Shown piece by piece: positions 1-64,000 of a stretch of DNA of 64,000 bases. A program made the translations under genes and the position numbers. The notes below the pieces were generated by a model that saw only the letters and a program-made list of their open reading frames with translations, searched no databases and had not been told where the DNA came from. The stretch comes from a virus, in IMG/VR virus record IMGVR_UViG_3300031236_000003, positions 28,924-92,923 of that record; one strand, 5' to 3'. Numbering within the stretch: position 1 is the first letter of the stretch; each line of letters begins with the position of its first letter.

Positions 1-2369
1 ATATTTCCCCAGCCTTCTATCAGGGCGGCGTGGATCAGAGCTCGGATGCTTATTCGGTGACGCAGAGCCAGATTTTGGCGGACACTCTAGGGCTGATTAC
101 CGGGCAGACTCCCAACACGACGGCGGCCCAGGTACAGCCCGGAAACTTCTCGACTGGTTCCGATGCGTGGACGGCGGTGTATCTGCGGCGCGGGGACTTT
201 GTTCCCGTGGGCCAGGCCGGACAATCGGGCCTCGACTGGACAAATATCACTGGCTGGCAGGTAGACATCACCACGACGGTGACTCCAGCGACCGGCACTG
301 ATGGCAGTTCTACGGTTGCCATGAATGGTCTCTACTTCCAGTGGGGATACGGGCCATCATCCTTCGGTGGCGTGGGGTACGACTATCGCTACACATACTA
401 CAACGTCAACACCGGAACGGAATCCAGTCCGAGTCCGGAGATGTTTTTCGGTGGCATCCAGTTCGGCTACCTTTCCAGCCAGTCAGCGCCCTTCTATTTG
501 CGGCAAGCAGTGCAGGTCAACGGCCAATACTCATTCGATACTCAGGTGACGCATGTGCGCATCTATCGGCGCGGCGGCACGCTAAATTCCAACTGGGCGC
601 AGATAGATCAGATCCCGAACGTCACGACGCTCGAAGATGCTTTCTTCTATAAGGACGTGATCCCCGATGCGTTTATCGAGCAGTCGCCGCTCTTAGTGTT
701 GGATAACGATCCGCCGGTTACGAGCTCCCTGCTGAATCCTATCCAGACGACATTGAGCGCGGCCACGACAGGTCCAGGCAATCTTTACTACCAAGAGTTC
801 TCGCCTCAGTTGATTACGGTTGCGCAATCGGACGCGGTGTTTGTTCCGAACCAACTCGTCGAAATCGGCACCGCGGCAAACCTCGAGATCACGGCCGTCG
901 TCACAGGTGGCACCGGGCAGTTCACGGCGATCGTCCGTCTGCAGCACAATCAAGGCGAGCCGGTAAACGTCTTTGCCGTACCGCGGCAGCCGTGCAACCT
1001 CTGCGCGCTGGCATACGATCAGGTGTGGCTGGCTGGCGACAAGAACAATCCACACTACCTCTATTTCTCGAAGAAGGGGTTGCCTGAGAACTTTGGACCC
1101 GAGGACTATATCCCGGTGGGTTCGCCTAATTTCCCAATCAACGCCGTCATCAACTGGCGCGGGACGCTGATTGTAGGAACGCTGGAGACGTGGTGGATCA
1201 TTGTGGGCGGCGCTTCGCCTTATCCGCAGCCAACAGGTTCAGAGCATGGCGTTGTGGCGCAGCAGGGCTGGTGTCAGGTGGAGGGTGCGATATGGTACCG
1301 ATCGTCTGACGGGATTCGCGAATTTACTGGCGCCGACGGCAAGTATATGACGCTGCCGGTTGAGTGGATTTTCCGCGGCAACCCGATGTGCCTTCCTCCG
1401 CAGGCGGACACAACTCAAGCTTCGCAGGACATTCTGGCGTTCTACAATAACACCGTCTTCGACTCCTACGTCAGCCTCAACAACGACGGCCAGCGCTACC
1501 GACTCATCTGGGATACGCAATATCAGCGATTCAGGAACGACGATCAGCCGGCGACGGCTATGCTCTGGGAGAAGGACACAAACCAGTTCCTGATAGGCAA
1601 GCAGGTCTCGCCCGGAAACTACGCTGTGGTCTTCGACCAAGTGGGAGACTACGACGATGGCGGATGGAATGTTGGCGCGCTAGTGCAGACTCCGATCAAT
1701 CTAACCATCCAGAGTCCATACAGAGACCTCGGCAAGCCGCACCAGCAGAAAAACTGGAATGGTCTCGAAACCGACGTGAATACACAGGGCCAGGTGCTTA
1801 ACACAACCCTGTTGTTCGAAGATGGATCCATATCGGTTCCGCTGGCGACGATCAATACCGGCACTACGCGGCAGAAGGCGGAGTCCGTGGTGAATGCAGG
1901 CGATGGCCAAGAGGCGTATCGCGCGTCGATCTTGCACACGATGGCCGTGACGGTAGCGCCGACTTTGTATCAGGAGTCGATCGATGCGACTATACTGCCG
2001 CCGGCGATAGCGAGCTGGGACTCCTATGATTTGAAATTCGGGACCGACGACTCCAAGTTCGCGAAGGAAAGTTACTGGGACTACACTTCTTCGGTTCCGA
2101 TCAACGTGTCTCTTTATGCTGATGACAGCTACCCGGTTCCATATTTCACATTCCAGTTGCCAGCGCTACCGAATCGCGCAGTTGTTCGCGTGCGCCACGG
2201 CAACCTCAACTCTGGGACTACTGCTTTCACTTTAAGGGCCTGGAGAGCAATTGCTCTGGCCGTGACCGAAACTGACCCGTTGCAGACGTTCATGTTCTGG
2301 AATAACCCGAAAGTTCTCTGGAAGCCAGTGGGACAACACTCATATCAAATCAAGGAGTTGGTGGTCTGA
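1..2369 (+). CDS. Virion structural protein, 5' end outside window
   Basis: The reading frame is open from base 3 to the left edge, so this is the C-terminal part (at least 788 residues) of a longer protein. A GTG at 30 is only an internal candidate start. The sequence is rich in Gly, Thr, Asn, Trp and aromatic residues with many short beta-strand-like segments (for example NWRGTLIVGTLETWWII and WYRSSDGIREF), as in beta-propeller tail-hub or packaged-DNA stabilisation proteins of podoviruses. It has no enzyme motif. Its stop overlaps the ATG of the next gene (TGATG). The position before candidate internal virion proteins fits a head-tail connector or tail hub, but the family assignment is inference. 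Confidence 0.6.
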   Translation, partial: ISPAFYQGGVDQSSDAYSVTQSQILADTLGLITGQTPNTTAAQVQPGNFSTGSDAWTAVYLRRGDFVPVGQAGQSGLDWTNITGWQVDITTTVTPATGTDGSSTVAMNGLYFQWGYGPSSFGGVGYDYRYTYYNVNTGTESSPSPEMFFGGIQFGYLSSQSAPFYLRQAVQVNGQYSFDTQVTHVRIYRRGGTLNSNWAQIDQIPNVTTLEDAFFYKDVIPDAFIEQSPLLVLDNDPPVTSSLLNPIQTTLSAATTGPGNLYYQEFSPQLITVAQSDAVFVPNQLVEIGTAANLEITAVVTGGTGQFTAIVRLQHNQGEPVNVFAVPRQPCNLCALAYDQVWLAGDKNNPHYLYFSKKGLPENFGPEDYIPVGSPNFPINAVINWRGTLIVGTLETWWIIVGGASPYPQPTGSEHGVVAQQGWCQVEGAIWYRSSDGIREFTGADGKYMTLPVEWIFRGNPMCLPPQADTTQASQDILAFYNNTVFDSYVSLNNDGQRYRLIWDTQYQRFRNDDQPATAMLWEKDTNQFLIGKQVSPGNYAVVFDQVGDYDDGGWNVGALVQTPINLTIQSPYRDLGKPHQQKNWNGLETDVNTQGQVLNTTLLFEDGSISVPLATINTGTTRQKAESVVNAGDGQEAYRASILHTMAVTVAPTLYQESIDATILPPAIASWDSYDLKFGTDDSKFAKESYWDYTSSVPINVSLYADDSYPVPYFTFQLPALPNRAVVRVRHGNLNSGTTAFTLRAWRAIALAVTETDPLQTFMFWNNPKVLWKPVGQHSYQIKELVV

Positions 2370-2584
2370 TGCCATTAAAGAAATGTCAGAGGCAGGGATG
2401 CAAGGCGAGGAACAATGCCGGGGTTTGGCTGGTGGACGGTAAGGCGATGTGTGCTAATTGCTTCGAGCAGTTGTTATCGGTCAGCGCCGTGGATGAGCAT
2501 CGGATAGTCCGCGTATCGGACAGAGACGACGATTTCTCTCAGTGGGGGCGAGCTGCAACCGGGGCGCGCGCGGCGAAGGCGTAA
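2369..2584 (+). CDS. Small zinc-ribbon-like protein
   Basis: 71 residues. The N-terminal half has paired cysteines (CQRQGC near residues 6-11 and CANC near 28-31) around a hydrophobic turn, which suggests a single zinc ribbon. The C-terminus is charged, then Ala-rich. The start overlaps the stop of the structural gene upstream, so translation is probably coupled. No specific function is recognisable. Confidence 0.6.
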   Translation: MPLKKCQRQGCKARNNAGVWLVDGKAMCANCFEQLLSVSAVDEHRIVRVSDRDDDFSQWGRAATGARAAKA

Positions 2585-2585
2585 A

Positions 2586-2629
2586 TAACGCTTGCACTGG
2601 AAGGGGTGATAGGTTTACTCTGCAAGCGT
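2586..2629 (+). promoter_or_regulatory. Promoter flanked by inverted-repeat operator
   Basis: TAACGCTTGCA (2586-2596) and its inverted partner CTGCAAGCGT (2620-2629) bracket a sigma70-like promoter. The -35 box is TTGCAC (2592-2597) and the -10 box TTTACT or TTACTC ends at 2619/2620, after a 16-17 nt spacer. It would start transcription about 30 nt upstream of the ATG at 2660. It belongs to the CTGCAAGCGT family also seen at 18650, 19864, 23008, 26317, 33265 and 62375. Confidence 0.6.
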
Positions 2630-2659
2630 GGCGAAACCACCAGACGAGAGGAAAATCAC

Positions 2660-2938
2660 ATGAACTTACCCGACTTGAAGTTGGAGGCTATCCACTTCAC
2701 CACAGCTCCCACCAAGAGCCAAATCACCAATACGCTCCGCTCAATCCACGATTTTCTTGGAAAACTCGGCGGTGCGCTCATCCTCGACGGCAGCTACTCG
2801 ATTGCCGATCCGCCGATGGGCGCCCTCTTCAATGGCTCGATCCAGTTGAGGCAGGCGCTGGACGGGTTCGATAATGGCCCGAACGCGCAAGGCCTATCCG
2901 TCCCGCAGATGGCTCCGCAGGTGATGAGGCCGCGCTAG
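2660..2938 (+). CDS. Hypothetical protein of virion region
   Basis: 92 residues. The ATG at 2660 was chosen because a GAGAGGAAAA ribosome binding site lies just upstream. In-frame codons further upstream fall inside the promoter. The protein has an amphipathic N-terminal half and a proline-rich C-terminus. It is not recognised. The stop TAG overlaps the GTG of the next gene by one base (TAGTG), so it heads a coupled series running to 6416. Confidence 0.6.
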   Translation: MNLPDLKLEAIHFTTAPTKSQITNTLRSIHDFLGKLGGALILDGSYSIADPPMGALFNGSIQLRQALDGFDNGPNAQGLSVPQMAPQVMRPR

Positions 2939-3114
2939 TGGATGCAGCACTCCACCGGCAGTTCCACGCGAATCCCCCGTCTCCTCATTGGTGGGCCAAG
3001 ATCGCACGCGCGGCGATTGAGGTCCACCGGGAGATTGACCGCCAACTGATGCTGGCCACGGGCGACGACCTGGTGGCTTGGAAGGAAAGGAAATCTTGCC
3101 AATATTTCAAATAA
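2938..3114 (+). CDS. Small hypothetical protein, GTG start
   Basis: 58 residues from GTG (TAGTG overlap with the preceding stop) to TAA at 3112-3114. The protein has a Trp-Trp pair and a helical, charged middle (IARAAIEVHREIDRQL). Its last codons contain a GGAAGGAAAGGAAA stretch that also serves as the ribosome binding site for the next gene. It is unrecognised, but the stop/start architecture supports it as real. Confidence 0.55.
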   Translation: MDAALHRQFHANPPSPHWWAKIARAAIEVHREIDRQLMLATGDDLVAWKERKSCQYFK

Positions 3115-3551
3115 GACGAGGCATACGGCTCGGAGGATTTCATGGCGAGGGCTGGCAGAAGCCGAAAACGCATGGCTGGTTTGCGAAGATTTTCTGCTTT
3201 GTCGGGAAGTGGAAGCACCCAGAATCTACGGTGTGGTTCGAGACGAGCTTTGCTTTATCGGCGTTCGGCTTTAAGCGTGTACTGTGGAGTAAGCGGTTCA
3301 TGCCGGTCGTGCCCAAGCCCACCGTCGAAGATTGCAGCCCGCTGTCGGAAGATCAACTCCAATTGCTTAGAAAAGCGGTGGCCGAGGATAGGCTGTTATA
3401 CGGATCTTCCTCTCGATGCGGCGAATGCGTGCCTGAAAAATCCCCACTCGCTGCATGGCGGAAGCGCGGCAAGAGGCTGACGACGCCAGACGAAATACGC
3501 GACCGCCACGAGCGCATCCTTGCTGTGATTCGAGAAAGGAAAGACCGATGA
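3096..3551 (+). CDS. Hypothetical protein, TTG start
   Basis: 151 residues. The TTG at 3096 is preceded at good spacing by GGAAGGAAAGGAA, the phage's usual ribosome binding site, and it overlaps the end of the previous gene by 19 bases. The N-terminal half is rich in aromatic and basic residues (FHGEGWQKPKTHGWF, VWFETSFALSAFGFKRV). The C-terminal half is charged and carries CGEC. An in-frame TTG at 3078 is possible but lacks a ribosome binding site. No known family is recognised. Confidence 0.55.
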   Translation: MPIFQIRRGIRLGGFHGEGWQKPKTHGWFAKIFCFVGKWKHPESTVWFETSFALSAFGFKRVLWSKRFMPVVPKPTVEDCSPLSEDQLQLLRKAVAEDRLLYGSSSRCGECVPEKSPLAAWRKRGKRLTTPDEIRDRHERILAVIRERKDR

Positions 3552-3991
3552 TCTACCTCGCAGGAACTCTACCCGCCATCATTTGGCTGATCCTCCGCTT
3601 AACCATGCCCCCCGGCCCGTATGAGATGGACCAGGGCGGCCGGCAAGGCACGTTCTTCCCTATCCTGATCCTCTACAGCGTGGCCGCGTATGCGATTGCG
3701 ATATTCAGCGCGGTGCTGGCCTACGTCGGATGGACGCATCGCGCTGGCGTCGGAGTGGTGCTGCTGCTGACGGCTGCGGTCGATGCGATTATCTTCTGCT
3801 TCTGGCTGGTGTGGTGTTTTGAGATGTACATGCAGCAAAGATACCCCGTGGGCAATCAGGCGCTGGCCGCCAAGATTGGTGTCTCCACCTACACCCTTGG
3901 CCGGTACGCGCTGACGCTGGCGCTCGGGTTCTCTGCGCTGGCGCTGTTTTTGGCTGGCGTGGTGCTGACGGCTGCGGGGTTGGCGCGATGA
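3548..3991 (+). CDS. Multi-pass membrane protein
   Basis: 147 residues. The ATG at 3548 overlaps the preceding stop (ATGA). Four hydrophobic segments are visible: near residues 2-18, 37-62, 68-92 and 121-145. The protein is probably an inner-membrane protein made in the infected cell. No catalytic motif is seen. It is coupled by ATGA to the small cysteine protein downstream. Confidence 0.65.
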   Translation: MIYLAGTLPAIIWLILRLTMPPGPYEMDQGGRQGTFFPILILYSVAAYAIAIFSAVLAYVGWTHRAGVGVVLLLTAAVDAIIFCFWLVWCFEMYMQQRYPVGNQALAAKIGVSTYTLGRYALTLALGFSALALFLAGVVLTAAGLAR

Positions 3992-4149
3992 GAAAACTAT
4001 GGTGCCTTTTGTTTGGCCATAACCTCAAGAATACCGGCGCCCCGCTATTTTTCTCTGTGAAAATGAAAGCGCTGGGCCAGCCCCCGCAGGAGCACTTTCG
4101 ATGCCTCCGATGTGAGGAATGCTTCCTTGTTCCGGTGGCGAAGTCATGA
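3988..4149 (+). CDS. Small CxxC protein
   Basis: 53 residues, reading from an ATG that overlaps the membrane-protein stop to a TGA that overlaps the next ATG at 4146. The N-terminus is MRKLWCLLFGHN and a CLRCEEC motif lies near the C-terminus. Together with Cys6 and a histidine these could bind one zinc ion. ATGA junctions at both ends support it. Function unknown. Confidence 0.6.
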   Translation: MRKLWCLLFGHNLKNTGAPLFFSVKMKALGQPPQEHFRCLRCEECFLVPVAKS

Positions 4150-4520
4150 GCTACTTCCGCGGCGACATCTACATCTGGGCATCCGACGAAGCTCTGCACA
4201 TCTGGGCGCAGCCGAACGCCAAAGGCGAGTACAAGCACAAGATCGCCATCCCGACAGACATGGCCGATCAGCTCGCTGCGATGCGGTTTTGCGAGATGAT
4301 TGAGCGCGGCGAGGTGGAGAAGGCTATTCACGACGCATCCAAGAGCGGCAATGGCGGCGGCTTGTCCGTCAAGCAAAACGGCCAGCAATTGCTGAATAGG
4401 CTGCGTTCCATGCCCACCGTCAAGACCGATGCCTACGTTTTCGAAGAGGCAATATCGCTGGAGTATTGCGATAAGATGGAAGTCAACAAGGCCGACAGGT
4501 CGATCAGGAAAAGCAAATGA
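4146..4520 (+). CDS. Hypothetical protein of virion region
   Basis: 124 residues starting at the ATG that overlaps the preceding stop. An aromatic beta-like N-terminus (MSYFRGDIYIWASDEALHIW) is followed by a charged helical region and a glycine-rich turn (GNGGG). It has no membrane segment and no recognised motif. It ends in an ATGA junction with the next gene. Confidence 0.55.
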   Translation: MSYFRGDIYIWASDEALHIWAQPNAKGEYKHKIAIPTDMADQLAAMRFCEMIERGEVEKAIHDASKSGNGGGLSVKQNGQQLLNRLRSMPTVKTDAYVFEEAISLEYCDKMEVNKADRSIRKSK

Positions 4521-4777
4521 GTGGATGCTTTGTATCCATGACGACGTACCAGCGCATACTCCAAATGCGGGAGCAAATGGCCGACATAGAAGAGCGCGCT
4601 GCGGCCGACGAGCGTCTGCGCCATTATCGGCGCGATGAACTATACCGGAATTTGCGGAGATGCGGATTGTCGCTTGGAACGGCAGAGCAGATTTCTGAAG
4701 CGGTGTGGGAGGTTCCTACGCCGTGGATCATGAAGAGTAGTCACCGCAACCCGTTTCAACTGGTGGGAGTCAAATGA
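4517..4777 (+). CDS. Small hypothetical helical protein
   Basis: 86 residues, ATGA-coupled at both ends. Residues about 8-50 are a highly charged helix (RILQMREQMADIEERAAADE), probably coiled coil. A more hydrophobic C-terminal part contains WEVPTPW. No function is recognised. It is cotranslated with the genes on both sides. Confidence 0.55.
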   Translation: MSGCFVSMTTYQRILQMREQMADIEERAAADERLRHYRRDELYRNLRRCGLSLGTAEQISEAVWEVPTPWIMKSSHRNPFQLVGVK

Positions 4778-5229
4778 AGCATACATTCAAAACGATTGAC
4801 GCTTTCCATAATGGCGTAATGTGGGCGCCGCTTCAGGCCGGCGTGTCTTTGCCGGAATACAACGTAACCGAGGACGCGATTCCAGGTTTCACCGTCCAGT
4901 ATTTCGAGCGCTACAACAGCGACCCGCCGCTTACGGGCGCGACAGAACTCTACAACGAATGCACATACGGAAATGTGCATCCCGACCTCGTTCTATCTTC
5001 AGAGAAGATGATGAAGCGCATGGTAGCAGTCATGGAGGATCGCCATCGAGTTCCTGCCATGTACGGCTGCAACTTTGGATTTTACTTCTTGAGGACAGTG
5101 TGGTCGCATCCAGAAAATACAGGCGTCGAAATCGATGACGGGTGGGTATTTATGCTCAACCGAAAACATCCGCTGAATCCGAGACTCAATGGATGCATAA
5201 AAGCCACATGGATGGATGCGCAAGCATGA
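4774..5229 (+). CDS. Hypothetical protein upstream of GNAT-like gene
   Basis: 151 residues. Start and stop overlap its neighbours as ATGA. It is a globular, aromatic-rich sequence with scattered cysteines and histidines and no transmembrane segment. It sits directly before the acetyltransferase-like gene and could form a pair with it, but no family is recognised. Confidence 0.55.
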   Translation: MKHTFKTIDAFHNGVMWAPLQAGVSLPEYNVTEDAIPGFTVQYFERYNSDPPLTGATELYNECTYGNVHPDLVLSSEKMMKRMVAVMEDRHRVPAMYGCNFGFYFLRTVWSHPENTGVEIDDGWVFMLNRKHPLNPRLNGCIKATWMDAQA

Positions 5230-6416
5230 GCATCGCCCTAGAAGCGCTTCGCGAAGACGGCTATCGCCTCGGCGACCTCCAGGTGCTGCGCTACGACAAG
5301 AACAACCGCGACATCTTTCCCGACGACTTCCTCGGCCAGCTATACTGGCGCTGCCGCGAATCCAAGCGGCGCTCCGGAGACGGCATCCTGACCGCGACGT
5401 TTGGCGGCAATCCATCCTCCGACTTCGGCTCGATCGTCAGCTACCTGCACAACCGCCCGGCGCTGATCCTTATGGGAGTCTGGGAGGGCGACAAGTTCCG
5501 CTATCTCGGCTTCGCGTTCCCAACAGTGTCCTGCGGCTGGAGCGGGACCGAGAAGAGCCTTATAGCCGGATACGCCTTCTTCCGAGACGCATGGGGTACG
5601 CAGGAGCAGGAAGTGCTGACGATGCTGGGCCTTGCCTACCTCTTCAACGAGTTCCAGCTAGTCGCGATCCACGGAAACCGTTTCAAGGACAACGTGCTGA
5701 CCGCGAAGTTCATGGCGAAATTCGGCTTCCGCGACGTGGGCGAAGTTCCCCGATTCCAAGTGAGCGGCAAAGAACTGGTGCCGATGGTGCTGTCGACGCT
5801 GCTGCGCGAGGACTTCGAGGCCTATGTCGAGGGATGGCTTGTCTCGCAACTCCACACCGAAGTAGCTCCCGTAATCGGCACGCCAGAGCATCCGGCAGTC
5901 GAGGAATCCCGCGAGACGATCGATGCCCAGATAGCGCGGCTGGCTGCCCGGCAGATTCCGGTCGTCTTCTTCCCGCTGAATTCGACGTATGTGCCGGCGC
6001 TTCCCGACGGCATCGAGATTCAGTTTGTTTCGAGCGGGAACCCCGGCGCCGGCATCTACTTCTTTGATCCACGGCAGACGAGCGCGGAGCAGATTACCTC
6101 GGCGGCGAATGAGGGAACGCATGGCGCGCTACTCGGCCACGCGCAGAACAAGATGGACATTGCGCGGACTGAGCCCACGGTGGTGGTCCAGGCGATCGAT
6201 ACCGACGGCGTGGTGCTTCAGGATTCCGTGGTGTCGAAGACGGCGGAGGCGATTGCGGTGCAGATCGCTATATTCGAGCGGAAGTACCCCGACTGCAGGT
6301 GCGAGATTCGAGATCCCATGGACGTGGTGCGGGAGCGGGTAGCTGAGACTGAGCCGGTTTCCGAACCGATCGCTGTCGCCGATGACGAGTACCAGTTGGA
6401 TTTGAACTGGATGTAA
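5226..6416 (+). CDS. GNAT-like acetyltransferase fold protein
   Basis: 396 residues from the ATG at 5226, which overlaps the previous stop. In-frame codons back to 5142 lie inside the upstream gene. Residues about 100-185 have the order expected of a GNAT fold: a beta hairpin with WEGDKFRYLGFAF, a helix, then a GNRFKDN...AKFMAKFGF segment resembling the acetyl-CoA loop and the following helix. GNAT-like proteins are common between structural genes of podoviruses, where their substrate is usually unknown. The C-terminal 200 residues are a separate, unrecognised alpha/beta region. The last gene of the first coupled series; a new promoter follows. Confidence 0.55.
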   Translation: MSIALEALREDGYRLGDLQVLRYDKNNRDIFPDDFLGQLYWRCRESKRRSGDGILTATFGGNPSSDFGSIVSYLHNRPALILMGVWEGDKFRYLGFAFPTVSCGWSGTEKSLIAGYAFFRDAWGTQEQEVLTMLGLAYLFNEFQLVAIHGNRFKDNVLTAKFMAKFGFRDVGEVPRFQVSGKELVPMVLSTLLREDFEAYVEGWLVSQLHTEVAPVIGTPEHPAVEESRETIDAQIARLAARQIPVVFFPLNSTYVPALPDGIEIQFVSSGNPGAGIYFFDPRQTSAEQITSAANEGTHGALLGHAQNKMDIARTEPTVVVQAIDTDGVVLQDSVVSKTAEAIAVQIAIFERKYPDCRCEIRDPMDVVRERVAETEPVSEPIAVADDEYQLDLNWM

Positions 6417-6421
6417 TTTTC

Positions 6422-6470
6422 TCCGCAAACCCACCCCGGTCTTGACGGTTGACGCTATAATTCGCGCGTA
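6422..6470 (+). promoter_or_regulatory. Promoter with TCCGCAAACC upstream element
   Basis: TCCGCAAACC (6422-6431) lies exactly 24 nt before a consensus -10 box TATAAT (6456-6461), which is followed by TCGCGCGT. No good -35 box lies 17 nt upstream of the -10. The same upstream element, the same 24-nt distance and a similar downstream GC-rich box recur at 44201-44247. This suggests an activator-dependent, possibly late, phage promoter. It would drive the internal virion genes from 6483. Confidence 0.6.
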
Positions 6471-6482
6471 GGAGTATGCGCG

Positions 6483-7088
6483 ATGGGCAAAAGTACAGGC
6501 GTTAGTCCACAGGTCTCTCAATCTGAAGTTTCGAATAGCAATGCGCTGACGGCAATTGCGCAGCAGCAAAATCAAAATTCGCAAACTCTTTTTAATGAAG
6601 TAAATCCGGGCATGCAAACCGCCGAGAATTTTTATTCGTCTTTGGCAACTGGCGACCCCGGGAAGATTGAACAGGCGATTAGCCCAGCCGTGCAACAAAT
6701 AGGGCAAGCGACGGCTGGCGCAAAAACGAACATCATGAACAATGCTCCGGCTGGGGGAGAAAAGAGCCTTGCATTAGAGCAAGCAGACGTGTCTCAGGGC
6801 GCGCAAGTAGGTCAAGCCGCAACAGGCTCATTTTTGGGGTCGTTCAACGCCCTCGGCGCCCTCGCGGGTCAAGGCACAGGAGAGTCTATTAGTGCGGCCG
6901 GTACCGGAATCTCCGGTCTAAGCGCTTCCAATCAAGGATGGGGGCAACTCGGCAATCAGCAACTGGAGTCGCAGCAGATTCAGGCTCAAGAGTTGGGCAG
7001 TACGCTTGGCGCTCTGGGCAGCCTCGGCGGAGGAATCGCAGAAGGAGCGGGTGCAGCCGGAAGCTTAGCCGCACTGTTCGCTATATAG
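6483..7088 (+). CDS. Putative internal virion protein, Gln/Ala/Gly-rich
   Basis: 201 residues; the ATG follows an AGGAG ribosome binding site. Composition is Ser/Gln/Ala/Gly with a Gly/Ala-rich hydrophobic C-terminus (residues about 175-201), similar in style to the small ejected core proteins of podoviruses (the T7 gp14 class). It lies immediately before two larger proteins, the usual order of ejection-protein genes. The assignment rests on context and composition; no homologous motif is visible. Confidence 0.5.
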   Translation: MGKSTGVSPQVSQSEVSNSNALTAIAQQQNQNSQTLFNEVNPGMQTAENFYSSLATGDPGKIEQAISPAVQQIGQATAGAKTNIMNNAPAGGEKSLALEQADVSQGAQVGQAATGSFLGSFNALGALAGQGTGESISAAGTGISGLSASNQGWGQLGNQQLESQQIQAQELGSTLGALGSLGGGIAEGAGAAGSLAALFAI

Positions 7089-7097
7089 GAGACGAGA

Positions 7098-8912
7098 TTG
7101 CCATCGAATCAATACAGCCCGACCGCAGAGCAGCCGTATCAGGCGTATGTCCCTCCTGAGCCGCTTCCTGCTGCGCCGCCGATTGCCGCCACGCAGACCG
7201 AGCCGTACAAGTTTACGGGCGCTCCAATTACAGGTCTGGGCGCGGCGGCTGGCCTATTAGACAACATCTTCCGCGGTTATATGCGAGGCAAGCAGGAGGG
7301 TGAAGCCAAGAAGGTGATGCAGTTGAAGGCGAAGTCTGACAACCTTCGCAACTCTTATGACCAGGATGCCAGATTGCTGATGTCCATTGCGGCATCCGGA
7401 GCTTCTCCGGACTCCGAGGAATACAAGCAGGCCGTTTCAGCGGTCAACGGTTCATGGGGAGCGATGACGGATTGGCAGAAGTCGCATATTGATCCAGACG
7501 ACGACAAGACGAAGAAAAAGCCGAAGTCGAAGAGCAGCCAGCCGCAGCAGCCGAGCGACCCGCTGACGGATTTGCGCAGCCAAGACCCGCAGGTCAAGGC
7601 GAAGGCGTTGTTCCAGTTGCAGCAGAAGATGGGGGCTCCGGTTCTGTGGCAGGTGAAGCAGTTCCAGACGCCGCAGGCGAAGGCGCAGCGCGAGGCGCAG
7701 AACATCAATGCGCAGACCGGGGTGCAGGCAGCGCAGAATCAGCAGACGGCGGTAAACCAGGAAGCTAAAGACCAGCAGCATACGGCGACAATCCAGGCCG
7801 CGCGAGCCAAAGTCGACGAGTTGAACAAGACTCCGCAGTCCCAGTGGACGCAAGCGCAATGGACTGAATACAACCAGGCGCAGCAGCAGATCGAGCCGCG
7901 CAAGCCGGGGGACGAGGTAAAGGTCTCCGCCGACGCGATTATCCGCAAACAGGAAGCCGATCCGAAGTATCAGTTCACGGATCAGGACAAGGAAGTGCTG
8001 CGCGGGGCCGGGTACAAGATCGACGCCAACCTCAAGCATCAAGTGACGAAGACCGGCGAAATCATCGAGTGGGACGAAAACGGGCAGCCGAATATCCTGC
8101 GTGGCAACCAGTCGGCATACGAGCCGCACGGCAGGAGCGGCGGCGCTGGTAGCACAGACAAGACCTACGCGAAGTGGGACTCCTACTATAAACAGCACTA
8201 CCCGGATATGGATCAGACTGAGCGCGATGCGTTGGTGCGGCACAAGGTTGAGGGAGCGTCTCAGCAGCAATCCGGAGATATTGCGCACGACGCCATCGCG
8301 GAGCCGAAGAAGTTCGACAACGACGTACTCTCGGCGGCGATCGACAGGCTGCGCAACTTGCCGCAGTACAAAGACCCTACCCTCTTAAAGAAGCTCGCTA
8401 ATGGCACAAAAGAGCCGAGCTTGGACGACATGCTTTCAAATATCGTAGGACAGGGAGACGACGGCTATCAGTACCATGATCGCGGATGGATGGACCAGTC
8501 CGAGCACAAACCGACGGGTGGGGAATATGCAGGCGACATCAGTGAAGATGGACTCAAGAATTTGGAGCGAGACCTCCAAACACAGATTCGAGCCGTGATG
8601 AGCGGGTCCAAGGAAACGGCACTGCCCCCGGCCGCACGGCGCGCTGCGATGGGCCGGATGCAGCCGTTATTTGGCCCAGCGGCATCACCAAGAAGCGGCA
8701 CCACGGCTGCATCGCCACAGCCGGCCGCGCAACCGGCGGCGTCGCCCTCGTCTGCGACGCCGGCCGCTGCTCCAGATTCTGGAGACAAGCCGCGCAAGTA
8801 CACCGTTTACCAGCATGGCAAGCCTCACGGTACTGTAGAGTTGTCGGCAGCGGAAGCAAAACAATTGGCTGACGATCCGGATTTCAAGGCGCAAGGCGGT
8901 AGTATCAAATAA
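7098..8912 (+). CDS. Putative internal virion protein, Gln/Lys-rich coiled coil
   Basis: 604 residues from TTG at 7098 (AGGAGACGAGA just upstream). The proline-rich N-terminus is followed by a glycine-alanine hydrophobic segment (GAPITGLGAAAGLLDNIF, near residues 41-58). A long Gln/Lys/Ala-rich helical region (residues about 90-300) and an Ala/Pro/Ser-rich linker near residues 525-570 follow. This fits an ejected core protein. Its stop overlaps the ATG of the giant polyvalent gene (TAATG), so the two are probably made and packaged together. No catalytic motif seen. Confidence 0.5.
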   Translation: MPSNQYSPTAEQPYQAYVPPEPLPAAPPIAATQTEPYKFTGAPITGLGAAAGLLDNIFRGYMRGKQEGEAKKVMQLKAKSDNLRNSYDQDARLLMSIAASGASPDSEEYKQAVSAVNGSWGAMTDWQKSHIDPDDDKTKKKPKSKSSQPQQPSDPLTDLRSQDPQVKAKALFQLQQKMGAPVLWQVKQFQTPQAKAQREAQNINAQTGVQAAQNQQTAVNQEAKDQQHTATIQAARAKVDELNKTPQSQWTQAQWTEYNQAQQQIEPRKPGDEVKVSADAIIRKQEADPKYQFTDQDKEVLRGAGYKIDANLKHQVTKTGEIIEWDENGQPNILRGNQSAYEPHGRSGGAGSTDKTYAKWDSYYKQHYPDMDQTERDALVRHKVEGASQQQSGDIAHDAIAEPKKFDNDVLSAAIDRLRNLPQYKDPTLLKKLANGTKEPSLDDMLSNIVGQGDDGYQYHDRGWMDQSEHKPTGGEYAGDISEDGLKNLERDLQTQIRAVMSGSKETALPPAARRAAMGRMQPLFGPAASPRSGTTAASPQPAAQPAASPSSATPAAAPDSGDKPRKYTVYQHGKPHGTVELSAAEAKQLADDPDFKAQGGSIK

Positions 8913-11900
8913 TGGCTGACCAAGCCACCGTTCCGGCACCCACGACGAACCCTGCTACTCCTCCCACGAGCGGCGGCGGAAGTGATGCGTTCGCTAATCT
9001 GGTCAATTCCAAGCTCAAGAAGATCGAGGGCGGGCGCAAGGACAAGTTCGCCGACTTGGTGAACTCGAAGCTGTCGAAGATTCAGACGGCAAAGCCTGCT
9101 TCTACCGCTTCAACTCCTCCTCCAGAAAAACCAGCCGAACCAATCCACTCGCCGAGTTGGTGGGAGACAACCAAGGCTGTCGCGGGATGGGCAGCGAGCG
9201 GAACTGCCGATATCCTGTTCGGATCTGGCGGTGGTGTTGCTTCTATCCCCGGCGTCGAGTCTACCTATAAGGGTACCGACCTTGATCCAGATAAAATCGT
9301 CAAGCAAGGCGTAGCGAAGGGAGATCCGACCGCAATCAAGACGGCCAAACTCCAGCAGGAGATTCACGAAACCTTCGAGGCTCCGCTTCTCAACGTAAGC
9401 GGCAGCAAGCCGTTCCAGTCCGTCTTCGATCCTAACAGCAAGAACGCGGTTTCCAGATTCGCAACCGGAGCAACGAAGTCCGTCGAAGGTATGACGAGCA
9501 TCGAAAACTTGTACTCGCTTGGCTCAATCTACGCCATGCCGGAAAGCATAGCTAAGCCGATGGGACTCCGATTTCAGGCGGACCTCGCGACCAGCGGCGT
9601 GCAGGGAATCACTCAGGCGACGGAAGCGACGGCGACTGGCGACGAAGGATCGGGCGCGGAAGCCTGGGGCGGGATGTTCGGCAATCTCGCCGTAATTGTT
9701 GGAATGCACTACGGCGAGAAGGGCATCCATGCTGGCGTCGACGCGATCAAGAACCGCGACACGACGGCCACGCTCAACGAGAAAGCCCAGACCGAGTACA
9801 AGAAGAAGTTCGCGGACCTTGACGACAACCAGAAGGCTGCGGTTCTCTATGGAGCAGTTGAGGACGCCAACCCGAAGTTCCGCAAGCGCATCGACGAGGA
9901 AGTCGATCGGATGCGAGAGCGCCGTGCCAAGAAGAAGCAGGATGCTCCGGCAGTTGATGCCAACATGGTACCGGGCGCGGCGGCGATGGTTGAGGCCAAT
10001 GCCGGCACGGAGCAGGAGCGGCAAGATAGGCTGGATGCAGCCAAGAAATTCGCGCGGCAGATCGTCGCGCGGCGCACGCGAGAGGAAGCCTATAAGCAGC
10101 AGACGGCGCAGCGGGAGCACGAAACTCGGCAAGCGGCGGCAGCGGCGGCGAATACGGCGGCGGAATCCAGCCGCGTCCAGGGCGAGAAGGATCGCGCCGC
10201 GGAGGAAGCTAAGTCTCTGGAGGCGCAACGCGGATTCGGCGTGACCGAAGGGCGTGTTGCGGAGTTACTGCCCAACCGCGGTGTCGGTATGACCACGGAG
10301 CGGGAGTCTGGTCAGCGGTACGACCCTGAGCATCCGGAGGCAGGCGGAGTTCCAATCGTTGATCGCCGTGCCACTGCCGGGCAGGAGATTCCGGAGAAGA
10401 CCGCGCAGATGACGGCGGCCGAGTTCCGGCTCAACGAGATTTCCGAGCGCGAAACCGGCACATCGTTCTCGTCGAAGTCCGTCGCCGAGCAGCGCAACAC
10501 GGCATCGCTACTCGAAAAGAATCATCCGGAGGCGTGGGAAGCGTTCAAGAAGACGCCAGCCTACGATCAGTATGTCGCCGACGTGAAGCACGCGGACATG
10601 GCCGACGCGACGATTAAGGGATTCCTGGAGCGTAATCCAGAGGGCGAACCGGAATCGCTGCACCCCGGCGCGGACATGAGCATGGGCCTTTCGCAGCTTA
10701 TTCTCAATCGCATCGACGTGGATTCCGTTTTCAAGTCAGACCCGGCCACGCACCGCGATCTGAATGAGCACGCCGAGAGGACAATCGGGAAGTCGTTCGA
10801 TTCGATGGACTCCAGCGGCAAGGTAGCGGCACTGGCCTCCTACCTCAAAGAGAAGCCGACCAAGGTTCTCGCGTTCATGACCGACGACCTGAAGAGTCGC
10901 ATCGGGTCCGGCCAGCACATCGACCTCGCGAACATGGATGCGGAATCCAGGGCGCAACTCCAGCAGCAGACATTGATGGCTACCCGCGACGATATTCGCC
11001 GGACGATGGACGCGGGAATTGCCGAGCAGATGGTGGCCGAGGAGCGGAAAGCGCAGCAGCAGGAGTTGACCGACGCGATGTACGCCTCGCTCAACAGCCG
11101 TACCCCATCGCTCGAAGCGGTCTACGCGACGAGCAAGGACATGACGGCGCAGGCCGCGAGCCTTGGACTGGGCCAGGTCAACTCGCTCGACGACCTTTTC
11201 AAGATCGAGAAGGACGCGCTCAGTCTGCCGGCGCGAATCCGGACTCCGGCAACGAATGAGTTCCTGATGCGGATGCGCCAGGTGCGCGCGGCGGCCGAGG
11301 ATCACGTTCTGCGGGAACTGGCGGAGGCGACTGCGCAGCGTGTGCGCGACAATCCGACTGCGGCGTGGGAGTACAACGCGAAGCAGGTGCTTCACTTCTC
11401 CGGGCAGGCGGCGGATCTGCGGCAGGCGGCGGACGACTTGCGCGCGCAGGGACGGAAGCAGGAAGCGGATACCGCGCAGCACGCGGCGGATGTGGCGAAG
11501 GCCAAGGCTGAAGCGATTGTTACCGGAGCGCAGATTGCCAGCACTCCACCACCGGCCCCGGCAGCACGCAAACCGCTGCGAGTCTCAGTTGGGCGCGAAA
11601 CCCGGATTGTGACGCCAAGGAACCCGGAAGGCTACAAGGCTCACTATGCCGTAGGCGAACTCACAGACCTCCAGACCTCGCACATGCCGCACACCTTCGA
11701 GAAGCGGCCCGGCGTGAATCAAATTGTCCAGCCTCGCGACTACTCGACGGACACGGACGCTCAGGTTGAAGCGCATCGCCGGACGATGAACCCGGACAAC
11801 GACGTGTTTCTGGCTAACGGCGTCACCTCGCAGGACGGCCCGGCGGTCGTCGACCACGACTTGCATGTTGTCTCTGCGAATGGCCGGTCAATCTCTCTGG

Positions 11901-14900
11901 CGATGATGCTCCGGGACAACCCGACCGGCTACGCGAAGTACGTCGAAGACTTCCACGCGCGCGCGGCATCATTCGGTATCGACCCGGCGGAAATTCTCAA
12001 GTACGAACACCCTGTCTTGCTCAAAGTGCTGGACGAGCCAGTAGACCGGAATAGCGCGCAGTGGGCGCTCATGGGCATCGACATGAACGATTCCCAGTCC
12101 AGGGGGATCGGCGAAGTCGATATGGGAGCGGCGACGGCCAACCTGCTGACGCCGGAGTTTACCGACCGCCTAAGTGGGATTATCGACTCACTCGACATCT
12201 TCGACCGCAAGGGGACGGCTACGACGGTGCGCGAGGCCATGAGCGCGCGGTCTGCGGAGATAGCGAAACTGCTAACAGATGCCGGCGTGATTTCTCCGAA
12301 TCGGCGCGTCGAATTCATCGACAAAGAGACTGGAGCACTCAAGGAGAAGGCGAAAGATTTATTCGAGAACCTTCTGATGGGGCTGACTGTCACCGACTCC
12401 TCCGTCATCAAGGATGCCAAGCCGGCCATCAAAGACAAGCTGACTCGCGCCGGGATGTCGTTCGTAAAAATGAAGAGCGCCGGCGAGAACTGGAACCTCG
12501 CATCGTTCAACACGGACGCGATCCGGCTATTGAATCGGGCACAAGATGCGGAGGCCAGGTTACTAAGACTGGCCACGCCCGAAGCTCAGGCGCGCGGCGA
12601 AGGCTCAGAGTCGCTGATCGAGCGCTATCTCCATCCCACGAACTATCAGGACAAAAATGGCTTTGGTCCACAGGTCGATCTTCTTTTGGATGGCCAGGCG
12701 CACGTTGCTCCGCCACATCCGGCAGTTGAAGCGCTGGCTCGGGCGATAGAAGAGTCGCCGCGGGATTACGCGACCATGATCGCGGAGTATGCGAAATCGG
12801 CCACGGGCACCCAGTTGAGTATGTACGGCGCGGAGCACCCCGCCGTTGCATTCACCAACAAAATCGCCAGCCGGTACAGCGACGGCAATGGTGGCAAACT
12901 CAGTGTGGCCCCCGAAGAGTGGGGCACAGTCGCTGGTCTGTCCGACAAGGCGAAGGCGGAAATCGAACTCGGCCACGGCCCGCTGCCAGTTGAACCCGAG
13001 GTCCACGCAGAGACTGCCATTGCGGATGTGACGCCGGATTCATCGAGCGTGACGGAGGCGATTCCCGAAGGACCGCGCACAGTGCAGGATTTGCGCAAGG
13101 CGATCGAGAACTTTCCTGGCCTCACTCCTGAATTAGCGGAAGCGGCGTCGCAAATGATCGAGCAGTTTCTTCCGAACGCTCTTGGTATGAGCGTGGAGGA
13201 ATTACTTGGCAATCGGCGGCTTAATTTCGCAATCGGCGGCAAAGATCTCGATAATCGCGGCTACATGCAGATGATTGGTGAAACTTCGGCTGTCATCGGG
13301 ATTTGCGACTCTGCGGACATTTCCACCTTTGTCGAGGAGGTTGGGCACTACATCCGGCAATTTATGAAACCGGAGCACCAATCTACTGCAAATAGATTCG
13401 TTGACTTTAAGCCGGAAGCCCCGAAGAATTTCAAGGATAGGTCTGGGGCGGTGGAGTTCGTTGAGTCGGCTAACAGGAAAATTGCGGAGACGGCGGAAAA
13501 TAAAAAGAGTGTCGAAGCTGGGCAATGGGAGGTTGTCTCTTCGGGAGATGGCTTCGCTGCCCGTAAAGGGTGGTCTGAAGGCCAAGAAGAGATGTTTACA
13601 GGCGCGCTAAAGAGATATCACTTCGACGGAGGCATCCGGCGCGGCAATATGGAGAAGGTATTTTCGACGATATCGAAGGCTATGCAGTCGATATATTCCT
13701 TCGTGACGGCGCGGAAATGGGCGCAAGGTTCGAAAGAACTCAATGCCATGTTCGATAACTGGTACGACTGGGATAGGGCAGAGCGCAAGCCACTTACAAC
13801 GCGACTCGACCCGGATGTACTGGCGGATGCAGCTAAGGGCGAGTGGCCGAAGAATCTCAAGTCTGTCGATTTCAGCGAACGGCAGGTGAGCGCCAAGGGA
13901 AGTAAGTTCACTTTCCTCGACGAAGAGGAGGCTCGCAACTTCATAAAGGATAAGAGGAACGCGGTCAAGGCCTACCGGATATACAAGGAACCTGGCAAGG
14001 ACATGATCTACGTCATCGCCGATTCTAATACTAAGACACTCCATCAGCCCGGACTTAGTGAAACGTTCGATCTTGCCCGCAAGGCAAAAGACCTAGAAGC
14101 GCAACTCAAGAAGGAAAATGATCCCAGGCGGCAGGCGTGGCTGCGTGGACAGTTGAACGATGTCGAGAATAAGTTGCGAGGGTCTACATTCGTGGCTGGA
14201 GGAACGCCGGAGCCGAAAGACACCAGCGTCATCCAGTTGGTGCATGGTCTGAGCGAAAAGCCGACGATGAATGAGCCGACGACCCCGGCGCAGGCTGTGA
14301 CCGTGCAGCAGGCCCAAGGCGACCCAACCGCAATTTCACTGGGAGGTGACCGTGGCAAACCGCGAGGAGTACCTGATGGACCTGCTGGGGTTCGAGAAGA
14401 GAAGCCAGTTGATCGAGTTCCTGAACAAGCCAAGCCAGCCGACGGGGAACCTGCACCCGCAAAGGGTCGAAGAGGCGACGGCGACATCGCCAAGCCAGCA
14501 AAGTCCCCCCTCAACGAAGTAAAGGCTGCGAAGCTCAAGGCACCCGACCGGCAGCGCGGGACGCCAGTGGCCGATCCCGATGTGTGGCGTGGGCATGTCG
14601 AGGCGCTAGGACTGCCGACCGGGACTCCGCCGCCGACCGTGCGCATTGATCCCGACATCCGAGACCTGATGATCTACCCCGGCCAGGCGGAAGCAATCGA
14701 AGGCGCGTTGTCTGCGCTTCAGCAGCATGACGCGACAATCCTTGCAGCTCCGACCGGAGCCGGCAAGTCCTGGATGCTGTCTGCTATTGCCAATCACCTA
14801 CTCGGCACCGGCGGCGACACGGTTGGCTTACTGGTAACTCGTAGCCAAAACCTAATCCATGAGGCCGACGGCTTCGTCGATACAGCCCGGAAGTTTGGCG

Positions 14901-17900
14901 TCGACGTGGACGAGTTGCCAACAAAGATGGCCGACCTCCAGACCGGCATGTACGCGGCGACTTACGCCGGAATCCGAGGCAATCGCGACCTGCTCACTGT
15001 TCCGTGGGACTTTGTGCTCTTTGACGAGTCAGCCGAGGCTCGGAACTGGACGGACTCCGAACAGGGCAAGGCCGTAACCCTATTGGGACATGCGGCGAAG
15101 AAAGTAGTCTATTCGAGCGCCACGCCCTATTCGACGGTCATGGAACTCGGGTACATGCACAAGCTCGGCCTCTGGCCAAAGGGAGGGTTCACCGAATGGG
15201 CAAGGCAGTTTGGTTTGACGGAAGTTGGGCCAAATACCTACAGCGGTGGCACGAGCGCCAAAAAGCTCGAGAAGTTGCGGCAGCAGATCATCGAGCGAGG
15301 GCAGTGGCAAACGCTACACAAGGACATGGATGGCGTCGAGGCGCACGTCGCTCTGGTTCCGCAGACTCCTGAAGTCAGGGCTGGCGTGCGCAGTATCCGC
15401 CAGGCGTTCGCTATGGCCATGGAAGGCTTCAAGAGCGCCGGCATGAGCCGCTATCTGACGCCGACGGCTGGCCACGAAGCGATTTACCTCAAGCGGTACA
15501 TCGAAAGCCAGCGGCTGCCGAACGCGATCGAGTTGGGCAAGAAGGCGATTGCCGACGGATGGAAGCCAATCTTCTTTTCGGAGTACCGTTCCGGCGCCGA
15601 GATGGGCATGGACTTCTTCCACAACCTACCGGGCGACATGGGCGCGCAAATCAACAAGCTCCTGCCGCCGCTGCCGGATGTGGTGGCGAAGATGCGCGAG
15701 GCCTTCGGCGATAAGGTTGGAATCTTTGCCGGCGAGGCGAACGACCTGCGCGCGGACGAACTCTCGCAGTTCATGACCGGCGACAAGGACGCTCTCTATA
15801 TGACGTATGCTGCCGGAGGCGTTGGCGCGAACCCCCAGGATAAGGTGGGCGACAAGCCGCGCATGGGCATCTTCCTTGGTTTGCCCTGGTCTGGAATCAT
15901 GTTCGAGCAGAGCACTGGACGCCCATGGCGCTACGGCACAATGTCGAATGTGGCAAACGTGTTTATCACATCTGACACTCTGCCCGAGATGAAGGTGCTG
16001 GCGACGAAGATACTGCCGAGGATGCGTGCGCTGAAAGCGGCCGTCTACGGCGAGAAGATGGAATCGAAGCTCTCGAAGAACCTGCGCGAGTCGGTCGGTA
16101 TTCCAGAGGAGATGCTGCAGTACGAACAGGGCGAGGAAGTTCAGACGCAGGCTGCCGAGTGGGAAAAGGATGGCGAGGGAGCCAACTACACCCATCTGAA
16201 AGACTTCGAGATGCCGAAGGCGAAGGATGCCAAGAACAAGGGCATGAAGTACAAGGGGCAAGGGAAGCGGCTCTACCAGGGGCCGAAGGAAGAAGACCCA
16301 TGGGCGCGCGCGGCTAACGATGCTTGGGCCGATGTTCTGAAGCGGAGCAGCGGTCTACCGGCTCCGACGGCGCGCGCTATCACCGCCAACGAGGCCATTA
16401 TTAAGTCGGAAGCGGCGCAGGCTGGGCGTAAGGCCATGGGTAGCGGAGAATCCGTGCCAGATGCGACGAAGCGGAAATCGCTGGACATGATGAACGATAT
16501 GCTGCTCTCCGACGCTAAACTCGTGAGGATGCACGGGGCGCAGGGCGGCGTACGCAATATTGGCCGCTTTGTGCAGGAGAATGGCTGGCTGCTTGCGACC
16601 TCCGGCGACAAGGTGGTAGAGAAGGCTTTCAAGCGCGCCGGGATGCCGGAGTTGGGCGAGGAAGTCAAGCGGCGCATGATCGACTGGGATTTGCGCAAGG
16701 GGCTGTATCAGGGACGGCTGCAGGGCATGTTGCGCGAGATCATCAAGGGCAACAAAATCACGCCGAAGGAATTGGGGTTGGTATCGAAGATCGTCGAAAA
16801 CAAAGGCTCATCTGATGAACCGCGCATCAACAAGGCCGTCGCCGAATTCCGCAAGTTCACCGCGCACGTCCGCAAACTAATGGCTGACGCCGGATCCGTC
16901 GTCGTCGTCTACGAAGACGGCAAGCGCAAAGAGGTTCCGTACAAGGCCATCGAAGAGGATCCCAATTACTGGCCGCGCATGTATGACTGGGACCAGCCCT
17001 TCGTTATCAAAGAAAAGGACACCGGGAATCGCGTAGTTAAGACGTTGGCCGAGATCATGAATATGCCGACTGGCGACGAGCGTCGCGAGCGGCTTATCAA
17101 CGTATTTGCCGAGAGCAAGGGGATTCCCAAGCTTCAGGCGCAGGCATTCTTTGAGCGCAACGACCGCGGCATCCGCTTAGCTGGCAACGTGGAGCGCGCA
17201 CGCCAGTTCGACATTCCGATGTATGGCCGTGATCGGCAGGCGCTGGAGCGGTACATCGACCAAGTATCGACGACACTGGCGACCACGGAGGTACACGGCC
17301 AGTTCCGGCAGAAGTTGGATCCGCTCATCGCAAAACTGCCAGATTACGAGAGCAAACTGGTGAACCACATCATCACGTCCGATCTTGACCCGGCACATCT
17401 GCCGAAATCCGATCGGCAGGCCATGTCCGCATTCAACACCGCCGTCATTACGGGAAAGATGTTCTACAGCCCGCTCAAGGTGGGGCTCCATCTTTGGAAG
17501 GCCGGCCTGTCCACCAACACACGCAGCCTCGTCTGGGCGATGTTTGAGGGCGTGACTCACCCGCAAGAGATGATGACGCGGGCGAGAGATGCGAATGCGC
17601 TCATGGAGTACAGCAAGGCGGCGTGGCTGCACGATTACGGCGCAAAGTCAGGAGGCATCGCCCAGCTATTCCTCGATTACACCGGGTTCACTTCGCTAAT
17701 CAATTTTAGCCGCGTGATTTCTGCCGGCGCGGGGCGGCTGTGGTTCGAGAAGTATGCCTATCCCGAGCTAAAGAAAGACCCGGAAAACAAGGACTTGCGC
17801 CGTAAGTTATCCGACCTCTATGGAATGTCGGATGAGCAACTGGACAACATCGTCAAGAATGGCTACGGGCCGGATGACGTGCGCAGGATGGAGTTGGGAG

Positions 17901-18649
17901 CAGCTAACTGGACCACTGGCAGCAACCGGCCGTCAGAGATGCCACCTGCATTCCGTCCCGGCAAGAATGCGAGTCCGGTCGAGCATCGCCTGGCGACCAT
18001 CCTTCGCATGACGCAATCGCTTCACGGCTTCATGTTCAAGACGGCGAATCTGGTGAACCGGGCAGTCTTCGAGCAACTTTACAAGTCTGATTGGAAGAGC
18101 CCCGCGCCCTACCACTTGATCGGCCGCTTTGCTTTCAATGCTGGGTTGGCTGGATTTGCGCTTGAGCAGATTCAAGCTCTGCGTCACCGGATGTCGGGAT
18201 CGTCGGAGGCGGACATTGAGAAGCGCCGGCACGAGTGGCTGGAGCAGCACCCGGCTTCGGCGGAGTCCCTGTGGTGGTCGATGGCAAACATCTCGATGGC
18301 GGTCGGCATCCAGCCGATGACGGAACTCTTTAATGAGATGGCTACGCGTGATCCGAAAGACAAGCAGAAACTCAATCAGCAGCACCGAGTTACACGGTCT
18401 GCGATGGGCATGATTCTCGGTATTCCCGGCGAGGACGTGACGGCAATTCTCACTGCGGTCGAGGATTACCATGCGACGTTCGAGGACACCGGCCACCACA
18501 AGCAGGACGCGGAGACCCGCCGCGCGAACATCCGCGACCGGCTGCTCAATGAATTGGTTACCGCTACGGCGTCGATTTCAGTCCTGAAGCCGAAAAAGGT
18601 CGAACCCGCCTACGGTGGTCGCCACAAGCGCGTTTCCAGCCGCATGTAA
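8912..18649 (+). CDS. Giant polyvalent protein: ddrB/ParB-like, zincin-like and SF2 helicase
   Basis: 3,245 residues. Two near-identical segments, F-A-(N/D)-LVNSKL, occur at about residues 27-35 and 46-54. A charged coiled-coil-rich region follows to about 880. Residues about 886-1300 match the ddrB-type ParB-like domain of polyvalent proteins (TSHMPHTF, QPRDYS, VVSANGRSISLAMML). Residues about 1460-1625 resemble the metallopeptidase domain of such proteins, but the HExxH site reads EEVGH (1475-1479), so it is probably inactive. After a low-complexity linker comes an SF2 helicase: Walker A APTGAGKS (1946-1953), FDES (2037-2040), SSATP near 2069, and motif VI QSTGRPWR (2333-2340). The last 750 residues are helical. 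Polyvalent proteins are known to be packaged and injected to protect phage DNA; that role here is inferred. A small gene is embedded at 14352-14522. Confidence 0.8.
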   Translation: MADQATVPAPTTNPATPPTSGGGSDAFANLVNSKLKKIEGGRKDKFADLVNSKLSKIQTAKPASTASTPPPEKPAEPIHSPSWWETTKAVAGWAASGTADILFGSGGGVASIPGVESTYKGTDLDPDKIVKQGVAKGDPTAIKTAKLQQEIHETFEAPLLNVSGSKPFQSVFDPNSKNAVSRFATGATKSVEGMTSIENLYSLGSIYAMPESIAKPMGLRFQADLATSGVQGITQATEATATGDEGSGAEAWGGMFGNLAVIVGMHYGEKGIHAGVDAIKNRDTTATLNEKAQTEYKKKFADLDDNQKAAVLYGAVEDANPKFRKRIDEEVDRMRERRAKKKQDAPAVDANMVPGAAAMVEANAGTEQERQDRLDAAKKFARQIVARRTREEAYKQQTAQREHETRQAAAAAANTAAESSRVQGEKDRAAEEAKSLEAQRGFGVTEGRVAELLPNRGVGMTTERESGQRYDPEHPEAGGVPIVDRRATAGQEIPEKTAQMTAAEFRLNEISERETGTSFSSKSVAEQRNTASLLEKNHPEAWEAFKKTPAYDQYVADVKHADMADATIKGFLERNPEGEPESLHPGADMSMGLSQLILNRIDVDSVFKSDPATHRDLNEHAERTIGKSFDSMDSSGKVAALASYLKEKPTKVLAFMTDDLKSRIGSGQHIDLANMDAESRAQLQQQTLMATRDDIRRTMDAGIAEQMVAEERKAQQQELTDAMYASLNSRTPSLEAVYATSKDMTAQAASLGLGQVNSLDDLFKIEKDALSLPARIRTPATNEFLMRMRQVRAAAEDHVLRELAEATAQRVRDNPTAAWEYNAKQVLHFSGQAADLRQAADDLRAQGRKQEADTAQHAADVAKAKAEAIVTGAQIASTPPPAPAARKPLRVSVGRETRIVTPRNPEGYKAHYAVGELTDLQTSHMPHTFEKRPGVNQIVQPRDYSTDTDAQVEAHRRTMNPDNDVFLANGVTSQDGPAVVDHDLHVVSANGRSISLAMMLRDNPTGYAKYVEDFHARAASFGIDPAEILKYEHPVLLKVLDEPVDRNSAQWALMGIDMNDSQSRGIGEVDMGAATANLLTPEFTDRLSGIIDSLDIFDRKGTATTVREAMSARSAEIAKLLTDAGVISPNRRVEFIDKETGALKEKAKDLFENLLMGLTVTDSSVIKDAKPAIKDKLTRAGMSFVKMKSAGENWNLASFNTDAIRLLNRAQDAEARLLRLATPEAQARGEGSESLIERYLHPTNYQDKNGFGPQVDLLLDGQAHVAPPHPAVEALARAIEESPRDYATMIAEYAKSATGTQLSMYGAEHPAVAFTNKIASRYSDGNGGKLSVAPEEWGTVAGLSDKAKAEIELGHGPLPVEPEVHAETAIADVTPDSSSVTEAIPEGPRTVQDLRKAIENFPGLTPELAEAASQMIEQFLPNALGMSVEELLGNRRLNFAIGGKDLDNRGYMQMIGETSAVIGICDSADISTFVEEVGHYIRQFMKPEHQSTANRFVDFKPEAPKNFKDRSGAVEFVESANRKIAETAENKKSVEAGQWEVVSSGDGFAARKGWSEGQEEMFTGALKRYHFDGGIRRGNMEKVFSTISKAMQSIYSFVTARKWAQGSKELNAMFDNWYDWDRAERKPLTTRLDPDVLADAAKGEWPKNLKSVDFSERQVSAKGSKFTFLDEEEARNFIKDKRNAVKAYRIYKEPGKDMIYVIADSNTKTLHQPGLSETFDLARKAKDLEAQLKKENDPRRQAWLRGQLNDVENKLRGSTFVAGGTPEPKDTSVIQLVHGLSEKPTMNEPTTPAQAVTVQQAQGDPTAISLGGDRGKPRGVPDGPAGVREEKPVDRVPEQAKPADGEPAPAKGRRGDGDIAKPAKSPLNEVKAAKLKAPDRQRGTPVADPDVWRGHVEALGLPTGTPPPTVRIDPDIRDLMIYPGQAEAIEGALSALQQHDATILAAPTGAGKSWMLSAIANHLLGTGGDTVGLLVTRSQNLIHEADGFVDTARKFGVDVDELPTKMADLQTGMYAATYAGIRGNRDLLTVPWDFVLFDESAEARNWTDSEQGKAVTLLGHAAKKVVYSSATPYSTVMELGYMHKLGLWPKGGFTEWARQFGLTEVGPNTYSGGTSAKKLEKLRQQIIERGQWQTLHKDMDGVEAHVALVPQTPEVRAGVRSIRQAFAMAMEGFKSAGMSRYLTPTAGHEAIYLKRYIESQRLPNAIELGKKAIADGWKPIFFSEYRSGAEMGMDFFHNLPGDMGAQINKLLPPLPDVVAKMREAFGDKVGIFAGEANDLRADELSQFMTGDKDALYMTYAAGGVGANPQDKVGDKPRMGIFLGLPWSGIMFEQSTGRPWRYGTMSNVANVFITSDTLPEMKVLATKILPRMRALKAAVYGEKMESKLSKNLRESVGIPEEMLQYEQGEEVQTQAAEWEKDGEGANYTHLKDFEMPKAKDAKNKGMKYKGQGKRLYQGPKEEDPWARAANDAWADVLKRSSGLPAPTARAITANEAIIKSEAAQAGRKAMGSGESVPDATKRKSLDMMNDMLLSDAKLVRMHGAQGGVRNIGRFVQENGWLLATSGDKVVEKAFKRAGMPELGEEVKRRMIDWDLRKGLYQGRLQGMLREIIKGNKITPKELGLVSKIVENKGSSDEPRINKAVAEFRKFTAHVRKLMADAGSVVVVYEDGKRKEVPYKAIEEDPNYWPRMYDWDQPFVIKEKDTGNRVVKTLAEIMNMPTGDERRERLINVFAESKGIPKLQAQAFFERNDRGIRLAGNVERARQFDIPMYGRDRQALERYIDQVSTTLATTEVHGQFRQKLDPLIAKLPDYESKLVNHIITSDLDPAHLPKSDRQAMSAFNTAVITGKMFYSPLKVGLHLWKAGLSTNTRSLVWAMFEGVTHPQEMMTRARDANALMEYSKAAWLHDYGAKSGGIAQLFLDYTGFTSLINFSRVISAGAGRLWFEKYAYPELKKDPENKDLRRKLSDLYGMSDEQLDNIVKNGYGPDDVRRMELGAANWTTGSNRPSEMPPAFRPGKNASPVEHRLATILRMTQSLHGFMFKTANLVNRAVFEQLYKSDWKSPAPYHLIGRFAFNAGLAGFALEQIQALRHRMSGSSEADIEKRRHEWLEQHPASAESLWWSMANISMAVGIQPMTELFNEMATRDPKDKQKLNQQHRVTRSAMGMILGIPGEDVTAILTAVEDYHATFEDTGHHKQDAETRRANIRDRLLNELVTATASISVLKPKKVEPAYGGRHKRVSSRM
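14352..14522 (+). CDS. Embedded small gene in alternative frame of the giant gene
   Basis: A GTG preceded by a near-perfect Shine-Dalgarno sequence (GGGAGGTGA, five bases before the start) opens a 56-residue frame, +1 relative to the host gene. The product begins like an ordinary globular helical protein (EEYLMDLLGFEKRSQLIEF) and ends in a Ser/Gln/Pro tail. Over the same stretch the host frame encodes only Pro/Gly/Lys/Arg-rich low-complexity linker. This suggests the alternative frame is under its own selection. Function unknown. An old frameshift remnant inside the linker would be the alternative. Confidence 0.45.
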   Translation: MANREEYLMDLLGFEKRSQLIEFLNKPSQPTGNLHPQRVEEATATSPSQQSPPSTK

Positions 18650-18691
18650 AAACGCTTGCAGAAAACCTCCGCGTGTAGCAGAATCGTCGTA
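18650..18691 (+). promoter_or_regulatory. Promoter with AACGCTTGCAG operator half-site
   Basis: AACGCTTGCAG overlaps the -35 box TTGCAG (18656-18661). A 17-nt spacer leads to CAGAAT (18679-18684), with a predicted start near 18691. It begins right at the stop codon of the giant gene. A strong hairpin terminator follows within ten bases of the start, so the transcript would be very short unless termination is relieved. Confidence 0.55.
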
Positions 18692-18700
18692 GGTCTTTCC

Positions 18701-18735
18701 GGGGTTCCTGCACGCGAACGGAACCCCGATTTTTT
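18701..18735 (+). terminator. Rho-independent terminator
   Basis: GGGGTTCC (18701-18708) pairs perfectly with GGAACCCC (18720-18727) around an 11-nt loop, followed by GATTTTTT. It probably ends the long transcript of the giant gene and also attenuates the promoter just upstream. The T-tract runs directly into the first base of the tRNA gene. Confidence 0.8.
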
Positions 18736-18812
18736 GCCATCGTCGTATAGTGGCCCATTACACTCGGCCCTTACCCGAGTTGACCTCAGTTCGAATCTGA
18801 GCGATGGCACCA
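18736..18812 (+). tRNA. tRNA, anticodon most likely CTT (Lys), CCA encoded
   Basis: Complete cloverleaf: acceptor GCCATCG/CGATGGC (7 pairs), D arm GTAT...TTAC with GTGG loop, anticodon stem CTCGG/CCGAG with loop CCCTTAC, T arm CTCAG-TTCGAAT-CTGAG (5 pairs) and an encoded ACCA end. The loop places CTT at positions 34-36. The usual U33 is C here, which is unusual, so the assigned amino acid is less certain than the gene itself. The overall sequence is close to bacterial tRNA-Glu in the D arm. Confidence 0.85.
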
Positions 18813-18872
18813 GTTCAAAATTGACCATCTAGCCCCCGCAAAACATGAGACGGTTGCCTTGAGGTACGTCCC

Positions 18873-19034
18873 ATGATCTTGATTATTCTCCTGCTCTTGA
18901 TCTTCGTGATTCCATTCGGCGGCAACTATTGGAACAACGGAGCGTACCGCAGCGCCGGCTTCGGTTTCGGCGGAATCCTGCTGGTCATCCTGGTACTGTT
19001 GCTGCTCACGCACTCGACATATATCCGACTTTAA
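18873..19034 (+). CDS. Small hydrophobic protein, DUF3309-like
   Basis: 53 residues from ATG with TTGAGG upstream. Hydrophobic segments at residues 1-14 and 34-47 flank a Gly/Tyr/Asn-rich loop (FGGNYWNNGAYRSAGFGFGG). This is the pattern of the DUF3309 family of tiny membrane proteins. Its role in a phage is unknown. It is the first gene after the tRNA. Confidence 0.6.
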   Translation: MILIILLLLIFVIPFGGNYWNNGAYRSAGFGFGGILLVILVLLLLTHSTYIRL

Positions 19035-19125
19035 TAATTCATTTGCCTGCAACCGTCTGGCGAGATTACGATGATAGGCGAGCGTTAATCGCCCCCAACC
19101 CAGCAAAGAAAAAGAGGAAATCTCC

Positions 19126-19806
19126 ATGCCTGACGAAACCGTTGCAAGCACCCCCGCCGAGCCCGCCACCCCAGTAACCCCGGTCGCTCCCGTTTCTCCT
19201 ATTGCGCCTGTTCCGGTTGAAGCCGTGACCGCAGAACCCGGATTTTTCCCGGCCCCTGGCATCTTCAATGCCCCCGTCGCCGTGACTATGAGCGCGGCCG
19301 GCCCCGAAGTGGCCATCAACTACACGACCGACGGCACGGAACCCACCACGAGTTCGCCCGGCTACACCGGCCCGTTTGTTCTCGGTACGACCACGACCGT
19401 GAAGGCAATTGCGACGGCTCCGGATCACCTGCCCAGCCCTGTCGTCTCGGCACAGTACGCGGTGAGCGTGATCCAGTCGGCACCCGCGCCAGCGGCAAAC
19501 ACCACGACCGCAGAGAAGATCGGCAACGAAGTGGCAGCGGGCGTACAGCGCGCGGAAGTGATGGCCAGCGGCGCTCTGGATGCTACGGGCGCGTTTGCGC
19601 AGACGGTTGAGACGGAAGTGGTCAACGCGAAGGCAGCGCTGGCGCATCTGGAGACCAGTTCTAACGCTGGTGCGGCCGGGACGATAGTCCAGATCGCGAT
19701 CAGCCGCTTCGCTGGCGTGATCGCAACGCTGGAGGCTGCACTCGGCATTCATCGGGCGACGACTGCACCTCCGCCGCCTCCGCCGGCCACGACCGAAACG
19801 AAATAA
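19126..19806 (+). CDS. Chitobiase/HEX C-terminal-type domain protein
   Basis: 226 residues with an AGAGGAAATCTCC leader. A Pro/Val/Ala-rich N-terminus (1-35) precedes a beta-sandwich resembling the chitobiase/beta-hexosaminidase C-terminal domain (residues about 38-112; signature YTTDGTEPTTSSPGYTGPF). A helical Ala-rich region (125-210) and a poly-proline tail follow. Three copies of the same domain type sit at the end of the glycoside hydrolase at 50808-54518, so it may decorate the virion or cell surface. The helical part resembles the protein at 20346. A terminator follows. Confidence 0.65.
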   Translation: MPDETVASTPAEPATPVTPVAPVSPIAPVPVEAVTAEPGFFPAPGIFNAPVAVTMSAAGPEVAINYTTDGTEPTTSSPGYTGPFVLGTTTTVKAIATAPDHLPSPVVSAQYAVSVIQSAPAPAANTTTAEKIGNEVAAGVQRAEVMASGALDATGAFAQTVETEVVNAKAALAHLETSSNAGAAGTIVQIAISRFAGVIATLEAALGIHRATTAPPPPPPATTETK

Positions 19807-19830
19807 GTTTTCCATGGGGAGTTTGGACAC

Positions 19831-19862
19831 GGCTCGGGACTTCGGTTCCGGGCCGCTTTTTT
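19831..19862 (+). terminator. Rho-independent terminator with TTCG loop
   Basis: GGCTCGGGAC pairs with GTTCCGGGCC, allowing G-U pairs, around a TTCG tetraloop, followed by GCTTTTTT. It lies just after the stop at 19806 and immediately upstream of the next promoter. Confidence 0.75.
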
Positions 19863-19863
19863 G

Positions 19864-19899
19864 TTGACGCGGGATGCTGCAAGCGTGATACTGGAAAAA
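19864..19899 (+). promoter_or_regulatory. Promoter with operator in spacer; leaderless start
   Basis: -35 TTGACG (19864-19869), a 17-nt spacer containing CTGCAAGCGT (19877-19886), and -10 GATACT (19887-19892). The predicted transcription start falls on the A of the ATG at 19899, so the mRNA would have no leader. A protein bound to the element would block RNA polymerase. Confidence 0.65.
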
Positions 19900-20336
19900 T
19901 GAAGAAGCGCGCGGGACTTGAACAAGGGCTACCGTTCATGCTTGGGACGGATGAGATTCCACCGCCGTTGCGCCGTCCGTGGCAAATGTGGAGTACCAGC
20001 AGCGACCCTTATCAGAATGGTTTGATTCAATTCGAGTTCACGGAAGAAGGTCTCGCGGTTGGATGGTTTCCAGATGCGAAGCAACTCATTCCGTGGCACG
20101 AATTGGCATGGGGGGCCGGGACTAAATCTCCCGATCTAAACGGCGAAGTGGAATGGGTCAGAGAGCAAGCCCAGGCGGAAGGCTATCGACTCGCCAAGAA
20201 GCAGTTTATCGAAGACATGCGCGGCAAGGTCACAAAGATAGGCTTGATGTTGATCGAAACCGACAATCCATTCCTCGCGAAGTACGCGGAAAAACTCAAG
20301 GAACTAATTGTAGAGACCGAAGCCTCCCTGGTTTGA
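19899..20336 (+). CDS. Hypothetical protein, probably from leaderless mRNA
   Basis: 145 residues. Transcription is predicted to start at the initiation codon. The protein has an aromatic N-terminal half and a charged helical C-terminal half (residues about 90-140). It has no membrane segment and no recognised DNA-binding motif. Position directly behind an operator-controlled promoter suggests an early or lysogeny-related role, which is inference. Confidence 0.6.
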   Translation: MKKRAGLEQGLPFMLGTDEIPPPLRRPWQMWSTSSDPYQNGLIQFEFTEEGLAVGWFPDAKQLIPWHELAWGAGTKSPDLNGEVEWVREQAQAEGYRLAKKQFIEDMRGKVTKIGLMLIETDNPFLAKYAEKLKELIVETEASLV

Positions 20337-20345
20337 AAGGAATCC

Positions 20346-20615
20346 ATGACCACCCCAACAGCAGCATCGATCGCCGCCGAAGTCCAGTCCGAAGTAGAGC
20401 AAGCCCTCGCGGCCCAACAGCAGCCGTCGGCAAGCGGCGACACCCTGGCAACCCAGGTCGAAGCGGAGACGGCAAGCATCCAAGCGGCGCTGGCCCTGCT
20501 CAAGACGAGTTCCAACGTCTTCGCGCCGGAGACGATTGACGCGCGGGTTGCGTCAGCGCTGGAGTTGCATGTTGGGAATCTTGCGGCGGCGACTGCGGCT
20601 TATCGGGAGGGGTAG
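20346..20615 (+). CDS. Small helical Ala/Gln/Ser-rich protein
   Basis: 89 residues with GAAAGGAATCC before the ATG. The protein is a helical repeat-poor sequence. Residues about 40-80 (EAETASIQAALALLKTSSN, then APETIDARVASALE) resemble the helical part of the protein at 19126, with ALAxLxTSSNxxAxxTI in common. The two are probably paralogous domains. Function unknown. Confidence 0.55.
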   Translation: MTTPTAASIAAEVQSEVEQALAAQQQPSASGDTLATQVEAETASIQAALALLKTSSNVFAPETIDARVASALELHVGNLAAATAAYREG

Positions 20616-20637
20616 CGTGCGAAGGAGGCAGGGGACA

Positions 20638-20763
20638 ATGATTCATCGTTATCGGCGGGGGCATAGTTCTCCTCCTTGGTGGATTTGGGCGTTTCCAGTA
20701 TCCGGCCTCTTGATGTGGGTTTGGGCCATCGTGATTGTTGTGACTGGGGAATCACCTTTTTGA
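20638..20763 (+). CDS. Tiny single-pass membrane protein
   Basis: 41 residues. GGAGG lies upstream at good spacing. A basic N-terminus (MIHRYRRG) is followed by one tryptophan-rich transmembrane segment (residues about 13-36). It could be a small membrane effector made on induction. No family is recognised. Confidence 0.5.
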   Translation: MIHRYRRGHSSPPWWIWAFPVSGLLMWVWAIVIVVTGESPF

Positions 20764-20915
20764 CTTCCGCGAAAGCGGAATGCGCGGGTGTGCATTGGCC
20801 AGTACACCACCCAACGGAACATGCCTGATTAGTTTGGCGACCCTGTCGCAGAACACCGCGCTATTGTAGAATGCCCCGGTAGAACCCGGCCCGCGCATAA
20901 TTTGAGAGGAGGCGA
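20764..20915 (+). other. Intergenic region with GNRA hairpin
   Basis: 152 bases without a plausible gene. TTCCGC-GAAA-GCGGAA (20765-20780) forms a perfect stem with a GNRA loop but has no T-tract. GAGAGGAGGCGA at the end is the ribosome binding site of the next gene. A TAGAAT near 20868 lacks a convincing -35 partner. Confidence 0.4.
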
Positions 20916-21233
20916 ATGAGACACGCGAGCGAGCGGATGGCGAATGCGGTACCGGGTGAAGCTCCTACGGATGAACTGTGGTGGTGGGGTTCGCAGTTGA
21001 CCGGGGCAAAGCCAGTTGTGTACCGGGGGCGGAACCAGGAGAATCGCACTGGATACGGTCGCTGGAGATGCGAGTACCGTTCTCACGTGAAGTCGTTCGA
21101 CACATGGCATGAAGCGATTGGGGAAGCGTTAAAGAGAGAGGAAGCGAATGGCTCGCACCAAGAATCGCTGGACCTATGCGGCTTATCGATCTGGAGGGAA
21201 GTAGATGCGTCTCTGGCTAGACGACATTCGTGA
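20916..21233 (+). CDS. Hypothetical protein, C-terminus overlaps next two genes
   Basis: Up to 105 residues with a strong GAGAGGAGGCGA ribosome binding site. The first 78 residues look like a normal small protein (DELWWWGSQLTGAKP, YGRWRCEYRSHVKSFDTWHEA). The last part overlaps a microprotein gene (21148) and the cREC gene (21205) in another frame and is probably readthrough sequence with little constraint. Confidence 0.5.
   Translation: MRHASERMANAVPGEAPTDELWWWGSQLTGAKPVVYRGRNQENRTGYGRWRCEYRSHVKSFDTWHEAIGEALKREEANGSHQESLDLCGLSIWREVDASLARRHS
21148..21204 (+). CDS. Microprotein MARTKNRWTY (18 residues)
   Basis: GAGAGGAAGCGA precedes the ATG, and the TAG at 21202 touches the ATG of the cREC gene. 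The product begins MARTKNRWTY, nearly identical to the start of a second microprotein at 21809 (MARTKTRWTY), which is the main reason to believe it. It is basic and may bind nucleic acid. The two copies flank a two-gene unit. Confidence 0.45.
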   Translation: MARTKNRWTYAAYRSGGK

Positions 21234-21519
21234 ACCGTGGAAACACGGGTTTATCGCTTGCGAGTGGGCGAAGACCGCCGACGAAGCTATTCGACGATTG
21301 GCCACAGGCGAGGTCACGTTCGCTTCACTCGACCACGACTTGACAATGGATGACACGCTTGGTACTCCAAAGGGAGAAAAGACCGGGTACGACGTAGTTT
21401 GCTGGATGGAAGAGAACAACGTGTGGCCAGCGGAAGGCGTTGTAGTCCACTCAATGAATCCAGTTGGTCGGGCAAGGATGCATTCGGTAATTGACCGCCA
21501 TTATAAGGGAGCAAAGTAG
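21205..21519 (+). CDS. cREC (cyclic-phosphate-processing receiver) domain protein
   Basis: 104 residues with the pattern of the cREC receiver-like family: MRLWLDDIREP, then W(A)KTADEAIRRL, SLDHDL with conserved acidic residues, a GYDVV helix, and VVVHSMNPVGRARM. This family was described computationally in prokaryotic conflict systems and predicted to act on cyclic-phosphate ends or nucleotides. In a phage it could counter nucleotide-based immunity or RNA repair. Fold assignment is good; function is inferred. Confidence 0.7.
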   Translation: MRLWLDDIREPWKHGFIACEWAKTADEAIRRLATGEVTFASLDHDLTMDDTLGTPKGEKTGYDVVCWMEENNVWPAEGVVVHSMNPVGRARMHSVIDRHYKGAK

Positions 21520-21822
21520 ATGAAATCCCACTTGCTGATAGCGGCGGTAGTCATAGGGCATTTCGGCCCCATCGGCGAGTGGTTCCCGAAGTCAACCGTT
21601 ATCCTGGAGATTAGGTCCTGCGAGGGAGGACTTGAGAGCATCTATTCCGACAAAGACCTTACGATGGCCATGGCCAACCCATTTTTCGTAGGCCAGAACG
21701 GCGACTACTTCTATTTCTCTTCTGATGCGCGAGACAACATTCGCGTGACCGTGGACGGAAAATACCGCGGCACAATCGAAAACTGCCCGTACGAAAAGAT
21801 GGAGCGTCATGGCAAGAACTAA
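21520..21822 (+). CDS. Exported small beta-sandwich protein
   Basis: 100 residues with a hydrophobic N-terminus (MKSHLLIAAVVIGHF) that may be a signal peptide. The body contains IYSDKDLTMAMANPF, then GDYFYFSSDARDNIRVTV. The same IYSD...L...NP...G...Y.V order occurs near the N-terminus of the tailspike at 45221 (IYSDPALTLPLSQPYG), indicating a shared small beta domain. It starts one base after the cREC stop, in the same unit. Confidence 0.55.
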   Translation: MKSHLLIAAVVIGHFGPIGEWFPKSTVILEIRSCEGGLESIYSDKDLTMAMANPFFVGQNGDYFYFSSDARDNIRVTVDGKYRGTIENCPYEKMERHGKN

Positions 21823-21895
21823 GACGAGATGGACCTACAAGCGCGGAGTCAAGACCCGGAAGAAGAAGGTCCGCCGGCTGCCGCCTCGCCGGTAG
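21809..21895 (+). CDS. Microprotein MARTKTRWTY, Lys/Arg-rich tail
   Basis: 28 residues overlapping the end of the previous gene by 14 bases (ATG at 21809). MARTKTRWTY matches the microprotein at 21148, after which the tail is strongly basic (KTRKKKVRRLPPRR). It overlaps the 3' end of the convergent regulator gene by 47 bases. A nucleic-acid-binding peptide is plausible. Confidence 0.45.
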   Translation: MARTKTRWTYKRGVKTRKKKVRRLPPRR

Positions 21896-22931
21896 CCTTG
21901 CTCCGATTCTTGCTTCCCAGCGGCCGCCCGAGTTTCTTCGGAGCCTTAGCCGCCTGATCCGCACGATACTTGTCCCACCGTTCGCGCGCCCTCCGCTTGA
22001 ACATCGCCGTTTGTTTCGCGCGCCACTCTGGATCTCGCCACAATTTTCTGAGATGCGCTCCTTTCGGTCCTCGGTGGCGCTGCTTTGGTCCCGGCGTCAT
22101 GCGCCCGGCGGCAATATCTCGCATCTCCTCGAATAGTTCGCGTATCTTCTTGCTGGCGTCGCTCATCTTCGCTCTGGGAGAGGTCTCGATGGTCTTGATG
22201 CAGTCCGCAATCGTCTCGGCATCCTTGTACGCTTTCCAAAACTCGGCTGATAGCATTGTGCGCCGCGGCTCCGGCATGACGACGATCTGCTTGATGAGTT
22301 CTTCGAGTTCCTGACTATAGGATTTCTTGATGACAGACTTCGGAAACTCGCACCGCATATTCACCATCAGCACCATCAGCGCCTGGCGATCGGTGCGCGT
22401 GGGCGACCGCAGCCGGTTCTGCGCGTGGACAAACGCTCGGTAGCCGGCCAAGCTCAGGAGCTCGCCGAACACCTCGTCTGAATAGATTGGGATTTCGTAG
22501 TAGAGGCACAGGTCGCGAATCTCGTCGATTTTCATGCCGAGGAATTCGGCCAGTTCGGGTAATGGCAGCAGAGGCCGCTTGCGGAGCGGCGCAAGCATCG
22601 TTCGCAGCCAGTTGAGTGCATCCGGGGATGGTCGGGCCACGACAGTCTCATGCAGTGCCTGGGACGGGCGCATGACGCGCAGGTAGCCGTTTTGGATCAG
22701 GGTCTCGATGCGTTGCCAGCGAACGTTGCCGAGTTCTACGGCCAGTTGCTTGACCGTGATCTGGTCACTCGCCGGGACCGGACTCTTTCGCACCAGCAGC
22801 CCCGGCAGCTCGTTCTCGGGCGTATTTGTGTCGAAGCTTCGCAATGTCTGAGAAATAGGTAGGCGATTGATTTCGTTTGGTTGCATTGCCACCGATCCGC
22901 CCGATTTCTGGAAAAAATTCCTCATCATCAA
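21849..22931 (-). CDS. Putative DNA-binding regulator with AT-hook-like tail
   Basis: 360 residues if started at 22931. It overlaps the 78-residue gene upstream by 167 bases; a GTG start at 22793 would reduce this to 29. Residues about 58-85 (ITVKQLAVELGNVRWQRIETL) look like a helix-turn-helix, and 112-140 may be a second helical bundle. The C-terminus is highly basic and ends with GRPLGSKNRSK, an AT-hook-like motif. It faces the recombination/replication operon across a perfect palindrome, the classic place for a lysogeny regulator, so it is a candidate for the protein that binds CTGCAAGCGT. That link is inference. Confidence 0.65.
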   Translation of the reverse strand: MMMRNFFQKSGGSVAMQPNEINRLPISQTLRSFDTNTPENELPGLLVRKSPVPASDQITVKQLAVELGNVRWQRIETLIQNGYLRVMRPSQALHETVVARPSPDALNWLRTMLAPLRKRPLLPLPELAEFLGMKIDEIRDLCLYYEIPIYSDEVFGELLSLAGYRAFVHAQNRLRSPTRTDRQALMVLMVNMRCEFPKSVIKKSYSQELEELIKQIVVMPEPRRTMLSAEFWKAYKDAETIADCIKTIETSPRAKMSDASKKIRELFEEMRDIAAGRMTPGPKQRHRGPKGAHLRKLWRDPEWRAKQTAMFKRRARERWDKYRADQAAKAPKKLGRPLGSKNRSKATGEAAAGGPSSSGS

Positions 22932-23001
22932 TCGGAATCAACATCTTCTCCCGCTGTTTCTTGGCTGGCTTCGGTGATTCGGTCTTCTCGCTAGTAGCCA
23001 T
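22765..23001 (-). CDS. Small KGG-motif-like protein, leaderless
   Basis: 78 residues. The minus-strand promoter (-35 TTGCAG, 17 nt, -10 TAAAAT) puts the predicted transcription start on this ATG. A Lys/Pro-rich N-terminus is followed by EIGRIGGNATKRNQSPTYFS, which resembles the KGG stress-protein repeat, then a basic helical tail. Its end overlaps the regulator gene in another frame. It may be the first gene of the leftward regulatory operon. Confidence 0.5.
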   Translation of the reverse strand: MATSEKTESPKPAKKQREKMLIPIDDEEFFPEIGRIGGNATKRNQSPTYFSDIAKLRHKYARERAAGAAGAKESGPGE

Positions 23002-23007
23002 GGGCGG

Positions 23008-23079
23008 ATTTTACCGCTTTGATGAAGATTCTGCAAGCGTTAAATAACGCTTGCAGAAGGTGGGCAACAGTGATAACGT
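23008..23079. promoter_or_regulatory. Divergent promoters sharing a perfect 30-bp palindrome
   Basis: The palindrome TTCTGCAAGCGTTA-AA-TAACGCTTGCAGAA spans 23029-23058. Rightward promoter: TTGCAG 23051-23056, 17 nt, TAACGT 23074-23079. Leftward promoter: TTGCAG on the complement of 23031-23036, 17 nt, TAAAAT on the complement of 23008-23013. Both -35 boxes lie inside the palindrome, so one bound dimer would cover both. This has the architecture of an immunity or early switch. Confidence 0.75.
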
Positions 23080-23116
23080 TTGGAGTGTCGGAACTAGACA
23101 TTGAAAGGAAAGCTAA

Positions 23117-24079
23117 ATGGCCGCAGAACTTGCCGTAGTCCAGACCTCCCCGCAACTCACCAGACCTGAAACCTTTGCGCCGCGAACCATTGCGGAGGCG
23201 ATGGAGTTCGCCAAGATGTTGATCGAGTCCGGCTTCCTCCCGAAAGCGTATGTCGGGAAACCGCCGTCGGCAATAGTCGTCGCGCTTCAGCTAGGGCTTG
23301 AGCTGAATCTTCAGCCAATGCAGGCTCTCCAGTCAATTGCCCTTATCAATAACACCCCCGCTGTTTTTGGAGACACAGCCCTCGCGCTTATTAAGGCGCA
23401 CCCCGCCTTCGAGTATGTTCGCGAAACCATAGACGAAGCCAGCATGACGGCGACGTGCGAAGTCAAACGGCGCGGCGAACCTACCGTGATACGCACCTTC
23501 TCTCAGAAGGATGCGGCGACTGCCGGGCTGTGGGGAAAGGCTGGACCCTGGACAAATTATCCGAAGCGAATGCTTCAGATGCGCGCGCGCGGCTTCGCTA
23601 TTCGCGACCAATTCCCTGATGCGCTCAAGGGTATCGTGACCGCAGAGGAAGCGCAGGACTATCCCGGCCAGACCGTCGAGGGTGACCGGCCTACCGAGTC
23701 CGCTCCCGCGCAGACCACCGCGAAGTCAGCAGAAGAACCCACCATCGGCCAACCCGGCGGCAGCGAATTCTTCAAGCTCTACAAGCTCTCCGGATGGACC
23801 AGCGATGACGCGAAAGCATGGCTCCGCGACAATCTCAAGATCGGCCAGCCTCACAACGACAAGAACTCGAAGGACATCCTCGTTGGCGACAAGGATAAGG
23901 CCTTCACCTGGGCGAAGACACATGCCCCGGTTCGTGTTGCGGCACACGAGAAGTTCGCGGCACTCGGCTTCAGCGATGATGAGCGGCGGAAGTTCGTCGA
24001 GGACCGCAAGATCAACTGGGTTGAGATCGACAGAGAGCTTGGCGCGGAGATCGACAAGCGTAACTCCCAAGAGCAGTAA
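23117..24079 (+). CDS. recT: RecT-family single-strand annealing protein
   Basis: 320 residues with GAAAGGAAAGCTAA before the ATG. Residues about 20-175 carry the pattern of phage RecT-type annealing proteins: TIAEAMEFAKMLIESG, GKPPSAIVVALQLGLEL, PMQALQSIALINNTPAVFGD, then TAGLWGKAGPWTNYPKRML and RARGFAIRDQFPDALKG. The C-terminal third, after a Pro/Ala linker, is a charged helical region. RecT proteins anneal complementary strands during phage recombination, usually with an exonuclease; a PD-(D/E)XK nuclease lies at 25671. First gene of the operator-controlled rightward operon. Confidence 0.75.
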   Translation: MAAELAVVQTSPQLTRPETFAPRTIAEAMEFAKMLIESGFLPKAYVGKPPSAIVVALQLGLELNLQPMQALQSIALINNTPAVFGDTALALIKAHPAFEYVRETIDEASMTATCEVKRRGEPTVIRTFSQKDAATAGLWGKAGPWTNYPKRMLQMRARGFAIRDQFPDALKGIVTAEEAQDYPGQTVEGDRPTESAPAQTTAKSAEEPTIGQPGGSEFFKLYKLSGWTSDDAKAWLRDNLKIGQPHNDKNSKDILVGDKDKAFTWAKTHAPVRVAAHEKFAALGFSDDERRKFVEDRKINWVEIDRELGAEIDKRNSQEQ

Positions 24080-24285
24080 TTGAGTTTCCCCTTCGGGGGA
24101 AAATGTGCGGCGGCGACCGGAGCGCACTCCGGTGTTGAAGCGCTAGTGACGCCTATATGCAGCGTGAACCGTTGCTCAGTGTCCATGGCATCTGAGGTTC
24201 CGGTGAAGAAATGGTAGGAAGGCTGGCCTAAGTTTCACGCATGTGAGTCAGCCCGCCGCACAGTAAATTTCAAGGAGAGACGAGA
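24080..24285 (+). other. Non-coding region with two perfect hairpins
   Basis: 206 bases without a plausible gene. TTTCCCC-TTCG-GGGGAAA (24085-24102) and ACCGGAG-CGCA-CTCCGGT (24116-24133) are perfect stems; neither has a T-tract. They could be a processing or attenuation region between recT and the next gene, or part of a structured RNA. No promoter is obvious. AAGGAGAGACGAG is the ribosome binding site of the gene at 24286. Confidence 0.4.
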
Positions 24286-24600
24286 ATGGCGACACCGAAA
24301 GATTTCCCCATCGTTGACGACTACGGCTTGAGTGGAACGTATGTCTATACGACGTGGCTGCGCATTGAGGTTTACAGTAAACTGCTTTTCCGGTTATGCC
24401 ACGGCTACAACGTGACAGGAGATAACAACGTCGATCTCTACCGCGTGAACTCGCATGGCAAGATGGAGCGCTTCGCGTACTTCAATTCTGTCAGTTCCGT
24501 CGAGGAGGTTGATGGTCCTCCCGAACCTGATCCGGTGCCTTCCCCGGCAGCAGTCGAAGCTCCGGAAACCGCAACGAAAAACGACGACTACCCCTTTTAG
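24286..24600 (+). CDS. Small protein with SSB-like C-terminal tip
   Basis: 104 residues. The N-terminal two thirds is a compact, aromatic-rich domain (YVYTTWLRIEVYSKLLFRL). It is followed by an acidic, Pro-rich linker and the terminal sequence NDDYPF, which matches the acidic tip of single-stranded DNA-binding proteins (DDxPF). Next to recT this suggests an ssDNA-binding or SSB-mimicking protein that recruits host repair proteins. The OB fold itself cannot be recognised by eye. Confidence 0.5.
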   Translation: MATPKDFPIVDDYGLSGTYVYTTWLRIEVYSKLLFRLCHGYNVTGDNNVDLYRVNSHGKMERFAYFNSVSSVEEVDGPPEPDPVPSPAAVEAPETATKNDDYPF

Positions 24601-24609
24601 GAGCAATCA

Positions 24610-24945
24610 ATGAAGAACGCCGCAGCAATCCTCGCGCTGGCCCTGGCAATCCCAGCGTTCGCGCAGACCCCTAAGCCCGCAGCCCCGGTGCCAGCAGCCA
24701 AGGCGGCGCCGACCGTCCCAGTCGAGATCAAGGAGCGATTTCACAAGGCGCGCGCCGACGCCGCAGAGTCTCAGTTGCGATTCCAGGCAGCGCAGCAGGA
24801 CGCGCAGGCGAAGTCTCTGGCGTACCAGAAGGAGATCGCGGCCGCGCAGGGCGCTTGCGGCGCGGACTACGCGGTGAATCTGGATAAGTCTGGCGAGTTG
24901 GTGTGCCAGGAGAAGCCGAAGGCTGCGGAGCCGGGGAAGAAGTAA
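24610..24945 (+). CDS. Exported coiled-coil protein
   Basis: 111 residues with AGGAG before the ATG. A classic signal peptide (MKNAAAILALALAIPAFAQ, cleavage expected after AFA) is followed by a Pro/Ala spacer and a helical Gln/Ala/Lys-rich segment (residues about 45-85). Two cysteines (near 77 and 95) could form a disulfide. Probably periplasmic; role unknown. Confidence 0.6.
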   Translation: MKNAAAILALALAIPAFAQTPKPAAPVPAAKAAPTVPVEIKERFHKARADAAESQLRFQAAQQDAQAKSLAYQKEIAAAQGACGADYAVNLDKSGELVCQEKPKAAEPGKK

Positions 24946-24948
24946 GGA

Positions 24949-25161
24949 ATGAGATTCCCCGCTAACTGCCTCATTGTTTCCTTGGCGATGGCCGCTTTTC
25001 CCGGCAATAGGCTGCGGACGAAGCGGAATCGCATGGGGCGGTTGCACTTATACTGGTCGGACGCGCGAGGTCGGTCGTGGGAGTTCTATAAGCGCGGCGC
25101 GTCGAGTCGGACGTATCTTCATAACGCGCTATATGTTGGCGAAATCAAACGGGTCGAGTGA
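24949..25161 (+). CDS. Small basic hypothetical protein
   Basis: 70 residues, with TAAGGA immediately before the ATG (overlapping the upstream stop region). A hydrophobic N-terminus is followed by a basic aromatic middle (RLHLYWSDARGRSWEFYKRG). No family recognised. It belongs to the run of small genes between recT and the nuclease. Confidence 0.5.
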   Translation: MRFPANCLIVSLAMAAFPGNRLRTKRNRMGRLHLYWSDARGRSWEFYKRGASSRTYLHNALYVGEIKRVE

Positions 25162-25176
25162 AGAAAGGAAAGCGGC

Positions 25177-25446
25177 ATGACAGTCACAGACGAAGAACTT
25201 AATGAACTGGAAAAACTCGCGGGAGGGGCCGCCAGTGGAGAATGGTGCCGGGATTGGACCTACAGCGCAATTCGGCATGTGCAGCGCAACTGCGACATTG
25301 AATGCGGAAGGCATTCAAGCGGGGAAGACGACGAATGCCAGTCCTTCGACCGTTACGACGGGCCATACATCGCTTACGCCAACCCTGACCGCATCAGGCG
25401 ATTGATCGCTGACTTACGTGAGGCTAAGGCGCCGGCGAAGAAGTAG
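25177..25446 (+). CDS. Ead/Ea22-like small phage protein
   Basis: 89 residues with GAAAGGAAAGCGGC before the ATG. The ELEKLAGGAASGEW start and the YIAYANPDRIRRLIADLREA end follow the pattern of phage Ead/Ea22-like proteins, which occur in early operons. Four cysteines lie in the middle. Function of the family is poorly known. Confidence 0.55.
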   Translation: MTVTDEELNELEKLAGGAASGEWCRDWTYSAIRHVQRNCDIECGRHSSGEDDECQSFDRYDGPYIAYANPDRIRRLIADLREAKAPAKK

Positions 25447-25464
25447 GGGAAGGAAAGGAAAGCG

Positions 25465-25674
25465 ATGCCTGACGAAAAAGAGTTGCGAGTCCTACTGTAC
25501 CGTGCGGTGCGGGAACTAAACTACATCGAAGAGATGGCGGTCGAGCTAGTAGAAGCGAGACATAGGCCGCTCATCGCTTCCGCCGAAGGCCACGAAATCG
25601 TGGAAGATGGCATGAAGGCTCTCGACGTGAAAGACCTTGGACTTGAAACGCATGAGTATGCGAGGTCGATTTGA
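25465..25674 (+). CDS. Small acidic hypothetical protein
   Basis: 69 residues with GGAAAGGAAAGCG before the ATG. Helical and acidic, with two histidines and no recognised motif. Its stop overlaps the TTG start of the nuclease gene (TTGA), indicating translational coupling. Confidence 0.55.
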   Translation: MPDEKELRVLLYRAVRELNYIEEMAVELVEARHRPLIASAEGHEIVEDGMKALDVKDLGLETHEYARSI

Positions 25675-26318
25675 TTCAGATACCCGGTGGCACATACAGC
25701 GACGATCCTCATGAATACCGTGACGAGCAGGGCAAGTGGATACCCGGCCTGACGAACACATTCAAACTCTGCAGCATGAGCGATTTCAGCGGTGCCGATC
25801 CAGACGATATGGCGAATGCGGCGAGGCGCGGAACTGCCTTGCATGAACTGGTCGAAGTCTGGAACCGCGAGGGAGACTGCGATCCGTCTTGGATCACGCC
25901 AGAACTAGACGGATATTTTACTGGCTACCGGAAGTTTTTGATCGACACTGGCTTTGTCTGCGATCCGGAGTGGACGGAGAGGCCTCTGATTGCGACCATC
26001 AGGGGCATGCGTCTAGGAATGAAGCCGGACGTGTTTGGCAAACTGCGGCGAGACAAGGCTATCGTTGAAATCAAGGCGGCCAGCAGCGTCCAGGCAACGT
26101 GGAGCGTGCAGACGGGGATGCAGGAACTTGGCATCCACGCTTCAAATAATGTAGGCCGGGTGCGGAGATTTGCACTGCAACTCTTCAGGGATGGCCGGTA
26201 TAAGTTGCACGAGCACGTCAATCATCAGCAGGATGAAGCGATTGGAATTGCGGCGCTGCGGCTTGTTTGGTGGCGGCTTGAGCAGGGCCAGAAATTGTGG
26301 CTCGCCGCTAAACTTTAA
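25671..26318 (+). CDS. PD-(D/E)XK nuclease superfamily protein
   Basis: 215 residues from a TTG that overlaps the previous stop. The order of motifs is that of RecB/Cas4-like phage nucleases: GTALHELVEVW (helix with catalytic-core His/Glu), then GMKPDVFGKL with the conserved Asp, and IVEIKAAS, the E-x-K. A Gln-rich helix (QTGMQELG) and a strand-helix end follow. With RecT this makes an exonuclease/annealase pair for recombination, although substrate polarity cannot be told from sequence. Confidence 0.7.
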   Translation: MIQIPGGTYSDDPHEYRDEQGKWIPGLTNTFKLCSMSDFSGADPDDMANAARRGTALHELVEVWNREGDCDPSWITPELDGYFTGYRKFLIDTGFVCDPEWTERPLIATIRGMRLGMKPDVFGKLRRDKAIVEIKAASSVQATWSVQTGMQELGIHASNNVGRVRRFALQLFRDGRYKLHEHVNHQQDEAIGIAALRLVWWRLEQGQKLWLAAKL

Positions 26319-26362
26319 CGGTTGCACAACGTGCCCTCGCGTAGTAATCTGCGAGTGCAAGG
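26317..26362 (+). promoter_or_regulatory. Promoter with variant inverted repeat
   Basis: -35 TTGCAC (26322-26327), 17-nt spacer, -10 TAATCT (26345-26350). AACGGTTGCAC overlaps the -35 and TCTGCGAGTGC overlaps the -10; both are one- or two-base variants of the CTGCAAGCGT operator arms. The promoter layout is nearly superimposable on the one at 33265. It gives the following operon its own start. Confidence 0.6.
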
Positions 26363-26372
26363 AAAGGAAAGC

Positions 26373-27923
26373 ATGGCGAACATTTACGATTCCCTCCAAC
26401 CAGTCAAAAGCAGTATGTTCTCACGCGCCGGTTACTCGGACGCAACGTGGGAATTGCTCTTCGAGTTCAAGTCTAGCGGCGAGATTCGCTCTTACGCTCA
26501 AGTGTCGCCCGAAGTGGCCGATGAAGCCTTGTCTGCGGAGTCATTAGGTAAATGGTTCAACGCTAACATCAAAGGCAACTCCTCGTGGGAGTTCGAAGTC
26601 CTCGGTGCCGATCCCAACGCGCCACCTCTAGTCAATGTCGAGAAGAAGGCCGACAAGCCGAAGGCCGCGAAGAAGCCTCCGGTGGCCGACATGGGCATAT
26701 CGGTGGCCGATATTCAGAACGTCGATCCGAGCTATCAGCCTGACGAGCGCGGTATCAATGGCCTCGACGCCTGTATCGGAGATGAAGATCATCCGTTGAC
26801 GACGTGGCCGACCTATGGTGGGATTGATCGCAGCCAGACCACGATACCGCTTAACAAGGTTGAAGTGCTTGGCTCCGGCAAGATCGAGTGGGATGACAAG
26901 CACAACATCGCTGGCATCTCGCCATTCACCGAAGAGGACGTGTTTACTGGCGACGTGAAGGTTTCCGCTCCAACGATGCGTGATCTACAGAATGCCCACG
27001 CGAAGGTCGAGAAACAGCCGGATGTGCTCCTCTTCACGACTCCTCCAACCGATCCTGAATCCTTCGATATGAAGGAACTCGCCGTCCAGTCTACCGCCGA
27101 GATCATGCCGAAGTGGACCGCGCCCGAGTCCGCAGCCGAAGCTCTGGAACTGCTCTCCGAGCGCGAAACCGAAATCAATGCGCTGATCGAGTCCTGCAAG
27201 CAGGCCGGGAAGGCCGCGCTCGCGGTGAAGGTTACAGATGCGGATAGCCGGTTGAAGGCGAGCGATACGCTTACGGGTCTGGTGGAGCAGAAGGACCGCG
27301 CCAAAGAGTTATTGGAGCCATTCCGCGTCCAACTTTACGAGGCTTACACCTACGCGCAGCAGAAGGGCAAGGCCGCCGTCGATCCCATTGAATCCGCTGT
27401 TACGCACGTCAAGAAGCAGATGGTCGCGTGGGATCAGGAGCAGGAGCGGCAGCGGCAAGCGGCTATCCGCAAGGCGCGGGACGAGGCGGCAGCGGAAGAG
27501 AAGCGCCGGCAGGAGGCCGAATCGCAAAGATTGACCTTGCTTGAGTTGGAGGACAAGTTGGATCAGGGCGACGAAGCAGGAGCGCAGGCCCTATTCGAGC
27601 AGCCCATTCAAGCTCCGCGCCAGTATGTCCAGCCGGTCTACACGCCGTCCGCAGCGCCCACTATTGAGGGCCAGAGCAGCAGTACGCGCTGGAAGGTAGA
27701 CGAGACCCCGCTGGAGTCAGAGGAGGGCTACCTGGATTCCGTAATGGCGCTGCTCCGAGCGGTCAAGGACGACAAAATCGAGATGCGGATGGCGGCAAGC
27801 TACCTCAAGTGGGATCTCGTCAGCCTCAACAAACTGGCTGGGGCGCTGCGCGGCGCATTCTCTGTGCCGGGGCTCACGGCTGCTCCGGTTGGCAATATCT
27901 CGGTACGCCGCAGCAAACGCTAA
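26373..27923 (+). CDS. KTSC-domain protein with coiled-coil C-terminal region
   Basis: 516 residues; the ATG at 26373 follows AAGGAAAGGAAAGC. Residues about 8-78 form a KTSC domain (VKSSMFSRAGY, then GEIRSYAQVSPEVADEAL and GKWFNANIKG). Residues about 255-420 are a long charged coiled coil (AKELLEPFRVQLYEAYTYAQ, QEQERQRQAAIRKARDEAAA). The C-terminal 90 residues contain MALLRAVKDDKIEMRMAASY and end with a GNISVRRSKR tail, as in phage proteins found beside recombination genes. Its role is unknown, possibly in recombination or replication. Confidence 0.6.
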   Translation: MANIYDSLQPVKSSMFSRAGYSDATWELLFEFKSSGEIRSYAQVSPEVADEALSAESLGKWFNANIKGNSSWEFEVLGADPNAPPLVNVEKKADKPKAAKKPPVADMGISVADIQNVDPSYQPDERGINGLDACIGDEDHPLTTWPTYGGIDRSQTTIPLNKVEVLGSGKIEWDDKHNIAGISPFTEEDVFTGDVKVSAPTMRDLQNAHAKVEKQPDVLLFTTPPTDPESFDMKELAVQSTAEIMPKWTAPESAAEALELLSERETEINALIESCKQAGKAALAVKVTDADSRLKASDTLTGLVEQKDRAKELLEPFRVQLYEAYTYAQQKGKAAVDPIESAVTHVKKQMVAWDQEQERQRQAAIRKARDEAAAEEKRRQEAESQRLTLLELEDKLDQGDEAGAQALFEQPIQAPRQYVQPVYTPSAAPTIEGQSSSTRWKVDETPLESEEGYLDSVMALLRAVKDDKIEMRMAASYLKWDLVSLNKLAGALRGAFSVPGLTAAPVGNISVRRSKR

Positions 27924-27941
27924 ATCTACAAGGGGAAGTCT

Positions 27942-28172
27942 ATGCCAACAGGCAGGGTAATCAGTTTCAAAAACGCAGACGGCTTTGGCTTCATTGAGCG
28001 CAGTGATGGCGGCAAAGACCTCTTTGTTCATTGGAAGAATATCCAGTCCGACGAAGCATTCAAAACGCTGGAGGTCGGTCAGGAAGTTGAATTCGTCATC
28101 GGCCTCGGCCCAAAGTCGTTGCCAGAGGCTCAGGAAGTGCGTGTCATCAACAGCGAAGCGAGGAGAGCGTAA
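27942..28172 (+). CDS. Cold-shock domain protein
   Basis: 76 residues, the normal length for a CspA-type protein. GRVISFKNADGFGFIER contains both RNA-binding motifs in near-canonical form (GFGFI), followed by DLFVHW and a GQEVEFVIGLG strand. Such proteins bind single-stranded RNA or DNA and melt structure. The stop overlaps the next ATG (TAATG). Confidence 0.85.
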   Translation: MPTGRVISFKNADGFGFIERSDGGKDLFVHWKNIQSDEAFKTLEVGQEVEFVIGLGPKSLPEAQEVRVINSEARRA

Positions 28173-28393
28173 TGGCGCAAAAAGTGTTGAACCTGAAAAC
28201 ATCGTCCAATGTGAAATCCGCAGTTTGGGACGATGAGACCATGGGCTTGGCCGTAATCTTCCACTCCGGGCACGGTGGGGTTTACGCGCAAGTCCCCGAG
28301 GAAGTCGCTTTGGGCATGGAGCAGGCGGACAGCCCCGGCAACTACCTGCACACCTACGTCAAGCCGCAGTACACGTACTCGAAGACTAGCTAG
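28172..28393 (+). CDS. KTSC-like small protein
   Basis: 73 residues. The sequence follows the KTSC pattern (SSNVKSAVWDDET, AVIFHSGHGGVYAQVPEEVA, then YLHTYVKPQY), like the N-terminal domain of the protein at 26373, so the phage carries two KTSC modules in one operon. Coupled to the cold-shock gene by a TAATG overlap. Function unknown. Confidence 0.6.
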   Translation: MAQKVLNLKTSSNVKSAVWDDETMGLAVIFHSGHGGVYAQVPEEVALGMEQADSPGNYLHTYVKPQYTYSKTS

Positions 28394-28407
28394 GAAAGGA
28401 AAACGCC

Positions 28408-28731
28408 ATGTTCGAATCACCTACGTCTGATAGCGAGAAGTTTGTCCGCGCGCACTGCTTGTTTGTGTGCGTCTACGGAAATGCAGGACTCCCCTCCGTT
28501 TACTGCCACCAATCCACCCGCAATAGCGATATTGCCGTAAGCGGATCGGGAGAGACGATAGACATAGCGTGGGATGACGTTGCAAACAAGACGCGCCAGC
28601 GCCTCGCGTACCTCGCAACCGTCGCCGAGTCTATCTCGGAGGTTGATAACTCTAGCCTGCCCAACAAGAACTTCATCGCGGCTATCCTGCGCGATCTGTA
28701 TGAAGAATCAGGCCGGGGAATCAGACTCTAG
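28408..28731 (+). CDS. Hypothetical protein
   Basis: 107 residues with GAAAGGAAAACGCC before the ATG. Mixed alpha/beta composition with an N-terminal CLFVCVYG and a helical C-terminal half ending in LRDLYEESGRG. No recognised motif. It lies between the KTSC genes and the oxygenase-like gene in the same operon. Confidence 0.55.
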   Translation: MFESPTSDSEKFVRAHCLFVCVYGNAGLPSVYCHQSTRNSDIAVSGSGETIDIAWDDVANKTRQRLAYLATVAESISEVDNSSLPNKNFIAAILRDLYEESGRGIRL

Positions 28732-28797
28732 TGGGCGACCTCGAAAGCTACACGCTCCCCAGTAATCGTATTCGAAGATCGGATAAGGAAGGAAAGC

Positions 28798-29628
28798 ATG
28801 GACATCGTTTATCGCAAGGCTGAGCTATCAGCGGGCGAGGCCTTCAGTATTGAGAAGTTCTGGCACCCGACCATCGATTCATGGAATCCGCTGTACAAGG
28901 ACATCCTTGAGCCGTTCGATTTTCACAAGTACACCTGCCCGCGTCTGCCTATTTCGATGGGCGCGCAGTCGTCGGATGCGATGCGGCAGTGTCCCTCGGT
29001 TCTGCGTGTGCCGATCAAGTACGCCAACACCGATATTCGTCTCCCGGCGGAGATGGCTCCGATAAAGCCTTTGCTCGTGAAGCTATTGCAGTATGACAAA
29101 TTCATCAACCCTTTCTTCGAAGAATTGTTTGCACATGTAACGATCGATAACTCGACCGTTGAACCTGGAACAACCCACAGATTTGGCGGCTTTCACGGCG
29201 ACGGTCTGCAGGGCGGCAAGTTTAAGAAAAAACTGGTTGTCGAACACTCCTACGTCTTTGTCAGCAATCACCCGACGCTATTTTCCCTCCAGCCGTTTTT
29301 TGTGGCGCATCTAAATGAAGACCGACACAACATCTTCAAGGAGTTTGACCGACAGGTTCAGTCGCAGAGCATCTACACCGGCATGGACCAGCACCTTTAC
29401 CTCATTGATCCATACGTGGTTCACGCCAGCCCTTTGATTCAGAAGAGGACCGAGCGCACCTTCTTTCGCTTGACGATCACGCCGACCGAGCTTCTGATGC
29501 CCAACAATACAGTCAACCCAATGTTCAATGGGCAGAAGTATCCCGCAAGGATTGATGTGCGAGAATTTGTTTCGGAGCCGGACGTGAAGATTCCTTACGA
29601 TTTATACGGACTCAGGGGTAATCGGTGA
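28798..29628 (+). CDS. 2OG-Fe(II) oxygenase-fold protein
   Basis: 276 residues with AAGGAAGGAAAGC before the ATG. The iron-binding triad of the double-stranded beta-helix fold is visible: His133-x-Asp135 in GFHGDGLQG, and His209 in YVVHASP. An arginine that could bind 2-oxoglutarate follows (RTERTFFRLT, 220-224). Length and spacing fit the superfamily. In phages such enzymes can hydroxylate nucleobases or proteins; the substrate here is unknown. Its stop overlaps the GTG of dnaB. Confidence 0.55.
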   Translation: MDIVYRKAELSAGEAFSIEKFWHPTIDSWNPLYKDILEPFDFHKYTCPRLPISMGAQSSDAMRQCPSVLRVPIKYANTDIRLPAEMAPIKPLLVKLLQYDKFINPFFEELFAHVTIDNSTVEPGTTHRFGGFHGDGLQGGKFKKKLVVEHSYVFVSNHPTLFSLQPFFVAHLNEDRHNIFKEFDRQVQSQSIYTGMDQHLYLIDPYVVHASPLIQKRTERTFFRLTITPTELLMPNNTVNPMFNGQKYPARIDVREFVSEPDVKIPYDLYGLRGNR

Positions 29629-31034
29629 CCGGTCCAGACACCACGCAAGTCCCAGACCACATCTACGACGAGATGGCCGGCGGAGCGAATAAGGCCCTGC
29701 CGGTTGAGACCGGACTGCCGGCGAATATCTCTGCCGAAAAGATGATCCTCGGGGCTATTTTGCTCGAGAACCAAGCCTTTAACGAAGCTGCGGAGCGTTT
29801 AGTCCCAGAAGACTTCTCTCTCGAGAGCCACCAGCGCATCTACCAGCGAATGACCGAACTCGTGGACGCTAGCCATGCGATCGAACTCACGACGCTGGCG
29901 GAGGAGCTTGCTCGCCACAAGGAGATTGAGTCTGTTGGCGGTGTCGCATACCTCTCTGACTTGACAGAAGGCCTGCCGCGGCGTCCCGTGATCGACGAGT
30001 ACATCCGCATCGTCAAGGACAAGAGCCAACTCCGCCAACTCATACTCATTTGCCAAGACACGCTGGCGCGCGCCGCAGACCAGAGCGAGACGGCGTTGGA
30101 TGTGCTGGAAATTGCTGAATCGCAACTGCTGCAGATCGCGCAGGAGGCGAACACTGGGCGGCTGCGGACGATTGCGGACTCCGTGGAAGACGCGGGCGGC
30201 CCAGACGCCTATCTCAAGGCGTACACCGAGCCATCGACGAAGGTTGGGCTTCAGACGGGCTTTGTGGACCTCGACCGGATGACTGGCGGATTGCAGCAGT
30301 CGGAATTGATCATAATCGCGGCGCGGCCGAGTATGGGCAAGACGGCGCTCGCCGTCAACCTAATGGAAAACGTGTGTTGCGGCTCAGACCGGGTTGTCGC
30401 ATTCTTCTCGCTGGAAATGTCTCGGGCTGCGATCGAGCACCGATTCATGGCGTCGAGAGCGCGCGTGGACGTAAAGCGAGCGATGGAAGGCTTCTACCTG
30501 TCGGAGCGCGAGAAAGAGAAGTTGGGTGGCGCGCTGATCGACTTGGCCGACGCCAGAATCTTCGTTGACGACTCCGCGCTGCTCACGCCGATCCAGTTGA
30601 GAGCGAAGGCTCGCCGGCTGAAGCAGCGAGAGAAGCGGCTGGATCTGATCTGCGTGGATTACGTCCAGCTAATGACTGCTGGCAGCAAGACCGGCAACCG
30701 GCAGGAAGAAGTTGCCGCAGTATCCCGTTCCCTGAAGGCATGCGCGAAAGAATTGGAAGTTCCGGTAGTCGCCCTGGCGCAGTTGAGCCGTAACAGCGAG
30801 CAGCGGACGGACAAGCGGCCCGTGCTGTCGGATTTGCGCGAGAGCGGACAGATAGAGCAAGATGCGGATTTGTGCTGCTTTATCCATCGCGATGCGTATT
30901 ACAGGCCGGACGATCCAGATGTCCAAGGGCTGGCCGACTTAATTGTGGCGAAGAGCCGCAATGGACCAACCGGTCTGGTTAAATTGGCATTCGAGGCGTC
31001 TCTGACGCGCTTCGAAAACTTGGCGAGGAGGTAG
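29625..31034 (+). CDS. dnaB: Replicative DNA helicase, DnaB family
   Basis: 469 residues, the usual length for DnaB. The start is a GTG overlapping the previous stop. An N-terminal primase-interacting helical domain (residues about 28-130, with AEKMILGAILLENQAFNEA) is followed by the RecA-like motor: Walker A RPSMGKTA near 233-240, Walker B DLICVDYVQLM near 341-351, and QLSRNSEQR...SDLRESGQIEQDAD near 385-412. It should unwind the phage replication fork. No phage DNA polymerase or primase is seen in the window, so host enzymes may complete the replisome. Confidence 0.93.
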   Translation: MTGPDTTQVPDHIYDEMAGGANKALPVETGLPANISAEKMILGAILLENQAFNEAAERLVPEDFSLESHQRIYQRMTELVDASHAIELTTLAEELARHKEIESVGGVAYLSDLTEGLPRRPVIDEYIRIVKDKSQLRQLILICQDTLARAADQSETALDVLEIAESQLLQIAQEANTGRLRTIADSVEDAGGPDAYLKAYTEPSTKVGLQTGFVDLDRMTGGLQQSELIIIAARPSMGKTALAVNLMENVCCGSDRVVAFFSLEMSRAAIEHRFMASRARVDVKRAMEGFYLSEREKEKLGGALIDLADARIFVDDSALLTPIQLRAKARRLKQREKRLDLICVDYVQLMTAGSKTGNRQEEVAAVSRSLKACAKELEVPVVALAQLSRNSEQRTDKRPVLSDLRESGQIEQDADLCCFIHRDAYYRPDDPDVQGLADLIVAKSRNGPTGLVKLAFEASLTRFENLARR

Positions 31035-31036
31035 CA

Positions 31037-31273
31037 ATGCAAGACGAAGTGGTATCTGGAGTCTACGATATTCTGGCGAGCAATTATCTGGTTGACGCGA
31101 ACACTCTGCAAGCGTCACAATTAGTACGCGACCTTGATTTGGACAGCATTGAACTCGTTCAACTCGGCATGGATCTCGAAGATAAGTTTGGCGTGGAGAT
31201 TCAGGACGGCGATATCCGCGCAACATCCACAATCGAAGACGTGATCGGCCTGATTCGCAGGCTGCTACCCTAA
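31037..31273 (+). CDS. Acyl carrier protein
   Basis: 78 residues, typical of a bacterial ACP. The phosphopantetheine attachment motif is intact: DLDLDSIELVQL with Ser37. It is followed by LGMDLEDKFGVEI and IEDVIGLIRRLL, the helix II and helix IV regions. It starts two bases after dnaB. A lone ACP without synthase or transferase genes is unusual in a phage. It could feed host lipid A, fatty-acid or acyltransferase reactions, or act as a protein partner. An operator-like CTGCAAGCGT (31106-31115) lies inside the gene. Confidence 0.85.
   Translation: MQDEVVSGVYDILASNYLVDANTLQASQLVRDLDLDSIELVQLGMDLEDKFGVEIQDGDIRATSTIEDVIGLIRRLLP
31092..31121 (+). promoter_or_regulatory. Operator-like element inside ACP gene
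   Basis: TTGACGCG (31092-31099) followed by CTGCAAGCGT (31106-31115) and CACAAT (31116-31121) resembles the promoter at 19864, which reads TTGACGCG, CTGCAAGCGT, GATACT. Spacing to CACAAT is 18 nt. Because it is inside coding sequence it may be chance; if active it would drive the lipoprotein gene. Confidence 0.3.
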
Positions 31274-31299
31274 ACCCGGAAACAGATTGGAGCATCACA

Positions 31300-31833
31300 A
31301 TGAAGTTCACGAACAGGTTCCTGAGCGGCATCGCTGCAATTGCAGTCATGCTTGTGGGCATGATCCCGACGACGGGCTGCTCTTCCGCCACCATCGCTGA
31401 CCTGGCGCAGACGCTGGGCAACGCAGGGGCTCAGATCGCGACGCTGGAGAACAACCCGACTCTGGCAGCGAAGCTCAAAGCGGATACCGCGGCGGCCGTC
31501 TCGGCGATTGCCAGTTGGAAGTCGGGTTCGCCGGCTACGGAGGCAATCGAGGCGCTGAATATCGTTGAGGACGACCTCGACCTGATTCCCGGAACATCGA
31601 CTTACGCTCCGCTGATTGATCTGGCTATTGGCACCGTAGAGAGCATCCTGGCGCTACTGCCAACTTCGGCAGCGGTTGTGGCTCCCGCGACGCTGTCGGC
31701 ACATACGGCGACGTTGAAGGCGAAGCGGCCGGGGATTGCGATCACGAATCCTCCGAAGACGAAGGGTGACTTCAAGAAGCAGTGGAATGCTATCGTGGCC
31801 GAGAGTCCAGTATTGGCGAAGGCAAAGATTTAA
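31300..31833 (+). CDS. Putative lipoprotein
   Basis: 177 residues. A positively charged start, a hydrophobic core and a PTTGC lipobox (Cys27) indicate export and lipid attachment. The mature part is helical and Ala-rich, with a C-terminal GDFKKQWNAIVAESP. A phage lipoprotein expressed near replication genes could act in superinfection exclusion, but no family is recognised. A hairpin follows the stop. Confidence 0.6.
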   Translation: MKFTNRFLSGIAAIAVMLVGMIPTTGCSSATIADLAQTLGNAGAQIATLENNPTLAAKLKADTAAAVSAIASWKSGSPATEAIEALNIVEDDLDLIPGTSTYAPLIDLAIGTVESILALLPTSAAVVAPATLSAHTATLKAKRPGIAITNPPKTKGDFKKQWNAIVAESPVLAKAKI

Positions 31834-31861
31834 GTTTCCGGCATACCACTTGCCGGGAAAC
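31834..31861 (+). other. Hairpin between lipoprotein gene and tRNA-like gene
   Basis: GTTTCCGGCA pairs with TGCCGGGAAAC, with one bulged G, around a 7-nt loop. No T-tract follows; the tRNA-like sequence begins three bases later. It may be a processing signal or a weak terminator. Confidence 0.4.
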
Positions 31862-31864
31862 TGC

Positions 31865-31936
31865 GCGGGGATAGCTCAGTGGTAGAGCGGCTCCGGTAAC
31901 GGAGAGGGTCCTCGGTTCGAATTCCTGGGCCCCGCG
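31865..31936 (+). tRNA. Degenerate tRNA-like sequence, possible GGT (Thr)
   Basis: Acceptor GCGGGG/CCCCGC, an unmistakable D arm (GCTCAGTGGTAGAGC) and a TTCGAAT T-loop are present. The anticodon stem CTCC/GGAG encloses only six bases (GGTAAC), the T-stem has several mismatches, and there is no CCA. It is probably a decayed or non-functional tRNA gene. It lies 1.6 kb from the integrase and may relate to an attachment site, which is speculation. Confidence 0.5.
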
Positions 31937-31958
31937 CAGAAATTAGAGACGAGGTTCC

Positions 31959-32360
31959 GTGGAACTGCTGATACTGAAAGCGCGCAATGTAGGCTGGACG
32001 ACGATGATGCTTGCGCATAGGCAGTTTTTGGAGCAGGTCGATATAGAAGCTCTGCCATGGTGGATGAAGGCGGAGATTCCAATTGAGAGGAGCAACATGG
32101 CAATCCCACAGAAGGACATTGATAACTGGTTCTCCTACCACGCCCCGAACGCAGAGCAACTGGTGGCGTACAACGACATTCGGCAAGCGGCAAAGATTTA
32201 CGCCGAGACATGCAATAAGCACATCCCGGACAGCGCCGACAAGACGGCGGCAATGCGCAAGATTCGGGAATCGGTCATGGCTGCCAATCTGGCTGTGGCT
32301 TGCAACTGGCCCGAGCCGATACCCACCGAGACGCCTGAGTCCGTATCGCCGGCAGGGTAG
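31959..32360 (+). CDS. Acb2/Tad1-like helical-hairpin protein
   Basis: Two in-frame starts exist: GTG at 31959 (133 residues) and ATG at 32097 (87 residues, with GAGAGGAGCAAC in front, the better site). From the ATG the protein has the pattern of the Acb2/Tad1 hairpin domain of phage anti-CBASS and anti-Thoeris proteins: IDNWFSYHAPNAEQLVAYND, IRQAAKIYAETC, then PDSADKTAAMRKIRE and VMAANLAVACN. Acb2 proteins of similar length bind cyclic oligonucleotide signals and block immune activation. The N-terminal extension (46 residues) could be a second isoform. Confidence 0.6.
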   Translation: MELLILKARNVGWTTMMLAHRQFLEQVDIEALPWWMKAEIPIERSNMAIPQKDIDNWFSYHAPNAEQLVAYNDIRQAAKIYAETCNKHIPDSADKTAAMRKIRESVMAANLAVACNWPEPIPTETPESVSPAG

Positions 32361-32402
32361 TCTGTAAGCCGGTTTACGCGGATGGCTGGTGCGGCAACCA
32401 GC
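32349..32402 (+). other. Paired hairpins in short intergenic region
   Basis: CCGGC (32349-32353) can pair with GCCGG (32368-32372), and GCTGGT (32385-32390) pairs with ACCAGC (32397-32402) around GCGGCA. No T-tract. They lie just after the Acb2-like gene and may stabilise the mRNA 3' end. Confidence 0.35.
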
Positions 32403-32459
32403 ATTTAGGGTCGGAGACCGCACTTCTCTGATCCACCAAATCAAGACGAGAGTACCACC

Positions 32460-32888
32460 ATGCCCACCAAAAACGGTCCGGCTACCCTAGCGGCCTACCA
32501 CAAAAAAGTACTCAAAGAAGAAAGGAAATATATCTTGGCGAACACAGAATTTGACATATCGAAGTACCCTCCCAGCGTAGACCCCGAAGCCGCAGCTCGG
32601 GTTGAATCCATCCTGCACCCGCCAGAGGAGAAGAAGCAGCCGGCAACTGCGGCTCCAACCCTGCACGCTCCCCACGGCAGCCCAACTCCGCCCGAACCCA
32701 CGAAGAAGACGCGCGTGACGGTCTCGAAGATTCTCCAGAAGTACCAGGATCGCGAGAAGGAGTTCGGCGCCGACATCGCGAAGATCGACGGCATCATTGC
32801 TTCCTACGAAAAGCGGCGCGAGGAGTTGAAGTTCAAGCTCTCCGTGTTGCAGGAGCTGATCGCGGAGATCAACTCGGACTCGGAGTAG
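32460..32888 (+). CDS. Coiled-coil hypothetical protein
   Basis: 142 residues from the ATG at 32460; an in-frame TTG at 32535 with GAAAGGAAA upstream is an alternative start. The N-terminus is basic, the middle is Pro/Ala/Lys-rich, and residues about 95-140 form a charged coiled coil (KFKLSVLQELIAEINSDSE end). No family is recognised. Confidence 0.55.
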   Translation: MPTKNGPATLAAYHKKVLKEERKYILANTEFDISKYPPSVDPEAAARVESILHPPEEKKQPATAAPTLHAPHGSPTPPEPTKKTRVTVSKILQKYQDREKEFGADIAKIDGIIASYEKRREELKFKLSVLQELIAEINSDSE

Positions 32889-32975
32889 AATTTCATCCGC
32901 GACAATGCTCTGGCGAGGATGAAACATGCGGCGGCAGGCACTGGGGAGCGCGGCCGCCGCATTGAAAGGATCGGG

Positions 32976-33263
32976 ATGTATTGGATTAAGCAACGAGCGT
33001 TCGAGTGCGACATTCCGTGCAGGATTAAGGGCGATGGCGTAGAGCGCATGATTTTGGTAGCGTCCCTGCGGGATGACGGGGCTGTGTTTGATAAGGCGGA
33101 TCGCGCGGTTTTTGCCGGCGACCGGCTATTTTCGCATATGATCGACGATGCACTGAGGTGCCCGCGTGGCAGCATGTTCGCGGAGCCAGAGTTTGATGCC
33201 ATGTTTGAGGCGTCTCGCAAGCAGTACGACGGCACTGAAATCAAGTGGCCTATGACTCGATAA
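32976..33263 (+). CDS. Hypothetical protein
   Basis: 95 residues. The ATG at 32976 follows GAAAGGATCGGG at good spacing, unlike an in-frame ATG at 32919. DUF1488-like features are suggested by the ERMILVASLRDDGAVFDKAD stretch, but this is uncertain. The stop is followed at once by an operator-controlled promoter. Confidence 0.5.
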   Translation: MYWIKQRAFECDIPCRIKGDGVERMILVASLRDDGAVFDKADRAVFAGDRLFSHMIDDALRCPRGSMFAEPEFDAMFEASRKQYDGTEIKWPMTR

Positions 33264-33264
33264 A

Positions 33265-33307
33265 TAACGCTTGCAGAAGTCGCTCCCCCGGTGTAATCTG
33301 CAAGCGT
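33265..33307 (+). promoter_or_regulatory. Promoter with full inverted-repeat operator
   Basis: TAACGCTTGCAGA (33265-33277) and TCTGCAAGCGT (33297-33307) are inverted partners. They overlap -35 TTGCAG (33271-33276) and -10 TAATCT (33294-33299), separated by 17 nt. This is the best single-direction member of the operator family. It would drive the cysteine-rich gene and the integrase. Confidence 0.75.
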
Positions 33308-33323
33308 ATCTGAAAGGTGATTC

Positions 33324-33503
33324 ATGCGGCGAATTTGCGAAGATTGCCAGCGTAGTTACGACGATGAGTTTTGCAGCACGCTTTGTCCTCATAAGGGCAT
33401 CGGCTTCTGCATAGTGTGTGATTGCGTGAACTGCCTCTGCGACGAGCGGACTGCGGGAAAGCGCTGGGAGCGGAGTTCTAACAACAGAACCACGACGCTC
33501 TAA
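33324..33503 (+). CDS. Cysteine-rich small protein
   Basis: 59 residues from ATG with GAAAGGTGA upstream. Eight or more cysteines (Cys5, 8, 17, 21, 29, 32, 34, 37, 39) are spread over the first 40 residues together with His23, enough for two zinc sites (CEDC, CIVCDC, CLCDE). A basic tail follows. Directly upstream of the integrase and behind the operator; it may be a regulator or recombination partner. Confidence 0.6.
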   Translation: MRRICEDCQRSYDDEFCSTLCPHKGIGFCIVCDCVNCLCDERTAGKRWERSSNNRTTTL

Positions 33504-33527
33504 AGTACCAGTAAGGAAAGGAAAGCG

Positions 33528-34670
33528 ATGCCCAGAACCTCATTTCAGCAAGGCTCCGTAGTCCGCGTATCCCGCAAGAGCGGCGATGCGTGGAGATTTC
33601 GTTGGCGCGAAAACGGCACTCAGCGCAGCGAGTGGATTGGGACGGTGAAGCAGTTACCGTCCCGCGCCCAGGCCGAGAAAGCCGCGCAGCGATTCCGCCA
33701 GCAGGCAAACTCCGGCATCGAAGTCATCACCATGGCCGATCTCATTGCGAAGTTCTGGCAGGAAGCGGCGCCGGAACGCGAGACGACCGCGCACTCGTAC
33801 CGCAGCATCTTCAAGCGGATCGAGGCCGAGTTCGGCAGTCTACGCGTGGACCAGTTCTGCCGCGAGGTAATGCGCGTCGAGCAGTGGCTGAAGGAATTGA
33901 CGGTCATTGGACGGCACCCAAAGCCCGGCGTGAAGCCGCTGGTGAGCGACCTGTACCGCTCCCAGGTGAGGAACCTGCTGCACTTGCTGATCGAGAAGGC
34001 GATGCTTTGGGGGAATGTGCAGGTCGACCGGAATCCCATGGATTTAGTTCGCCTGAAGGGCAGCGCACGCGCCAAGGAAATCCAGACGCTGACCCCTGAG
34101 CAGTACGGCCAGCTTGTCAACGACCCAGAACTGCCGGAGATGGTGCGAGTGTTGATCCAGTTGTTGGCTGGGCTCGGACTTCGCATCTCTGAGGGCTTGG
34201 GACTTCGCTGGTCAGACATCGACTTCGAATCCGGTACGATCCAGATCAACCGTAGCATGGTCCACGGCCAGGCGAACGACACGAAGACGGCTAGCTCGAA
34301 GACGGCGCTTCCCTTGCATGAGCGCCTAGTGGACGTGCTGCGCTGGTGGCATGCGCGCGCGCCGAAGTCGGCTTGGGTGTTTTGCTCGGAGCGGACCGGC
34401 GCGCCTTATGACCGGGATTATCTTCGCTCGGAGTATCTGGCTCCGGCCGGCAAGCGGATCGGCGTAGAGGGGCTTGGCTGGCACTGCCTGCGCCACTCGT
34501 ATCGAGCTATGCTGCGCGAAAGTGGTGCTTCCCTGGAAGACCAGAAGAGTCTGATGCGGCACTCAAAGTTGGCTACGACCGTCGATACTTACGGTGGCCG
34601 CGACAGCGTTGAGCGGTTGAGACCCATGAACCAGAAAATTGTCGAGATGCTGCCGAGGAGGAGTGCATGA
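33528..34670 (+). CDS. int: Tyrosine recombinase (phage integrase)
   Basis: 380 residues with GGAAAGGAAAGCG before the ATG. An N-terminal arm and core-binding region (residues about 60-160, with TAHSYRSIFKRIEAEFG) precedes the catalytic domain. All key residues are visible: Arg219 in GLRISEGLGL, His319-x-x-Arg322 in HCLRHSYR, His345 in MRHSKLATT and the nucleophile Tyr355 in DTYGG. It catalyses integration into the host chromosome, showing a temperate life cycle. The start lies 220 bases behind the operator promoter; an excisionase-like gene is at 39125. Confidence 0.92.
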   Translation: MPRTSFQQGSVVRVSRKSGDAWRFRWRENGTQRSEWIGTVKQLPSRAQAEKAAQRFRQQANSGIEVITMADLIAKFWQEAAPERETTAHSYRSIFKRIEAEFGSLRVDQFCREVMRVEQWLKELTVIGRHPKPGVKPLVSDLYRSQVRNLLHLLIEKAMLWGNVQVDRNPMDLVRLKGSARAKEIQTLTPEQYGQLVNDPELPEMVRVLIQLLAGLGLRISEGLGLRWSDIDFESGTIQINRSMVHGQANDTKTASSKTALPLHERLVDVLRWWHARAPKSAWVFCSERTGAPYDRDYLRSEYLAPAGKRIGVEGLGWHCLRHSYRAMLRESGASLEDQKSLMRHSKLATTVDTYGGRDSVERLRPMNQKIVEMLPRRSA

Positions 34671-34843
34671 CAAGAGGCGGGAAGGTAATACACGTATTAA
34701 CTCAGGGAGCATGCGCTGCATGCATGATCGTATCTATGTTTTCACCCTATTGGCTGAATGGTATTTTGTTCCTTGCAGCCTTTTACTGTGGAGGTGCCAA
34801 CGCGCTCAATTACAAAAACGAGAAAAACAGAGGAACGCGCTGA
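34667..34843 (+). CDS. Small membrane protein
   Basis: 58 residues from an ATG overlapping the integrase stop to a TGA overlapping the next ATG. The middle is hydrophobic (residues about 12-45, with paired cysteines in CAACMIVSMFSPYWLNGILF), enough for one or two membrane spans. A charged tail follows. Unrecognised. Confidence 0.5.
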   Translation: MTRGGKVIHVLTQGACAACMIVSMFSPYWLNGILFLAAFYCGGANALNYKNEKNRGTR

Positions 34844-34986
34844 TGCAACTCTGCGGCGTCCAAGGCATCAAGCAGACCGACGGCACCTACTGGTGGCCGT
34901 GGGCGAGTTGCTGGGCCATCTACAACACGCGGTACACGCTGTTAAAGTATCGGCTGGCGTTGCCGAGGAAGGAAGGTGGAGTATGA
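34843..34986 (+). CDS. Tryptophan-rich tiny protein
   Basis: 47 residues, overlapping both neighbours by a single base or ATGA. WWPWASCWAIYNTRYTLLKY gives an aromatic core and two Cys residues. Unrecognised; supported mainly by coupling. Confidence 0.45.
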   Translation: MQLCGVQGIKQTDGTYWWPWASCWAIYNTRYTLLKYRLALPRKEGGV

Positions 34987-35225
34987 GCAGAAGACACTCA
35001 CAACCCACGATGCGCAGCGCGGTCCAGATGGCCAGCGACGACCTGCCCAACGTGAAACTGAAGCCCAAGCCGGGCACAGTAGCCTCCGTCATCGCCGAAC
35101 TGGAGAAGATTCCTGACAAATCGATGCCGCTCTACTTCGACTGCCCAGAGTGCGGCAAGGGGCACATCTTCAAGACCGCGAGTTATAGTGCGGTGATTGA
35201 GACGGAGAGGCGCGATGCCGAATAA
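34983..35225 (+). CDS. Small CPEC zinc-knuckle protein
   Basis: 80 residues, ATGA start. A CPECGKGH motif at about residues 54-61 suggests a zinc knuckle with a further ligand elsewhere. The rest is charged. It ends 11 bases into the next gene. Confidence 0.55.
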   Translation: MSRRHSQPTMRSAVQMASDDLPNVKLKPKPGTVASVIAELEKIPDKSMPLYFDCPECGKGHIFKTASYSAVIETERRDAE

Positions 35226-35547
35226 GACCATCTATGTGAAGGAAAGCGATCTTCCGTTGTACGAGAAGATCAGTGCATCTGGCGAGGATAGCGTCAGTGC
35301 GAAGTTTGCCGATTTTCTGCGCTTCGAAGACGCAATGCGCCAACCGCAAAAGATTCAGTTCACGCCCATGCCCGAGGTGGCCACTCTGCGCGACCAGTTT
35401 GCGATAGCGGCGATGACGGGAGACTGGGCTGCACAACGCCCAGATTGGCACTCTTTTTCGCGTTCGTCAGCGCAAGAAACCTTTGATCGCAACGCGGAAT
35501 TGTACTACCGGATGGCAGATTCCATGCTGAAGACGAGGATGCTATGA
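35215..35547 (+). CDS. Hypothetical protein
   Basis: 110 residues; ATG at 35215 with GGAGAGGCG just before it. The start KTIYVKESDLPLYEKI resembles the N-terminal strand-helix of small regulatory proteins with a ribbon-helix-helix-like layout, which is not certain. Coupled by ATGA to the next gene. Confidence 0.5.
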   Translation: MPNKTIYVKESDLPLYEKISASGEDSVSAKFADFLRFEDAMRQPQKIQFTPMPEVATLRDQFAIAAMTGDWAAQRPDWHSFSRSSAQETFDRNAELYYRMADSMLKTRML

Positions 35548-35948
35548 CCCAAGTCAGCAACTTCGACGTGCTCAAGCGCATGAGTAAAGACAACCTGGAC
35601 ATCCGGCTTGGAACCGATTTTCTCGGCGCTAAAGCAGTCAAGGCGGGTAGCCAGGTAACCATGGGGATCGCCGGCAATGTTCTGGGCGAAATTACATTTG
35701 GGGACTCGCAGGCTTGCCTTCTCCTCTACAACAAGAAGCAGTTTGCCGAGACCAAAAAGGCGCTGGAGGCGGAGACAGCCTCGATCAGCTTCACCCGGCA
35801 GGAACTGGAAGTCCTTCAGTCGATGCTCGAGGTCGTAGTCGATGGCACCGGCACCTACTCGATGCTTCGCCTGCCACATCTCGTCAAGGTCCACACGGAA
35901 TTGCTGGATACGTTCAGCGCGGCGATTGGAAGGAAGAGGGAGCAATGA
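35544..35948 (+). CDS. Hypothetical protein
   Basis: 134 residues, ATGA start. A beta-rich N-terminal half (GSQVTMGIAGNVLGEITFG) and a helical C-terminal half (ELEVLQSMLEVVVDG). No family recognised. Its stop overlaps the ATG of the SSB-tipped protein. Confidence 0.5.
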   Translation: MTQVSNFDVLKRMSKDNLDIRLGTDFLGAKAVKAGSQVTMGIAGNVLGEITFGDSQACLLLYNKKQFAETKKALEAETASISFTRQELEVLQSMLEVVVDGTGTYSMLRLPHLVKVHTELLDTFSAAIGRKREQ

Positions 35949-36220
35949 TTCTCTATGTTTTGACCAAGCGCTACAGCGACAACTCCGGCTTCTATGTTCT
36001 GGGAGCCACGACGGATTGCGCTGTTGCCCAGGCCTTCCACGCTGGCGGGACCGACTCTGACCCGCACTCCGAGGTCTACGAGGTCAACGACAACGATCCA
36101 GTCCGGTCGATGGGCCGCGAGTATGAGGCGCTTTCATTTGACGATGAAGACCGGCAGCCGGAAGTTGTGGCGACGCCGGTGGCGGTATCTTCGGACGACG
36201 ACTCAGATATACCTTTTTAG
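35945..36220 (+). CDS. Small acidic protein ending in SSB-like tip
   Basis: 91 residues, ATGA start. A short alpha/beta N-terminal domain (MILYVLTKRYSDNSGFYVLG) is followed by an acidic tail ending DDDSDIPF, very close to the DDDIPF tip of SSB. Together with the NDDYPF protein at 24286 this makes two phage proteins with SSB-type tips, possibly decoys or recruiters of SSB partner proteins. Confidence 0.5.
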   Translation: MILYVLTKRYSDNSGFYVLGATTDCAVAQAFHAGGTDSDPHSEVYEVNDNDPVRSMGREYEALSFDDEDRQPEVVATPVAVSSDDDSDIPF

Positions 36221-36236
36221 CGAAGAGGAAAATGAC

Positions 36237-36692
36237 ATGAGAACGCAACTAGCAGAATTCGGCATTGAGTGGTCCGTGAAGCAGATTAAGTCTCAACTGC
36301 GAGAGGGCCACGCTGTCCACGCGGATCGGCAGTCGGGCAAGACCACGGCGCTGTTTGAATATGTCCACGAGTTGACGCAGAGCAACGCTGTTCCCGTCAT
36401 CGGCTTCCTGTCGCCGAATTACAATATGTCTCGCTGTGTCGAGGGATTGTACCGCGTGCGCTACCAGGAGAAGATTGATCGGGGTTACGGCTACGTATCT
36501 CCTCGTTTCACCCGAGTTTTATTCTGCGCCGCGCACGATCATCTCAAGCTCAATGGCCTGACCAGCACAGTCGTGGTCGATGAATGGTGGATCTTGGGCG
36601 ATCAAACCCGGCGCGAGCTCCTTCAGGGCGAATTACGCATCATTGCCGCCGTGGGCACGATTCCGGCTTACGCTCAAGTGCCGCTGTACTGA
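36237..36692 (+). CDS. Minimal P-loop NTPase-like protein
   Basis: 151 residues; GAAGAGGAAAATGAC precedes the ATG. HADRQSGKTTALFEYV looks like a Walker A loop (ending SGKTT, but without the usual first Gly). STVVVDEWWI looks like a Walker B with a catalytic Glu after the Asp. Sizes and order fit a single RecA-like core without further domains. Function unknown; it could be a small motor subunit or an ATP-binding regulator. Confidence 0.5.
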   Translation: MRTQLAEFGIEWSVKQIKSQLREGHAVHADRQSGKTTALFEYVHELTQSNAVPVIGFLSPNYNMSRCVEGLYRVRYQEKIDRGYGYVSPRFTRVLFCAAHDHLKLNGLTSTVVVDEWWILGDQTRRELLQGELRIIAAVGTIPAYAQVPLY

Positions 36693-36735
36693 GCGCAACT
36701 TCAACGCACTTCAACCGGCTAAATGGGAGTGAGAG

Positions 36736-37185
36736 ATGGATTTTGGATTTACGAATGACTCGCGCGAGTATGACAGAGTGGTAGCCTATCGCGACGCAGC
36801 CATTGCCGATGGATGGCACCACGAGGCTACCTACGGCAGTGAATCAGAGGAGAGAGCCTGCCGTCTTAGGCGCGATGGTTGGCAGATGCAGATACTCACC
36901 CGGTCCCGCGGAAATTACATTCCTGATCCGAAGTGGCCGAATCATCCCTCTCCCCATGGCAAGTACGCTTATGAGGCTCAAGTCAGCGTCTGGGGACCGG
37001 ACGGGATGGATGTCAGACCAGGGGCGATTTACGATTGGGAATCGCTCAAGGCGAAGCTCAGAATTTGCCCCAACTGCGGAGCTAAGGATGTAGAGACGGA
37101 GCGCGTTGGATTCGCTGGACGATGCTGCGCCAAATGCCTGCCCGAGCAGCGCAAACAGGTCGAGTATCCCGGCTGGACTAACTGA
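36736..37185 (+). CDS. Hypothetical protein with C-terminal zinc ribbon
   Basis: 149 residues with GGGAGTGAGAG upstream. N-terminal part is mixed alpha/beta; residues about 112-137 carry CPNCGAKDVE...CCAKC, a zinc ribbon. Function unknown. Confidence 0.55.
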   Translation: MDFGFTNDSREYDRVVAYRDAAIADGWHHEATYGSESEERACRLRRDGWQMQILTRSRGNYIPDPKWPNHPSPHGKYAYEAQVSVWGPDGMDVRPGAIYDWESLKAKLRICPNCGAKDVETERVGFAGRCCAKCLPEQRKQVEYPGWTN

Positions 37186-37287
37186 CAACTGCTCCACAAC
37201 TTGTTCCCTGAATCGTTGTTTTGGCTGTAAATCAACAAGTCGTTGTGTTTTGGTGGAAGACAAAGATCAAGTGAAAGGAAAGCGAAT
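37186..37287 (+). other. Intergenic region with direct repeat
   Basis: About 100 bases without a gene. TCGTTGTTTTGG and TCGTTGTGTTTTGG occur as imperfect direct repeats (near 37213 and 37241). A TTGTTC upstream could be a weak -35 but no convincing -10 is seen. GAAAGGAAAGCGA before 37288 is the usual ribosome binding site. Confidence 0.35.
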
Positions 37288-37653
37288 ATGGAAGAGAAGC
37301 AACCAATGTGCCTCGTTAAGACAGGCGGCCTGATCGGCCTGATGATGACTCGCGCCGAGGGAAAGTATCTAATCCATGGATTCGAAAGCGAGACCGACGG
37401 GATTCGGTATTTTGAAGACGCCTACAATCGGAATCACTCTCGGTCGTATGAGGCGTCTATGTCGGCATGCCTCAATCGCATCTTCTTTCAACCATCGATT
37501 GTCCGCCTGTCGATAGACGAGGTAAGGCCTATTATCGAGGGTGATGGGGTTGTCACCGCGATCAATACATCAGGGGGAATGGTGCTACTACCTCTTCTGA
37601 AAAAGCAAGCCGAGACCTTGTGGAATAGCGGCGTCAAGCCGAGATTGATTTAA
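37288..37653 (+). CDS. Hypothetical protein
   Basis: 121 residues; the ATG at 37288 follows GAAAGGAAAGCGAAT. Mixed alpha/beta sequence with two cysteines and no motif. It ends with a hydrophobic helix (VLLPLLKKQAETLW) and a short basic tail. Unrecognised. Confidence 0.5.
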   Translation: MEEKQPMCLVKTGGLIGLMMTRAEGKYLIHGFESETDGIRYFEDAYNRNHSRSYEASMSACLNRIFFQPSIVRLSIDEVRPIIEGDGVVTAINTSGGMVLLPLLKKQAETLWNSGVKPRLI

Positions 37654-37666
37654 GAAAGGAAAGCTA

Positions 37667-37732
37667 ATGGTAACTCAAGATTCATTCCGCGAGGATGTCA
37701 AGGCGACTATTGTGAAGGTGGAACCGAAGTGA
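37667..37732 (+). CDS. Microprotein (21 residues)
   Basis: ATG preceded by GAAAGGAAAGCTA; the product is MVTQDSFREDVKATIVKVEPK. The TGA overlaps the GTG of the next gene. Its small size makes this a leader-peptide candidate as well as a gene. Confidence 0.4.
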   Translation: MVTQDSFREDVKATIVKVEPK

Positions 37733-38247
37733 AGCAACCCTGCAAATACTGTCTCCGTCCAATCGACCCGCGCGGGATGCTGTCGCACCTGCATTTCAAG
37801 CACGCGCGCTGCATCCGGCACGAGTTTGCACTCAACCCGCTGGTGCAAATGATGCGGCTGATGTGGGATGGAGAGATGCCGTATTTCAGCCAGAAGCAAC
37901 TTCCGGCGCCGAATCCGCTCACTGTCTACAGCACGCGGCCGCTGGGCATGATGGCTGCTCCCCTGCCGTGGATGCGCAGGCCGAAGGGGTACACTCCGCC
38001 ACAGGGATATGCGCAGCCTTGGAAGCAAGTTCACTACACCTGGAGGTATTGGGATGAAGATCATCGCATCAATCAACGAATACGAGTTCATCGCGCAGTT
38101 GACCAAGCAGGAAATCGACTATCTTGCTGGTATGCAGATTGGCCACGACAAAGGCTACTACGGTGGACGGGCGATTCGTGCTGGCACCACCTTCGACATA
38201 ACCAAGGCCTTCGAGCAGATCCATCGCAACAGCCAGCGCAAACGTGA
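37729..38247 (+). CDS. Zinc-finger-like protein with long 3' overlap
   Basis: 172 residues from a GTG overlapping the microprotein stop. The N-terminus has CKYCLRPIDPRGMLSHLHFKH, a C2H2-like finger. After about residue 109 the frame overlaps the well-supported gene at 38054, and its sequence there looks like a shadow (Trp/Arg/His-rich). The true end may therefore be earlier, or a frameshift has removed the stop. Confidence 0.45.
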   Translation: MKQPCKYCLRPIDPRGMLSHLHFKHARCIRHEFALNPLVQMMRLMWDGEMPYFSQKQLPAPNPLTVYSTRPLGMMAAPLPWMRRPKGYTPPQGYAQPWKQVHYTWRYWDEDHRINQRIRVHRAVDQAGNRLSCWYADWPRQRLLRWTGDSCWHHLRHNQGLRADPSQQPAQT

Positions 38248-38359
38248 GATCGACACCGTTCGTAAGACGCTGGAAGGCGTCCTCAACTCTCTCGACATCA
38301 TTGAGCCGTTTATCGAGGAGCCGAAGGTGGAGGAACCTTTAGCGGAGGCGCAGCCATGA
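38054..38359 (+). CDS. Hypothetical protein
   Basis: 101 residues; ATG with TGGAGGTATTGGG upstream. N-terminal strand-helix (MKIIASINEYEFIAQLTKQE), then a helix (RKREIDTVRKTLEGVLNSL) and an acidic tail. ATGA overlap with the next gene. Unrecognised. Confidence 0.55.
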   Translation: MKIIASINEYEFIAQLTKQEIDYLAGMQIGHDKGYYGGRAIRAGTTFDITKAFEQIHRNSQRKREIDTVRKTLEGVLNSLDIIEPFIEEPKVEEPLAEAQP

Positions 38360-38631
38360 GCCACACGCCCGGACCGTGGACCATAAACCATAGAGACGGA
38401 AGCACGAAACTCGACACGCCCGAAGGCTGCATCATGTGCGACGAGCAGTATTACCCGTGGACGCCTGACAAAGATGAGGATTGGCGACTGATTGCCGCCT
38501 CGCCCGACATGCTGGCCCTGCTGAAGCGTTACGTCGCCGAAGACCCTTGCGCTCCCGGCGATCCGCGGTACAAAGAAGCCTTGGCGCTGATTGACCGCGT
38601 TGAGCTACAGGGCGCAATTCCACCATTCTAG
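38356..38631 (+). CDS. Small phage early protein
   Basis: 91 residues, ATGA start. MSHTPGPWTINHRDGS and DWRLIAASPDMLALLKRYV are a pattern seen in many small early phage proteins that resemble the Ead/Ea22 group. No known biochemical function. Confidence 0.55.
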   Translation: MSHTPGPWTINHRDGSTKLDTPEGCIMCDEQYYPWTPDKDEDWRLIAASPDMLALLKRYVAEDPCAPGDPRYKEALALIDRVELQGAIPPF

Positions 38632-38643
38632 GGAGGTGCAATC

Positions 38644-38886
38644 TTGAAACGAACGAAGCGGGTATGGAATGTAACATTCACCGTCACGGATGATCTCAAT
38701 AGTCCTCTGACCAAGGATTATCGCCGGCGCACAGTGCTCTATACGAAGAAGGCGCTGGAAGAGTCAATCCGCTACATCATGGAGAAGGAATTCTCCGACC
38801 TCAAGGCCAAGAACATCACCGTCTCCGACGCCAGCAAAGACCAGATGCTGCTTGAACCGCGAAGGCCACCATGCACACCAAGCTAA
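38644..38886 (+). CDS. Hypothetical protein, TTG start
   Basis: 80 residues; TTG after GGGAGGTGCAATC, a strong ribosome binding site. Basic beta-rich N-terminus (RVWNVTFTVTDDLNS) and helical middle (KKALEESIRYIMEKEF). Ends 16 bases into the next gene. Confidence 0.5.
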   Translation: MKRTKRVWNVTFTVTDDLNSPLTKDYRRRTVLYTKKALEESIRYIMEKEFSDLKAKNITVSDASKDQMLLEPRRPPCTPS

Positions 38887-39128
38887 TAGTCTCGCAGGAA
38901 CTCTTCGAATCCCGCCGCGACCGCATGAAGAAACTGATCGAGTTGGACGCGCCGGCAATGATCATCGGAGCCGAGGCCCGGCTACTGGCCAGGTGCTTCT
39001 CCTGGACGTGGTGCGACCGCTGGAACCACTGGTACATGAACAAGTCGCCGGGCTGGCTGATGTGGCTTACGTCGAAGAAGTACCGGCAGTTTTGCGCGGA
39101 AGACGATGGATGGGATGGTGGAGCATGA
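38871..39128 (+). CDS. Hypothetical protein
   Basis: 85 residues; ATG inside the end of the previous gene. Helical first half, then a tryptophan-rich region with paired cysteines (RCFSWTWCDRWNHWYM). No membrane segment is certain. ATGA junction with the excisionase-like gene. Confidence 0.5.
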   Translation: MHTKLIVSQELFESRRDRMKKLIELDAPAMIIGAEARLLARCFSWTWCDRWNHWYMNKSPGWLMWLTSKKYRQFCAEDDGWDGGA

Positions 39129-39298
39129 AAGAAGTCCTCGACATCAACGCAGCCGCCGAGTACCTTGGAGTTTCCAGGGACACGCTGTACAAGTACGCCG
39201 CCTCCGGTTTCGTGCCGGGATTCCGCCTCGGAAATCGCTGGCGGTTCTCGCTCAAGCGGCTCAACGAGTGGATGGTGGCGCAGGAGAAGAAGCCATGA
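39125..39298 (+). CDS. Excisionase-like helix-turn-helix protein
   Basis: 57 residues, ATGA start. The sequence is the classical excisionase-type winged helix: INAAAEYLGVSRDTLYKYAA, then GFVPGFRLGNRWRFSLKRLNEW. This short family binds DNA and often directs phage excision or regulates transcription. It sits downstream of the integrase in the same operon, which supports excision as a role. Confidence 0.75.
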   Translation: MKEVLDINAAAEYLGVSRDTLYKYAASGFVPGFRLGNRWRFSLKRLNEWMVAQEKKP

Positions 39299-39495
39299 CC
39301 GAAGAATGGAGCGAAGCCATGATTCCTATATGGGGACCGCCTAAGCCCGCAAGCGATTTATCTCCTTCCGCCTTAGCGAAGGATGACAGGCGCAGATGTC
39401 ACTTTTGCAAGAATGCTGGCGAACCCTGCAAATATTGTTTTGGAACGGGATGGCTGGAAGGGTTGCATCCTCGCAAGAAGCAGGTGAAGCCATGA
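39295..39495 (+). CDS. Small zinc-ribbon protein
   Basis: 66 residues, ATGA start. CHFCKNAGEPCKYCFGTGW is a tight four-cysteine ribbon (residues about 35-49). A disordered N-terminus precedes it. The FGTGW element also recalls DnaJ-type zinc fingers. Function unknown. Confidence 0.55.
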   Translation: MTEEWSEAMIPIWGPPKPASDLSPSALAKDDRRRCHFCKNAGEPCKYCFGTGWLEGLHPRKKQVKP

Positions 39496-39863
39496 GCGTT
39501 AAGAAGATCGTAGTGCCGGAAGGAATGCGAGAGGTGTTCCATAAAGCCGAGAACCACGACGGCTACAAGTGGGACGATGCCGTTCTGGATCATATGCTTG
39601 AGGCTGCGCTCCGCTGGCTAGATGGTGAACTTGAGAAGATGATTCCGAAAAAAACAAGCGACCTGAGATACTACCGCTCCCCGAGCATGGCGGATACCTA
39701 CCAGGATAACGGATACAAGTTGGCAATCACAGCCGTGCGCCGCATGTTCCTCGCAGTTGGAGCATTCGATCCTTCGTTGGGCGGAGTTCTGTCTGGACGC
39801 ACATTCACCCGCGAACAATTAGACGCAATCAAGGAATATCTGGAGGGCGCAGTTCATGGCTGA
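39492..39863 (+). CDS. Hypothetical protein
   Basis: 123 residues, ATGA start. Helical sequence with DAVLDHMLEAALRWLDGELE and a C-terminal REQLDAIKEYLEGA. No motif recognised. It overlaps the HNH-AP2 gene by 8 bases. Confidence 0.5.
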   Translation: MSVKKIVVPEGMREVFHKAENHDGYKWDDAVLDHMLEAALRWLDGELEKMIPKKTSDLRYYRSPSMADTYQDNGYKLAITAVRRMFLAVGAFDPSLGGVLSGRTFTREQLDAIKEYLEGAVHG

Positions 39864-40269
39864 TCCGAGAATCATCGTTGACCTAGAAGACCAGTCCCTC
39901 GTTGACTCGTACTCGTGGTATGCGGAAAAGGGCAGGAATAGCATCTGCATCGTCAGAAAAACCAGATGCCGCGCATCAGGTAAGCAGGTCCGCATACCTC
40001 TCGCAGAAGCTATCCTTGGGAAACGGGATGGATTTATCGTCGATCACGAAGATGGCAACCCGTTTAACAATAAAAGAGACAATCTCCGGTACGCCACAAC
40101 CATCCAAAACAACCGGAACACAAAGCAGCGTAAAAGCGGAACGGGGCTTCGCGGTGTGCGTGTGACCCCATACGGAAAATGGGTGGCCCGTATCAAGGTG
40201 GACGGCCTGGTGATACAGAAGTCTCACGATACTAAGGAAGCTGCAATTGAGTATCGGAAAGAACTATAA
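39856..40269 (+). CDS. HNH homing-type endonuclease with AP2 domain
   Basis: 137 residues. IIVDLEDQSLVDSYSW and IPLAEAILG are followed by the HNH core, FIVDHEDGNPFNNKRDNLRY (residues about 60-79). The C-terminal part (GLRGVRVTPYGKWVARIKVD) is an AP2-type DNA-binding module. Such genes are typical selfish or homing elements of phages. It does not interrupt an obvious gene here, so it is free-standing. Confidence 0.85.
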   Translation: MADPRIIVDLEDQSLVDSYSWYAEKGRNSICIVRKTRCRASGKQVRIPLAEAILGKRDGFIVDHEDGNPFNNKRDNLRYATTIQNNRNTKQRKSGTGLRGVRVTPYGKWVARIKVDGLVIQKSHDTKEAAIEYRKEL

Positions 40270-40301
40270 CGCCATCATTTTGGTGAGTTTGCGAGGACAA
40301 C

Positions 40302-40346
40302 ATGAACGACAAGATTGGTATCCGCCGTGGCCAGAGGTCGAAATGA
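40302..40346 (+). CDS. Leader mini-ORF (14 residues)
   Basis: GCGAGGACAAC precedes an ATG; product MNDKIGIRRGQRSK; its TGA overlaps the ATG of the next gene (ATGA at 40343). It may serve only to couple ribosomes into the downstream gene. Confidence 0.3.
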   Translation: MNDKIGIRRGQRSK

Positions 40347-40531
40347 GCGAAGATAAGGTTCTCGTCACCACCACCTACTACCGCGACGAGACAGGCGAGG
40401 CTCGCATCCGCGTAACCTGTGGCAGCACGATCCCGAGCGACCAGCCGAACCCGTATTTCTTTGTGGACACCGAGCAGATGAAGCCGTGGTTTCAAGTCTT
40501 TGGGGAAGAGAAAGGAATGGTGAGGCAGTGA
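40343..40531 (+). CDS. Small hypothetical protein
   Basis: 62 residues, ATGA start. Beta-rich (KVLVTTTYYRDETGEARIRV). In-frame codons back to 40247 lie within the HNH gene, so the ATG at 40343 is preferred. Ends in GTGA overlap with the next gene. Confidence 0.5.
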   Translation: MSEDKVLVTTTYYRDETGEARIRVTCGSTIPSDQPNPYFFVDTEQMKPWFQVFGEEKGMVRQ

Positions 40532-40821
40532 AGGTCGAAAAGTGGGTTGATATCCCGAGCATGGAAGTCACGGTCCATATCAGCGGCGATGACGCGGTGC
40601 AGGCCATCCTCGACGACGAAGCCGACAGCGGCTGGACGATGGAGGCGCGGCTCAAGAAGGTGCTCAACAATCTAGCCGCGTTCTTCAAAGCTGTGCCGGC
40701 GGAAGTAATTGCTGGACTCTCGGATACGGTGCGCGAGATGATTGGCAAGTTCCTGCGCGAGCAGGCGGAGCGATTCTGGCCGGAGGTGAAGCGTGAAGAT
40801 AGATTGCGGTCTATGCGATAA
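40528..40821 (+). CDS. Hypothetical protein, GTG start
   Basis: 97 residues. A beta-rich start (DIPSMEVTVHISGDDAVQAI) is followed by a long helix (KKVLNNLAAFFKAVPAEVIA) and a charged C-terminal helix. Its end overlaps the next GTG by 29 bases. Unrecognised. Confidence 0.5.
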   Translation: MKVEKWVDIPSMEVTVHISGDDAVQAILDDEADSGWTMEARLKKVLNNLAAFFKAVPAEVIAGLSDTVREMIGKFLREQAERFWPEVKREDRLRSMR

Positions 40822-41317
40822 GACCTTTGATGACGGCCTGCGGGAGATCGCCTGCCCTCATAATCTGCTGCCATATTCGACGGAGGTCAGCAGCGGCATC
40901 TTCGATATTCCGAAGGTGACCCAGGAGCCTAAGTTCGAGGTCAAGCCTATTCCTGGCCGCGAGTTCTCCGATTGGCCCATAGATGAAGAGATACTGGCGC
41001 GGTCGATCTACGAGGATGGCAAGGGCTACCCAAACGCTTCCTTTCTGCCAATGCCGGAGATTCCGATTACGGCGGCGGAATGCCTAAAAAACATGAATGC
41101 GGCGATTGATAGACTGAGCGGATCAAAACCCTCGTGGGAATTCCCAAAAGTGGGTGGATTTCCCTTCGGCGCGATGGAATTCCGCGAAAGCGACCGCGTT
41201 CCCAAGGGCGAAATGTGGCTCGTTGACCGGATCGGCGTCGTCCACAAGATCATCAACATCGGCAACGCGCTGCATGACGCGGACGCGATCAGCCTCTGTA
41301 TCGGGGAGCACAAATGA
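40793..41317 (+). CDS. Hypothetical protein with N-terminal Cys/His motif
   Basis: 174 residues from GTG. MKIDCGLCDKTF and CPHN near residue 21 resemble a small zinc finger. The C-terminal two thirds is globular without a recognised motif. The start overlaps the previous gene and the end is ATGA-coupled to the next. Confidence 0.5.
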   Translation: MKIDCGLCDKTFDDGLREIACPHNLLPYSTEVSSGIFDIPKVTQEPKFEVKPIPGREFSDWPIDEEILARSIYEDGKGYPNASFLPMPEIPITAAECLKNMNAAIDRLSGSKPSWEFPKVGGFPFGAMEFRESDRVPKGEMWLVDRIGVVHKIINIGNALHDADAISLCIGEHK

Positions 41318-41628
41318 ACGACGAATCAGACGTGACAGTGAACCCTCACACCCTCGAAGGAATGATCGCGCGAGTCAACCGGCTCCCCGGCTGGACTCTG
41401 TTTCCGCCGCACCTCGATGCTCTTGGCGACCGCGTGGAGATCGCGAAGCAGATTGCCGAGGCGACTGGCACCGCGCTGGAATGGTCAGAAGGCGGAAGCC
41501 CGCGATTCATGCCGAAGGACGAGACCCTGGCCGAAGTGATTCGAGCCGGTTGGCGAAACATCAACTTGGATGTCGAAGATCATGGAGCGCCACGCTTTCA
41601 TGACGATACTGGAGCCTGTCGACGATGA
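41314..41628 (+). CDS. Hypothetical protein
   Basis: 104 residues, ATGA start and end. A helical N-terminal segment and a beta-turn C-terminal half. No motif. Part of the tightly packed early operon. Confidence 0.5.
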   Translation: MNDESDVTVNPHTLEGMIARVNRLPGWTLFPPHLDALGDRVEIAKQIAEATGTALEWSEGGSPRFMPKDETLAEVIRAGWRNINLDVEDHGAPRFHDDTGACRR

Positions 41629-41780
41629 ACTGGATCACAGCAAAATTCAAAGGCGAGTGCGCCCGATGCACGGTTAACATCGACGAAGGCGAGCGCATCC
41701 TGTTCGACGCCGAGGAGCGCGAAGTCTACTGCAAACGGTGCGGCGAGCGGATTAAGCCGGACCCGAAAGGAAAGAGATGA
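41625..41780 (+). CDS. Small zinc-ribbon protein
   Basis: 51 residues between ATGA junctions. CARC (residues about 12-15) and CKRC (about 37-40) define a compact four-cysteine ribbon. Probable zinc-binding protein of unknown role. Confidence 0.6.
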   Translation: MNWITAKFKGECARCTVNIDEGERILFDAEEREVYCKRCGERIKPDPKGKR

Positions 41781-42004
41781 AGACTCGCATACAATTCGAT
41801 TTCACCGAGGAAGCGGCGCGGGAACTGGACGAACTCAAGCGAATCACAGGCTCAAGCCGTGCCGAAGTTGTCCGCCAGGGATTGCGTATGCTTCAGTGGA
41901 CTATTGAGCAGATTTACGACAACAAGGCAAAAATATTGGTCGAGAAGGATGGGTTTCAGCGCGAGGTGATATTCCCGTTTTTATCGAAGAAAGGAAAGAG
42001 ATGA
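41777..42004 (+). CDS. Ribbon-helix-helix-like DNA-binding protein
   Basis: 75 residues, ATGA start. MKTRIQFDFTEEAARELDEL and GSSRAEVVRQGLRMLQW follow the ribbon-helix-helix pattern (strand, helix, turn, helix) of CopG/Arc-type regulators. The C-terminal part is a charged beta region. Its stop lies in front of a strongly acidic frame that may be a frameshift extension (42000-42089). Target DNA is unknown. Confidence 0.65.
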   Translation: MKTRIQFDFTEEAARELDELKRITGSSRAEVVRQGLRMLQWTIEQIYDNKAKILVEKDGFQREVIFPFLSKKGKR

Positions 42005-42089
42005 AGACGAGCTCGAAGACGAAGATTTCGACGATGACGACTTCTACGATGCCGACGAAGACGAGACAATGAAGGACGGTTACGCATGA
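42000..42089 (+). other. Acidic reading frame without start; possible +1 frameshift extension
   Basis: In the +1 frame after the RHH gene, 29 codons give a run of Asp/Glu with a few aromatic residues (DEDELEDEDFDDDDFYDADE). This is far from random and ends in ATGA overlap with the next gene at 42086. No start codon lies between the last in-frame stop and the acidic run. Either a +1 frameshift at AAG-AGA-TGA (with AAAGGAAAG just upstream, as in programmed sites), or an indel in the sequence, would fuse it to the RHH protein. Confidence 0.4.
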
Positions 42090-42538
42090 TCCGAGTCATT
42101 CGCCAACAGCAAGCCTACATGCGCCAGCAGAACAAGCTCTGGCCGTCTACGATGACGCTCGTGCCAAAGGACGAATGGCCAAAGACGCTGGCTGCACTGA
42201 GAATGCCACCGTTCTCCGTTTTTCGCTCATGCAACTTCGTAGCTCAAGTCTTCGACGAAGCACTAGGCGCTCGGCGAATTTCGGTCCAGCGAACCATGAT
42301 TGATGACGATGGCGAGTGGATTCAGAGGATCACTTGGGACGACCTCATGGGCGTAAAAGCAGAGTGCGGCTACGGGAATTGCTGGGCCGTCGAAATCTAT
42401 CCGCCAAACGATGACGTGGTGAACGTCGCCAATATGCGCCATCTTTGGCTAATTCCGGAAGCGCCACTATTTGCATGGAAGAAAGGGGAATCCTGTGTCT
42501 GGTCAGCTATTCAACGATCCACCGGCGACGTATCCTGA
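42086..42538 (+). CDS. DUF7694-like phage protein
   Basis: 150 residues, ATGA start. Mid-protein pattern VFRSCNFVAQVFDEA, then RISVQRT, WIQRITWDDLM, ECGYGNCWAVEIYPP and VVNVANMRHLWL recalls a family of uncharacterised phage proteins near replication genes. No catalytic residues are evident. Confidence 0.5.
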   Translation: MIRVIRQQQAYMRQQNKLWPSTMTLVPKDEWPKTLAALRMPPFSVFRSCNFVAQVFDEALGARRISVQRTMIDDDGEWIQRITWDDLMGVKAECGYGNCWAVEIYPPNDDVVNVANMRHLWLIPEAPLFAWKKGESCVWSAIQRSTGDVS

Positions 42539-43163
42539 TTCCGTCCTTCTCTCGATCTACAACGCCTATCCGCGCAAATGCAATCGCAAGGAGGCGCTGA
42601 AGCGCATCAGCGAGGCCCTGGACCGGATCTGCGCCGGCGAGATTGACGGCCAGCCGCGGAGCCAGCCGGAGGCGATTGCTTTCCTGCGAGAGAAGACAGA
42701 TGCCGCGCGCCGCGAGATGTTCGGCCGCGAGGAGAAGTGGATTCCTCACGCGACGACGTTCTACCACGGTTCTCGCTATCTGAGGTCTGCCCCGAAGCTA
42801 GAACTGCCGCCGCGCCTGGACGCCTGCGTGGGCATTCTCTCCCTGTACCCGAAGTCTTCCCCGGCGAATACGATCTGGGACAACATAGAGGCCTACCTGC
42901 CTGCGCTGGCCGCTATCGACAAGGCTCTGGAGCGCATGGAGCGGACGGCTCACCCGCTCAACTGCGAGCGGAGCCTGAAATCCAGAACGGAAATCTACGC
43001 GATGGCAGTGAAGCAATGGCCAGTCGCCGACCTTCAATTTGTGCCAGCAGCGAAGCGATGGTTCGATGAAGAGAGGTTCAATCACAATGAGCAGTCTTGG
43101 CAGCGGCAGTGCAATGACGGATTCCAGGCCGAACGCGATCAGATCAGCAGACTTGTCCAATAG
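42495..43163 (+). CDS. Putative replication accessory (helicase-loader-like) protein
   Basis: 222 residues from GTG at 42495 with GAAAGGGG upstream; codons back to 42471 lie in the previous gene. IYNAYPRKCNRKEALKRISE and PHATTFYHGSRYL resemble conserved C-terminal segments of phage replisome organisers. A helical C-terminal half follows. The role in replication is inferred from these two motifs only. Confidence 0.5.
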   Translation: MSGQLFNDPPATYPDSVLLSIYNAYPRKCNRKEALKRISEALDRICAGEIDGQPRSQPEAIAFLREKTDAARREMFGREEKWIPHATTFYHGSRYLRSAPKLELPPRLDACVGILSLYPKSSPANTIWDNIEAYLPALAAIDKALERMERTAHPLNCERSLKSRTEIYAMAVKQWPVADLQFVPAAKRWFDEERFNHNEQSWQRQCNDGFQAERDQISRLVQ

Positions 43164-43710
43164 CGAAAAAGTGGCGGCCGTCGCGTGGCAGACCGTGCGC
43201 GAGATGTTCCCGGTCGCCAACAACGAGAGCGACTACGCCGTCAAGACCCGGCTTCGGCTTCTGGGAAAGATAGTGGACGAGATTGGCTATGAGCGGTTCA
43301 TGGAGGCGCTGGATCAGGCTATGTCGATCAGCCAGCGGCGGTACGACGTGACTCCGGCCAGAATCAGGGAATGCGCCGGGCTGCGCTGGGTGTCTCCGCC
43401 TACCGCCGCCGCGCTGAGTTGGGAATGGGTCATGCGCGTCTTCGTCGACCACTGCCGCGTCGACGGCAAAGGTAATTTCCATCTGGAGGACAAGGTGGTC
43501 ATGCTGGACGGGCTGGCAACCGTGACGCCAGCACCGAAGGTTCCGCAGGCGATTCAGCGCGCGCTGCGTTCCATGGGCGGATGGTCTGCTATTTCGGAGG
43601 CGTTCCCCGAGTACATCGGCCAGCGCTACGCGCAGTTCAAGGAACTGTTTCACGAGGACGAGCCCGGTCCACGCGCAGACTTGGGAGTGGGGCTGGAGAA
43701 GATCGGATGA
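43087..43710 (+). CDS. Hypothetical protein, possible replication accessory
   Basis: 207 residues if started at 43087; an ATG at 43114 is also possible, neither having a convincing ribosome binding site. Helical, with AVAWQTVREMFPVANNESDY and a conserved-looking ARIRECAGLRW segment. It overlaps the previous gene in another frame by 77 bases. Unrecognised. Confidence 0.5.
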   Translation: MSSLGSGSAMTDSRPNAIRSADLSNSEKVAAVAWQTVREMFPVANNESDYAVKTRLRLLGKIVDEIGYERFMEALDQAMSISQRRYDVTPARIRECAGLRWVSPPTAAALSWEWVMRVFVDHCRVDGKGNFHLEDKVVMLDGLATVTPAPKVPQAIQRALRSMGGWSAISEAFPEYIGQRYAQFKELFHEDEPGPRADLGVGLEKIG

Positions 43711-43714
43711 GTGA

Positions 43715-44119
43715 CTACTTATTTTTAACCTGCCATCCATCGATAGGCGCATATCCAAGAGCCCGAGTATGAGGCGCGATGGCAGATGCGGGTTCTTGGG
43801 CAACCTTGGCGCGGCGAAGTATTTTCTGGGTCTGTTTCCGTAGAATCGTCCACACTTGAGCAGGTAGTGGCAATCCACCCTTATGCCGGCTATGAAAAAT
43901 CGCATGGCATTCAGAGCATAGCCAGCAGCAATGGTAATGCTTTGTTTGGTATATGTCGTCTGGATAATACATGTGGTGAAGGTGAAGGGATTTGGCGGAA
44001 AGGCACCCGAGGCACTCTCTCTTGCCTGGCATTGTTCGCTTCAACTCAGACCATGCGAGTGAACTAAGGTATTCCTCGTATACCGTCCTGCGGTAAGATG
44101 GTTCCGGTGGGGTTGGCAC
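43715..44119 (-). CDS. HNH-type endonuclease, leftward
   Basis: 134 residues on the minus strand. The GTG at 44119 is chosen because GAGGAG lies six bases before it; codons further upstream overlap the promoter at 44201. The core is CLGCLSAKSLHLHH, then CWLCSECHAIFH, giving zinc-type cysteines and HNH histidines. Its strand opposes all neighbours, typical of a mobile HNH insert between two modules. Confidence 0.7.
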   Translation of the reverse strand: MPTPPEPSYRRTVYEEYLSSLAWSELKRTMPGKRECLGCLSAKSLHLHHMYYPDDIYQTKHYHCCWLCSECHAIFHSRHKGGLPLPAQVWTILRKQTQKILRRAKVAQEPASAIAPHTRALGYAPIDGWQVKNK

Positions 44120-44200
44120 GGATCGCTCCTCGAAAGCGTAAAGTGTGTGGGAGTTGACGCTCCCACAACCCCATTGTATTCCTAGCTTCGCTAATTTTCC

Positions 44201-44247
44201 TCCGCAAACCAACCCAAAAAGTCGCCACCCGGTCTACAATTTCCGCG
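44201..44247 (+). promoter_or_regulatory. Promoter with TCCGCAAACC element; leaderless start
   Basis: TCCGCAAACC (44201-44210) is exactly 24 nt before TACAAT (44235-44240), followed by TTCCGCGTG. The arrangement duplicates the promoter at 6422. The predicted start falls on the GTG at 44247, suggesting a leaderless transcript for the next gene. Confidence 0.6.
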
Positions 44248-45062
44248 TGTCCACTCAATCTGTAATTTCGACGACCCCGCATTACCTGCCCCAAGGCGAA
44301 GTCCTCTCGCCCGAATCTCAGCCAATACAGGATCTTCACCGCGAGCTCGTCTCGGCGGCGCGCGCCCTGCGCTCGTGTCTCGCTAAGGTCTCGTACTACG
44401 GCTGGCGGATGCGGCTGTGCGAGGGCTGGACGGCGCTGGCCTATCCGGCTGGCAGCAAAGGGGAAGAGGCCTACGCGGAGTCCATTGGCATACCCCGCAG
44501 CACATGGTACCGCCACGTCAGGATCGGTCAGCTACTTCACCAACTCACATACGAAGACCTCGAGCGCATCCCGACGACAAACGCCGAACTGCTGATCCAG
44601 GTCAACCCGGCCATCTGCCACGATTTCAACTGGACCCGCGAAGCGCAAGTGCTGAAGCCAAACAAATTCGCCGAACTCGTCGCCCAGCGCAACAAGGCCG
44701 CCGGCGATGACCGCGAGCCGCTCGCATCTCTGGTCCTCAAGGTGCCGTTTCTGGCCAAGCAGGCCGTCGAGTCCATGATCGAGGATTTCCAGCACAAGCA
44801 CCAGTTGAATTCCAAGGGCCAGGCGCTCGAATTGATGATTGCCGATCGCAGCCAGGACGCAAGCCTGCTGAGTTCCGTGCATCAGGCCCGTCAACTCTTG
44901 GTGGGCGTCGAAGAGTTGATGAAGCAGCGCGGCGCCGAGGATTCGGACGAGATTCGGTGGATTCACATGGCGAAGGAGATTTTGGATGAGAGCTACGAGA
45001 AAACGGTTCAAGCCGCCCGATCGAAGCCCGAAGGCCGTAAAGCGACTGGAGGACGGGCGTGA
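44247..45062 (+). CDS. Putative DNA-binding regulator
   Basis: 271 residues from the GTG that coincides with the predicted transcription start. Residues about 72-110 (EAYAESIGIPRSTWYRHVRI) look like a helix-turn-helix. Helical segments with coiled-coil potential follow to the C-terminus. It stands alone in front of the tailspike region and behind its own promoter class, so it could regulate late genes. Its target is unknown. Confidence 0.55.
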   Translation: MSTQSVISTTPHYLPQGEVLSPESQPIQDLHRELVSAARALRSCLAKVSYYGWRMRLCEGWTALAYPAGSKGEEAYAESIGIPRSTWYRHVRIGQLLHQLTYEDLERIPTTNAELLIQVNPAICHDFNWTREAQVLKPNKFAELVAQRNKAAGDDREPLASLVLKVPFLAKQAVESMIEDFQHKHQLNSKGQALELMIADRSQDASLLSSVHQARQLLVGVEELMKQRGAEDSDEIRWIHMAKEILDESYEKTVQAARSKPEGRKATGGRA

Positions 45063-45360
45063 AATCTGCCTCCAAAATGCGGCAGGGCGCGCAGAGTACA
45101 AACTCCGAAAGATGCGTATGTGGCAACGTCAGTCGGGAATTTGCAGCCTCTGTAACCAACCTGTATCGCTGGTCGAATGCACGTTTGAACACGCACAAGG
45201 CAGAACGTCAGGACGCAAAGATGAGCGCATCGTTAATGAAAATGGCGAGCCATGCAATTCCGTATGCCATCGCAAATGCAACAACGCGAAGGGGAGCAAG
45301 CATTTTCAGCCGGCTATTCCCCGCGGCTTTGATCCTCCTCTTGAGTTTGAGCGCGACTAG
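44986..45360 (+). CDS. Small HNH endonuclease
   Basis: 124 residues; GAAGGAG lies before the ATG at 44986. CSLCNQPVSLVECTFEHA, then CHRKCNNAKGS give an HNH/zinc core of the type found in phage endonucleases. It overlaps the regulator upstream by 77 bases and the tailspike frame downstream by 140, so the three coding frames are squeezed together. Confidence 0.65.
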   Translation: MRATRKRFKPPDRSPKAVKRLEDGREICLQNAAGRAEYKLRKMRMWQRQSGICSLCNQPVSLVECTFEHAQGRTSGRKDERIVNENGEPCNSVCHRKCNNAKGSKHFQPAIPRGFDPPLEFERD

Positions 45361-48300
45361 CGCCTGGGCGCAGGTGGGATCGGCCATCTCCGGCCAGTTT
45401 GTTACGCCCACCGGCACGCCCGCATCGAACGCTAGGGTGACGGTCTGCCCGTACACCGCTACCGGCCTGCCCTGCTCGCCGCAAGCGACCATCTACTCGG
45501 ACCCGGCGCTGACCCTGCCGCTTTCGCAGCCTTATGGACTCGACCAGTTCGGCAATCTGAACGTCTGGGTGACCGCCGGCAGCTACATCGTTCAGATCCA
45601 GGTCAACCTGACCATCAGCTATTCGTACGTGGTCACGGCCGGAGGGAGCGGAGGCGGGGGCGGCGGGGGGATCACCAGCATCGGCGCCAGCTCTCCCGTT
45701 GTCGTCACCCCGTCACCAATCACCAATACGGGCACGGTGAGTTGCCCACTCTGCATCTTCGGCTCCGGCATCACGAACTTCTACGCGCTGTTCTCCGGGG
45801 CGCAGCAGGTGTCTACCGGCGGCCTGAGCGATGTGGCCGGGATCGTGAACTCGTCTGAACCCGTGGCGATCAATTCTACCGGCCAATCTGCGATATTCTT
45901 CGGCATTCAGAACGCGGCGATTGCCGACGTTCCAGGTAACTACCTTGGACTCTTCGGGCCAACCGCTGGAACTCCAGCCTACGGGCTACAGGTCGCTCCA
46001 GTGGCTCCGCCGAGCGAAGGCCAGCAGTTGCTCTACCACGCTGCTACCCTCATCAACGGAGCGTTTCAGGCGATTCCCTTTTGGGCGACGCCGGGAGGAG
46101 GGGGTTCTGGTTGTATTGTCGGGGCTTCGGGGTTTGCGCAGTTCTCAAATGGTACAGGGTGCGTGAGTGAATTCATTGATTATGGAGTGACCCAAGCGCA
46201 AACTTTAACTTTATCTGTTCCTGGCGGTGACTCCAATAGGATCGAATTAGATGCTCCGGAGATTACAGGGACATCGACTGGAGGAGGCATTGATATAAAT
46301 GCTGGAAACGTTAAGTCTCTTGGCCCTGGAGGTGAGGGTTCGGTCTGGATTTATGGAAACGACGAGGATTTTGGGTGGGTTCTACTCAGCTATGGAGCGG
46401 GAAAGATTATAGCTGGCGAGGTAGATGAATGTGCTCCGGGAACGAATCCCGGAGTCTGCGATAGCACTGCTGGTCAAATCGATATAAATATTGACGGTAC
46501 TGAAAACTTTACCGGAAATAGCGGCGGCATAAATGTTTCCCAAAACGGCGGGGGTATCGAAAATGAGGGATTTTCCCTTAATGGGTATAATGCAAACTCC
46601 GCATCCACGGTCAATCTGAGCTTCGATCCTACCGTACAGGATGTAGACGCGACCTCCGGAGCCGTCACGGTCAATCTACCTCTGGCATCAAGAGACGATG
46701 GCGAGACCTATTTCATTAAAAAGATCGACTCCAGCGGTAATGCTGTCACGGTGACCGCTAATTCTGGAGATCTGATCGACGGAGCTGCAACCTATCCTCT
46801 CGCAACTCAGTACGACTGGGTTATGTTGGTGTCTACTGGAAGCCATGCTTGGGACGTATATAGCGCACAGGGTAGCGGCGGCGGTGGAGGAAGCGGTACT
46901 GTAACCAGCTTCTCTACGGGAAGTTGGCCGTCATGGCTCGTGCCTTCGGTAGCAAACCCGACTACGACGCCTACTCTGTCTGTGACCTCTTCGCTTACCT
47001 TAGCGAATGTCGCAGCGGGCGCTTCGCCCACCGGTCTGTTCGACTTCTCAGGTGCGACCGCTTTCAAGGTTCCGACTCACGCCGGCGCTACTGCTGCCGC
47101 TCCAGGTGAGTTGATATACGACTCTACCAACGGCAACATGCACACGAACTACGTGGGCACGGACTTGATCGTAGCCGGGTTCCCGTCGGCCTCTCTGCCG
47201 ACCAGCGGACACTGCGCTGAATTTATCGAGATCGGCGCGTGGTGGGAAATTGCCGATGCGGGAGCGGCCTGCGGCGGAGGCGGAGGAAGCGGCACGGTCA
47301 ACAGCGGCACATCCGGCCAAGTGGCTTTTTATGCATCTACCGGCACGGCGGTAAGCGGGGAAACGCACGTGACCACGGCGCAACTTGGATCAGGAACGGC
47401 AGCAGCGGGATCGTATGTAGATGGGGCATCCGGGGCGTGGACTGTACTTCCGTTCAAGTCTTTGACTACGACAGGTACAAGTGGGGCCGCTACCCTTACT
47501 TCGGGTGTGCTCAACGTCCCACAGTACACTGGCGGAGGCGCAAGCTATACCAATGTGGTGGCGTCCTCAACCGCAGACACAACCGTTGCCGCAATCAACG
47601 CGAAATGTACCGGAGGGCAGACATACTGGGCCAGCGTTCCGATTTCTATAGCTACAGGGGGCACGATTGCTTCAGGCTGCAACGTAATGTTTGTCATAGG
47701 CGGCGTATGGACTATTGCCGGCGGACAGACGGTAACTTTCGCGAATCCCATTCAGGAGAATGACGGTCCATCGTCACACTTCACCGGCTCTGGTGTGGTG
47801 TCTTTACCTGCGCAGGACGCGCGGCCTGAGTGGTTTGGCGCGGTTGGATATACGACGGAGACCACAGCAACTACAGGCGGGTCGTGCACAACCAATTCGA
47901 CTTCGGCAATTCAATCGACCATCACTGCAATGACCACTGGGCAAGTCTTGTTGCAACCTCTCGTATACTGCGTCAATTCCGCCCTCAGTATCGGTAAGAG
48001 CGCGGTAGGCATCCACGGTAGTCAGTACGGATTCCAGGCGCAGGGAGGCTATACAGAGGCGCTTGCGGGTGGATCTATGATCATCACAACATCAGCTTCA
48101 GCGGACATTGTTGACGCGGCTGGCGCGGACAGCACCCACCTCCTGCAATGGAACAAGTTCGATTACTTCTCTCTGACAAGAGGCGTAACCCCGAGCGGCA
48201 CGGCTACCGGACTATCCTTGTCGTTCGTGGCAGGAGCAACCGTCGATCATGTGATTGTGGCTGACAGTATGCGCGGATTCTACTGCCAATTCTGCCCTGC

Positions 48301-50425
48301 CAATGGCAGCGGGATCATTCAGAACTCTGGTGTATGGTGGGACTTCAATGGAATATCTGAGAGCGGATTAACGATGTATGGTTTCTACCTCGATGGGTCC
48401 AGTTTTGCGGAAAACAGCATCAGGCTTCAAAATCTGATCGAAGATAACGGAAATGGTGCGACCAGCAACACCACTTACGGAATATACGAAATTGGGGCTT
48501 TGAACGATGTAAAAATTACCGATAATGAGACCGAAAACCTAAGCTACGGTATGTATGCCGACCACACCGTAGACGGATCGATCTCCTCCAGCGATATATC
48601 GTGGATCAACCCGCTGATGAATGATTGCGTTGTCTCGTGTCTGTACGTGACCGGACTGGACCTCAATGGCGATCCCAGCATGAAGATCATCGGCGCATGG
48701 ACTAGTACCTCTGGCTCGGGAACCCCGCACAACGTAGACATTATCAATAGCGGTGGAGTTCAAGTTATCGGCGGTCATTTTACGCAGCACGATTTCACTA
48801 ACGCAACCATCGGCATCAACATCTCCGGAGGACGCAACAATAGCCTAATTGGCAACTGGCTAAATAACACATCCGACGGTTGCATGATTACGATTTCTGG
48901 CTCCAATGACAACCTCGTCACCGGCAACCATATTCACATTGAAAATGGTGCATTCGCGGCTACGGTTGTTGACGTTTGCCTTACTGGAAGTTCTAGCTTA
49001 AATGCGTTCAGCGGAAACCTTCTGGATGGGTTTGCTTTGCAAGGCATGAACTTTGGGGGTAGCACCGCGAACAACACGCTAGACAATACAAACAACATCG
49101 ACCCAACGAACATCGCTACGCCGATTGTGGACACCGGAACTAACAATCGCAACCTCAGCGTTAATGCCCTGACGGCAAATAGCATGATTGATTTGGGACT
49201 GACAGCAAGCACAAGCCCGATTTGCCCTAACGGAGCAGGTGGAGCGTTTACTACGGTAGGATGCTCAGGCGGCGGAGGGGGTTCAGCGTTCTCGGCAATC
49301 ACTAGTGGTACCAATACTTCAGCGGCGATGGTTGTGGGTAGCGGATCAAGCCTGACAGTAAGCGGGTCAGGTACAAACAACGCAACTTCAATCGGTGGAG
49401 TGGCAGTTACCGGAACGCCATCTGTAGGATTCGTTCCTACGGCGACAAGTGGCAGTGCTGCAACATGGCAAGCCGCGTCCGGAGGAGGTGGTGGCGGAGG
49501 AACATCTGGTTGGTCTGGAGCACCAATCTCTCTATTAGTGTCAGCCACGCAATATGTACCCTGGGTGGGCGGAGGATCGACGAGCACCACGGAATCACTC
49601 GTACAAAACAAAGCTCCAGCCGCGTTCTCAATTGCAAATCTGCAACTAAGTCTCAGTGCCTCTCTAGGAACTGGAACGACGCTCGCGGTGACTCTGCGGG
49701 ATGGGGGAGCATCCGAGGCTTTGACCTGCACCACGGCTTCTGGAGGCACAACCTGTACAGACACGACTCATACGTTCAGCGTAGCGCAGGGAGACTTGCT
49801 GGATTTCGTTATTACAGCTACAGGCACGGTGACAGCGGCAACGCCGGAAATCATTTTGAGTTACACGATAGGAGTGCCTGCGACGAGTGCGGGAGGTGGT
49901 TCAACTGAAAGCCACACAGCCATCGGTTCAGCAGAGTTGGACTTCACGACCTGTATTGCAGGTGGGACGGACAACAATTACACAGTCTATGTGACCAATC
50001 TTATTCCAGGTACAAGCGGCGCTGCTCCGCTGCTTGAGTTTTCTACGAATGGCGGGTCTACTTGGGATACCAGCTCCGTGTACTCATGGGCGCAGGGAAA
50101 CGTCCAAGTAGGTGGGGGTACGACGGGTAACAATACCGCCGCCAGCGTGGGAGGCATCCTCCTATTTGGAGTTAACAACACCTCTGGACCTTCCGCTACT
50201 GGTGTATCTTTGAGCGGGACCATGACACTTCAAAATCCGGGCGGAGGGCAGGCGATCAAAACGGTCGGATTGCACGATGGTACAGCTAATTACGGTGCAT
50301 CCTCCTACGCATTTTATATGTCTGGGATGTACGCCAACTCATCTCCTGTAAACGCTTTTAGGATCGTTTATTCCACCGGCAACATCACCAGTGGCACCGT
50401 AGCCTGCTACGCAGTTCCCAACTAA
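45221..50425 (+). CDS. Tailspike/tail fibre with beta-helix and signal-peptide-like N-terminus
   Basis: 1,734 residues if started at the ATG at 45221; ATGs at 45236 and 45242 are alternatives, because the true start is hidden in the HNH overlap. Residues about 28-47 form a signal-peptide-like core (LFPAALILLLSLSATSAWAQ). A small IYSD...L beta domain follows. Gly/Ser linkers (GGGGGGG type) separate modules. Near residue 866, RPEWFGAVGY opens a right-handed beta-helix region (to about 1310) like phage tailspikes that cleave polysaccharide. Repeated Thr/Ser/Gly beta modules make up the C-terminus. An exported virion fibre would be unusual. Confidence 0.7.
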   Translation: MSASLMKMASHAIPYAIANATTRRGASIFSRLFPAALILLLSLSATSAWAQVGSAISGQFVTPTGTPASNARVTVCPYTATGLPCSPQATIYSDPALTLPLSQPYGLDQFGNLNVWVTAGSYIVQIQVNLTISYSYVVTAGGSGGGGGGGITSIGASSPVVVTPSPITNTGTVSCPLCIFGSGITNFYALFSGAQQVSTGGLSDVAGIVNSSEPVAINSTGQSAIFFGIQNAAIADVPGNYLGLFGPTAGTPAYGLQVAPVAPPSEGQQLLYHAATLINGAFQAIPFWATPGGGGSGCIVGASGFAQFSNGTGCVSEFIDYGVTQAQTLTLSVPGGDSNRIELDAPEITGTSTGGGIDINAGNVKSLGPGGEGSVWIYGNDEDFGWVLLSYGAGKIIAGEVDECAPGTNPGVCDSTAGQIDINIDGTENFTGNSGGINVSQNGGGIENEGFSLNGYNANSASTVNLSFDPTVQDVDATSGAVTVNLPLASRDDGETYFIKKIDSSGNAVTVTANSGDLIDGAATYPLATQYDWVMLVSTGSHAWDVYSAQGSGGGGGSGTVTSFSTGSWPSWLVPSVANPTTTPTLSVTSSLTLANVAAGASPTGLFDFSGATAFKVPTHAGATAAAPGELIYDSTNGNMHTNYVGTDLIVAGFPSASLPTSGHCAEFIEIGAWWEIADAGAACGGGGGSGTVNSGTSGQVAFYASTGTAVSGETHVTTAQLGSGTAAAGSYVDGASGAWTVLPFKSLTTTGTSGAATLTSGVLNVPQYTGGGASYTNVVASSTADTTVAAINAKCTGGQTYWASVPISIATGGTIASGCNVMFVIGGVWTIAGGQTVTFANPIQENDGPSSHFTGSGVVSLPAQDARPEWFGAVGYTTETTATTGGSCTTNSTSAIQSTITAMTTGQVLLQPLVYCVNSALSIGKSAVGIHGSQYGFQAQGGYTEALAGGSMIITTSASADIVDAAGADSTHLLQWNKFDYFSLTRGVTPSGTATGLSLSFVAGATVDHVIVADSMRGFYCQFCPANGSGIIQNSGVWWDFNGISESGLTMYGFYLDGSSFAENSIRLQNLIEDNGNGATSNTTYGIYEIGALNDVKITDNETENLSYGMYADHTVDGSISSSDISWINPLMNDCVVSCLYVTGLDLNGDPSMKIIGAWTSTSGSGTPHNVDIINSGGVQVIGGHFTQHDFTNATIGINISGGRNNSLIGNWLNNTSDGCMITISGSNDNLVTGNHIHIENGAFAATVVDVCLTGSSSLNAFSGNLLDGFALQGMNFGGSTANNTLDNTNNIDPTNIATPIVDTGTNNRNLSVNALTANSMIDLGLTASTSPICPNGAGGAFTTVGCSGGGGGSAFSAITSGTNTSAAMVVGSGSSLTVSGSGTNNATSIGGVAVTGTPSVGFVPTATSGSAATWQAASGGGGGGGTSGWSGAPISLLVSATQYVPWVGGGSTSTTESLVQNKAPAAFSIANLQLSLSASLGTGTTLAVTLRDGGASEALTCTTASGGTTCTDTTHTFSVAQGDLLDFVITATGTVTAATPEIILSYTIGVPATSAGGGSTESHTAIGSAELDFTTCIAGGTDNNYTVYVTNLIPGTSGAAPLLEFSTNGGSTWDTSSVYSWAQGNVQVGGGTTGNNTAASVGGILLFGVNNTSGPSATGVSLSGTMTLQNPGGGQAIKTVGLHDGTANYGASSYAFYMSGMYANSSPVNAFRIVYSTGNITSGTVACYAVPN

Positions 50426-50444
50426 CTCTTCGCAAGGAGAAAAC

Positions 50445-50771
50445 ATGTCACAGACAATCACCATTGAAGCAGGACAGACACTCACCATAACAACGCCTGT
50501 CCAAGTCGATTCCACCGGAACCCCACTGCCCGCTCCCGACCCAACCTACGGATCGGCGACCATCGCATTCGATTCCACGTTCTTCACTCAGGAAGGCGCT
50601 CCGATCAGCGGAGAGTTCCTCCTGAAGAGCACTGGACTGGCTGGGACAACTGAGGTTACGACCTCGGAAACGTCTTCGGACACGACCAAGCCTGTCATTA
50701 CCGATGTCATCACCGTCACTGTCACTGAACCGGCTGCGGCTGGTTTGGAATCCACTCTCAGCGCAGCTTAA
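50445..50771 (+). CDS. Small beta-rich structural protein
   Basis: 108 residues with AAGGAGAAAAC before the ATG. Thr/Ser/Val-rich strands (QTITIEAGQTLTITTPVQVD) with an Ala/Glu-rich end. It lacks a signal peptide. Probably a virion decoration or chaperone of the neighbouring spike genes; not recognised. Confidence 0.5.
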   Translation: MSQTITIEAGQTLTITTPVQVDSTGTPLPAPDPTYGSATIAFDSTFFTQEGAPISGEFLLKSTGLAGTTEVTTSETSSDTTKPVITDVITVTVTEPAAAGLESTLSAA

Positions 50772-50776
50772 CCTCA

Positions 50777-50795
50777 TGGGGGCAGCAATGCCCCC
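50777..50795 (+). other. Hairpin upstream of glycoside hydrolase gene
   Basis: GGGGGCA-GCAA-TGCCCCC: a perfect stem between the end of the previous gene and the ATG at 50808. There is no T-tract. It may control translation of the hydrolase or separate the two messages. Confidence 0.45.
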
Positions 50796-50807
50796 ATTCA
50801 GGACACC

Positions 50808-53800
50808 ATGAAACTCCGTAATATCGCTCTACTCTTGATGTTCGCGCCCTTGTGGTGTTCGGCGCAGACGGCCACCGTAACTCTGGATGACGCCGTGACG
50901 GTACAGGCCGCGCCCGCCAAGCCGGGAATCAATATTTCCACGCTGAATTTCTTCGACACCGGAAACTCCATCCTCAAGAACTTCGTGGGGAATAATAGCT
51001 GGTCGTTCAACCAGATCGGATCGCGGCAGATAAAGACTTTGACTGCCGCCGGCACGTCAACTGTTTTCACCGATCCCGATATTTTCAATCAGCCATTTCA
51101 AAATTACTGGGCGGGTGGAACGATTTTCGTGGAAGTCTCGCAGTCTGGCGGAGCCGAGTTAAACTGCACGTCCGCAATTGCATCGAATCTGGGCCAGACG
51201 CAAATCATTTCCGGCTCCATATCTGGATCGGTTGCGACCTTCGTCACGGATATCGCGTCGGGCTTTACTCCAGGGCAACAGTTCTACGTTAAAAATTCCT
51301 CAAACTCCTCGTACAACCAGTTTGGCAACGGTACCGTAACCTCGGTCTCCGGCACTACAACTATTGTCACCTACACCGGTACCCTACCCACGGGAACGAC
51401 TACGGGAGGGTATGTTGGGCAGATTGGCGACAATACGTTTACCCTGTCTACGCCGTGCGCCGCTCCGCTTACGACAGGTGATGTCATTGTCATCACGCAA
51501 CCGGCTAGGCCGGTTCCCGCTGCGCAGTGGGCTGCTAATTTCGGCGGAGTTTGGGCATATCCAACAGGATTAAGCTCAGACACAACCGACCTCTGCGCTA
51601 CCTGCGGAGACCAGGCTCTGGACATGAACGGCCTGAGCACACCCACGTATACCTTCTCCTACTTCGACGCTTCGGATACGAATATCAATCTGTTCACGCT
51701 GCTTAGTAGCGGAAGCTACAATTTCAGTTTTGACGCTAAGTTGGTGTCTGGATCGACCACCGGACTCAATGCCAAGATTGTGCGCGGCACAGACTCCGGA
51801 CCGGGTGTAAATTGCAGTTTCACCCCAACTATGACCACCGGTGTTTGGGCGCACTACTCTGCCACATGCACACCTGCGGAGATTGGCATTGTACAGAATA
51901 TCTCCACTTGCAAGCCGGGGGGACCATTTACCGGATGTACCGTACCAAACACCGAAGTGACGGTGACGGTTGAGGCGAATGGATCGGAAGTTTACTTCGA
52001 CAACCTCAACTTCTCCAGCGCCGCTGACACCAACCCAACGCAGTTCTCGCAGACATTCATCACCGCGCTACAAAGCTTGCACCCTGGCACGCTCAGGATG
52101 TGGAGCAACCAAAATGCGCAAACTATAGAAAACTGGACCAGACCGACTTCATCTCAGGACTTGTACGGAACGGCTGGCGACTGGGGCGCGATTAACGGGT
52201 CTGCCGATGTGGTGCCCTCGCTCGAAGACTTTTTGCAACTAAACCAGATGGTCGGCTCCAATCCCTACATCGAGGTTCCGGTTACATTCTCGCCCACGGA
52301 AATGTCTCAGATGATCGACTTTCTCTGCGGAGGATCAGGCACGACCTATGGAGCGAGGCGCATTGCGTTGGGGCAGACTACGCCGTGGTGTCAAGTCTTC
52401 TCGCATATCTACCTAACGGTGTGCAACGAATGTTGGAATGGTAACTTCGCGAACCAGAACTTGCCGCTTCGCGGCGGCGAGCCTTCCGGTGCCGATGAGT
52501 ATTACGATTATGGAAAGGTCAACGGCTTGCTCATTGCGGCGGCGCGAGCCACTGGCAGCTACTCTACCGTAATTCAGTTCGGATTCGATGTCCAAACTGC
52601 CGTGACTGCCAACGCAACAAGCATTGGGTTCGCGCATCCAGACTTTCTTGAAATGGAAGGATACTGGATGAACAACATGAACCAGTGGACGAATACATGC
52701 GGACTGACCACTCCTCCAGCGACTTTGGAGTCATGCACATGGCTACCGGGATTTGCCGAGCTGTACACCGTGGCGCATGGGCCTGCACTGGATATCTCTA
52801 CGCACACCGGAGACCCTACGAACTTCTTTGGCTCCGATCAGACCTACCTCGGGCTGAACATTTGCGGACCGTCGGGAACGGCGGCGTGTCAAGTCTCCGT
52901 CTACGAGGAGGGTCCAGGAACGCTTGGGAGTAACGATGGTGTAGAGTCGCCGCAAGCCTATCTCGATCAGCTCAACGCTGGCGCTGGACAGGCGGCTTAT
53001 ACCGTTATCTCTCTCGCAGAGAAAATGAAGCAGTACAACATCGTGCAGAACTTCTTCGCGGCCACCGGCTACAACAATGGCGGAAACAACGGAAACACCT
53101 TCAAGGGATGGGGATGCTTCGTAGATATTGGCGGAGCCACTGGTAACCTGCGGCCCGAGTGTAATGGCCTGATGATGCTCAATGCTGCGATGATTGGACC
53201 CCTGGCACAGAGCACAATTACGGGCACAGGAACGACGATCTCGACTCCGTACCTCGACTATGCCGGCGTCGGCCCCGGAACAGGTTCAGGCGAGAACAAG
53301 GGAGTATCCATCGTCCCGGCGCTGCCGCTGAACTATAGCTACCTCTTCACCAATGGAAGCCAGCGTTCCCTGCTGCTCGTATCTGGAGACACCACTAATA
53401 CATGGACAATGAACCTCGCGGGCACTAACGTTCCGACAGGCTCAGTCGCCTTGCAGGACTTCAACCCGTCTACCTGCGCTTCTCCTCCTGCGGGATGGGG
53501 GCAACTTGATTGCATGAACGAGACGTACACTGGTGGAGGCAGCACATTTGAGACAGCCTCTACGGTAGCTAAGGTCGCATCCACCATTGCGGCACCTGGC
53601 AGCGTGACGCTCACGCCGGGAGAGATGAAGCTCTTGACGTGGAATGTAAGCGGGACACCGACTGCGGCGACACCAACATTCGCGCCTCCCGCAGGGACGT
53701 ACACCAGTGCTCAATCCGTGGCTATCACCGCGTCTACCGGATCAGTAATTTGCGTGAGCACCACCACCACTCCAGCTACAAACGGAACGACCGGATGCAC

Positions 53801-54518
53801 AACCGGGACGCTCTACACCGGCCCTATAACGGTCTCCGCGAGCGAAACTATCAATGCCGTGGCGGGCGGGACCGGATTCTTGGATAGCGCCGTTGGATCG
53901 GCAACCTACACCATAACGGCTCCGGCGCTACCTGCCACCCCAACTTTCTCTCCAGCGGCCGGTTCATTTTCGAGTCCTCAGACCGTCAGCATGGTCACGA
54001 CTACTCTGGGATGCAATAGCCATGTCGTGTGGAACCTTACCGGAGCGACCGTCGGCGGGAATCTGACCGGGACAACCGCTGGCAATACGGTATCAGTGCC
54101 TTCCTCGGAAACTGTTTACGCCCAGGTTCAGGGTTGCCCGTCGTTTGCCAACTCGCTCATCGGTAGCGCAGCATACACGATAAGCACGTTGCTCGCGGCG
54201 CCAAGTTTATCGCCGCCGGCAGGCACGTATTCCGGGGCCCAATCTGTAACGATTTCCGATTCGGCTGGCGCCACGATATGCTACGGATTAGGGACGGTGC
54301 CGATAGCGCCAACCCCAGGCATTTGCGGTCCGGGCAGCACAACGTACACCGGTCCTATTATGGTCAGCATGACGCAGGTGATTCGGGCGTTGGCTACCCA
54401 GGCGGGGCACGTCAATTCGGTAGTTACGACGGCGGCGTACACTATCAACAGTACTTCGATTTTGACCATTTTCCTCGACGGGAAACTGGTTTTCTCTGGG
54501 GCCGTCCAGACTCCATAG
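50808..54518 (+). CDS. Secreted-type glycoside hydrolase with three C-terminal CHB_HEX-type repeats
   Basis: 1,236 residues with a signal peptide (MKLRNIALLLMFAPLWCSAQ). Residues about 400-930 form a TIM-barrel-like region with the clan-A arrangement: Asn-Glu541 in VCNECWN as general acid and Glu700 or Glu701 in VYEEGPG as nucleophile. Three repeats of the chitobiase/beta-hexosaminidase C-terminal type begin near 957, 1045 and 1132 (PPAGTYTSAQSV, PAAGSFSSPQTV, PPAGTYSGAQSV). It likely attacks host or capsular polysaccharide as a depolymerase. Family number cannot be decided by eye. Confidence 0.7.
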   Translation: MKLRNIALLLMFAPLWCSAQTATVTLDDAVTVQAAPAKPGINISTLNFFDTGNSILKNFVGNNSWSFNQIGSRQIKTLTAAGTSTVFTDPDIFNQPFQNYWAGGTIFVEVSQSGGAELNCTSAIASNLGQTQIISGSISGSVATFVTDIASGFTPGQQFYVKNSSNSSYNQFGNGTVTSVSGTTTIVTYTGTLPTGTTTGGYVGQIGDNTFTLSTPCAAPLTTGDVIVITQPARPVPAAQWAANFGGVWAYPTGLSSDTTDLCATCGDQALDMNGLSTPTYTFSYFDASDTNINLFTLLSSGSYNFSFDAKLVSGSTTGLNAKIVRGTDSGPGVNCSFTPTMTTGVWAHYSATCTPAEIGIVQNISTCKPGGPFTGCTVPNTEVTVTVEANGSEVYFDNLNFSSAADTNPTQFSQTFITALQSLHPGTLRMWSNQNAQTIENWTRPTSSQDLYGTAGDWGAINGSADVVPSLEDFLQLNQMVGSNPYIEVPVTFSPTEMSQMIDFLCGGSGTTYGARRIALGQTTPWCQVFSHIYLTVCNECWNGNFANQNLPLRGGEPSGADEYYDYGKVNGLLIAAARATGSYSTVIQFGFDVQTAVTANATSIGFAHPDFLEMEGYWMNNMNQWTNTCGLTTPPATLESCTWLPGFAELYTVAHGPALDISTHTGDPTNFFGSDQTYLGLNICGPSGTAACQVSVYEEGPGTLGSNDGVESPQAYLDQLNAGAGQAAYTVISLAEKMKQYNIVQNFFAATGYNNGGNNGNTFKGWGCFVDIGGATGNLRPECNGLMMLNAAMIGPLAQSTITGTGTTISTPYLDYAGVGPGTGSGENKGVSIVPALPLNYSYLFTNGSQRSLLLVSGDTTNTWTMNLAGTNVPTGSVALQDFNPSTCASPPAGWGQLDCMNETYTGGGSTFETASTVAKVASTIAAPGSVTLTPGEMKLLTWNVSGTPTAATPTFAPPAGTYTSAQSVAITASTGSVICVSTTTTPATNGTTGCTTGTLYTGPITVSASETINAVAGGTGFLDSAVGSATYTITAPALPATPTFSPAAGSFSSPQTVSMVTTTLGCNSHVVWNLTGATVGGNLTGTTAGNTVSVPSSETVYAQVQGCPSFANSLIGSAAYTISTLLAAPSLSPPAGTYSGAQSVTISDSAGATICYGLGTVPIAPTPGICGPGSTTYTGPIMVSMTQVIRALATQAGHVNSVVTTAAYTINSTSILTIFLDGKLVFSGAVQTP

Positions 54519-54595
54519 AATTTGTGCGAGGGGACTGACGACTTTAGACAGATTGTTGGTTTTATGTTCTCAATTGACTAGCCGAGGTTCCAAAA

Positions 54596-55078
54596 GTGGA
54601 GCGTGATGAGATAGAGAGGTATGTCGTGGAACAGATAGCAATCCACACTCGAACCTTTTCCGCTGAATTGAACGACGTGAAAACCAGACTGCGGAGCCTG
54701 TATCGCAATGGCGATACGAACGGTGGGCCCGGCTTTCTGGATAAGCGCGTTGAGGCAGAAGACAAGCGTTATGAGTTGCTTATACGTAATCAGGAAAATA
54801 CTCACGCCGACGTGCAAACCATTTTGCTCAGGCAGGCCAAGGAAGACGGAAGGCAGGTCGGCAGGGCGGGACTATCGGAGGAGCAGTCCAAAACTCTCGC
54901 CAATCGTATCGGCGTCCTCACGGTGCTGATTGCGTTTCTAGCCCTGGTTGTCGGCCTATTTGCTCTGATCGAGGGGAAAAAGACGGCTGAAGTCATCTGG
55001 CCGCGCGTTTTTCATTCTCAATTTCCGGAAATCGCAGTAGAATCGCAGCAGCAAGCAGGTTCAGACGGAGCGCACTAG
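54596..55078 (+). CDS. Coiled-coil single-pass membrane protein
   Basis: 160 residues from GTG with CCGAGG upstream. The charged helical N-terminal part (residues about 1-95) is followed by one strong transmembrane segment (GVLTVLIAFLALVVGLFALI, about 106-125) and a short tail. It opens the cluster of small membrane proteins that may form the lysis module. Confidence 0.6.
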   Translation: MERDEIERYVVEQIAIHTRTFSAELNDVKTRLRSLYRNGDTNGGPGFLDKRVEAEDKRYELLIRNQENTHADVQTILLRQAKEDGRQVGRAGLSEEQSKTLANRIGVLTVLIAFLALVVGLFALIEGKKTAEVIWPRVFHSQFPEIAVESQQQAGSDGAH

Positions 55079-55081
55079 ACC

Positions 55082-55282
55082 ATGCCTACCGACACCACCC
55101 CGCCCGCACCATCGTTGCCCGGTACAGGCGCACCGCCGCATGTTCCCAATCCTGCGCCCAGCCCGATCCCTCCACCGAATCCCACGCCGGCGGTGAACCG
55201 TCATCTCTACGCGGACGACTATCCCGATCCGACCGACAAGCAGATCGCGGATTTCCAGAAGAGCGGCGGGATGCCGCTATGA
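55082..55282 (+). CDS. Proline-rich small protein
   Basis: 66 residues. Almost half Pro in the first 35 positions, then HLYADDYPDPTDKQIADFQK. ATGA coupled to the holin-like gene. Disordered and of unknown function. Confidence 0.5.
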   Translation: MPTDTTPPAPSLPGTGAPPHVPNPAPSPIPPPNPTPAVNRHLYADDYPDPTDKQIADFQKSGGMPL

Positions 55283-55485
55283 CCGATGTGGTGGCAGTCG
55301 CGCTTATCGCGGCGGTTCCGGCAACATTGGGCGCGATTGTGGGGATGATCAACAAGACGAAGCTCGGCCAAGTGTCTAATCAGATCGACGGGAGGCTGAC
55401 TGAGTTGCTCGATATAACCCGCAAGGCTTCCCACGCAGAGGGCATGAAGGACGAAAAGGGCGAGCAGGCGGAAAGGAACAAATGA
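55279..55485 (+). CDS. Holin-like small membrane protein
   Basis: 68 residues, ATGA start. One transmembrane segment (VAVALIAAVPATLGAIVGMI) followed by a charged amphipathic tail (GRLTELLDITRKASHAEG). This is the shape of many class-III-like holins or phage accessory membrane proteins. No endolysin is visible beside it, so the function is inferred. Confidence 0.45.
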   Translation: MTDVVAVALIAAVPATLGAIVGMINKTKLGQVSNQIDGRLTELLDITRKASHAEGMKDEKGEQAERNK

Positions 55486-55583
55486 AGCGATTTCTTATCA
55501 TCCTAGCCTTCGCACTATGCTTCCTGGCGGCGTGCTGGGATATCAACTACATGGCGCATGACCAGACTGTGAGTGTGCGATGA
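55482..55583 (+). CDS. Tiny lipoprotein
   Basis: 33 residues between ATGA junctions. A short hydrophobic helix ends in LAAC, a lipobox with Cys18, then a 15-residue tail. It resembles small outer-spanin-type (Rz1-like) lipoproteins in size and position but lacks their Pro-rich tail. Confidence 0.5.
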   Translation: MKRFLIILAFALCFLAACWDINYMAHDQTVSVR

Positions 55584-55846
55584 ACAGTTTCAGACAGTGG
55601 CTTCGCGGCCTGATTTCGGTAGCAATATCCTCGGCCGCTAGCGGCGTTGCCCTGGTTGTCGCCGATCCGCAGTCCTTTAATCTCCAGCATGGACTACCGA
55701 AGTTGGCTGAGGTGTGCGCGGTCTTGGCGATGGTCCACGTTGCGCTATACCTGCAAAAGTCCCCAATCTGGGGAGACCCGTCCGTCCAAGTCAACGCGCC
55801 GTCCGCCGATACCGTGAACGTCACGACCACCAATCCTCCAAAATAG
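55580..55846 (+). CDS. Holin-like two-span membrane protein
   Basis: 88 residues, ATGA start. Hydrophobic spans at about 8-28 and 42-60, separated by a loop with PQSFNLQHG. This loop and the shape are common to small phage membrane proteins next to lysis genes. Probably a holin or its regulator. Confidence 0.5.
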   Translation: MNSFRQWLRGLISVAISSAASGVALVVADPQSFNLQHGLPKLAEVCAVLAMVHVALYLQKSPIWGDPSVQVNAPSADTVNVTTTNPPK

Positions 55847-55855
55847 GGGTGATCC

Positions 55856-56029
55856 ATGCCCTACGTCTCGCAGAAGCAAAGAGCGTTCTTCCACACGAAA
55901 ACCGGCCGGCGAAAGCTCGGCGCCAAGAGGATCAAACAATGGGACAGGGAAAGCAAAGGACAGAAGCATTTGCCGCTCCGGGCGAAGCATCGCAAGAAGG
56001 CCAGCCGGATTTCGTACCGCAGCCGGTAG
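55856..56029 (+). CDS. Small basic phage protein
   Basis: 57 residues with TAGGGGTGATCC before the ATG. MPYVSQKQRAFFHTKTGR, then KRIKQWDRESKGQKHLP is a frequent pattern of small phage proteins. It overlaps the next gene by 91 bases in another frame. Function unknown. Confidence 0.55.
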   Translation: MPYVSQKQRAFFHTKTGRRKLGAKRIKQWDRESKGQKHLPLRAKHRKKASRISYRSR

Positions 56030-56415
56030 AGGAATTCGTTGCCAACGTCGACACTATGACCGTGGCCGGCGTCACCCTCGGCGCGTTGATCGAGAAGGCG
56101 CAGAGTGAGATCGAGGAGTTGACCTCGCAGGTTGGAGTGCTCGCCGCGGATAATGCAGCCAAGGCGAAGACGATCGCCGATTTGAACACCGATCTAGCCG
56201 TGGCGCGGCTTGTGGCGAAGGATGCCAAAACCGTGGCTAGTGCTATGCCCGCGGGGATTCAGCGGACGCCTGATGGTGGGCTGAGGCTGATGATTCGGCT
56301 GGACGTAGATGAGGCTACGCCGCTTCTGAGCTGGGCGGATTCGGCTGGAGAAGATCCGGCAGAGTATATTGCGAAGACGCTCAAGGACGCGCTGGTGGCG
56401 GTTACTTGCAGTTAG
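55939..56415 (+). CDS. Coiled-coil hypothetical protein
   Basis: 158 residues; ATG at 55939 follows AAGAGGATCAAACA. Residues about 40-105 form a coiled coil (LIEKAQSEIEELTSQVGVLA). The C-terminal part is a small alpha/beta domain ending with a helix. Unrecognised. Confidence 0.55.
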   Translation: MGQGKQRTEAFAAPGEASQEGQPDFVPQPVEEFVANVDTMTVAGVTLGALIEKAQSEIEELTSQVGVLAADNAAKAKTIADLNTDLAVARLVAKDAKTVASAMPAGIQRTPDGGLRLMIRLDVDEATPLLSWADSAGEDPAEYIAKTLKDALVAVTCS

Positions 56416-56423
56416 GGGGATGA

Positions 56424-56762
56424 ATGCCGACTAACTCGTGGCAGATCGGGGCCCTATATCCACCCGGAGGCCTACATGGGATAAAATGGTCCCAGCCTGG
56501 AGGCGTGGGTACACAGGTGTTCCCGCAGCAGCAGACAGGTGTGGATTATTTCTCTGTGCGACCGTTCAGCGAACTCAGCGGAGTCTGGTCTAGCCCATGC
56601 GGGCACTTCAGCAATACCCCATGGATACAGCAAGAGTATGATTACACCACCGAAAACTCGGTGGCCTTGATTTGCTGTCCGCTCTGCGGAATCGTCGTCT
56701 ACACTATCGAGCCGTTTGATCTTGCCCTCAACCCGGTAGCCAACCCACAGTTGCCCCTTTGA
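56424..56762 (+). CDS. Hypothetical protein with zinc-type cysteines
   Basis: 112 residues with TTAGGGGGATGA before the ATG. A Cys-His cluster near residues 58-60 and CCPLCG near 84-89 suggest a zinc site. Trp/Pro/Gly-rich N-terminal half. The last rightward gene; its end overlaps the leftward HNH gene by 64 bases. Confidence 0.5.
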   Translation: MPTNSWQIGALYPPGGLHGIKWSQPGGVGTQVFPQQQTGVDYFSVRPFSELSGVWSSPCGHFSNTPWIQQEYDYTTENSVALICCPLCGIVVYTIEPFDLALNPVANPQLPL

Positions 56763-57400
56763 TTGGTTCTGCGATAGGGAAGCTCGCTAGCAGGTACGGA
56801 TCCGACCCATCTCTCGCCATAGCATATACGCTTAACATAACGCTCAGACGTTCCAAAGAGAGTAGCGATATTCTTGTACATCGCGCCACTCTTGCGCAAT
56901 GCAATCATCCGCACAACATCGTCTTGGTCGAATTGCGTAGAGTCGCCTCGGTGCACATTCTCGGCCGGCGTCACTATTTCTAAATGGTCTGGGTTGACGC
57001 ACGGATGCACGCGGCACAGATGGTCTAAATGCATATTCGAGGGGACTGTGATTTTCCGAAAATGCTCGAAGTACACATGGGTTGCTCGCCGATGTTTATC
57101 TGGAGTGGAGAGGCGACCGTACCCACCTTTATCTACGCATTTAAGCCACACCCAGCATTGGGTCAGATAGCCGCAGTCGCGCCGTTCAAAATCTGGAGAT
57201 GGATTCTGGGATTGATGCCCGTGGATGAACCGTATCGGCTTCCCTTTTGTCCAATTGCGGCTGGCTAGAGTCTTGACAGCAAGCGGCGCGTTTTCGCCAC
57301 ATCCGCACTGGCATAAACCAGGGCTAAAAATTGGAATTCGTATACAGTCGGAGTAAGCTACAAGGAGCGGCGATCCGCCAGGGGCAAACTGGTCAGCCAT
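56699..57400 (-). CDS. HNH homing-type endonuclease
   Basis: 233 residues; the ATG at 57400 follows GGAGG, so codons back to 57445 are excluded. A QCGCG motif (possible zinc site) precedes the core HLDHLCRVHPCVNPDHLEIV, an HNH_3-type site, and a helix-turn-helix-like C-terminal part. A TATAAT on the minus strand (57444-57449) lies 43 bases upstream and may give it a separate promoter. It is the terminal gene of the leftward cluster. Confidence 0.75.
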   Translation of the reverse strand: MADQFAPGGSPLLVAYSDCIRIPIFSPGLCQCGCGENAPLAVKTLASRNWTKGKPIRFIHGHQSQNPSPDFERRDCGYLTQCWVWLKCVDKGGYGRLSTPDKHRRATHVYFEHFRKITVPSNMHLDHLCRVHPCVNPDHLEIVTPAENVHRGDSTQFDQDDVVRMIALRKSGAMYKNIATLFGTSERYVKRICYGERWVGSVPASELPYRRTNQRGNCGLATGLRARSNGSIV

Positions 57401-57499
57401 AGACACCTCCAAGTGTCTGACGGCAGGGTCGCCGTCTACTGGCATTATACGCCGATCTAGCCTATCTATGACTGCTTCAATATTGGGTGCAATAGATGC

Positions 57500-58312
57500 T
57501 CACGGCTTCACCTCCGGTTCCTGAGTGGGGGATGTTTGCTGTGCCCTACACTTATCTCTGAACTCATTTTCCATGCGTAACCTACCCTTAGATGCGCATG
57601 AACACTCGGGACCGTGAAATATCATGTATTCTGGGCAGTCGCACGGGGAACCGGGAATAACCACCATGTCCAATTTTCGCGATAGTTGGATGATACGTTC
57701 TATATCTTCCTCTGTCGCAGGCGCTTTCAGCCGCTCATTCTGAGCGCGGAGCGCGTCTATCCACCCACCAGGTCCGTTGGCCTTGAGCCAACCAGAGTTT
57801 GTTTCGCGGAGCGCGGCAATTTCAGCAAGTTGCTTATCTACGTCCGCTGGCAGTCCGGCGATGTGGATAGCATCCGTACGACTCATGGCTATGGTGCCCC
57901 GCAGGATGTTGGAGTGGACCGCAGCGGGGTCCGACAATGCAGACTTCAGCGCGGCGAGTTCGTTGCGCCGTTCAATCAGTTCGCGGGCTATGTTAGAAAC
58001 CGCGCCACCGCATAGAATCCCGGTGGATTCGATCTCTTGGTTAGAGAGGTAATCTCGGCCCGGTCTGTAATCTTCAGGCAGTGGTACGTTATCGGATAAT
58101 TTTTCTTTCGCTTCGGCGAGTTGGTTGAGGGCTTGCTGGAGTTGGCGTTCGCGGCAGGAAGTGATTGCGTACCCATCGCGCGCAGCCATCTGGATAGGAG
58201 TCAGGAAATGAACCTTCGTAACTTCCAAGAGTAAAGCAATTAGTCGGTCTGCCTGTTGAAATTCTTCTTCCGTTACATCCAGCGGCGGCAGCGGTACGTT
58301 GTTATCGGGCAT
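57500..58312 (-). CDS. Coiled-coil hypothetical protein with Cys cluster
   Basis: 270 residues. Two helical, charged regions (about 60-80 and 110-200) surround less ordered segments. The C-terminus carries CDCPEYMIFHGPECSCASK, a probable zinc site. It overlaps the upstream gene by 11 bases. Function unknown. Confidence 0.55.
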   Translation of the reverse strand: MPDNNVPLPPLDVTEEEFQQADRLIALLLEVTKVHFLTPIQMAARDGYAITSCRERQLQQALNQLAEAKEKLSDNVPLPEDYRPGRDYLSNQEIESTGILCGGAVSNIARELIERRNELAALKSALSDPAAVHSNILRGTIAMSRTDAIHIAGLPADVDKQLAEIAALRETNSGWLKANGPGGWIDALRAQNERLKAPATEEDIERIIQLSRKLDMVVIPGSPCDCPEYMIFHGPECSCASKGRLRMENEFRDKCRAQQTSPTQEPEVKP

Positions 58313-58550
58313 TGGGTTGTCCTTTCATCCTCCTGATTACGCCACGAAGGTCGGCAGGTTGGCGCTGAGATTTGCGATACTTTTCTGCGTAAGAGTCACG
58401 GTCGCGTTTGTAGTAGTCAGCATCCGTCTTCCAGCGTTCGCGGCGCTTGATAGCCTCATCTCGCTGGCGTATTATCTTGGCCACGGCAGCAATTTCCCCA
58501 GCCAACTCCAATGCACGCGCTACCCGGTTGAGTGATTCTTCTAGACTCAT
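58302..58550 (-). CDS. Helical basic small protein
   Basis: 82 residues; ATG at 58550 overlaps the previous stop as ATGA, excluding in-frame codons to 58601. Charged helical sequence (RERWKTDADYYKRDRDSYA). Unrecognised. Confidence 0.5.
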   Translation of the reverse strand: MSLEESLNRVARALELAGEIAAVAKIIRQRDEAIKRRERWKTDADYYKRDRDSYAEKYRKSQRQPADLRGVIRRMKGQPNAR

Positions 58551-58801
58551 GGCTCGACCACCTGCCAATCGCGGTGTGAGAACGTCCACATGCTTTCCCA
58601 TCCAAGTTCGCCATCGTCGTTAACTTTTCTCGCCAGCACCGCCGTATACCCAATGGCAGTGATGACAATCTGAGTTGGGCCATAGCCCTCATCGCCGATC
58701 AGTGTGGTTCCAACCGTCCACCCCTTAAGTCGCGCCACGTCGGCGGCGTGCCCGTGGTTTTCTGGTGGTACGGGCGGTACCTTGTGTCTCTTGGTGCTCA
58801 T
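58547..58801 (-). CDS. Hypothetical protein
   Basis: 84 residues, ATGA coupled at both ends (ATG at 58801). A basic Pro-rich N-terminus and a beta-rich body (TTLIGDEGYGPTQIVITAIG). Unrecognised. Confidence 0.5.
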   Translation of the reverse strand: MSTKRHKVPPVPPENHGHAADVARLKGWTVGTTLIGDEGYGPTQIVITAIGYTAVLARKVNDDGELGWESMWTFSHRDWQVVEP

Positions 58802-59379
58802 GGCTTCTCCTGTGCTGGTGGGTTGTCGCGACGAAAATGAGTGTAGCCGCGCGCTATTACATGCGGTGTAGGGTCCGAATTGTACCAGACAGACGAGCCA
58901 AATTTTGAATCCCCAGGTGCATGTAGATACCATGCACCGACCCTGCTACCGCGCTCCCACTTCGTCTCCGGCGTGAGCTTCTGCCAACCCAGCGCAATAA
59001 CCTGCTCCTTGAGCGCAAGTTCTCGTTCGGTGCTCAGTTCTCCGATCTTTTGGTAGTGCTCTATCTGCTCCTTGAGCGCCGTCATCGTTTCACGCTGCGC
59101 TTGGAGTTGCCTATTCAATTCTTCCGGCCAATAGGTTTCCAGCTTCGTTATTTTCTCGCACAACTCTGCCGATGATTGATTGAATGGCTCATCGTCGCCA
59201 TCGAACTTCACTCCAATCTCAGCTAGTTCCTTTTTCCACGCTTGGAGTTCCGCTGCGTGGTGGGATTGGAGAACTTCAACTGCCTCCCACCTGACCCACG
59301 GCCCATGCTTATCAGGGTACATGCTGCGTGGTGGTTCTTTGGGGTCGTGCGGGTTATCGGGGTTGTAGCGGTCAATCAT
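58798..59379 (-). CDS. Coiled-coil hypothetical protein
   Basis: 193 residues. Residues about 30-130 form a charged coiled coil (LQAWKKELAEIGVKF, KEQIEHYQKIGELSTEREL). A C-terminal globular part is rich in Trp, Tyr and His. No family recognised. The start overlaps the end of the small membrane gene at 59372. Confidence 0.55.
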   Translation of the reverse strand: MIDRYNPDNPHDPKEPPRSMYPDKHGPWVRWEAVEVLQSHHAAELQAWKKELAEIGVKFDGDDEPFNQSSAELCEKITKLETYWPEELNRQLQAQRETMTALKEQIEHYQKIGELSTERELALKEQVIALGWQKLTPETKWERGSRVGAWYLHAPGDSKFGSSVWYNSDPTPHVIARGYTHFRRDNPPAQEKP

Positions 59380-59512
59380 GGGTGCATGCTTTCTGGGTGG
59401 CTATATTTTCAATAGCGGTGGCGATGCGCTCCAGAGTTTGGTTCATATAGAACATGCCCAAATAGACACAAACGCCAACTACCAATGCTGTTACTACTGC
59501 AACCATTTCCAC
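59372..59512 (-). CDS. Tiny single-pass membrane protein
   Basis: 46 residues from GTG with AGGAGGA upstream. One transmembrane segment (VAVVTALVVGVCVYLGMFYM) and a charged tail. An ATG nine bases earlier gives only an eight-codon frame. Unrecognised. Confidence 0.4.
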   Translation of the reverse strand: MEMVAVVTALVVGVCVYLGMFYMNQTLERIATAIENIATQKACTHD

Positions 59513-59529
59513 TTTTCCATTCCTCCTGT

Positions 59530-59628
59530 TCATCGGACGTTACGCTTGCCCAGCCAAAGCGCCAGAGTCACGCGGGCGAATGCCGCGAAGCAGATGCCGG
59601 CGGGAATGAGAACGATCGGCCAGGTCAT
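59530..59628 (-). CDS. Tiny membrane protein
   Basis: 32 residues; ATG overlaps the stop of the DUF6745-like gene. MTWPIVLIPAGICFAAFARV suggests a single hydrophobic helix with a basic tail. Supported mainly by ATGA coupling. Confidence 0.4.
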   Translation of the reverse strand: MTWPIVLIPAGICFAAFARVTLALWLGKRNVR

Positions 59629-60371
59629 TCGGTCGACTCCGGCAGCGCCTTAGTCTCTGCGTGGACTTCTAGCATCTTATCCTTCGGCGTCCGATCGCAG
59701 TAGACCTCAAAGCCATCCGCCCAAGCCGCAGCAGGTTCACCGACAGCGTGAAGCCGCCCGAGCTCGTCAGTGCGGATGTAGAGTGGTGGCCTGCAAAACC
59801 AAACTAGTTTGGCGAAGGGCATCAAGATAATGGACTGTCTCCGGAGCGCAGAGAGCCGCGGCACGGTGAATCCAGGGTAGAACGCCGGCCACATCGATTG
59901 CTCACGGAAAGTGGCTGGCGCCCATGTACCCGACGGATCTTCGTTTTTGAAGCTGAGGTTGCTGCGGAGATCGTTCAGTGCCGGGTGCGATTCGCCGCCC
60001 TTGCCGAAAACATCTTCGATCATCTTAATAATGAGCCCGCCGCTCTGCGTGCTCACGTCCGGGTCGATCATCATAGCTAAGAGCGATACCTTTGCCTCGC
60101 GCTCGATGCGGTCCGGACCCTGCGGTACGAGCGCCTGCACCATATTGTAGGAGCCGCCAGCCTGGACCGAACGCAGCATGCGGCTGGCACGGTACATTGT
60201 GGCCGGAGAAGCCGCCCAGGCCATACGCGGAGCCGGCAGACTCAGGGATGCGTAGAGAATCTTGACAGCCTCGCGCGCCGCCCATTGGTCCTCCGTGGCG
60301 TTATCCCACGGGAAACTGATGATCGGTCGCTTGATTTTGGCTATCTCTTCGAGGATTTCTAAATCATTCAA
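59625..60371 (-). CDS. DUF6745-like protein, TTG start
   Basis: 248 residues; TTG with GAAAGGA upstream. A helical N-terminal region, then a RLHAVGEPAAAWADGFEVY segment that matches the DUF6745 pattern (RLH..GPA..W.DG...Y). The domain is found in uncharacterised bacterial and phage proteins. Function unknown. Confidence 0.55.
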   Translation of the reverse strand: MNDLEILEEIAKIKRPIISFPWDNATEDQWAAREAVKILYASLSLPAPRMAWAASPATMYRASRMLRSVQAGGSYNMVQALVPQGPDRIEREAKVSLLAMMIDPDVSTQSGGLIIKMIEDVFGKGGESHPALNDLRSNLSFKNEDPSGTWAPATFREQSMWPAFYPGFTVPRLSALRRQSIILMPFAKLVWFCRPPLYIRTDELGRLHAVGEPAAAWADGFEVYCDRTPKDKMLEVHAETKALPESTE

Positions 60372-60389
60372 TGGTGTATCCTTTCTTCG

Positions 60390-60779
60390 ATGCTCAACGC
60401 CCTCGCCCTCAGCCTACTCGCCGATCAGTCCAAGGTGCAGGACGATGAATTGCGTGTGTTTATGCACCTGGTCGCGGACCACGACCTGACGCAGTTCTCG
60501 GTGATTACCTTTCGCCAGATGCGGAAGTCAACCCGCGCGCTTCCACATGAATCAGTTCAATACCTGAAGCGGCTAGTCGAGATAGGTCTTCTGGAGTCAG
60601 GCCCCATCGTACCGGTCCCGATGGATTCGTTCGATCGAGGGCGAGCTGGTCTATATCGCGTTCCGCCGCGGCTGGTGATGTCAGGCAAGGCTGTTCGCGC
60701 CCTGGAGCGGGAACTGGCAAGGATCGAACGGCGGACAAGAACGCGGCCGGTGCGTCCGAAAGGCACACCAGCCGGGTAG
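60390..60779 (+). CDS. Winged-helix-like protein, antisense to leftward operon
   Basis: 129 residues, rightward inside the leftward operon. DDELRVFMHLVADHDLTQFS, then ITFRQMRKSTRA and VQYLKRLVEIGLLESG follow a winged-helix layout of phage replication or regulatory proteins. It has strong G/C preference at third codon positions. Against it: no ribosome binding site, no clear promoter, and 275 bases overlap the well-coupled gene at 60505-60876. It may be real or a chance frame. Confidence 0.4.
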   Translation: MLNALALSLLADQSKVQDDELRVFMHLVADHDLTQFSVITFRQMRKSTRALPHESVQYLKRLVEIGLLESGPIVPVPMDSFDRGRAGLYRVPPRLVMSGKAVRALERELARIERRTRTRPVRPKGTPAG

Positions 60780-60876
60780 AGGTGCAGCAGGGGCAGGCGC
60801 GCTCGGCGTTGGTGAGTGCTTCGCAGTTCTGGCAGAAGCGGGCTTGGCCGTAGGGGAAGTGAGCAGGGTAGGTCAT
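60505..60876 (-). CDS. Small zinc-ribbon protein
   Basis: 123 residues; ATG overlaps the preceding stop (ATGA at 60873). RFCQNCEALTNAERACPCCT forms a four-cysteine ribbon at the N-terminus, as in small phage zinc proteins. The C-terminal half overlaps the rightward winged-helix frame and looks less constrained, so the true domain may be limited to the first 60 residues. Confidence 0.55.
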   Translation of the reverse strand: MTYPAHFPYGQARFCQNCEALTNAERACPCCTSTRLVCLSDAPAAFLSAVRSLPVPAPGREQPCLTSPAAAERDIDQLALDRTNPSGPVRWGLTPEDLSRLAASGIELIHVEARGLTSASGER

Positions 60877-61103
60877 CGGCTGGCCTCGATTCCGTCGAAT
60901 CCGCTAAATCGCTCGTTGACGCCCAGATGCCGCCAATGAGTCGGCGTGTAGTAGACATACATGCTCATGTCGGGGAAAAACCAAAGAGATCCGCGCCGCC
61001 TCAGTTTTTGCTCGTTGCGGCAACCCTTCTCGTCGTCTATTTTGGTCATAACCTCGGTTGCTTCGTTGGGCAATCGCTCGCTGGTGAGAATCCATGCGGT
61101 CAT
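60873..61103 (-). CDS. DUF551-like small protein
   Basis: 76 residues, ATGA start. AWILTSERLPNEATEVMTKI, then a Tyr-rich YVYYTPTHWRHLG match the DUF551 pattern (WI..SERLP......HW). Function of the family is unknown; it is common in phage early regions. Confidence 0.6.
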   Translation of the reverse strand: MTAWILTSERLPNEATEVMTKIDDEKGCRNEQKLRRRGSLWFFPDMSMYVYYTPTHWRHLGVNERFSGFDGIEASR

Positions 61104-61372
61104 CGCGCTACCTTTCGTACTAATCTCGGCATGCCAGGGCAGCGTTCAATCTTGCCTTGAATCTCAAGATAGCGAGATGCACGCCGGATCGCGTCACGCT
61201 GCCATTCCTCTTCAATATCGCTTTCCACTGACCACCAGCGGCCAAGCGTACCATCGTCATTACCGTTGGCAATTTCAACCGTAGTGCAGAATGACTCAAG
61301 ATCGCTCATCGCCGTCGAATCAGCAATCTCAATAGCTAGTTGCTGAAGTTCGTGCTTATCTGCGTTCATCAT
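61100..61372 (-). CDS. Hypothetical protein
   Basis: 90 residues between ATGA junctions. Acidic helical body with GRWWSVESDIEEEWQRDAIR, then a basic C-terminus. Unrecognised. Confidence 0.5.
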   Translation of the reverse strand: MMNADKHELQQLAIEIADSTAMSDLESFCTTVEIANGNDDGTLGRWWSVESDIEEEWQRDAIRRASRYLEIQGKIERCPGMPRLVRKVAR

Positions 61373-61482
61373 AGGCTGGCCTTCATTCTCCGCTGAGCCC
61401 TACGGCTGGTAGCCTGGGCGCGGCGGCGGTTGCTGCGTTTCATGTCGGGTCTGCGCATCGGGAACTTTGGTTGCGTCTTCAT
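61369..61482 (-). CDS. Arginine-rich microprotein
   Basis: 37 residues with GGAAAGGAAAGCC before the ATG. RSNRRRAQATSRRAQRRMK makes it strongly basic, suggesting nucleic acid binding. The stop overlaps the next ATG. Coupling at one end and a canonical ribosome binding site at the other support it. Confidence 0.5.
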   Translation of the reverse strand: MKTQPKFPMRRPDMKRSNRRRAQATSRRAQRRMKASL

Positions 61483-61500
61483 GGCTTTCCTTTCCTTCGG

Positions 61501-61944
61501 TTAGACTGCGGTTTGCGTCACACCCGCGCGCTGCATGAACTCGCGGGCCTTCTCTTCCCAATCCCAATCCATGTGGTAGAGCGCCTTTGCTTCTTCGCCT
61601 TCGAACGGCGAGCGCGACAGGTGGCAGCCGAGCGCGCTGGTGACAGGAACCCAGCGGGGATGCGTGAGGTAATCGAACTTGATCCGCATCCAGAGTTTGC
61701 CCTCAATCGCGTTGGGGGCATTGCAGACGATCTCTCCGGGCGCGTTGTCGTATGACCAATAGGCGTACCAGACGCGAGCGCCGCGCGGGAATTCGGTAAG
61801 GCTGAAGACGCGCTGGCCGGGGCGCATAGGCGCGCTTGCCCCCATCCGCTCAAGCAATCGGCGCGCCGTCTCGCCTTCGGCTGGGGTGCCTGGGCGTTCC
61901 GCCAGCCTCCGGAGAGATTCGATCGTGCGGCGTCTATTGCGCAT
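61501..61944 (-). CDS. Protein with DUF2786-like N-terminus
   Basis: 147 residues with GAAAGGAAAGCG before the ATG. TIESLRRLAERPGTPAEGET recalls the helical N-terminal motif of DUF2786 proteins. The body is beta-rich with aromatic residues (RVWYAYWSYDNAPGEIVC). Function unknown. Confidence 0.5.
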   Translation of the reverse strand: MRNRRRTIESLRRLAERPGTPAEGETARRLLERMGASAPMRPGQRVFSLTEFPRGARVWYAYWSYDNAPGEIVCNAPNAIEGKLWMRIKFDYLTHPRWVPVTSALGCHLSRSPFEGEEAKALYHMDWDWEEKAREFMQRAGVTQTAV

Positions 61945-62016
61945 CGCTTTCCTTTCAAAATGGGTGCCGCGACCTGAAGCGCCGCGGCGTGCTGGACGGG
62001 TACCAAACCGCCAGGG

Positions 62017-62337
62017 CTATCGGGCCGCCGGATGGTCACCGGGGGCGGCAACTTGGAGCGGCTTCGATTCCGTGAGAAGTGGTGGGATAAATTCGTAGCC
62101 GACAAGGGTGATACCGTTCACGTCTAGGATCGTGAATCCATGATCGCCGCCGACGAGTTGGTTAGCCTTGGGCCAATCCATGAAAAAAGTCTTGCCGTCG
62201 CGTTCGAGTTGCAAGCCGAGGCTCGTATTTTGCTTCACCGTGACGACGGAACCTATGAATTCGGGCTTGAATTGGCGCGCAGTGTTGAGCAACTTCGTGC
62301 CCGGCTGCAATTTCCGCTTTAGGTCGCTGATTTTCAT
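62017..62337 (-). CDS. Hypothetical protein behind operator promoter
   Basis: 106 residues; the ATG at 62337 follows AGGAGAGGAG at slightly long spacing. Beta-rich (GSVVTVKQNTSLGLQLERDG, GFTILDVNGITLVGYE), resembling small nucleic-acid or protein-binding beta barrels without a clear family. First gene after the minus-strand operator promoter. Confidence 0.55.
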   Translation of the reverse strand: MKISDLKRKLQPGTKLLNTARQFKPEFIGSVVTVKQNTSLGLQLERDGKTFFMDWPKANQLVGGDHGFTILDVNGITLVGYEFIPPLLTESKPLQVAAPGDHPAAR

Positions 62338-62374
62338 GTACAAACAATCTCCTCTCCTGGTTGGAGTTGGCACA

Positions 62375-62403
62375 ATGGTACGCTTTCTGCAAGCGTGATG
62401 CAA
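62375..62403 (-). promoter_or_regulatory. Minus-strand promoter with operator in spacer
   Basis: -35 TTGCAT (complement of 62398-62403), 17-nt spacer containing the operator element (CTGCAAGCGT on the plus strand at 62387-62396), and -10 TACCAT (complement of 62375-62380). The layout matches the promoter at 19864. It drives the leftward genes from 62337. Confidence 0.6.
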
Positions 62404-62428
62404 GGGAAAATTGGTCCACGCGTAGACT

Positions 62429-62548
62429 TCACTGGCAAAAAGCGGATGATGCGACGGTGGCGATGGCGATCAGAGCGCCCAATTCTAGCGCCAGGACGAA
62501 GCCGCGGCGGTCGGCGCGCGCGGCTTGTGCGGGTGTTGGGTGCATCAT
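62429..62548 (-). CDS. Tiny membrane protein
   Basis: 39 residues, ATGA coupled to the gene upstream. A short charged N-terminus and one hydrophobic segment (LALELGALIAIATVASSAF). It ends just before the operator promoter. Unrecognised. Confidence 0.4.
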   Translation of the reverse strand: MMHPTPAQAARADRRGFVLALELGALIAIATVASSAFCQ

Positions 62549-62790
62549 CGGCGGGCCTTCTTTCCGCTGGCCAGCTTCTCTCGGCGGGCCTCGTTGGCTG
62601 CCAGTCGCGCCGCAAGGTGATAGATCGCGCTGTAGGGCAGGGTGAACGATGTGCGGGTGCCCTGGAGCCGTACCATTGCGGCGTAGGGCGTCGCTTCGAT
62701 GACGACGGCGCGAAGCTTACCCCGGTCGCGGATGTGGTCCGAGGTGGCAAATACGAGCTTCGACTTGCGCTCTGAGAGGCTGGTTGGCAT
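62545..62790 (-). CDS. Hypothetical basic protein
   Basis: 81 residues with GGAAAGGAAAGTCCCGCC before the ATG. Beta-rich (KLRAVVIEATPYAAMVRLQG) followed by a basic helical tail (NEARREKLASGKKARR). Possibly nucleic-acid binding. Unrecognised. Confidence 0.5.
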   Translation of the reverse strand: MPTSLSERKSKLVFATSDHIRDRGKLRAVVIEATPYAAMVRLQGTRTSFTLPYSAIYHLAARLAANEARREKLASGKKARR

Positions 62791-62814
62791 GGCGGGACTT
62801 TCCTTTCCTTCGGG

Positions 62815-63171
62815 TTAGCGGATGAATTGGGAGACGACGGCCCAGGCGATCCAGCCGGCGCCAATGATGGCGAGCACGGAAAGCGCAAGGAACGAGAGGA
62901 GCGCGGCGGGGTGCGAAATAGCGATCTGATCCTGCTCGATCGCGGCGGCGCCGATCATGTCGCTGACGGTTATGCCGTCGAGATACTTGGGCATGGTGTC
63001 CGGCTCGTCGAATCCAAGAATGACGGCGGCGGCGTCCGGCGCAGTGTTGCGGCGGGCGATGACCTCGCCACAGAGGACGGCTTCCCACTTGCCGTCTGAG
63101 GCGCAGCGGATACCGTAAGAATCGGGGCTGGGCGGTTTGTCGTTGAGATTGGGAATCAATGCGAGGACCAC
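62815..63171 (-). CDS. C-terminally membrane-anchored protein
   Basis: 118 residues from GTG at 63171 with GAAAGCAGG upstream. A soluble N-terminal part with DGKWEAVLCGEVIARRNTAP is followed by one transmembrane segment (residues about 92-115). Its stop is in front of another canonical ribosome binding site. Unrecognised. Confidence 0.5.
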   Translation of the reverse strand: MVLALIPNLNDKPPSPDSYGIRCASDGKWEAVLCGEVIARRNTAPDAAAVILGFDEPDTMPKYLDGITVSDMIGAAAIEQDQIAISHPAALLSFLALSVLAIIGAGWIAWAVVSQFIR

Positions 63172-63271
63172 GGTAACCTGCTTTCTTTGGTGTGAGTTAG
63201 GTTGTGGGAGAGGACGCAAGCGAACATTACGCCCAGGACGGCAACGGTTGCAAGAGGAATTTTTCGGCCGG

Positions 63272-63439
63272 CTAGATCGTGATGCCGGCGCGGCGCATGG
63301 CTTCCGCGAATTTGCGGTCGCGGCGGGCCTGTAGCGTTCGGAGGATGGAGCGTACCAGGGAGACGACGGCGACAATGGCGCAAATGCCATTGCCTAGGAT
63401 GGCGAAGCCGAGAACGGTGCGGATGGTTTGCTCGGTCAT
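63272..63439 (-). CDS. Small single-pass membrane protein
   Basis: 55 residues, ATGA start. One hydrophobic segment (LGFAILGNGICAIVAVVSLV) and a basic tail (QARRDRKFAEAMRRAG). Unrecognised. Confidence 0.5.
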   Translation of the reverse strand: MTEQTIRTVLGFAILGNGICAIVAVVSLVRSILRTLQARRDRKFAEAMRRAGITI

Positions 63440-63654
63440 AGCGCGTACATCCTTTCGTCGAAAATGGCGGCTTCCAGATGGCGAGATTCGCGCTTGCCGC
63501 AATCCTCGCGGTTGCAGAAGACGGTTTTGCTGTTGGGGTAGTAGAAAATCTGGTCTCCGGCCTGCATCGGCTGGTGGCATCCGTCGCAACGGCTCGGGAA
63601 GCGGGCGGTGATCCATCGTGGATCTTGCGGGAAGGGTAAACGCTGTCTTCGCAT
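63436..63654 (-). CDS. Small zinc-finger-like protein
   Basis: 72 residues with GAAAGGAAAGCAC before the ATG. Cysteines in CDGC and FCNREDC with nearby His make a probable zinc site (residues about 23-55). It is the first complete gene at the right edge, coupled by ATGA to the next. Confidence 0.55.
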   Translation of the reverse strand: MRRQRLPFPQDPRWITARFPSRCDGCHQPMQAGDQIFYYPNSKTVFCNREDCGKRESRHLEAAIFDERMYAL

Positions 63655-63725
63655 GTGCTTTCCTTTCTAGTGCTTCTCGTGTGTTCCCCGCGCCTCAGAG
63701 TTGCCCATGGGGCGCAGGGAAGACA

Positions 63726-64000
63726 CTAGCGGCAATCAATCATCCGTTCGATCAGTGCGGGAATGGTGGCCTGAATAGCGAGCACCGTAGGGGCAAGCTT
63801 TTTCTCAGCGGCGTCCCGAGCGGCGGCCCGAGCGGCCCGAGCGGCCCAAGCGGCGTCCCCAGCGGCGGCCCGAGCGGCCCCAGCGGCGTCCCCAGCGGCG
63901 GCCCGAGCGGCCCAAGCGGCGTCCCGAGCGGCGGCCCGAGCGGCCCAAGCGGCGTCCCGAGCGGCCCAAGCGGCGTCCCCAGCGTCCCAAGCGGCGTCCC
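63726..64000 (-). CDS. Ala-rich helical-repeat protein, 5' end outside window
   Basis: Reading leftward from the window edge, one frame stays open for about 90 codons and gives a degenerate repeat of Asp-Ala-Ala-Trp-Ala-Ala-Arg type (DAAWAAR, AARAAAR, DAAGAAR). It then ends with EKKLAPTVLAIQATIPALIE and a TAG at 63726. Phage proteins with such AAW/AAR/DAA repeats and a similar C-terminal helix exist. The other frames of the same repeat (Gly/Arg or Gly/Pro) lack such an ending. Function unknown. Confidence 0.55.
   Translation of the reverse strand, partial: DAAWDAGDAAWAARDAAWAARAAARDAAWAARAAAGDAAGAARAAAGDAAWAARAARAAARDAAEKKLAPTVLAIQATIPALIERMIDCR
63811..64000. repeat. Degenerate 9/12-bp GC-rich tandem repeat
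   Basis: Units AGCGGCCCG or AGCGGCCCA (9 bp) and AGCGGCGTCCC(C/G) or AGCGGCGGCCCG (12 bp) alternate to the right edge. On the minus strand they encode the Ala-rich repeat of the partial gene. Length differences by 3 bp keep that frame open, consistent with expansion and contraction under coding constraint. Confidence 0.7.

What the first reader, a model, noticed from the sequence alone, without database searches (positions are those of the whole stretch)
45221..54518. Tailspike and glycoside hydrolase with signal-peptide-like N-termini
Phage fibre proteins normally stay in the cytoplasm for assembly. Here both very large proteins begin with hydrophobic export-like segments. They might be released to degrade capsule around infected cells, act as exported adhesins from a lysogen, or bring a cleaved anchor.
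Basis: partly seen in the sequence, partly recalled or inferred. Interest (0 to 1): 0.55.

Follow-up and report, generated by a model that had tools for sequence, protein, structure and literature searches.

The report
Exported tailspikes of soil-bacteria phages
This soil phage, like relatives that infect Acidobacteria, appears to send its long tail-spike and sugar-cutting proteins out through the host's inner membrane instead of keeping them inside the cell, which tail fibres are not supposed to do and which suggests that the virus particle may be finished outside the cytoplasm.

Summary
ORF A (45221-50425, 1734 aa) and ORF C (50808-54518, 1236 aa) start with canonical Sec-type signal peptides. 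The one real threat, an HNH reading frame overlapping A's signal, was tested and does not explain it. Independent evidence for export: both mature proteins carry 26 cysteines in tight consecutive pairs, unlike the phage's other proteins. It is not a quirk of this contig: isolated Tunturiibacter phages Tunturi 1, 2 and 4 have signals on fibre-type genes (one hidden by a mis-annotated start), as do 24 of 26 related IMG/VR loci, whereas a generic fibre domain has one in 3 of 80. Behind A's signal sits a domain whose predicted fold matches the head-binding domain of P22-type tailspikes. In a shared fibre domain a cysteine has its partner at +7 or +20, exactly one, in 21 of 21 exported copies; three non-exported homologs have neither. 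Best reading: A is a Sec-exported, disulfide-stabilised tailspike that probably docks on virions at lysis; C is an exported GH51-like glycosidase related to enzymes of acidobacterial exopolysaccharide clusters. Export is well supported; virion docking is inference. I found no paper describing this.

The parts
45221..50425 (+). ORF A: exported tailspike-type protein, 1734 aa, 26 mature cysteines
   Evidence: ARPEWFGA motif at 47819 read by eye
45221..45370 (+). Sec-type signal peptide of ORF A (50 codons; basic n-region, hydrophobic LFPAALILLLSLSA, cleavage AWA|Q)
45371..45655 (+). mature N-terminal domain of ORF A; predicted fold of the P22/Sf6/Pam1/Pan3 tailspike head-binding domain
   Evidence: alignment A6, AF2 pLDDT 84.5, Foldseek and VIA-align
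44986..45360 (+). HNH-endonuclease-like ORF overlapping the signal peptide of A (context, not part of the system)
50445..50771 (+). small ORF B (108 aa) between A and C, no signal peptide, no family match
50808..54518 (+). ORF C: exported glycosidase, 1236 aa, 26 mature cysteines
50808..50864 (+). Sec-type signal peptide of ORF C (MKLRNIALLLMFAPLWCSA|Q)
51363..53522 (+). carbohydrate-binding-like plus GH51-like catalytic region of ORF C; catalytic-type Glu541 (52428-52430) and Glu700 (52905-52907) invariant in 10 of 10 aligned sequences
54213..54431 (+). CHB_HEX_C_1 module of ORF C (best of 2 stretches)

Best explanation
Both proteins are made with cleavable Sec (type I) signal peptides and exported to the periplasm of a Gram-negative, most likely acidobacterial, host, where they fold and form many short-range disulfides. 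ORF A is a tailspike: after signal removal its new N-terminus is a head-binding-type domain, so it most likely waits in the periplasm or outside and docks on tail hubs when lysis mixes cytoplasmic particles with the exported pool; virion completion would then be extracytoplasmic. ORF C, the last large gene of the module, is an exported GH51-like glycosidase shared with host exopolysaccharide enzymes; it most likely thins the host's own polysaccharide around infected cells so that progeny escape. Shown: genes, signals, start sites, cysteine pairing, homology, recurrence, predicted fold. Inferred: actual export and cleavage, docking at lysis, substrate, host.
For: Signals with start-site tests. 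Same feature in isolated phages: Tunturi 1 4 of 12 and Tunturi 2 4 of 11 examined genes of at least 900 nt, all in the fibre module; Tunturi 4 3 of 22 after correcting gp111, whose annotated start lies downstream of a TTG at L009:30076 that restores a signal plus a domain 52% identical to gp113. IMG/VR: the matched ORF has a rule-positive signal in 24 of 26 loci found through domains that lie behind the signal (20 of 22 after removing four duplicate loci; the two misses look like signals by eye). Cysteines: median 1.93 per 100 aa in 14 signal-bearing against 0.66 in 84 other proteins; even mature number in 10 of 11; close pairing with permutation p<0.005 in 7 of the 10 large ones. Disulfide partner at +7 or +20, exactly one, in 21 of 21 copies; absent in three non-exported tail-fibre homologs. 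N-domain of A: 13 of the 14 best solved-structure matches are tailspike or tail anchor domains, Z 8.0-9.7, 82-85 of 95 residues. Graft: L202, L232 and L200 carry a signal exactly where the standard MPTTTxNYGLTKP fibre starts. Hosts own VKOR and DsbA, 4 of 4 genomes. ORF C: profile match to GH51 arabinofuranosidases E=4.5e-15, relatives in 21 of 299 Terriglobia genomes, exopolysaccharide genes beside them in 4 of 8 neighbourhoods.
Against: No experiment; no SignalP. Head assembly happens in the cytoplasm, so an exported spike needs an unproven late docking step. Tunturi 3, which infects the same strain X5P2 as Tunturi 1 and 2, has no signal on any of 24 genes examined, so export is not required by that host. 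This phage also has a possible non-exported tail-fibre protein (L004:11856-12518; phrog_4209 E=4.5e-7), and Tunturi 4 gp112 has no signal either. The host's own exported proteins are cysteine-poor (0.20 per 100 aa, n=23), so the disulfide richness is not simply host style. T2 gp16 (149 aa, signal-like) has a single mature cysteine. Searches of 299 and 396 acidobacterial genomes with part of the spike and with the fibre domain found nothing, so host assignment is indirect.
Confidence: 0.58

Rival explanations
1. Both proteins are exported but never part of the virion: free, secreted depolymerases or adhesins released during infection (matrix degradation, superinfection control, loosening of aggregates).
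For: Signals and disulfides as above; ORF C has the architecture of cellular secreted glycosidases, including in G140 and G288 the N-terminal part, and no anchor domain was found in it; a second exported glycosidase (GH59/GH30-like) sits in the L198 fibre module.
Against: ORF A keeps a head-binding-type domain exactly at the predicted mature N-terminus; exported fibres keep standard fibre N-domains; in Tunturi 1 and 2 every long fibre or beta-helix gene that I recognised in the fetched part of the genome carries a signal, yet these phages form plaques and need some receptor-binding protein.
Confidence: 0.3
2. The hydrophobic N-termini are not used for export: they are packing or trimerisation segments of cytoplasmic fibres, or A really starts at GTG 45374.
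For: Phage fibres are cytoplasmic in all textbook cases (recalled); the A signal overlaps an HNH frame.
Against: Tripartite signals with AXA sites in unrelated proteins; paired cysteines and the switching disulfide partner are hard to explain in a reducing cytoplasm; five relatives with the signal in front of the same domain; reshuffling test 1 of 5000; non-exported homologs have neither signal nor these cysteines.
Confidence: 0.05
3. ORF A and C are lysogenic-conversion genes (surface adhesin and enzyme expressed by a lysogen), as lom is in lambda.
For: The record encodes an integrase (33528-34670, phrog_1 E=4e-56), so lysogeny is possible.
Against: Same feature in Tunturi phages with lytic cycles; tailspike anchor domain in A.
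Confidence: 0.07

Closest known systems
P22-type tailspikes (P22 gp9, Sf6 gp14, Pam1, Pan3)
   Same: predicted fold of the mature N-domain (Z 8.0-9.7); long spike with a beta-helix-type motif PEWFGA (by eye)
   Different: preceded by a cleavable signal peptide; 26 paired cysteines; 1734 aa with Gly-rich linkers
Tunturiibacter phage fibre modules (Tunturi 1, 2: gp12-gp17; Tunturi 4: gp111-gp114)
   Same: runs of signal-bearing, cysteine-paired fibre and beta-helix genes; CHB_HEX module shared with ORF C (48.8% identity over 85 aa)
   Different: no overall sequence similarity to A; catalytic domain of C absent; the paper's main text does not mention signal peptides (0 occurrences)
GH51 alpha-L-arabinofuranosidases and acidobacterial exopolysaccharide-cluster relatives
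   Same: family profile match E=4.5e-15, NE and E catalytic-type residues
   Different: only part of the barrel aligns; phage-borne; CHB_HEX modules; 24-32% identity to the aligned cellular homologs
WceF of Pantoea stewartii (PMC7949094, passages read)
   Same: exported enzyme of an exopolysaccharide cluster with a tailspike-like fold
   Different: bacterial gene, Tat signal, no virion role; A is viral with a Sec-type signal
Secreted or SAR phage endolysins (e.g. Lys44 of fOg44; PMC6116005, passages read)
   Same: phage protein exported by the host Sec system before lysis
   Different: lysis enzymes, not tail parts

Membership tests
P22-type tailspike | N-terminal head-binding domain fold | tested here: met
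   AF2 model pLDDT 84.5 from 6 sequences; 13 of the top 14 VIA-align matches are this domain or its tail-anchor homologs, Z 8.0-9.7; Foldseek PDB E-values only 0.0095 and worse, viral library 35 matches at E<=1e-3
P22-type tailspike | trimeric right-handed beta-helix body | tested here: inconclusive
   PEWFGA motif read by eye; no Pfam or PHROG match; body not modelled
P22-type tailspike | protein begins directly with the head-binding domain, no signal | tested here: not met
   50-residue signal peptide in front; so it is filed as a variant that works like a tailspike, not as a plain member
P22-type tailspike | present in the virion | not testable with these tools
   no proteomics
Sec/SPase I exported protein | n-, h-, c-region with AXA site | tested here: met
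   own rule; SignalP not available
Sec/SPase I exported protein | signs of folding in an oxidising compartment | tested here: met
   cysteine pairing and partner switching
Sec/SPase I exported protein | actual translocation and cleavage | not testable with these tools
   needs fractionation or PhoA fusion
GH51 (clan GH-A) | profile similarity to solved members | tested here: met
   for the family profile A5; ORF C alone has no GH hit in Pfam or in PDB by phmmer
GH51 (clan GH-A) | acid/base NE and nucleophile E | tested here: met
   invariant in 10 of 10; assignment of roles recalled
GH51 (clan GH-A) | alpha-L-arabinofuranosidase activity | not testable with these tools
   needs an assay

The most novel reading that the evidence does not exclude
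A group of tailed phages, typical of Acidobacteriota, completes its virions outside the cytoplasm: spikes and fibres are Sec-exported, disulfide-bonded and folded in the periplasm, and join tail hubs only at lysis through a standard head-binding domain that signal peptidase exposes.
Probability: 0.45. Interest if true: 0.9.

Novelty: new variant of a known kind. Interest (0 to 1): 0.74.

Why it matters
Tail-fibre assembly is taken to be cytoplasmic. Exported, disulfide-bonded fibres would mean a two-compartment assembly line, would explain how phages of slime-forming soil bacteria obtain very stable spikes, and would affect how such proteins are annotated (at least one isolated phage appears to have a wrong start codon for this reason), how they are expressed in the laboratory (they may need an oxidising compartment) and how they are counted in soil viromes, where an exported glycosidase in a fibre module may be a depolymerase and not an auxiliary carbon-cycle enzyme.

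Tried and rejected
Close relatives of A and C by single-protein scans: none in viral contigs or, for C, in genome contigs; A gave nothing in 'phages'. Tunturi gp11 as bait: nothing. The gene upstream (44145) as bait: nothing. Beta-helix part of A in 299 Terriglobia genomes: nothing; fibre domain A2 in 396 Acidobacteriota genomes: nothing; these empty answers show nothing by themselves. Single-sequence fold of the GH region failed, pLDDT 32. The first cysteine-pairing run, with a fixed cut at residue 25, mis-registered gp17 and gave the opposite sign for it; repeated with the predicted cleavage site. The idea that A|Q sites copy a host preference was not supported: +1 Gln in 6 of 42 host signal-like ORFs, against 15 of 38 in IMG/VR ORFs under a rule that favours Q. 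A lysogen-adhesin reading and a cytoplasmic-packing reading were considered and ranked low. Literature: ten searches of open PMC papers found none that describes signal peptides on tail fibres; subscription papers are not covered. Passages read: PMC11924767, PMC7949094, PMC6116005, PMC5723332, PMC3765740, PMC3517404, PMC12110203; all other papers were seen only as search listings. Tunturi 5 (308 kb) and the unfetched third of Tunturi 1 and 2 were not examined.
Full report
What is there. The window is the right-hand 64 kb of a 92,923-bp IMG/VR virus record. Terminase, portal and capsid genes (PHROGs) lie left of the window; replication and recombination genes fill its middle; the region of the finding follows at 45-54.5 kb. 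It holds ORF A (45221-50425), a small ORF B (50445-50771) and ORF C (50808-54518).

Start sites. ORF C is simple: an ATG with AGGA in front, then MKLRNIALLLMFAPLWCSA|QTATVT. ORF A needs care, because an HNH-like frame (44986-45360) overlaps its first 140 nt. I reshuffled synonymous codons of that frame 5000 times: a signal-like A frame arose in 103 and one scoring as high as the real one in 1. ATG 45221 has a Shine-Dalgarno-like AGGA; GTG 45374, the next start downstream of the whole hydrophobic segment, has none. Five proteins in other virus contigs share A's mature N-domain (BLASTP E from 2e-7 to 6e-3) and all carry the signal directly in front of it.

It recurs in isolated phages. A tblastn with C in the phage collection found only Tunturiibacter phages Tunturi 1 and 2, through the CHB_HEX module. 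Their gp12, gp13, gp14 and gp17 begin with clear signals. With one rule for all, 4 of 12 examined genes of at least 900 nt in Tunturi 1, 4 of 11 in Tunturi 2 and 0 of 24 in Tunturi 3 are positive, all within the fibre module. In Tunturi 4, gp113 and gp114 are positive as annotated, and gp111 becomes so when its start is moved to an in-frame TTG that restores a domain homologous to gp113, giving 3 of 22. Lambda's first 30 kb gives 1 of 11, a weak probable false positive. Tunturi 1, 2 and 3 infect the same strain (passage of PMC11924767), so Tunturi 3 is an internal counter-example.

It recurs in uncultivated viruses. Baits were a beta-helix domain (A1, 3 loci) and a fibre N-domain (A2, 23 loci). 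The matched ORF has a rule-positive signal in 24 of 26 loci (20 of 22 without the duplicate loci L181, L182, L187, L197); the other two look like signals by eye. Neighbours often have one too: 38 of 84 complete ORFs of at least 300 aa in these loci. The baits came from signal-bearing proteins, so this is not an unbiased frequency; but for 22 of the 23 A2 loci the aligned part starts at residue 34 or later, behind the signal. As a control I used a generic fibre start domain (NYGLTKP): 3 of 80 loci have a signal, two distinct ones, placed where the other copies start with Met. L200 from the A2 set is a further such graft.

Disulfides. A and C have 26 mature cysteines each. Signal-bearing proteins have a median 1.93 Cys per 100 aa (n=14, one of them the lambda false positive), others 0.66 (n=84). 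In A they come as consecutive close pairs; random placement does as well in 0 of 5000 (1 of 20000). Mature numbers are even in 10 of 11 (26, 26, 20, 10, 20, 34, 32, 12, 8, 20; the small gp16 has 1). Pairing p-values for the ten large ones run from 0 of 5000 to 0.080. In IMG/VR loci, 29 of 36 signal-bearing ORFs with at least 4 Cys have an even number and 19 pair at p<0.05, against 11 and 4 of 23 others. The sharpest evidence is the A2 domain: in 21 distinct copies the cysteine of CGDATHV has exactly one partner, at +20 in 11 or at +7 in 10, never both or none (the first cysteine was part of the search pattern, the partner was not). Three non-exported homologs (Pelagibacter phage HTVC008M, Acinetobacter phage ME3 'tail fiber protein', Limnohabitans phage DC31) have Phe, Phe and Tyr there, no signal, and 0, 2 and 1 Cys in the whole protein. 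Acidobacterial genomes have VKOR and DsbA, 4 of 4, but exported proteins of one such genome are cysteine-poor (0.20 per 100 aa, n=23), so the richness is a phage trait.

What A is. The mature N-domain of A, modelled from six sequences (pLDDT 84.5), matches viral tailspikes and phage pectate-lyase proteins in BFVD (35 at E<=1e-3). Foldseek against the PDB gave no E<=1e-3, but in the second look 13 of the top 14 chains are the anchor domains of Pan3, Pam1, P22 and Sf6 spikes, Z 8.0-9.7 over 82-85 of 95 residues. Farther on lies ARPEWFGA, which I recognise from memory as a tailspike motif. So the signal peptide sits in front of a virion-docking type of domain. That is the paradox, and the reason to prefer docking after export over free secretion. 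It is known (recalled, not looked up) that P22 heads without spikes become infectious when spikes are added to lysates, so late docking is physically reasonable.

What C is. Its catalytic region has relatives in 21 of 299 Terriglobia genomes. Of the 24 loci fetched, 22 gave a tblastn hit in my script and 19 of these had a rule-positive signal or lipoprotein-like start in the open part available; for some the frame was cut by the end of the locus, so that count is rough. A profile of ten members finds GH51 arabinofuranosidases (E=4.5e-15), with NE and E invariant. In 4 of 8 neighbourhoods Pfam finds glycosyltransferases, flippases or Wzy-like genes (L168, L172 and L174 over cut-off, L169 only a sub-threshold Wzy_C). 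Only 10 selected proteins of these neighbourhoods were scanned; by eye L170 and L171 have no such genes, and L173 and L175 are unclear. C therefore looks like an exported enzyme aimed at host exopolysaccharide or a similar polymer. Similar exported genes with CHB_HEX or GH59/GH30 modules occur in L178, L193 and L198.

Limits. No export, cleavage, docking or activity was shown. Host assignment of this record is inferred. The signal rule is mine. The literature searches cover open PMC papers only and found nothing on this theme.

Noticed in passing
L009:30076-33171 (Tunturi 4 gp111, PP885687.1): Annotated start (30433) appears to be 119 codons too late; an in-frame TTG restores a signal peptide and a domain homologous to gp113.
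   Followed up: yes
8912-18649: Giant ORF of 3245 aa with a DNA-helicase match (phrog_16, E=3e-8), unusually cysteine-poor.
   Followed up: no
24610-24945 and 31300-31833: Two further small ORFs with signal-like N-termini (MKNAAAILALALAIPAFA|Q and a lipoprotein-like one).
   Followed up: partly
L168, L169, L172, L174: An unnamed GH51-like secreted family of Terriglobia sits beside flippase, Wzy-like and glycosyltransferase genes, in several genomes as two copies some 5-20 kb apart; 1 of 10 members has a weak Pfam GH-type hit.
   Followed up: partly
C-termini of ORF C, T2 gp17, T2 gp14, L185:6942-9059, L188:7202-9349: Exported enzyme-type proteins tend to end in a short strand like GK(V/L)xFxGxV; the fibre-type ones do not. 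By eye only.
   Followed up: partly
33528-34670: Integrase (phrog_1, E=4e-56): the phage may be temperate.
   Followed up: no
L198:8425-9822: Signal-bearing GH59/GH30-like enzyme inside another virus's fibre module.
   Followed up: partly
18736-18812: One tRNA-Lys (ctt) gene right after the giant ORF.
   Followed up: no
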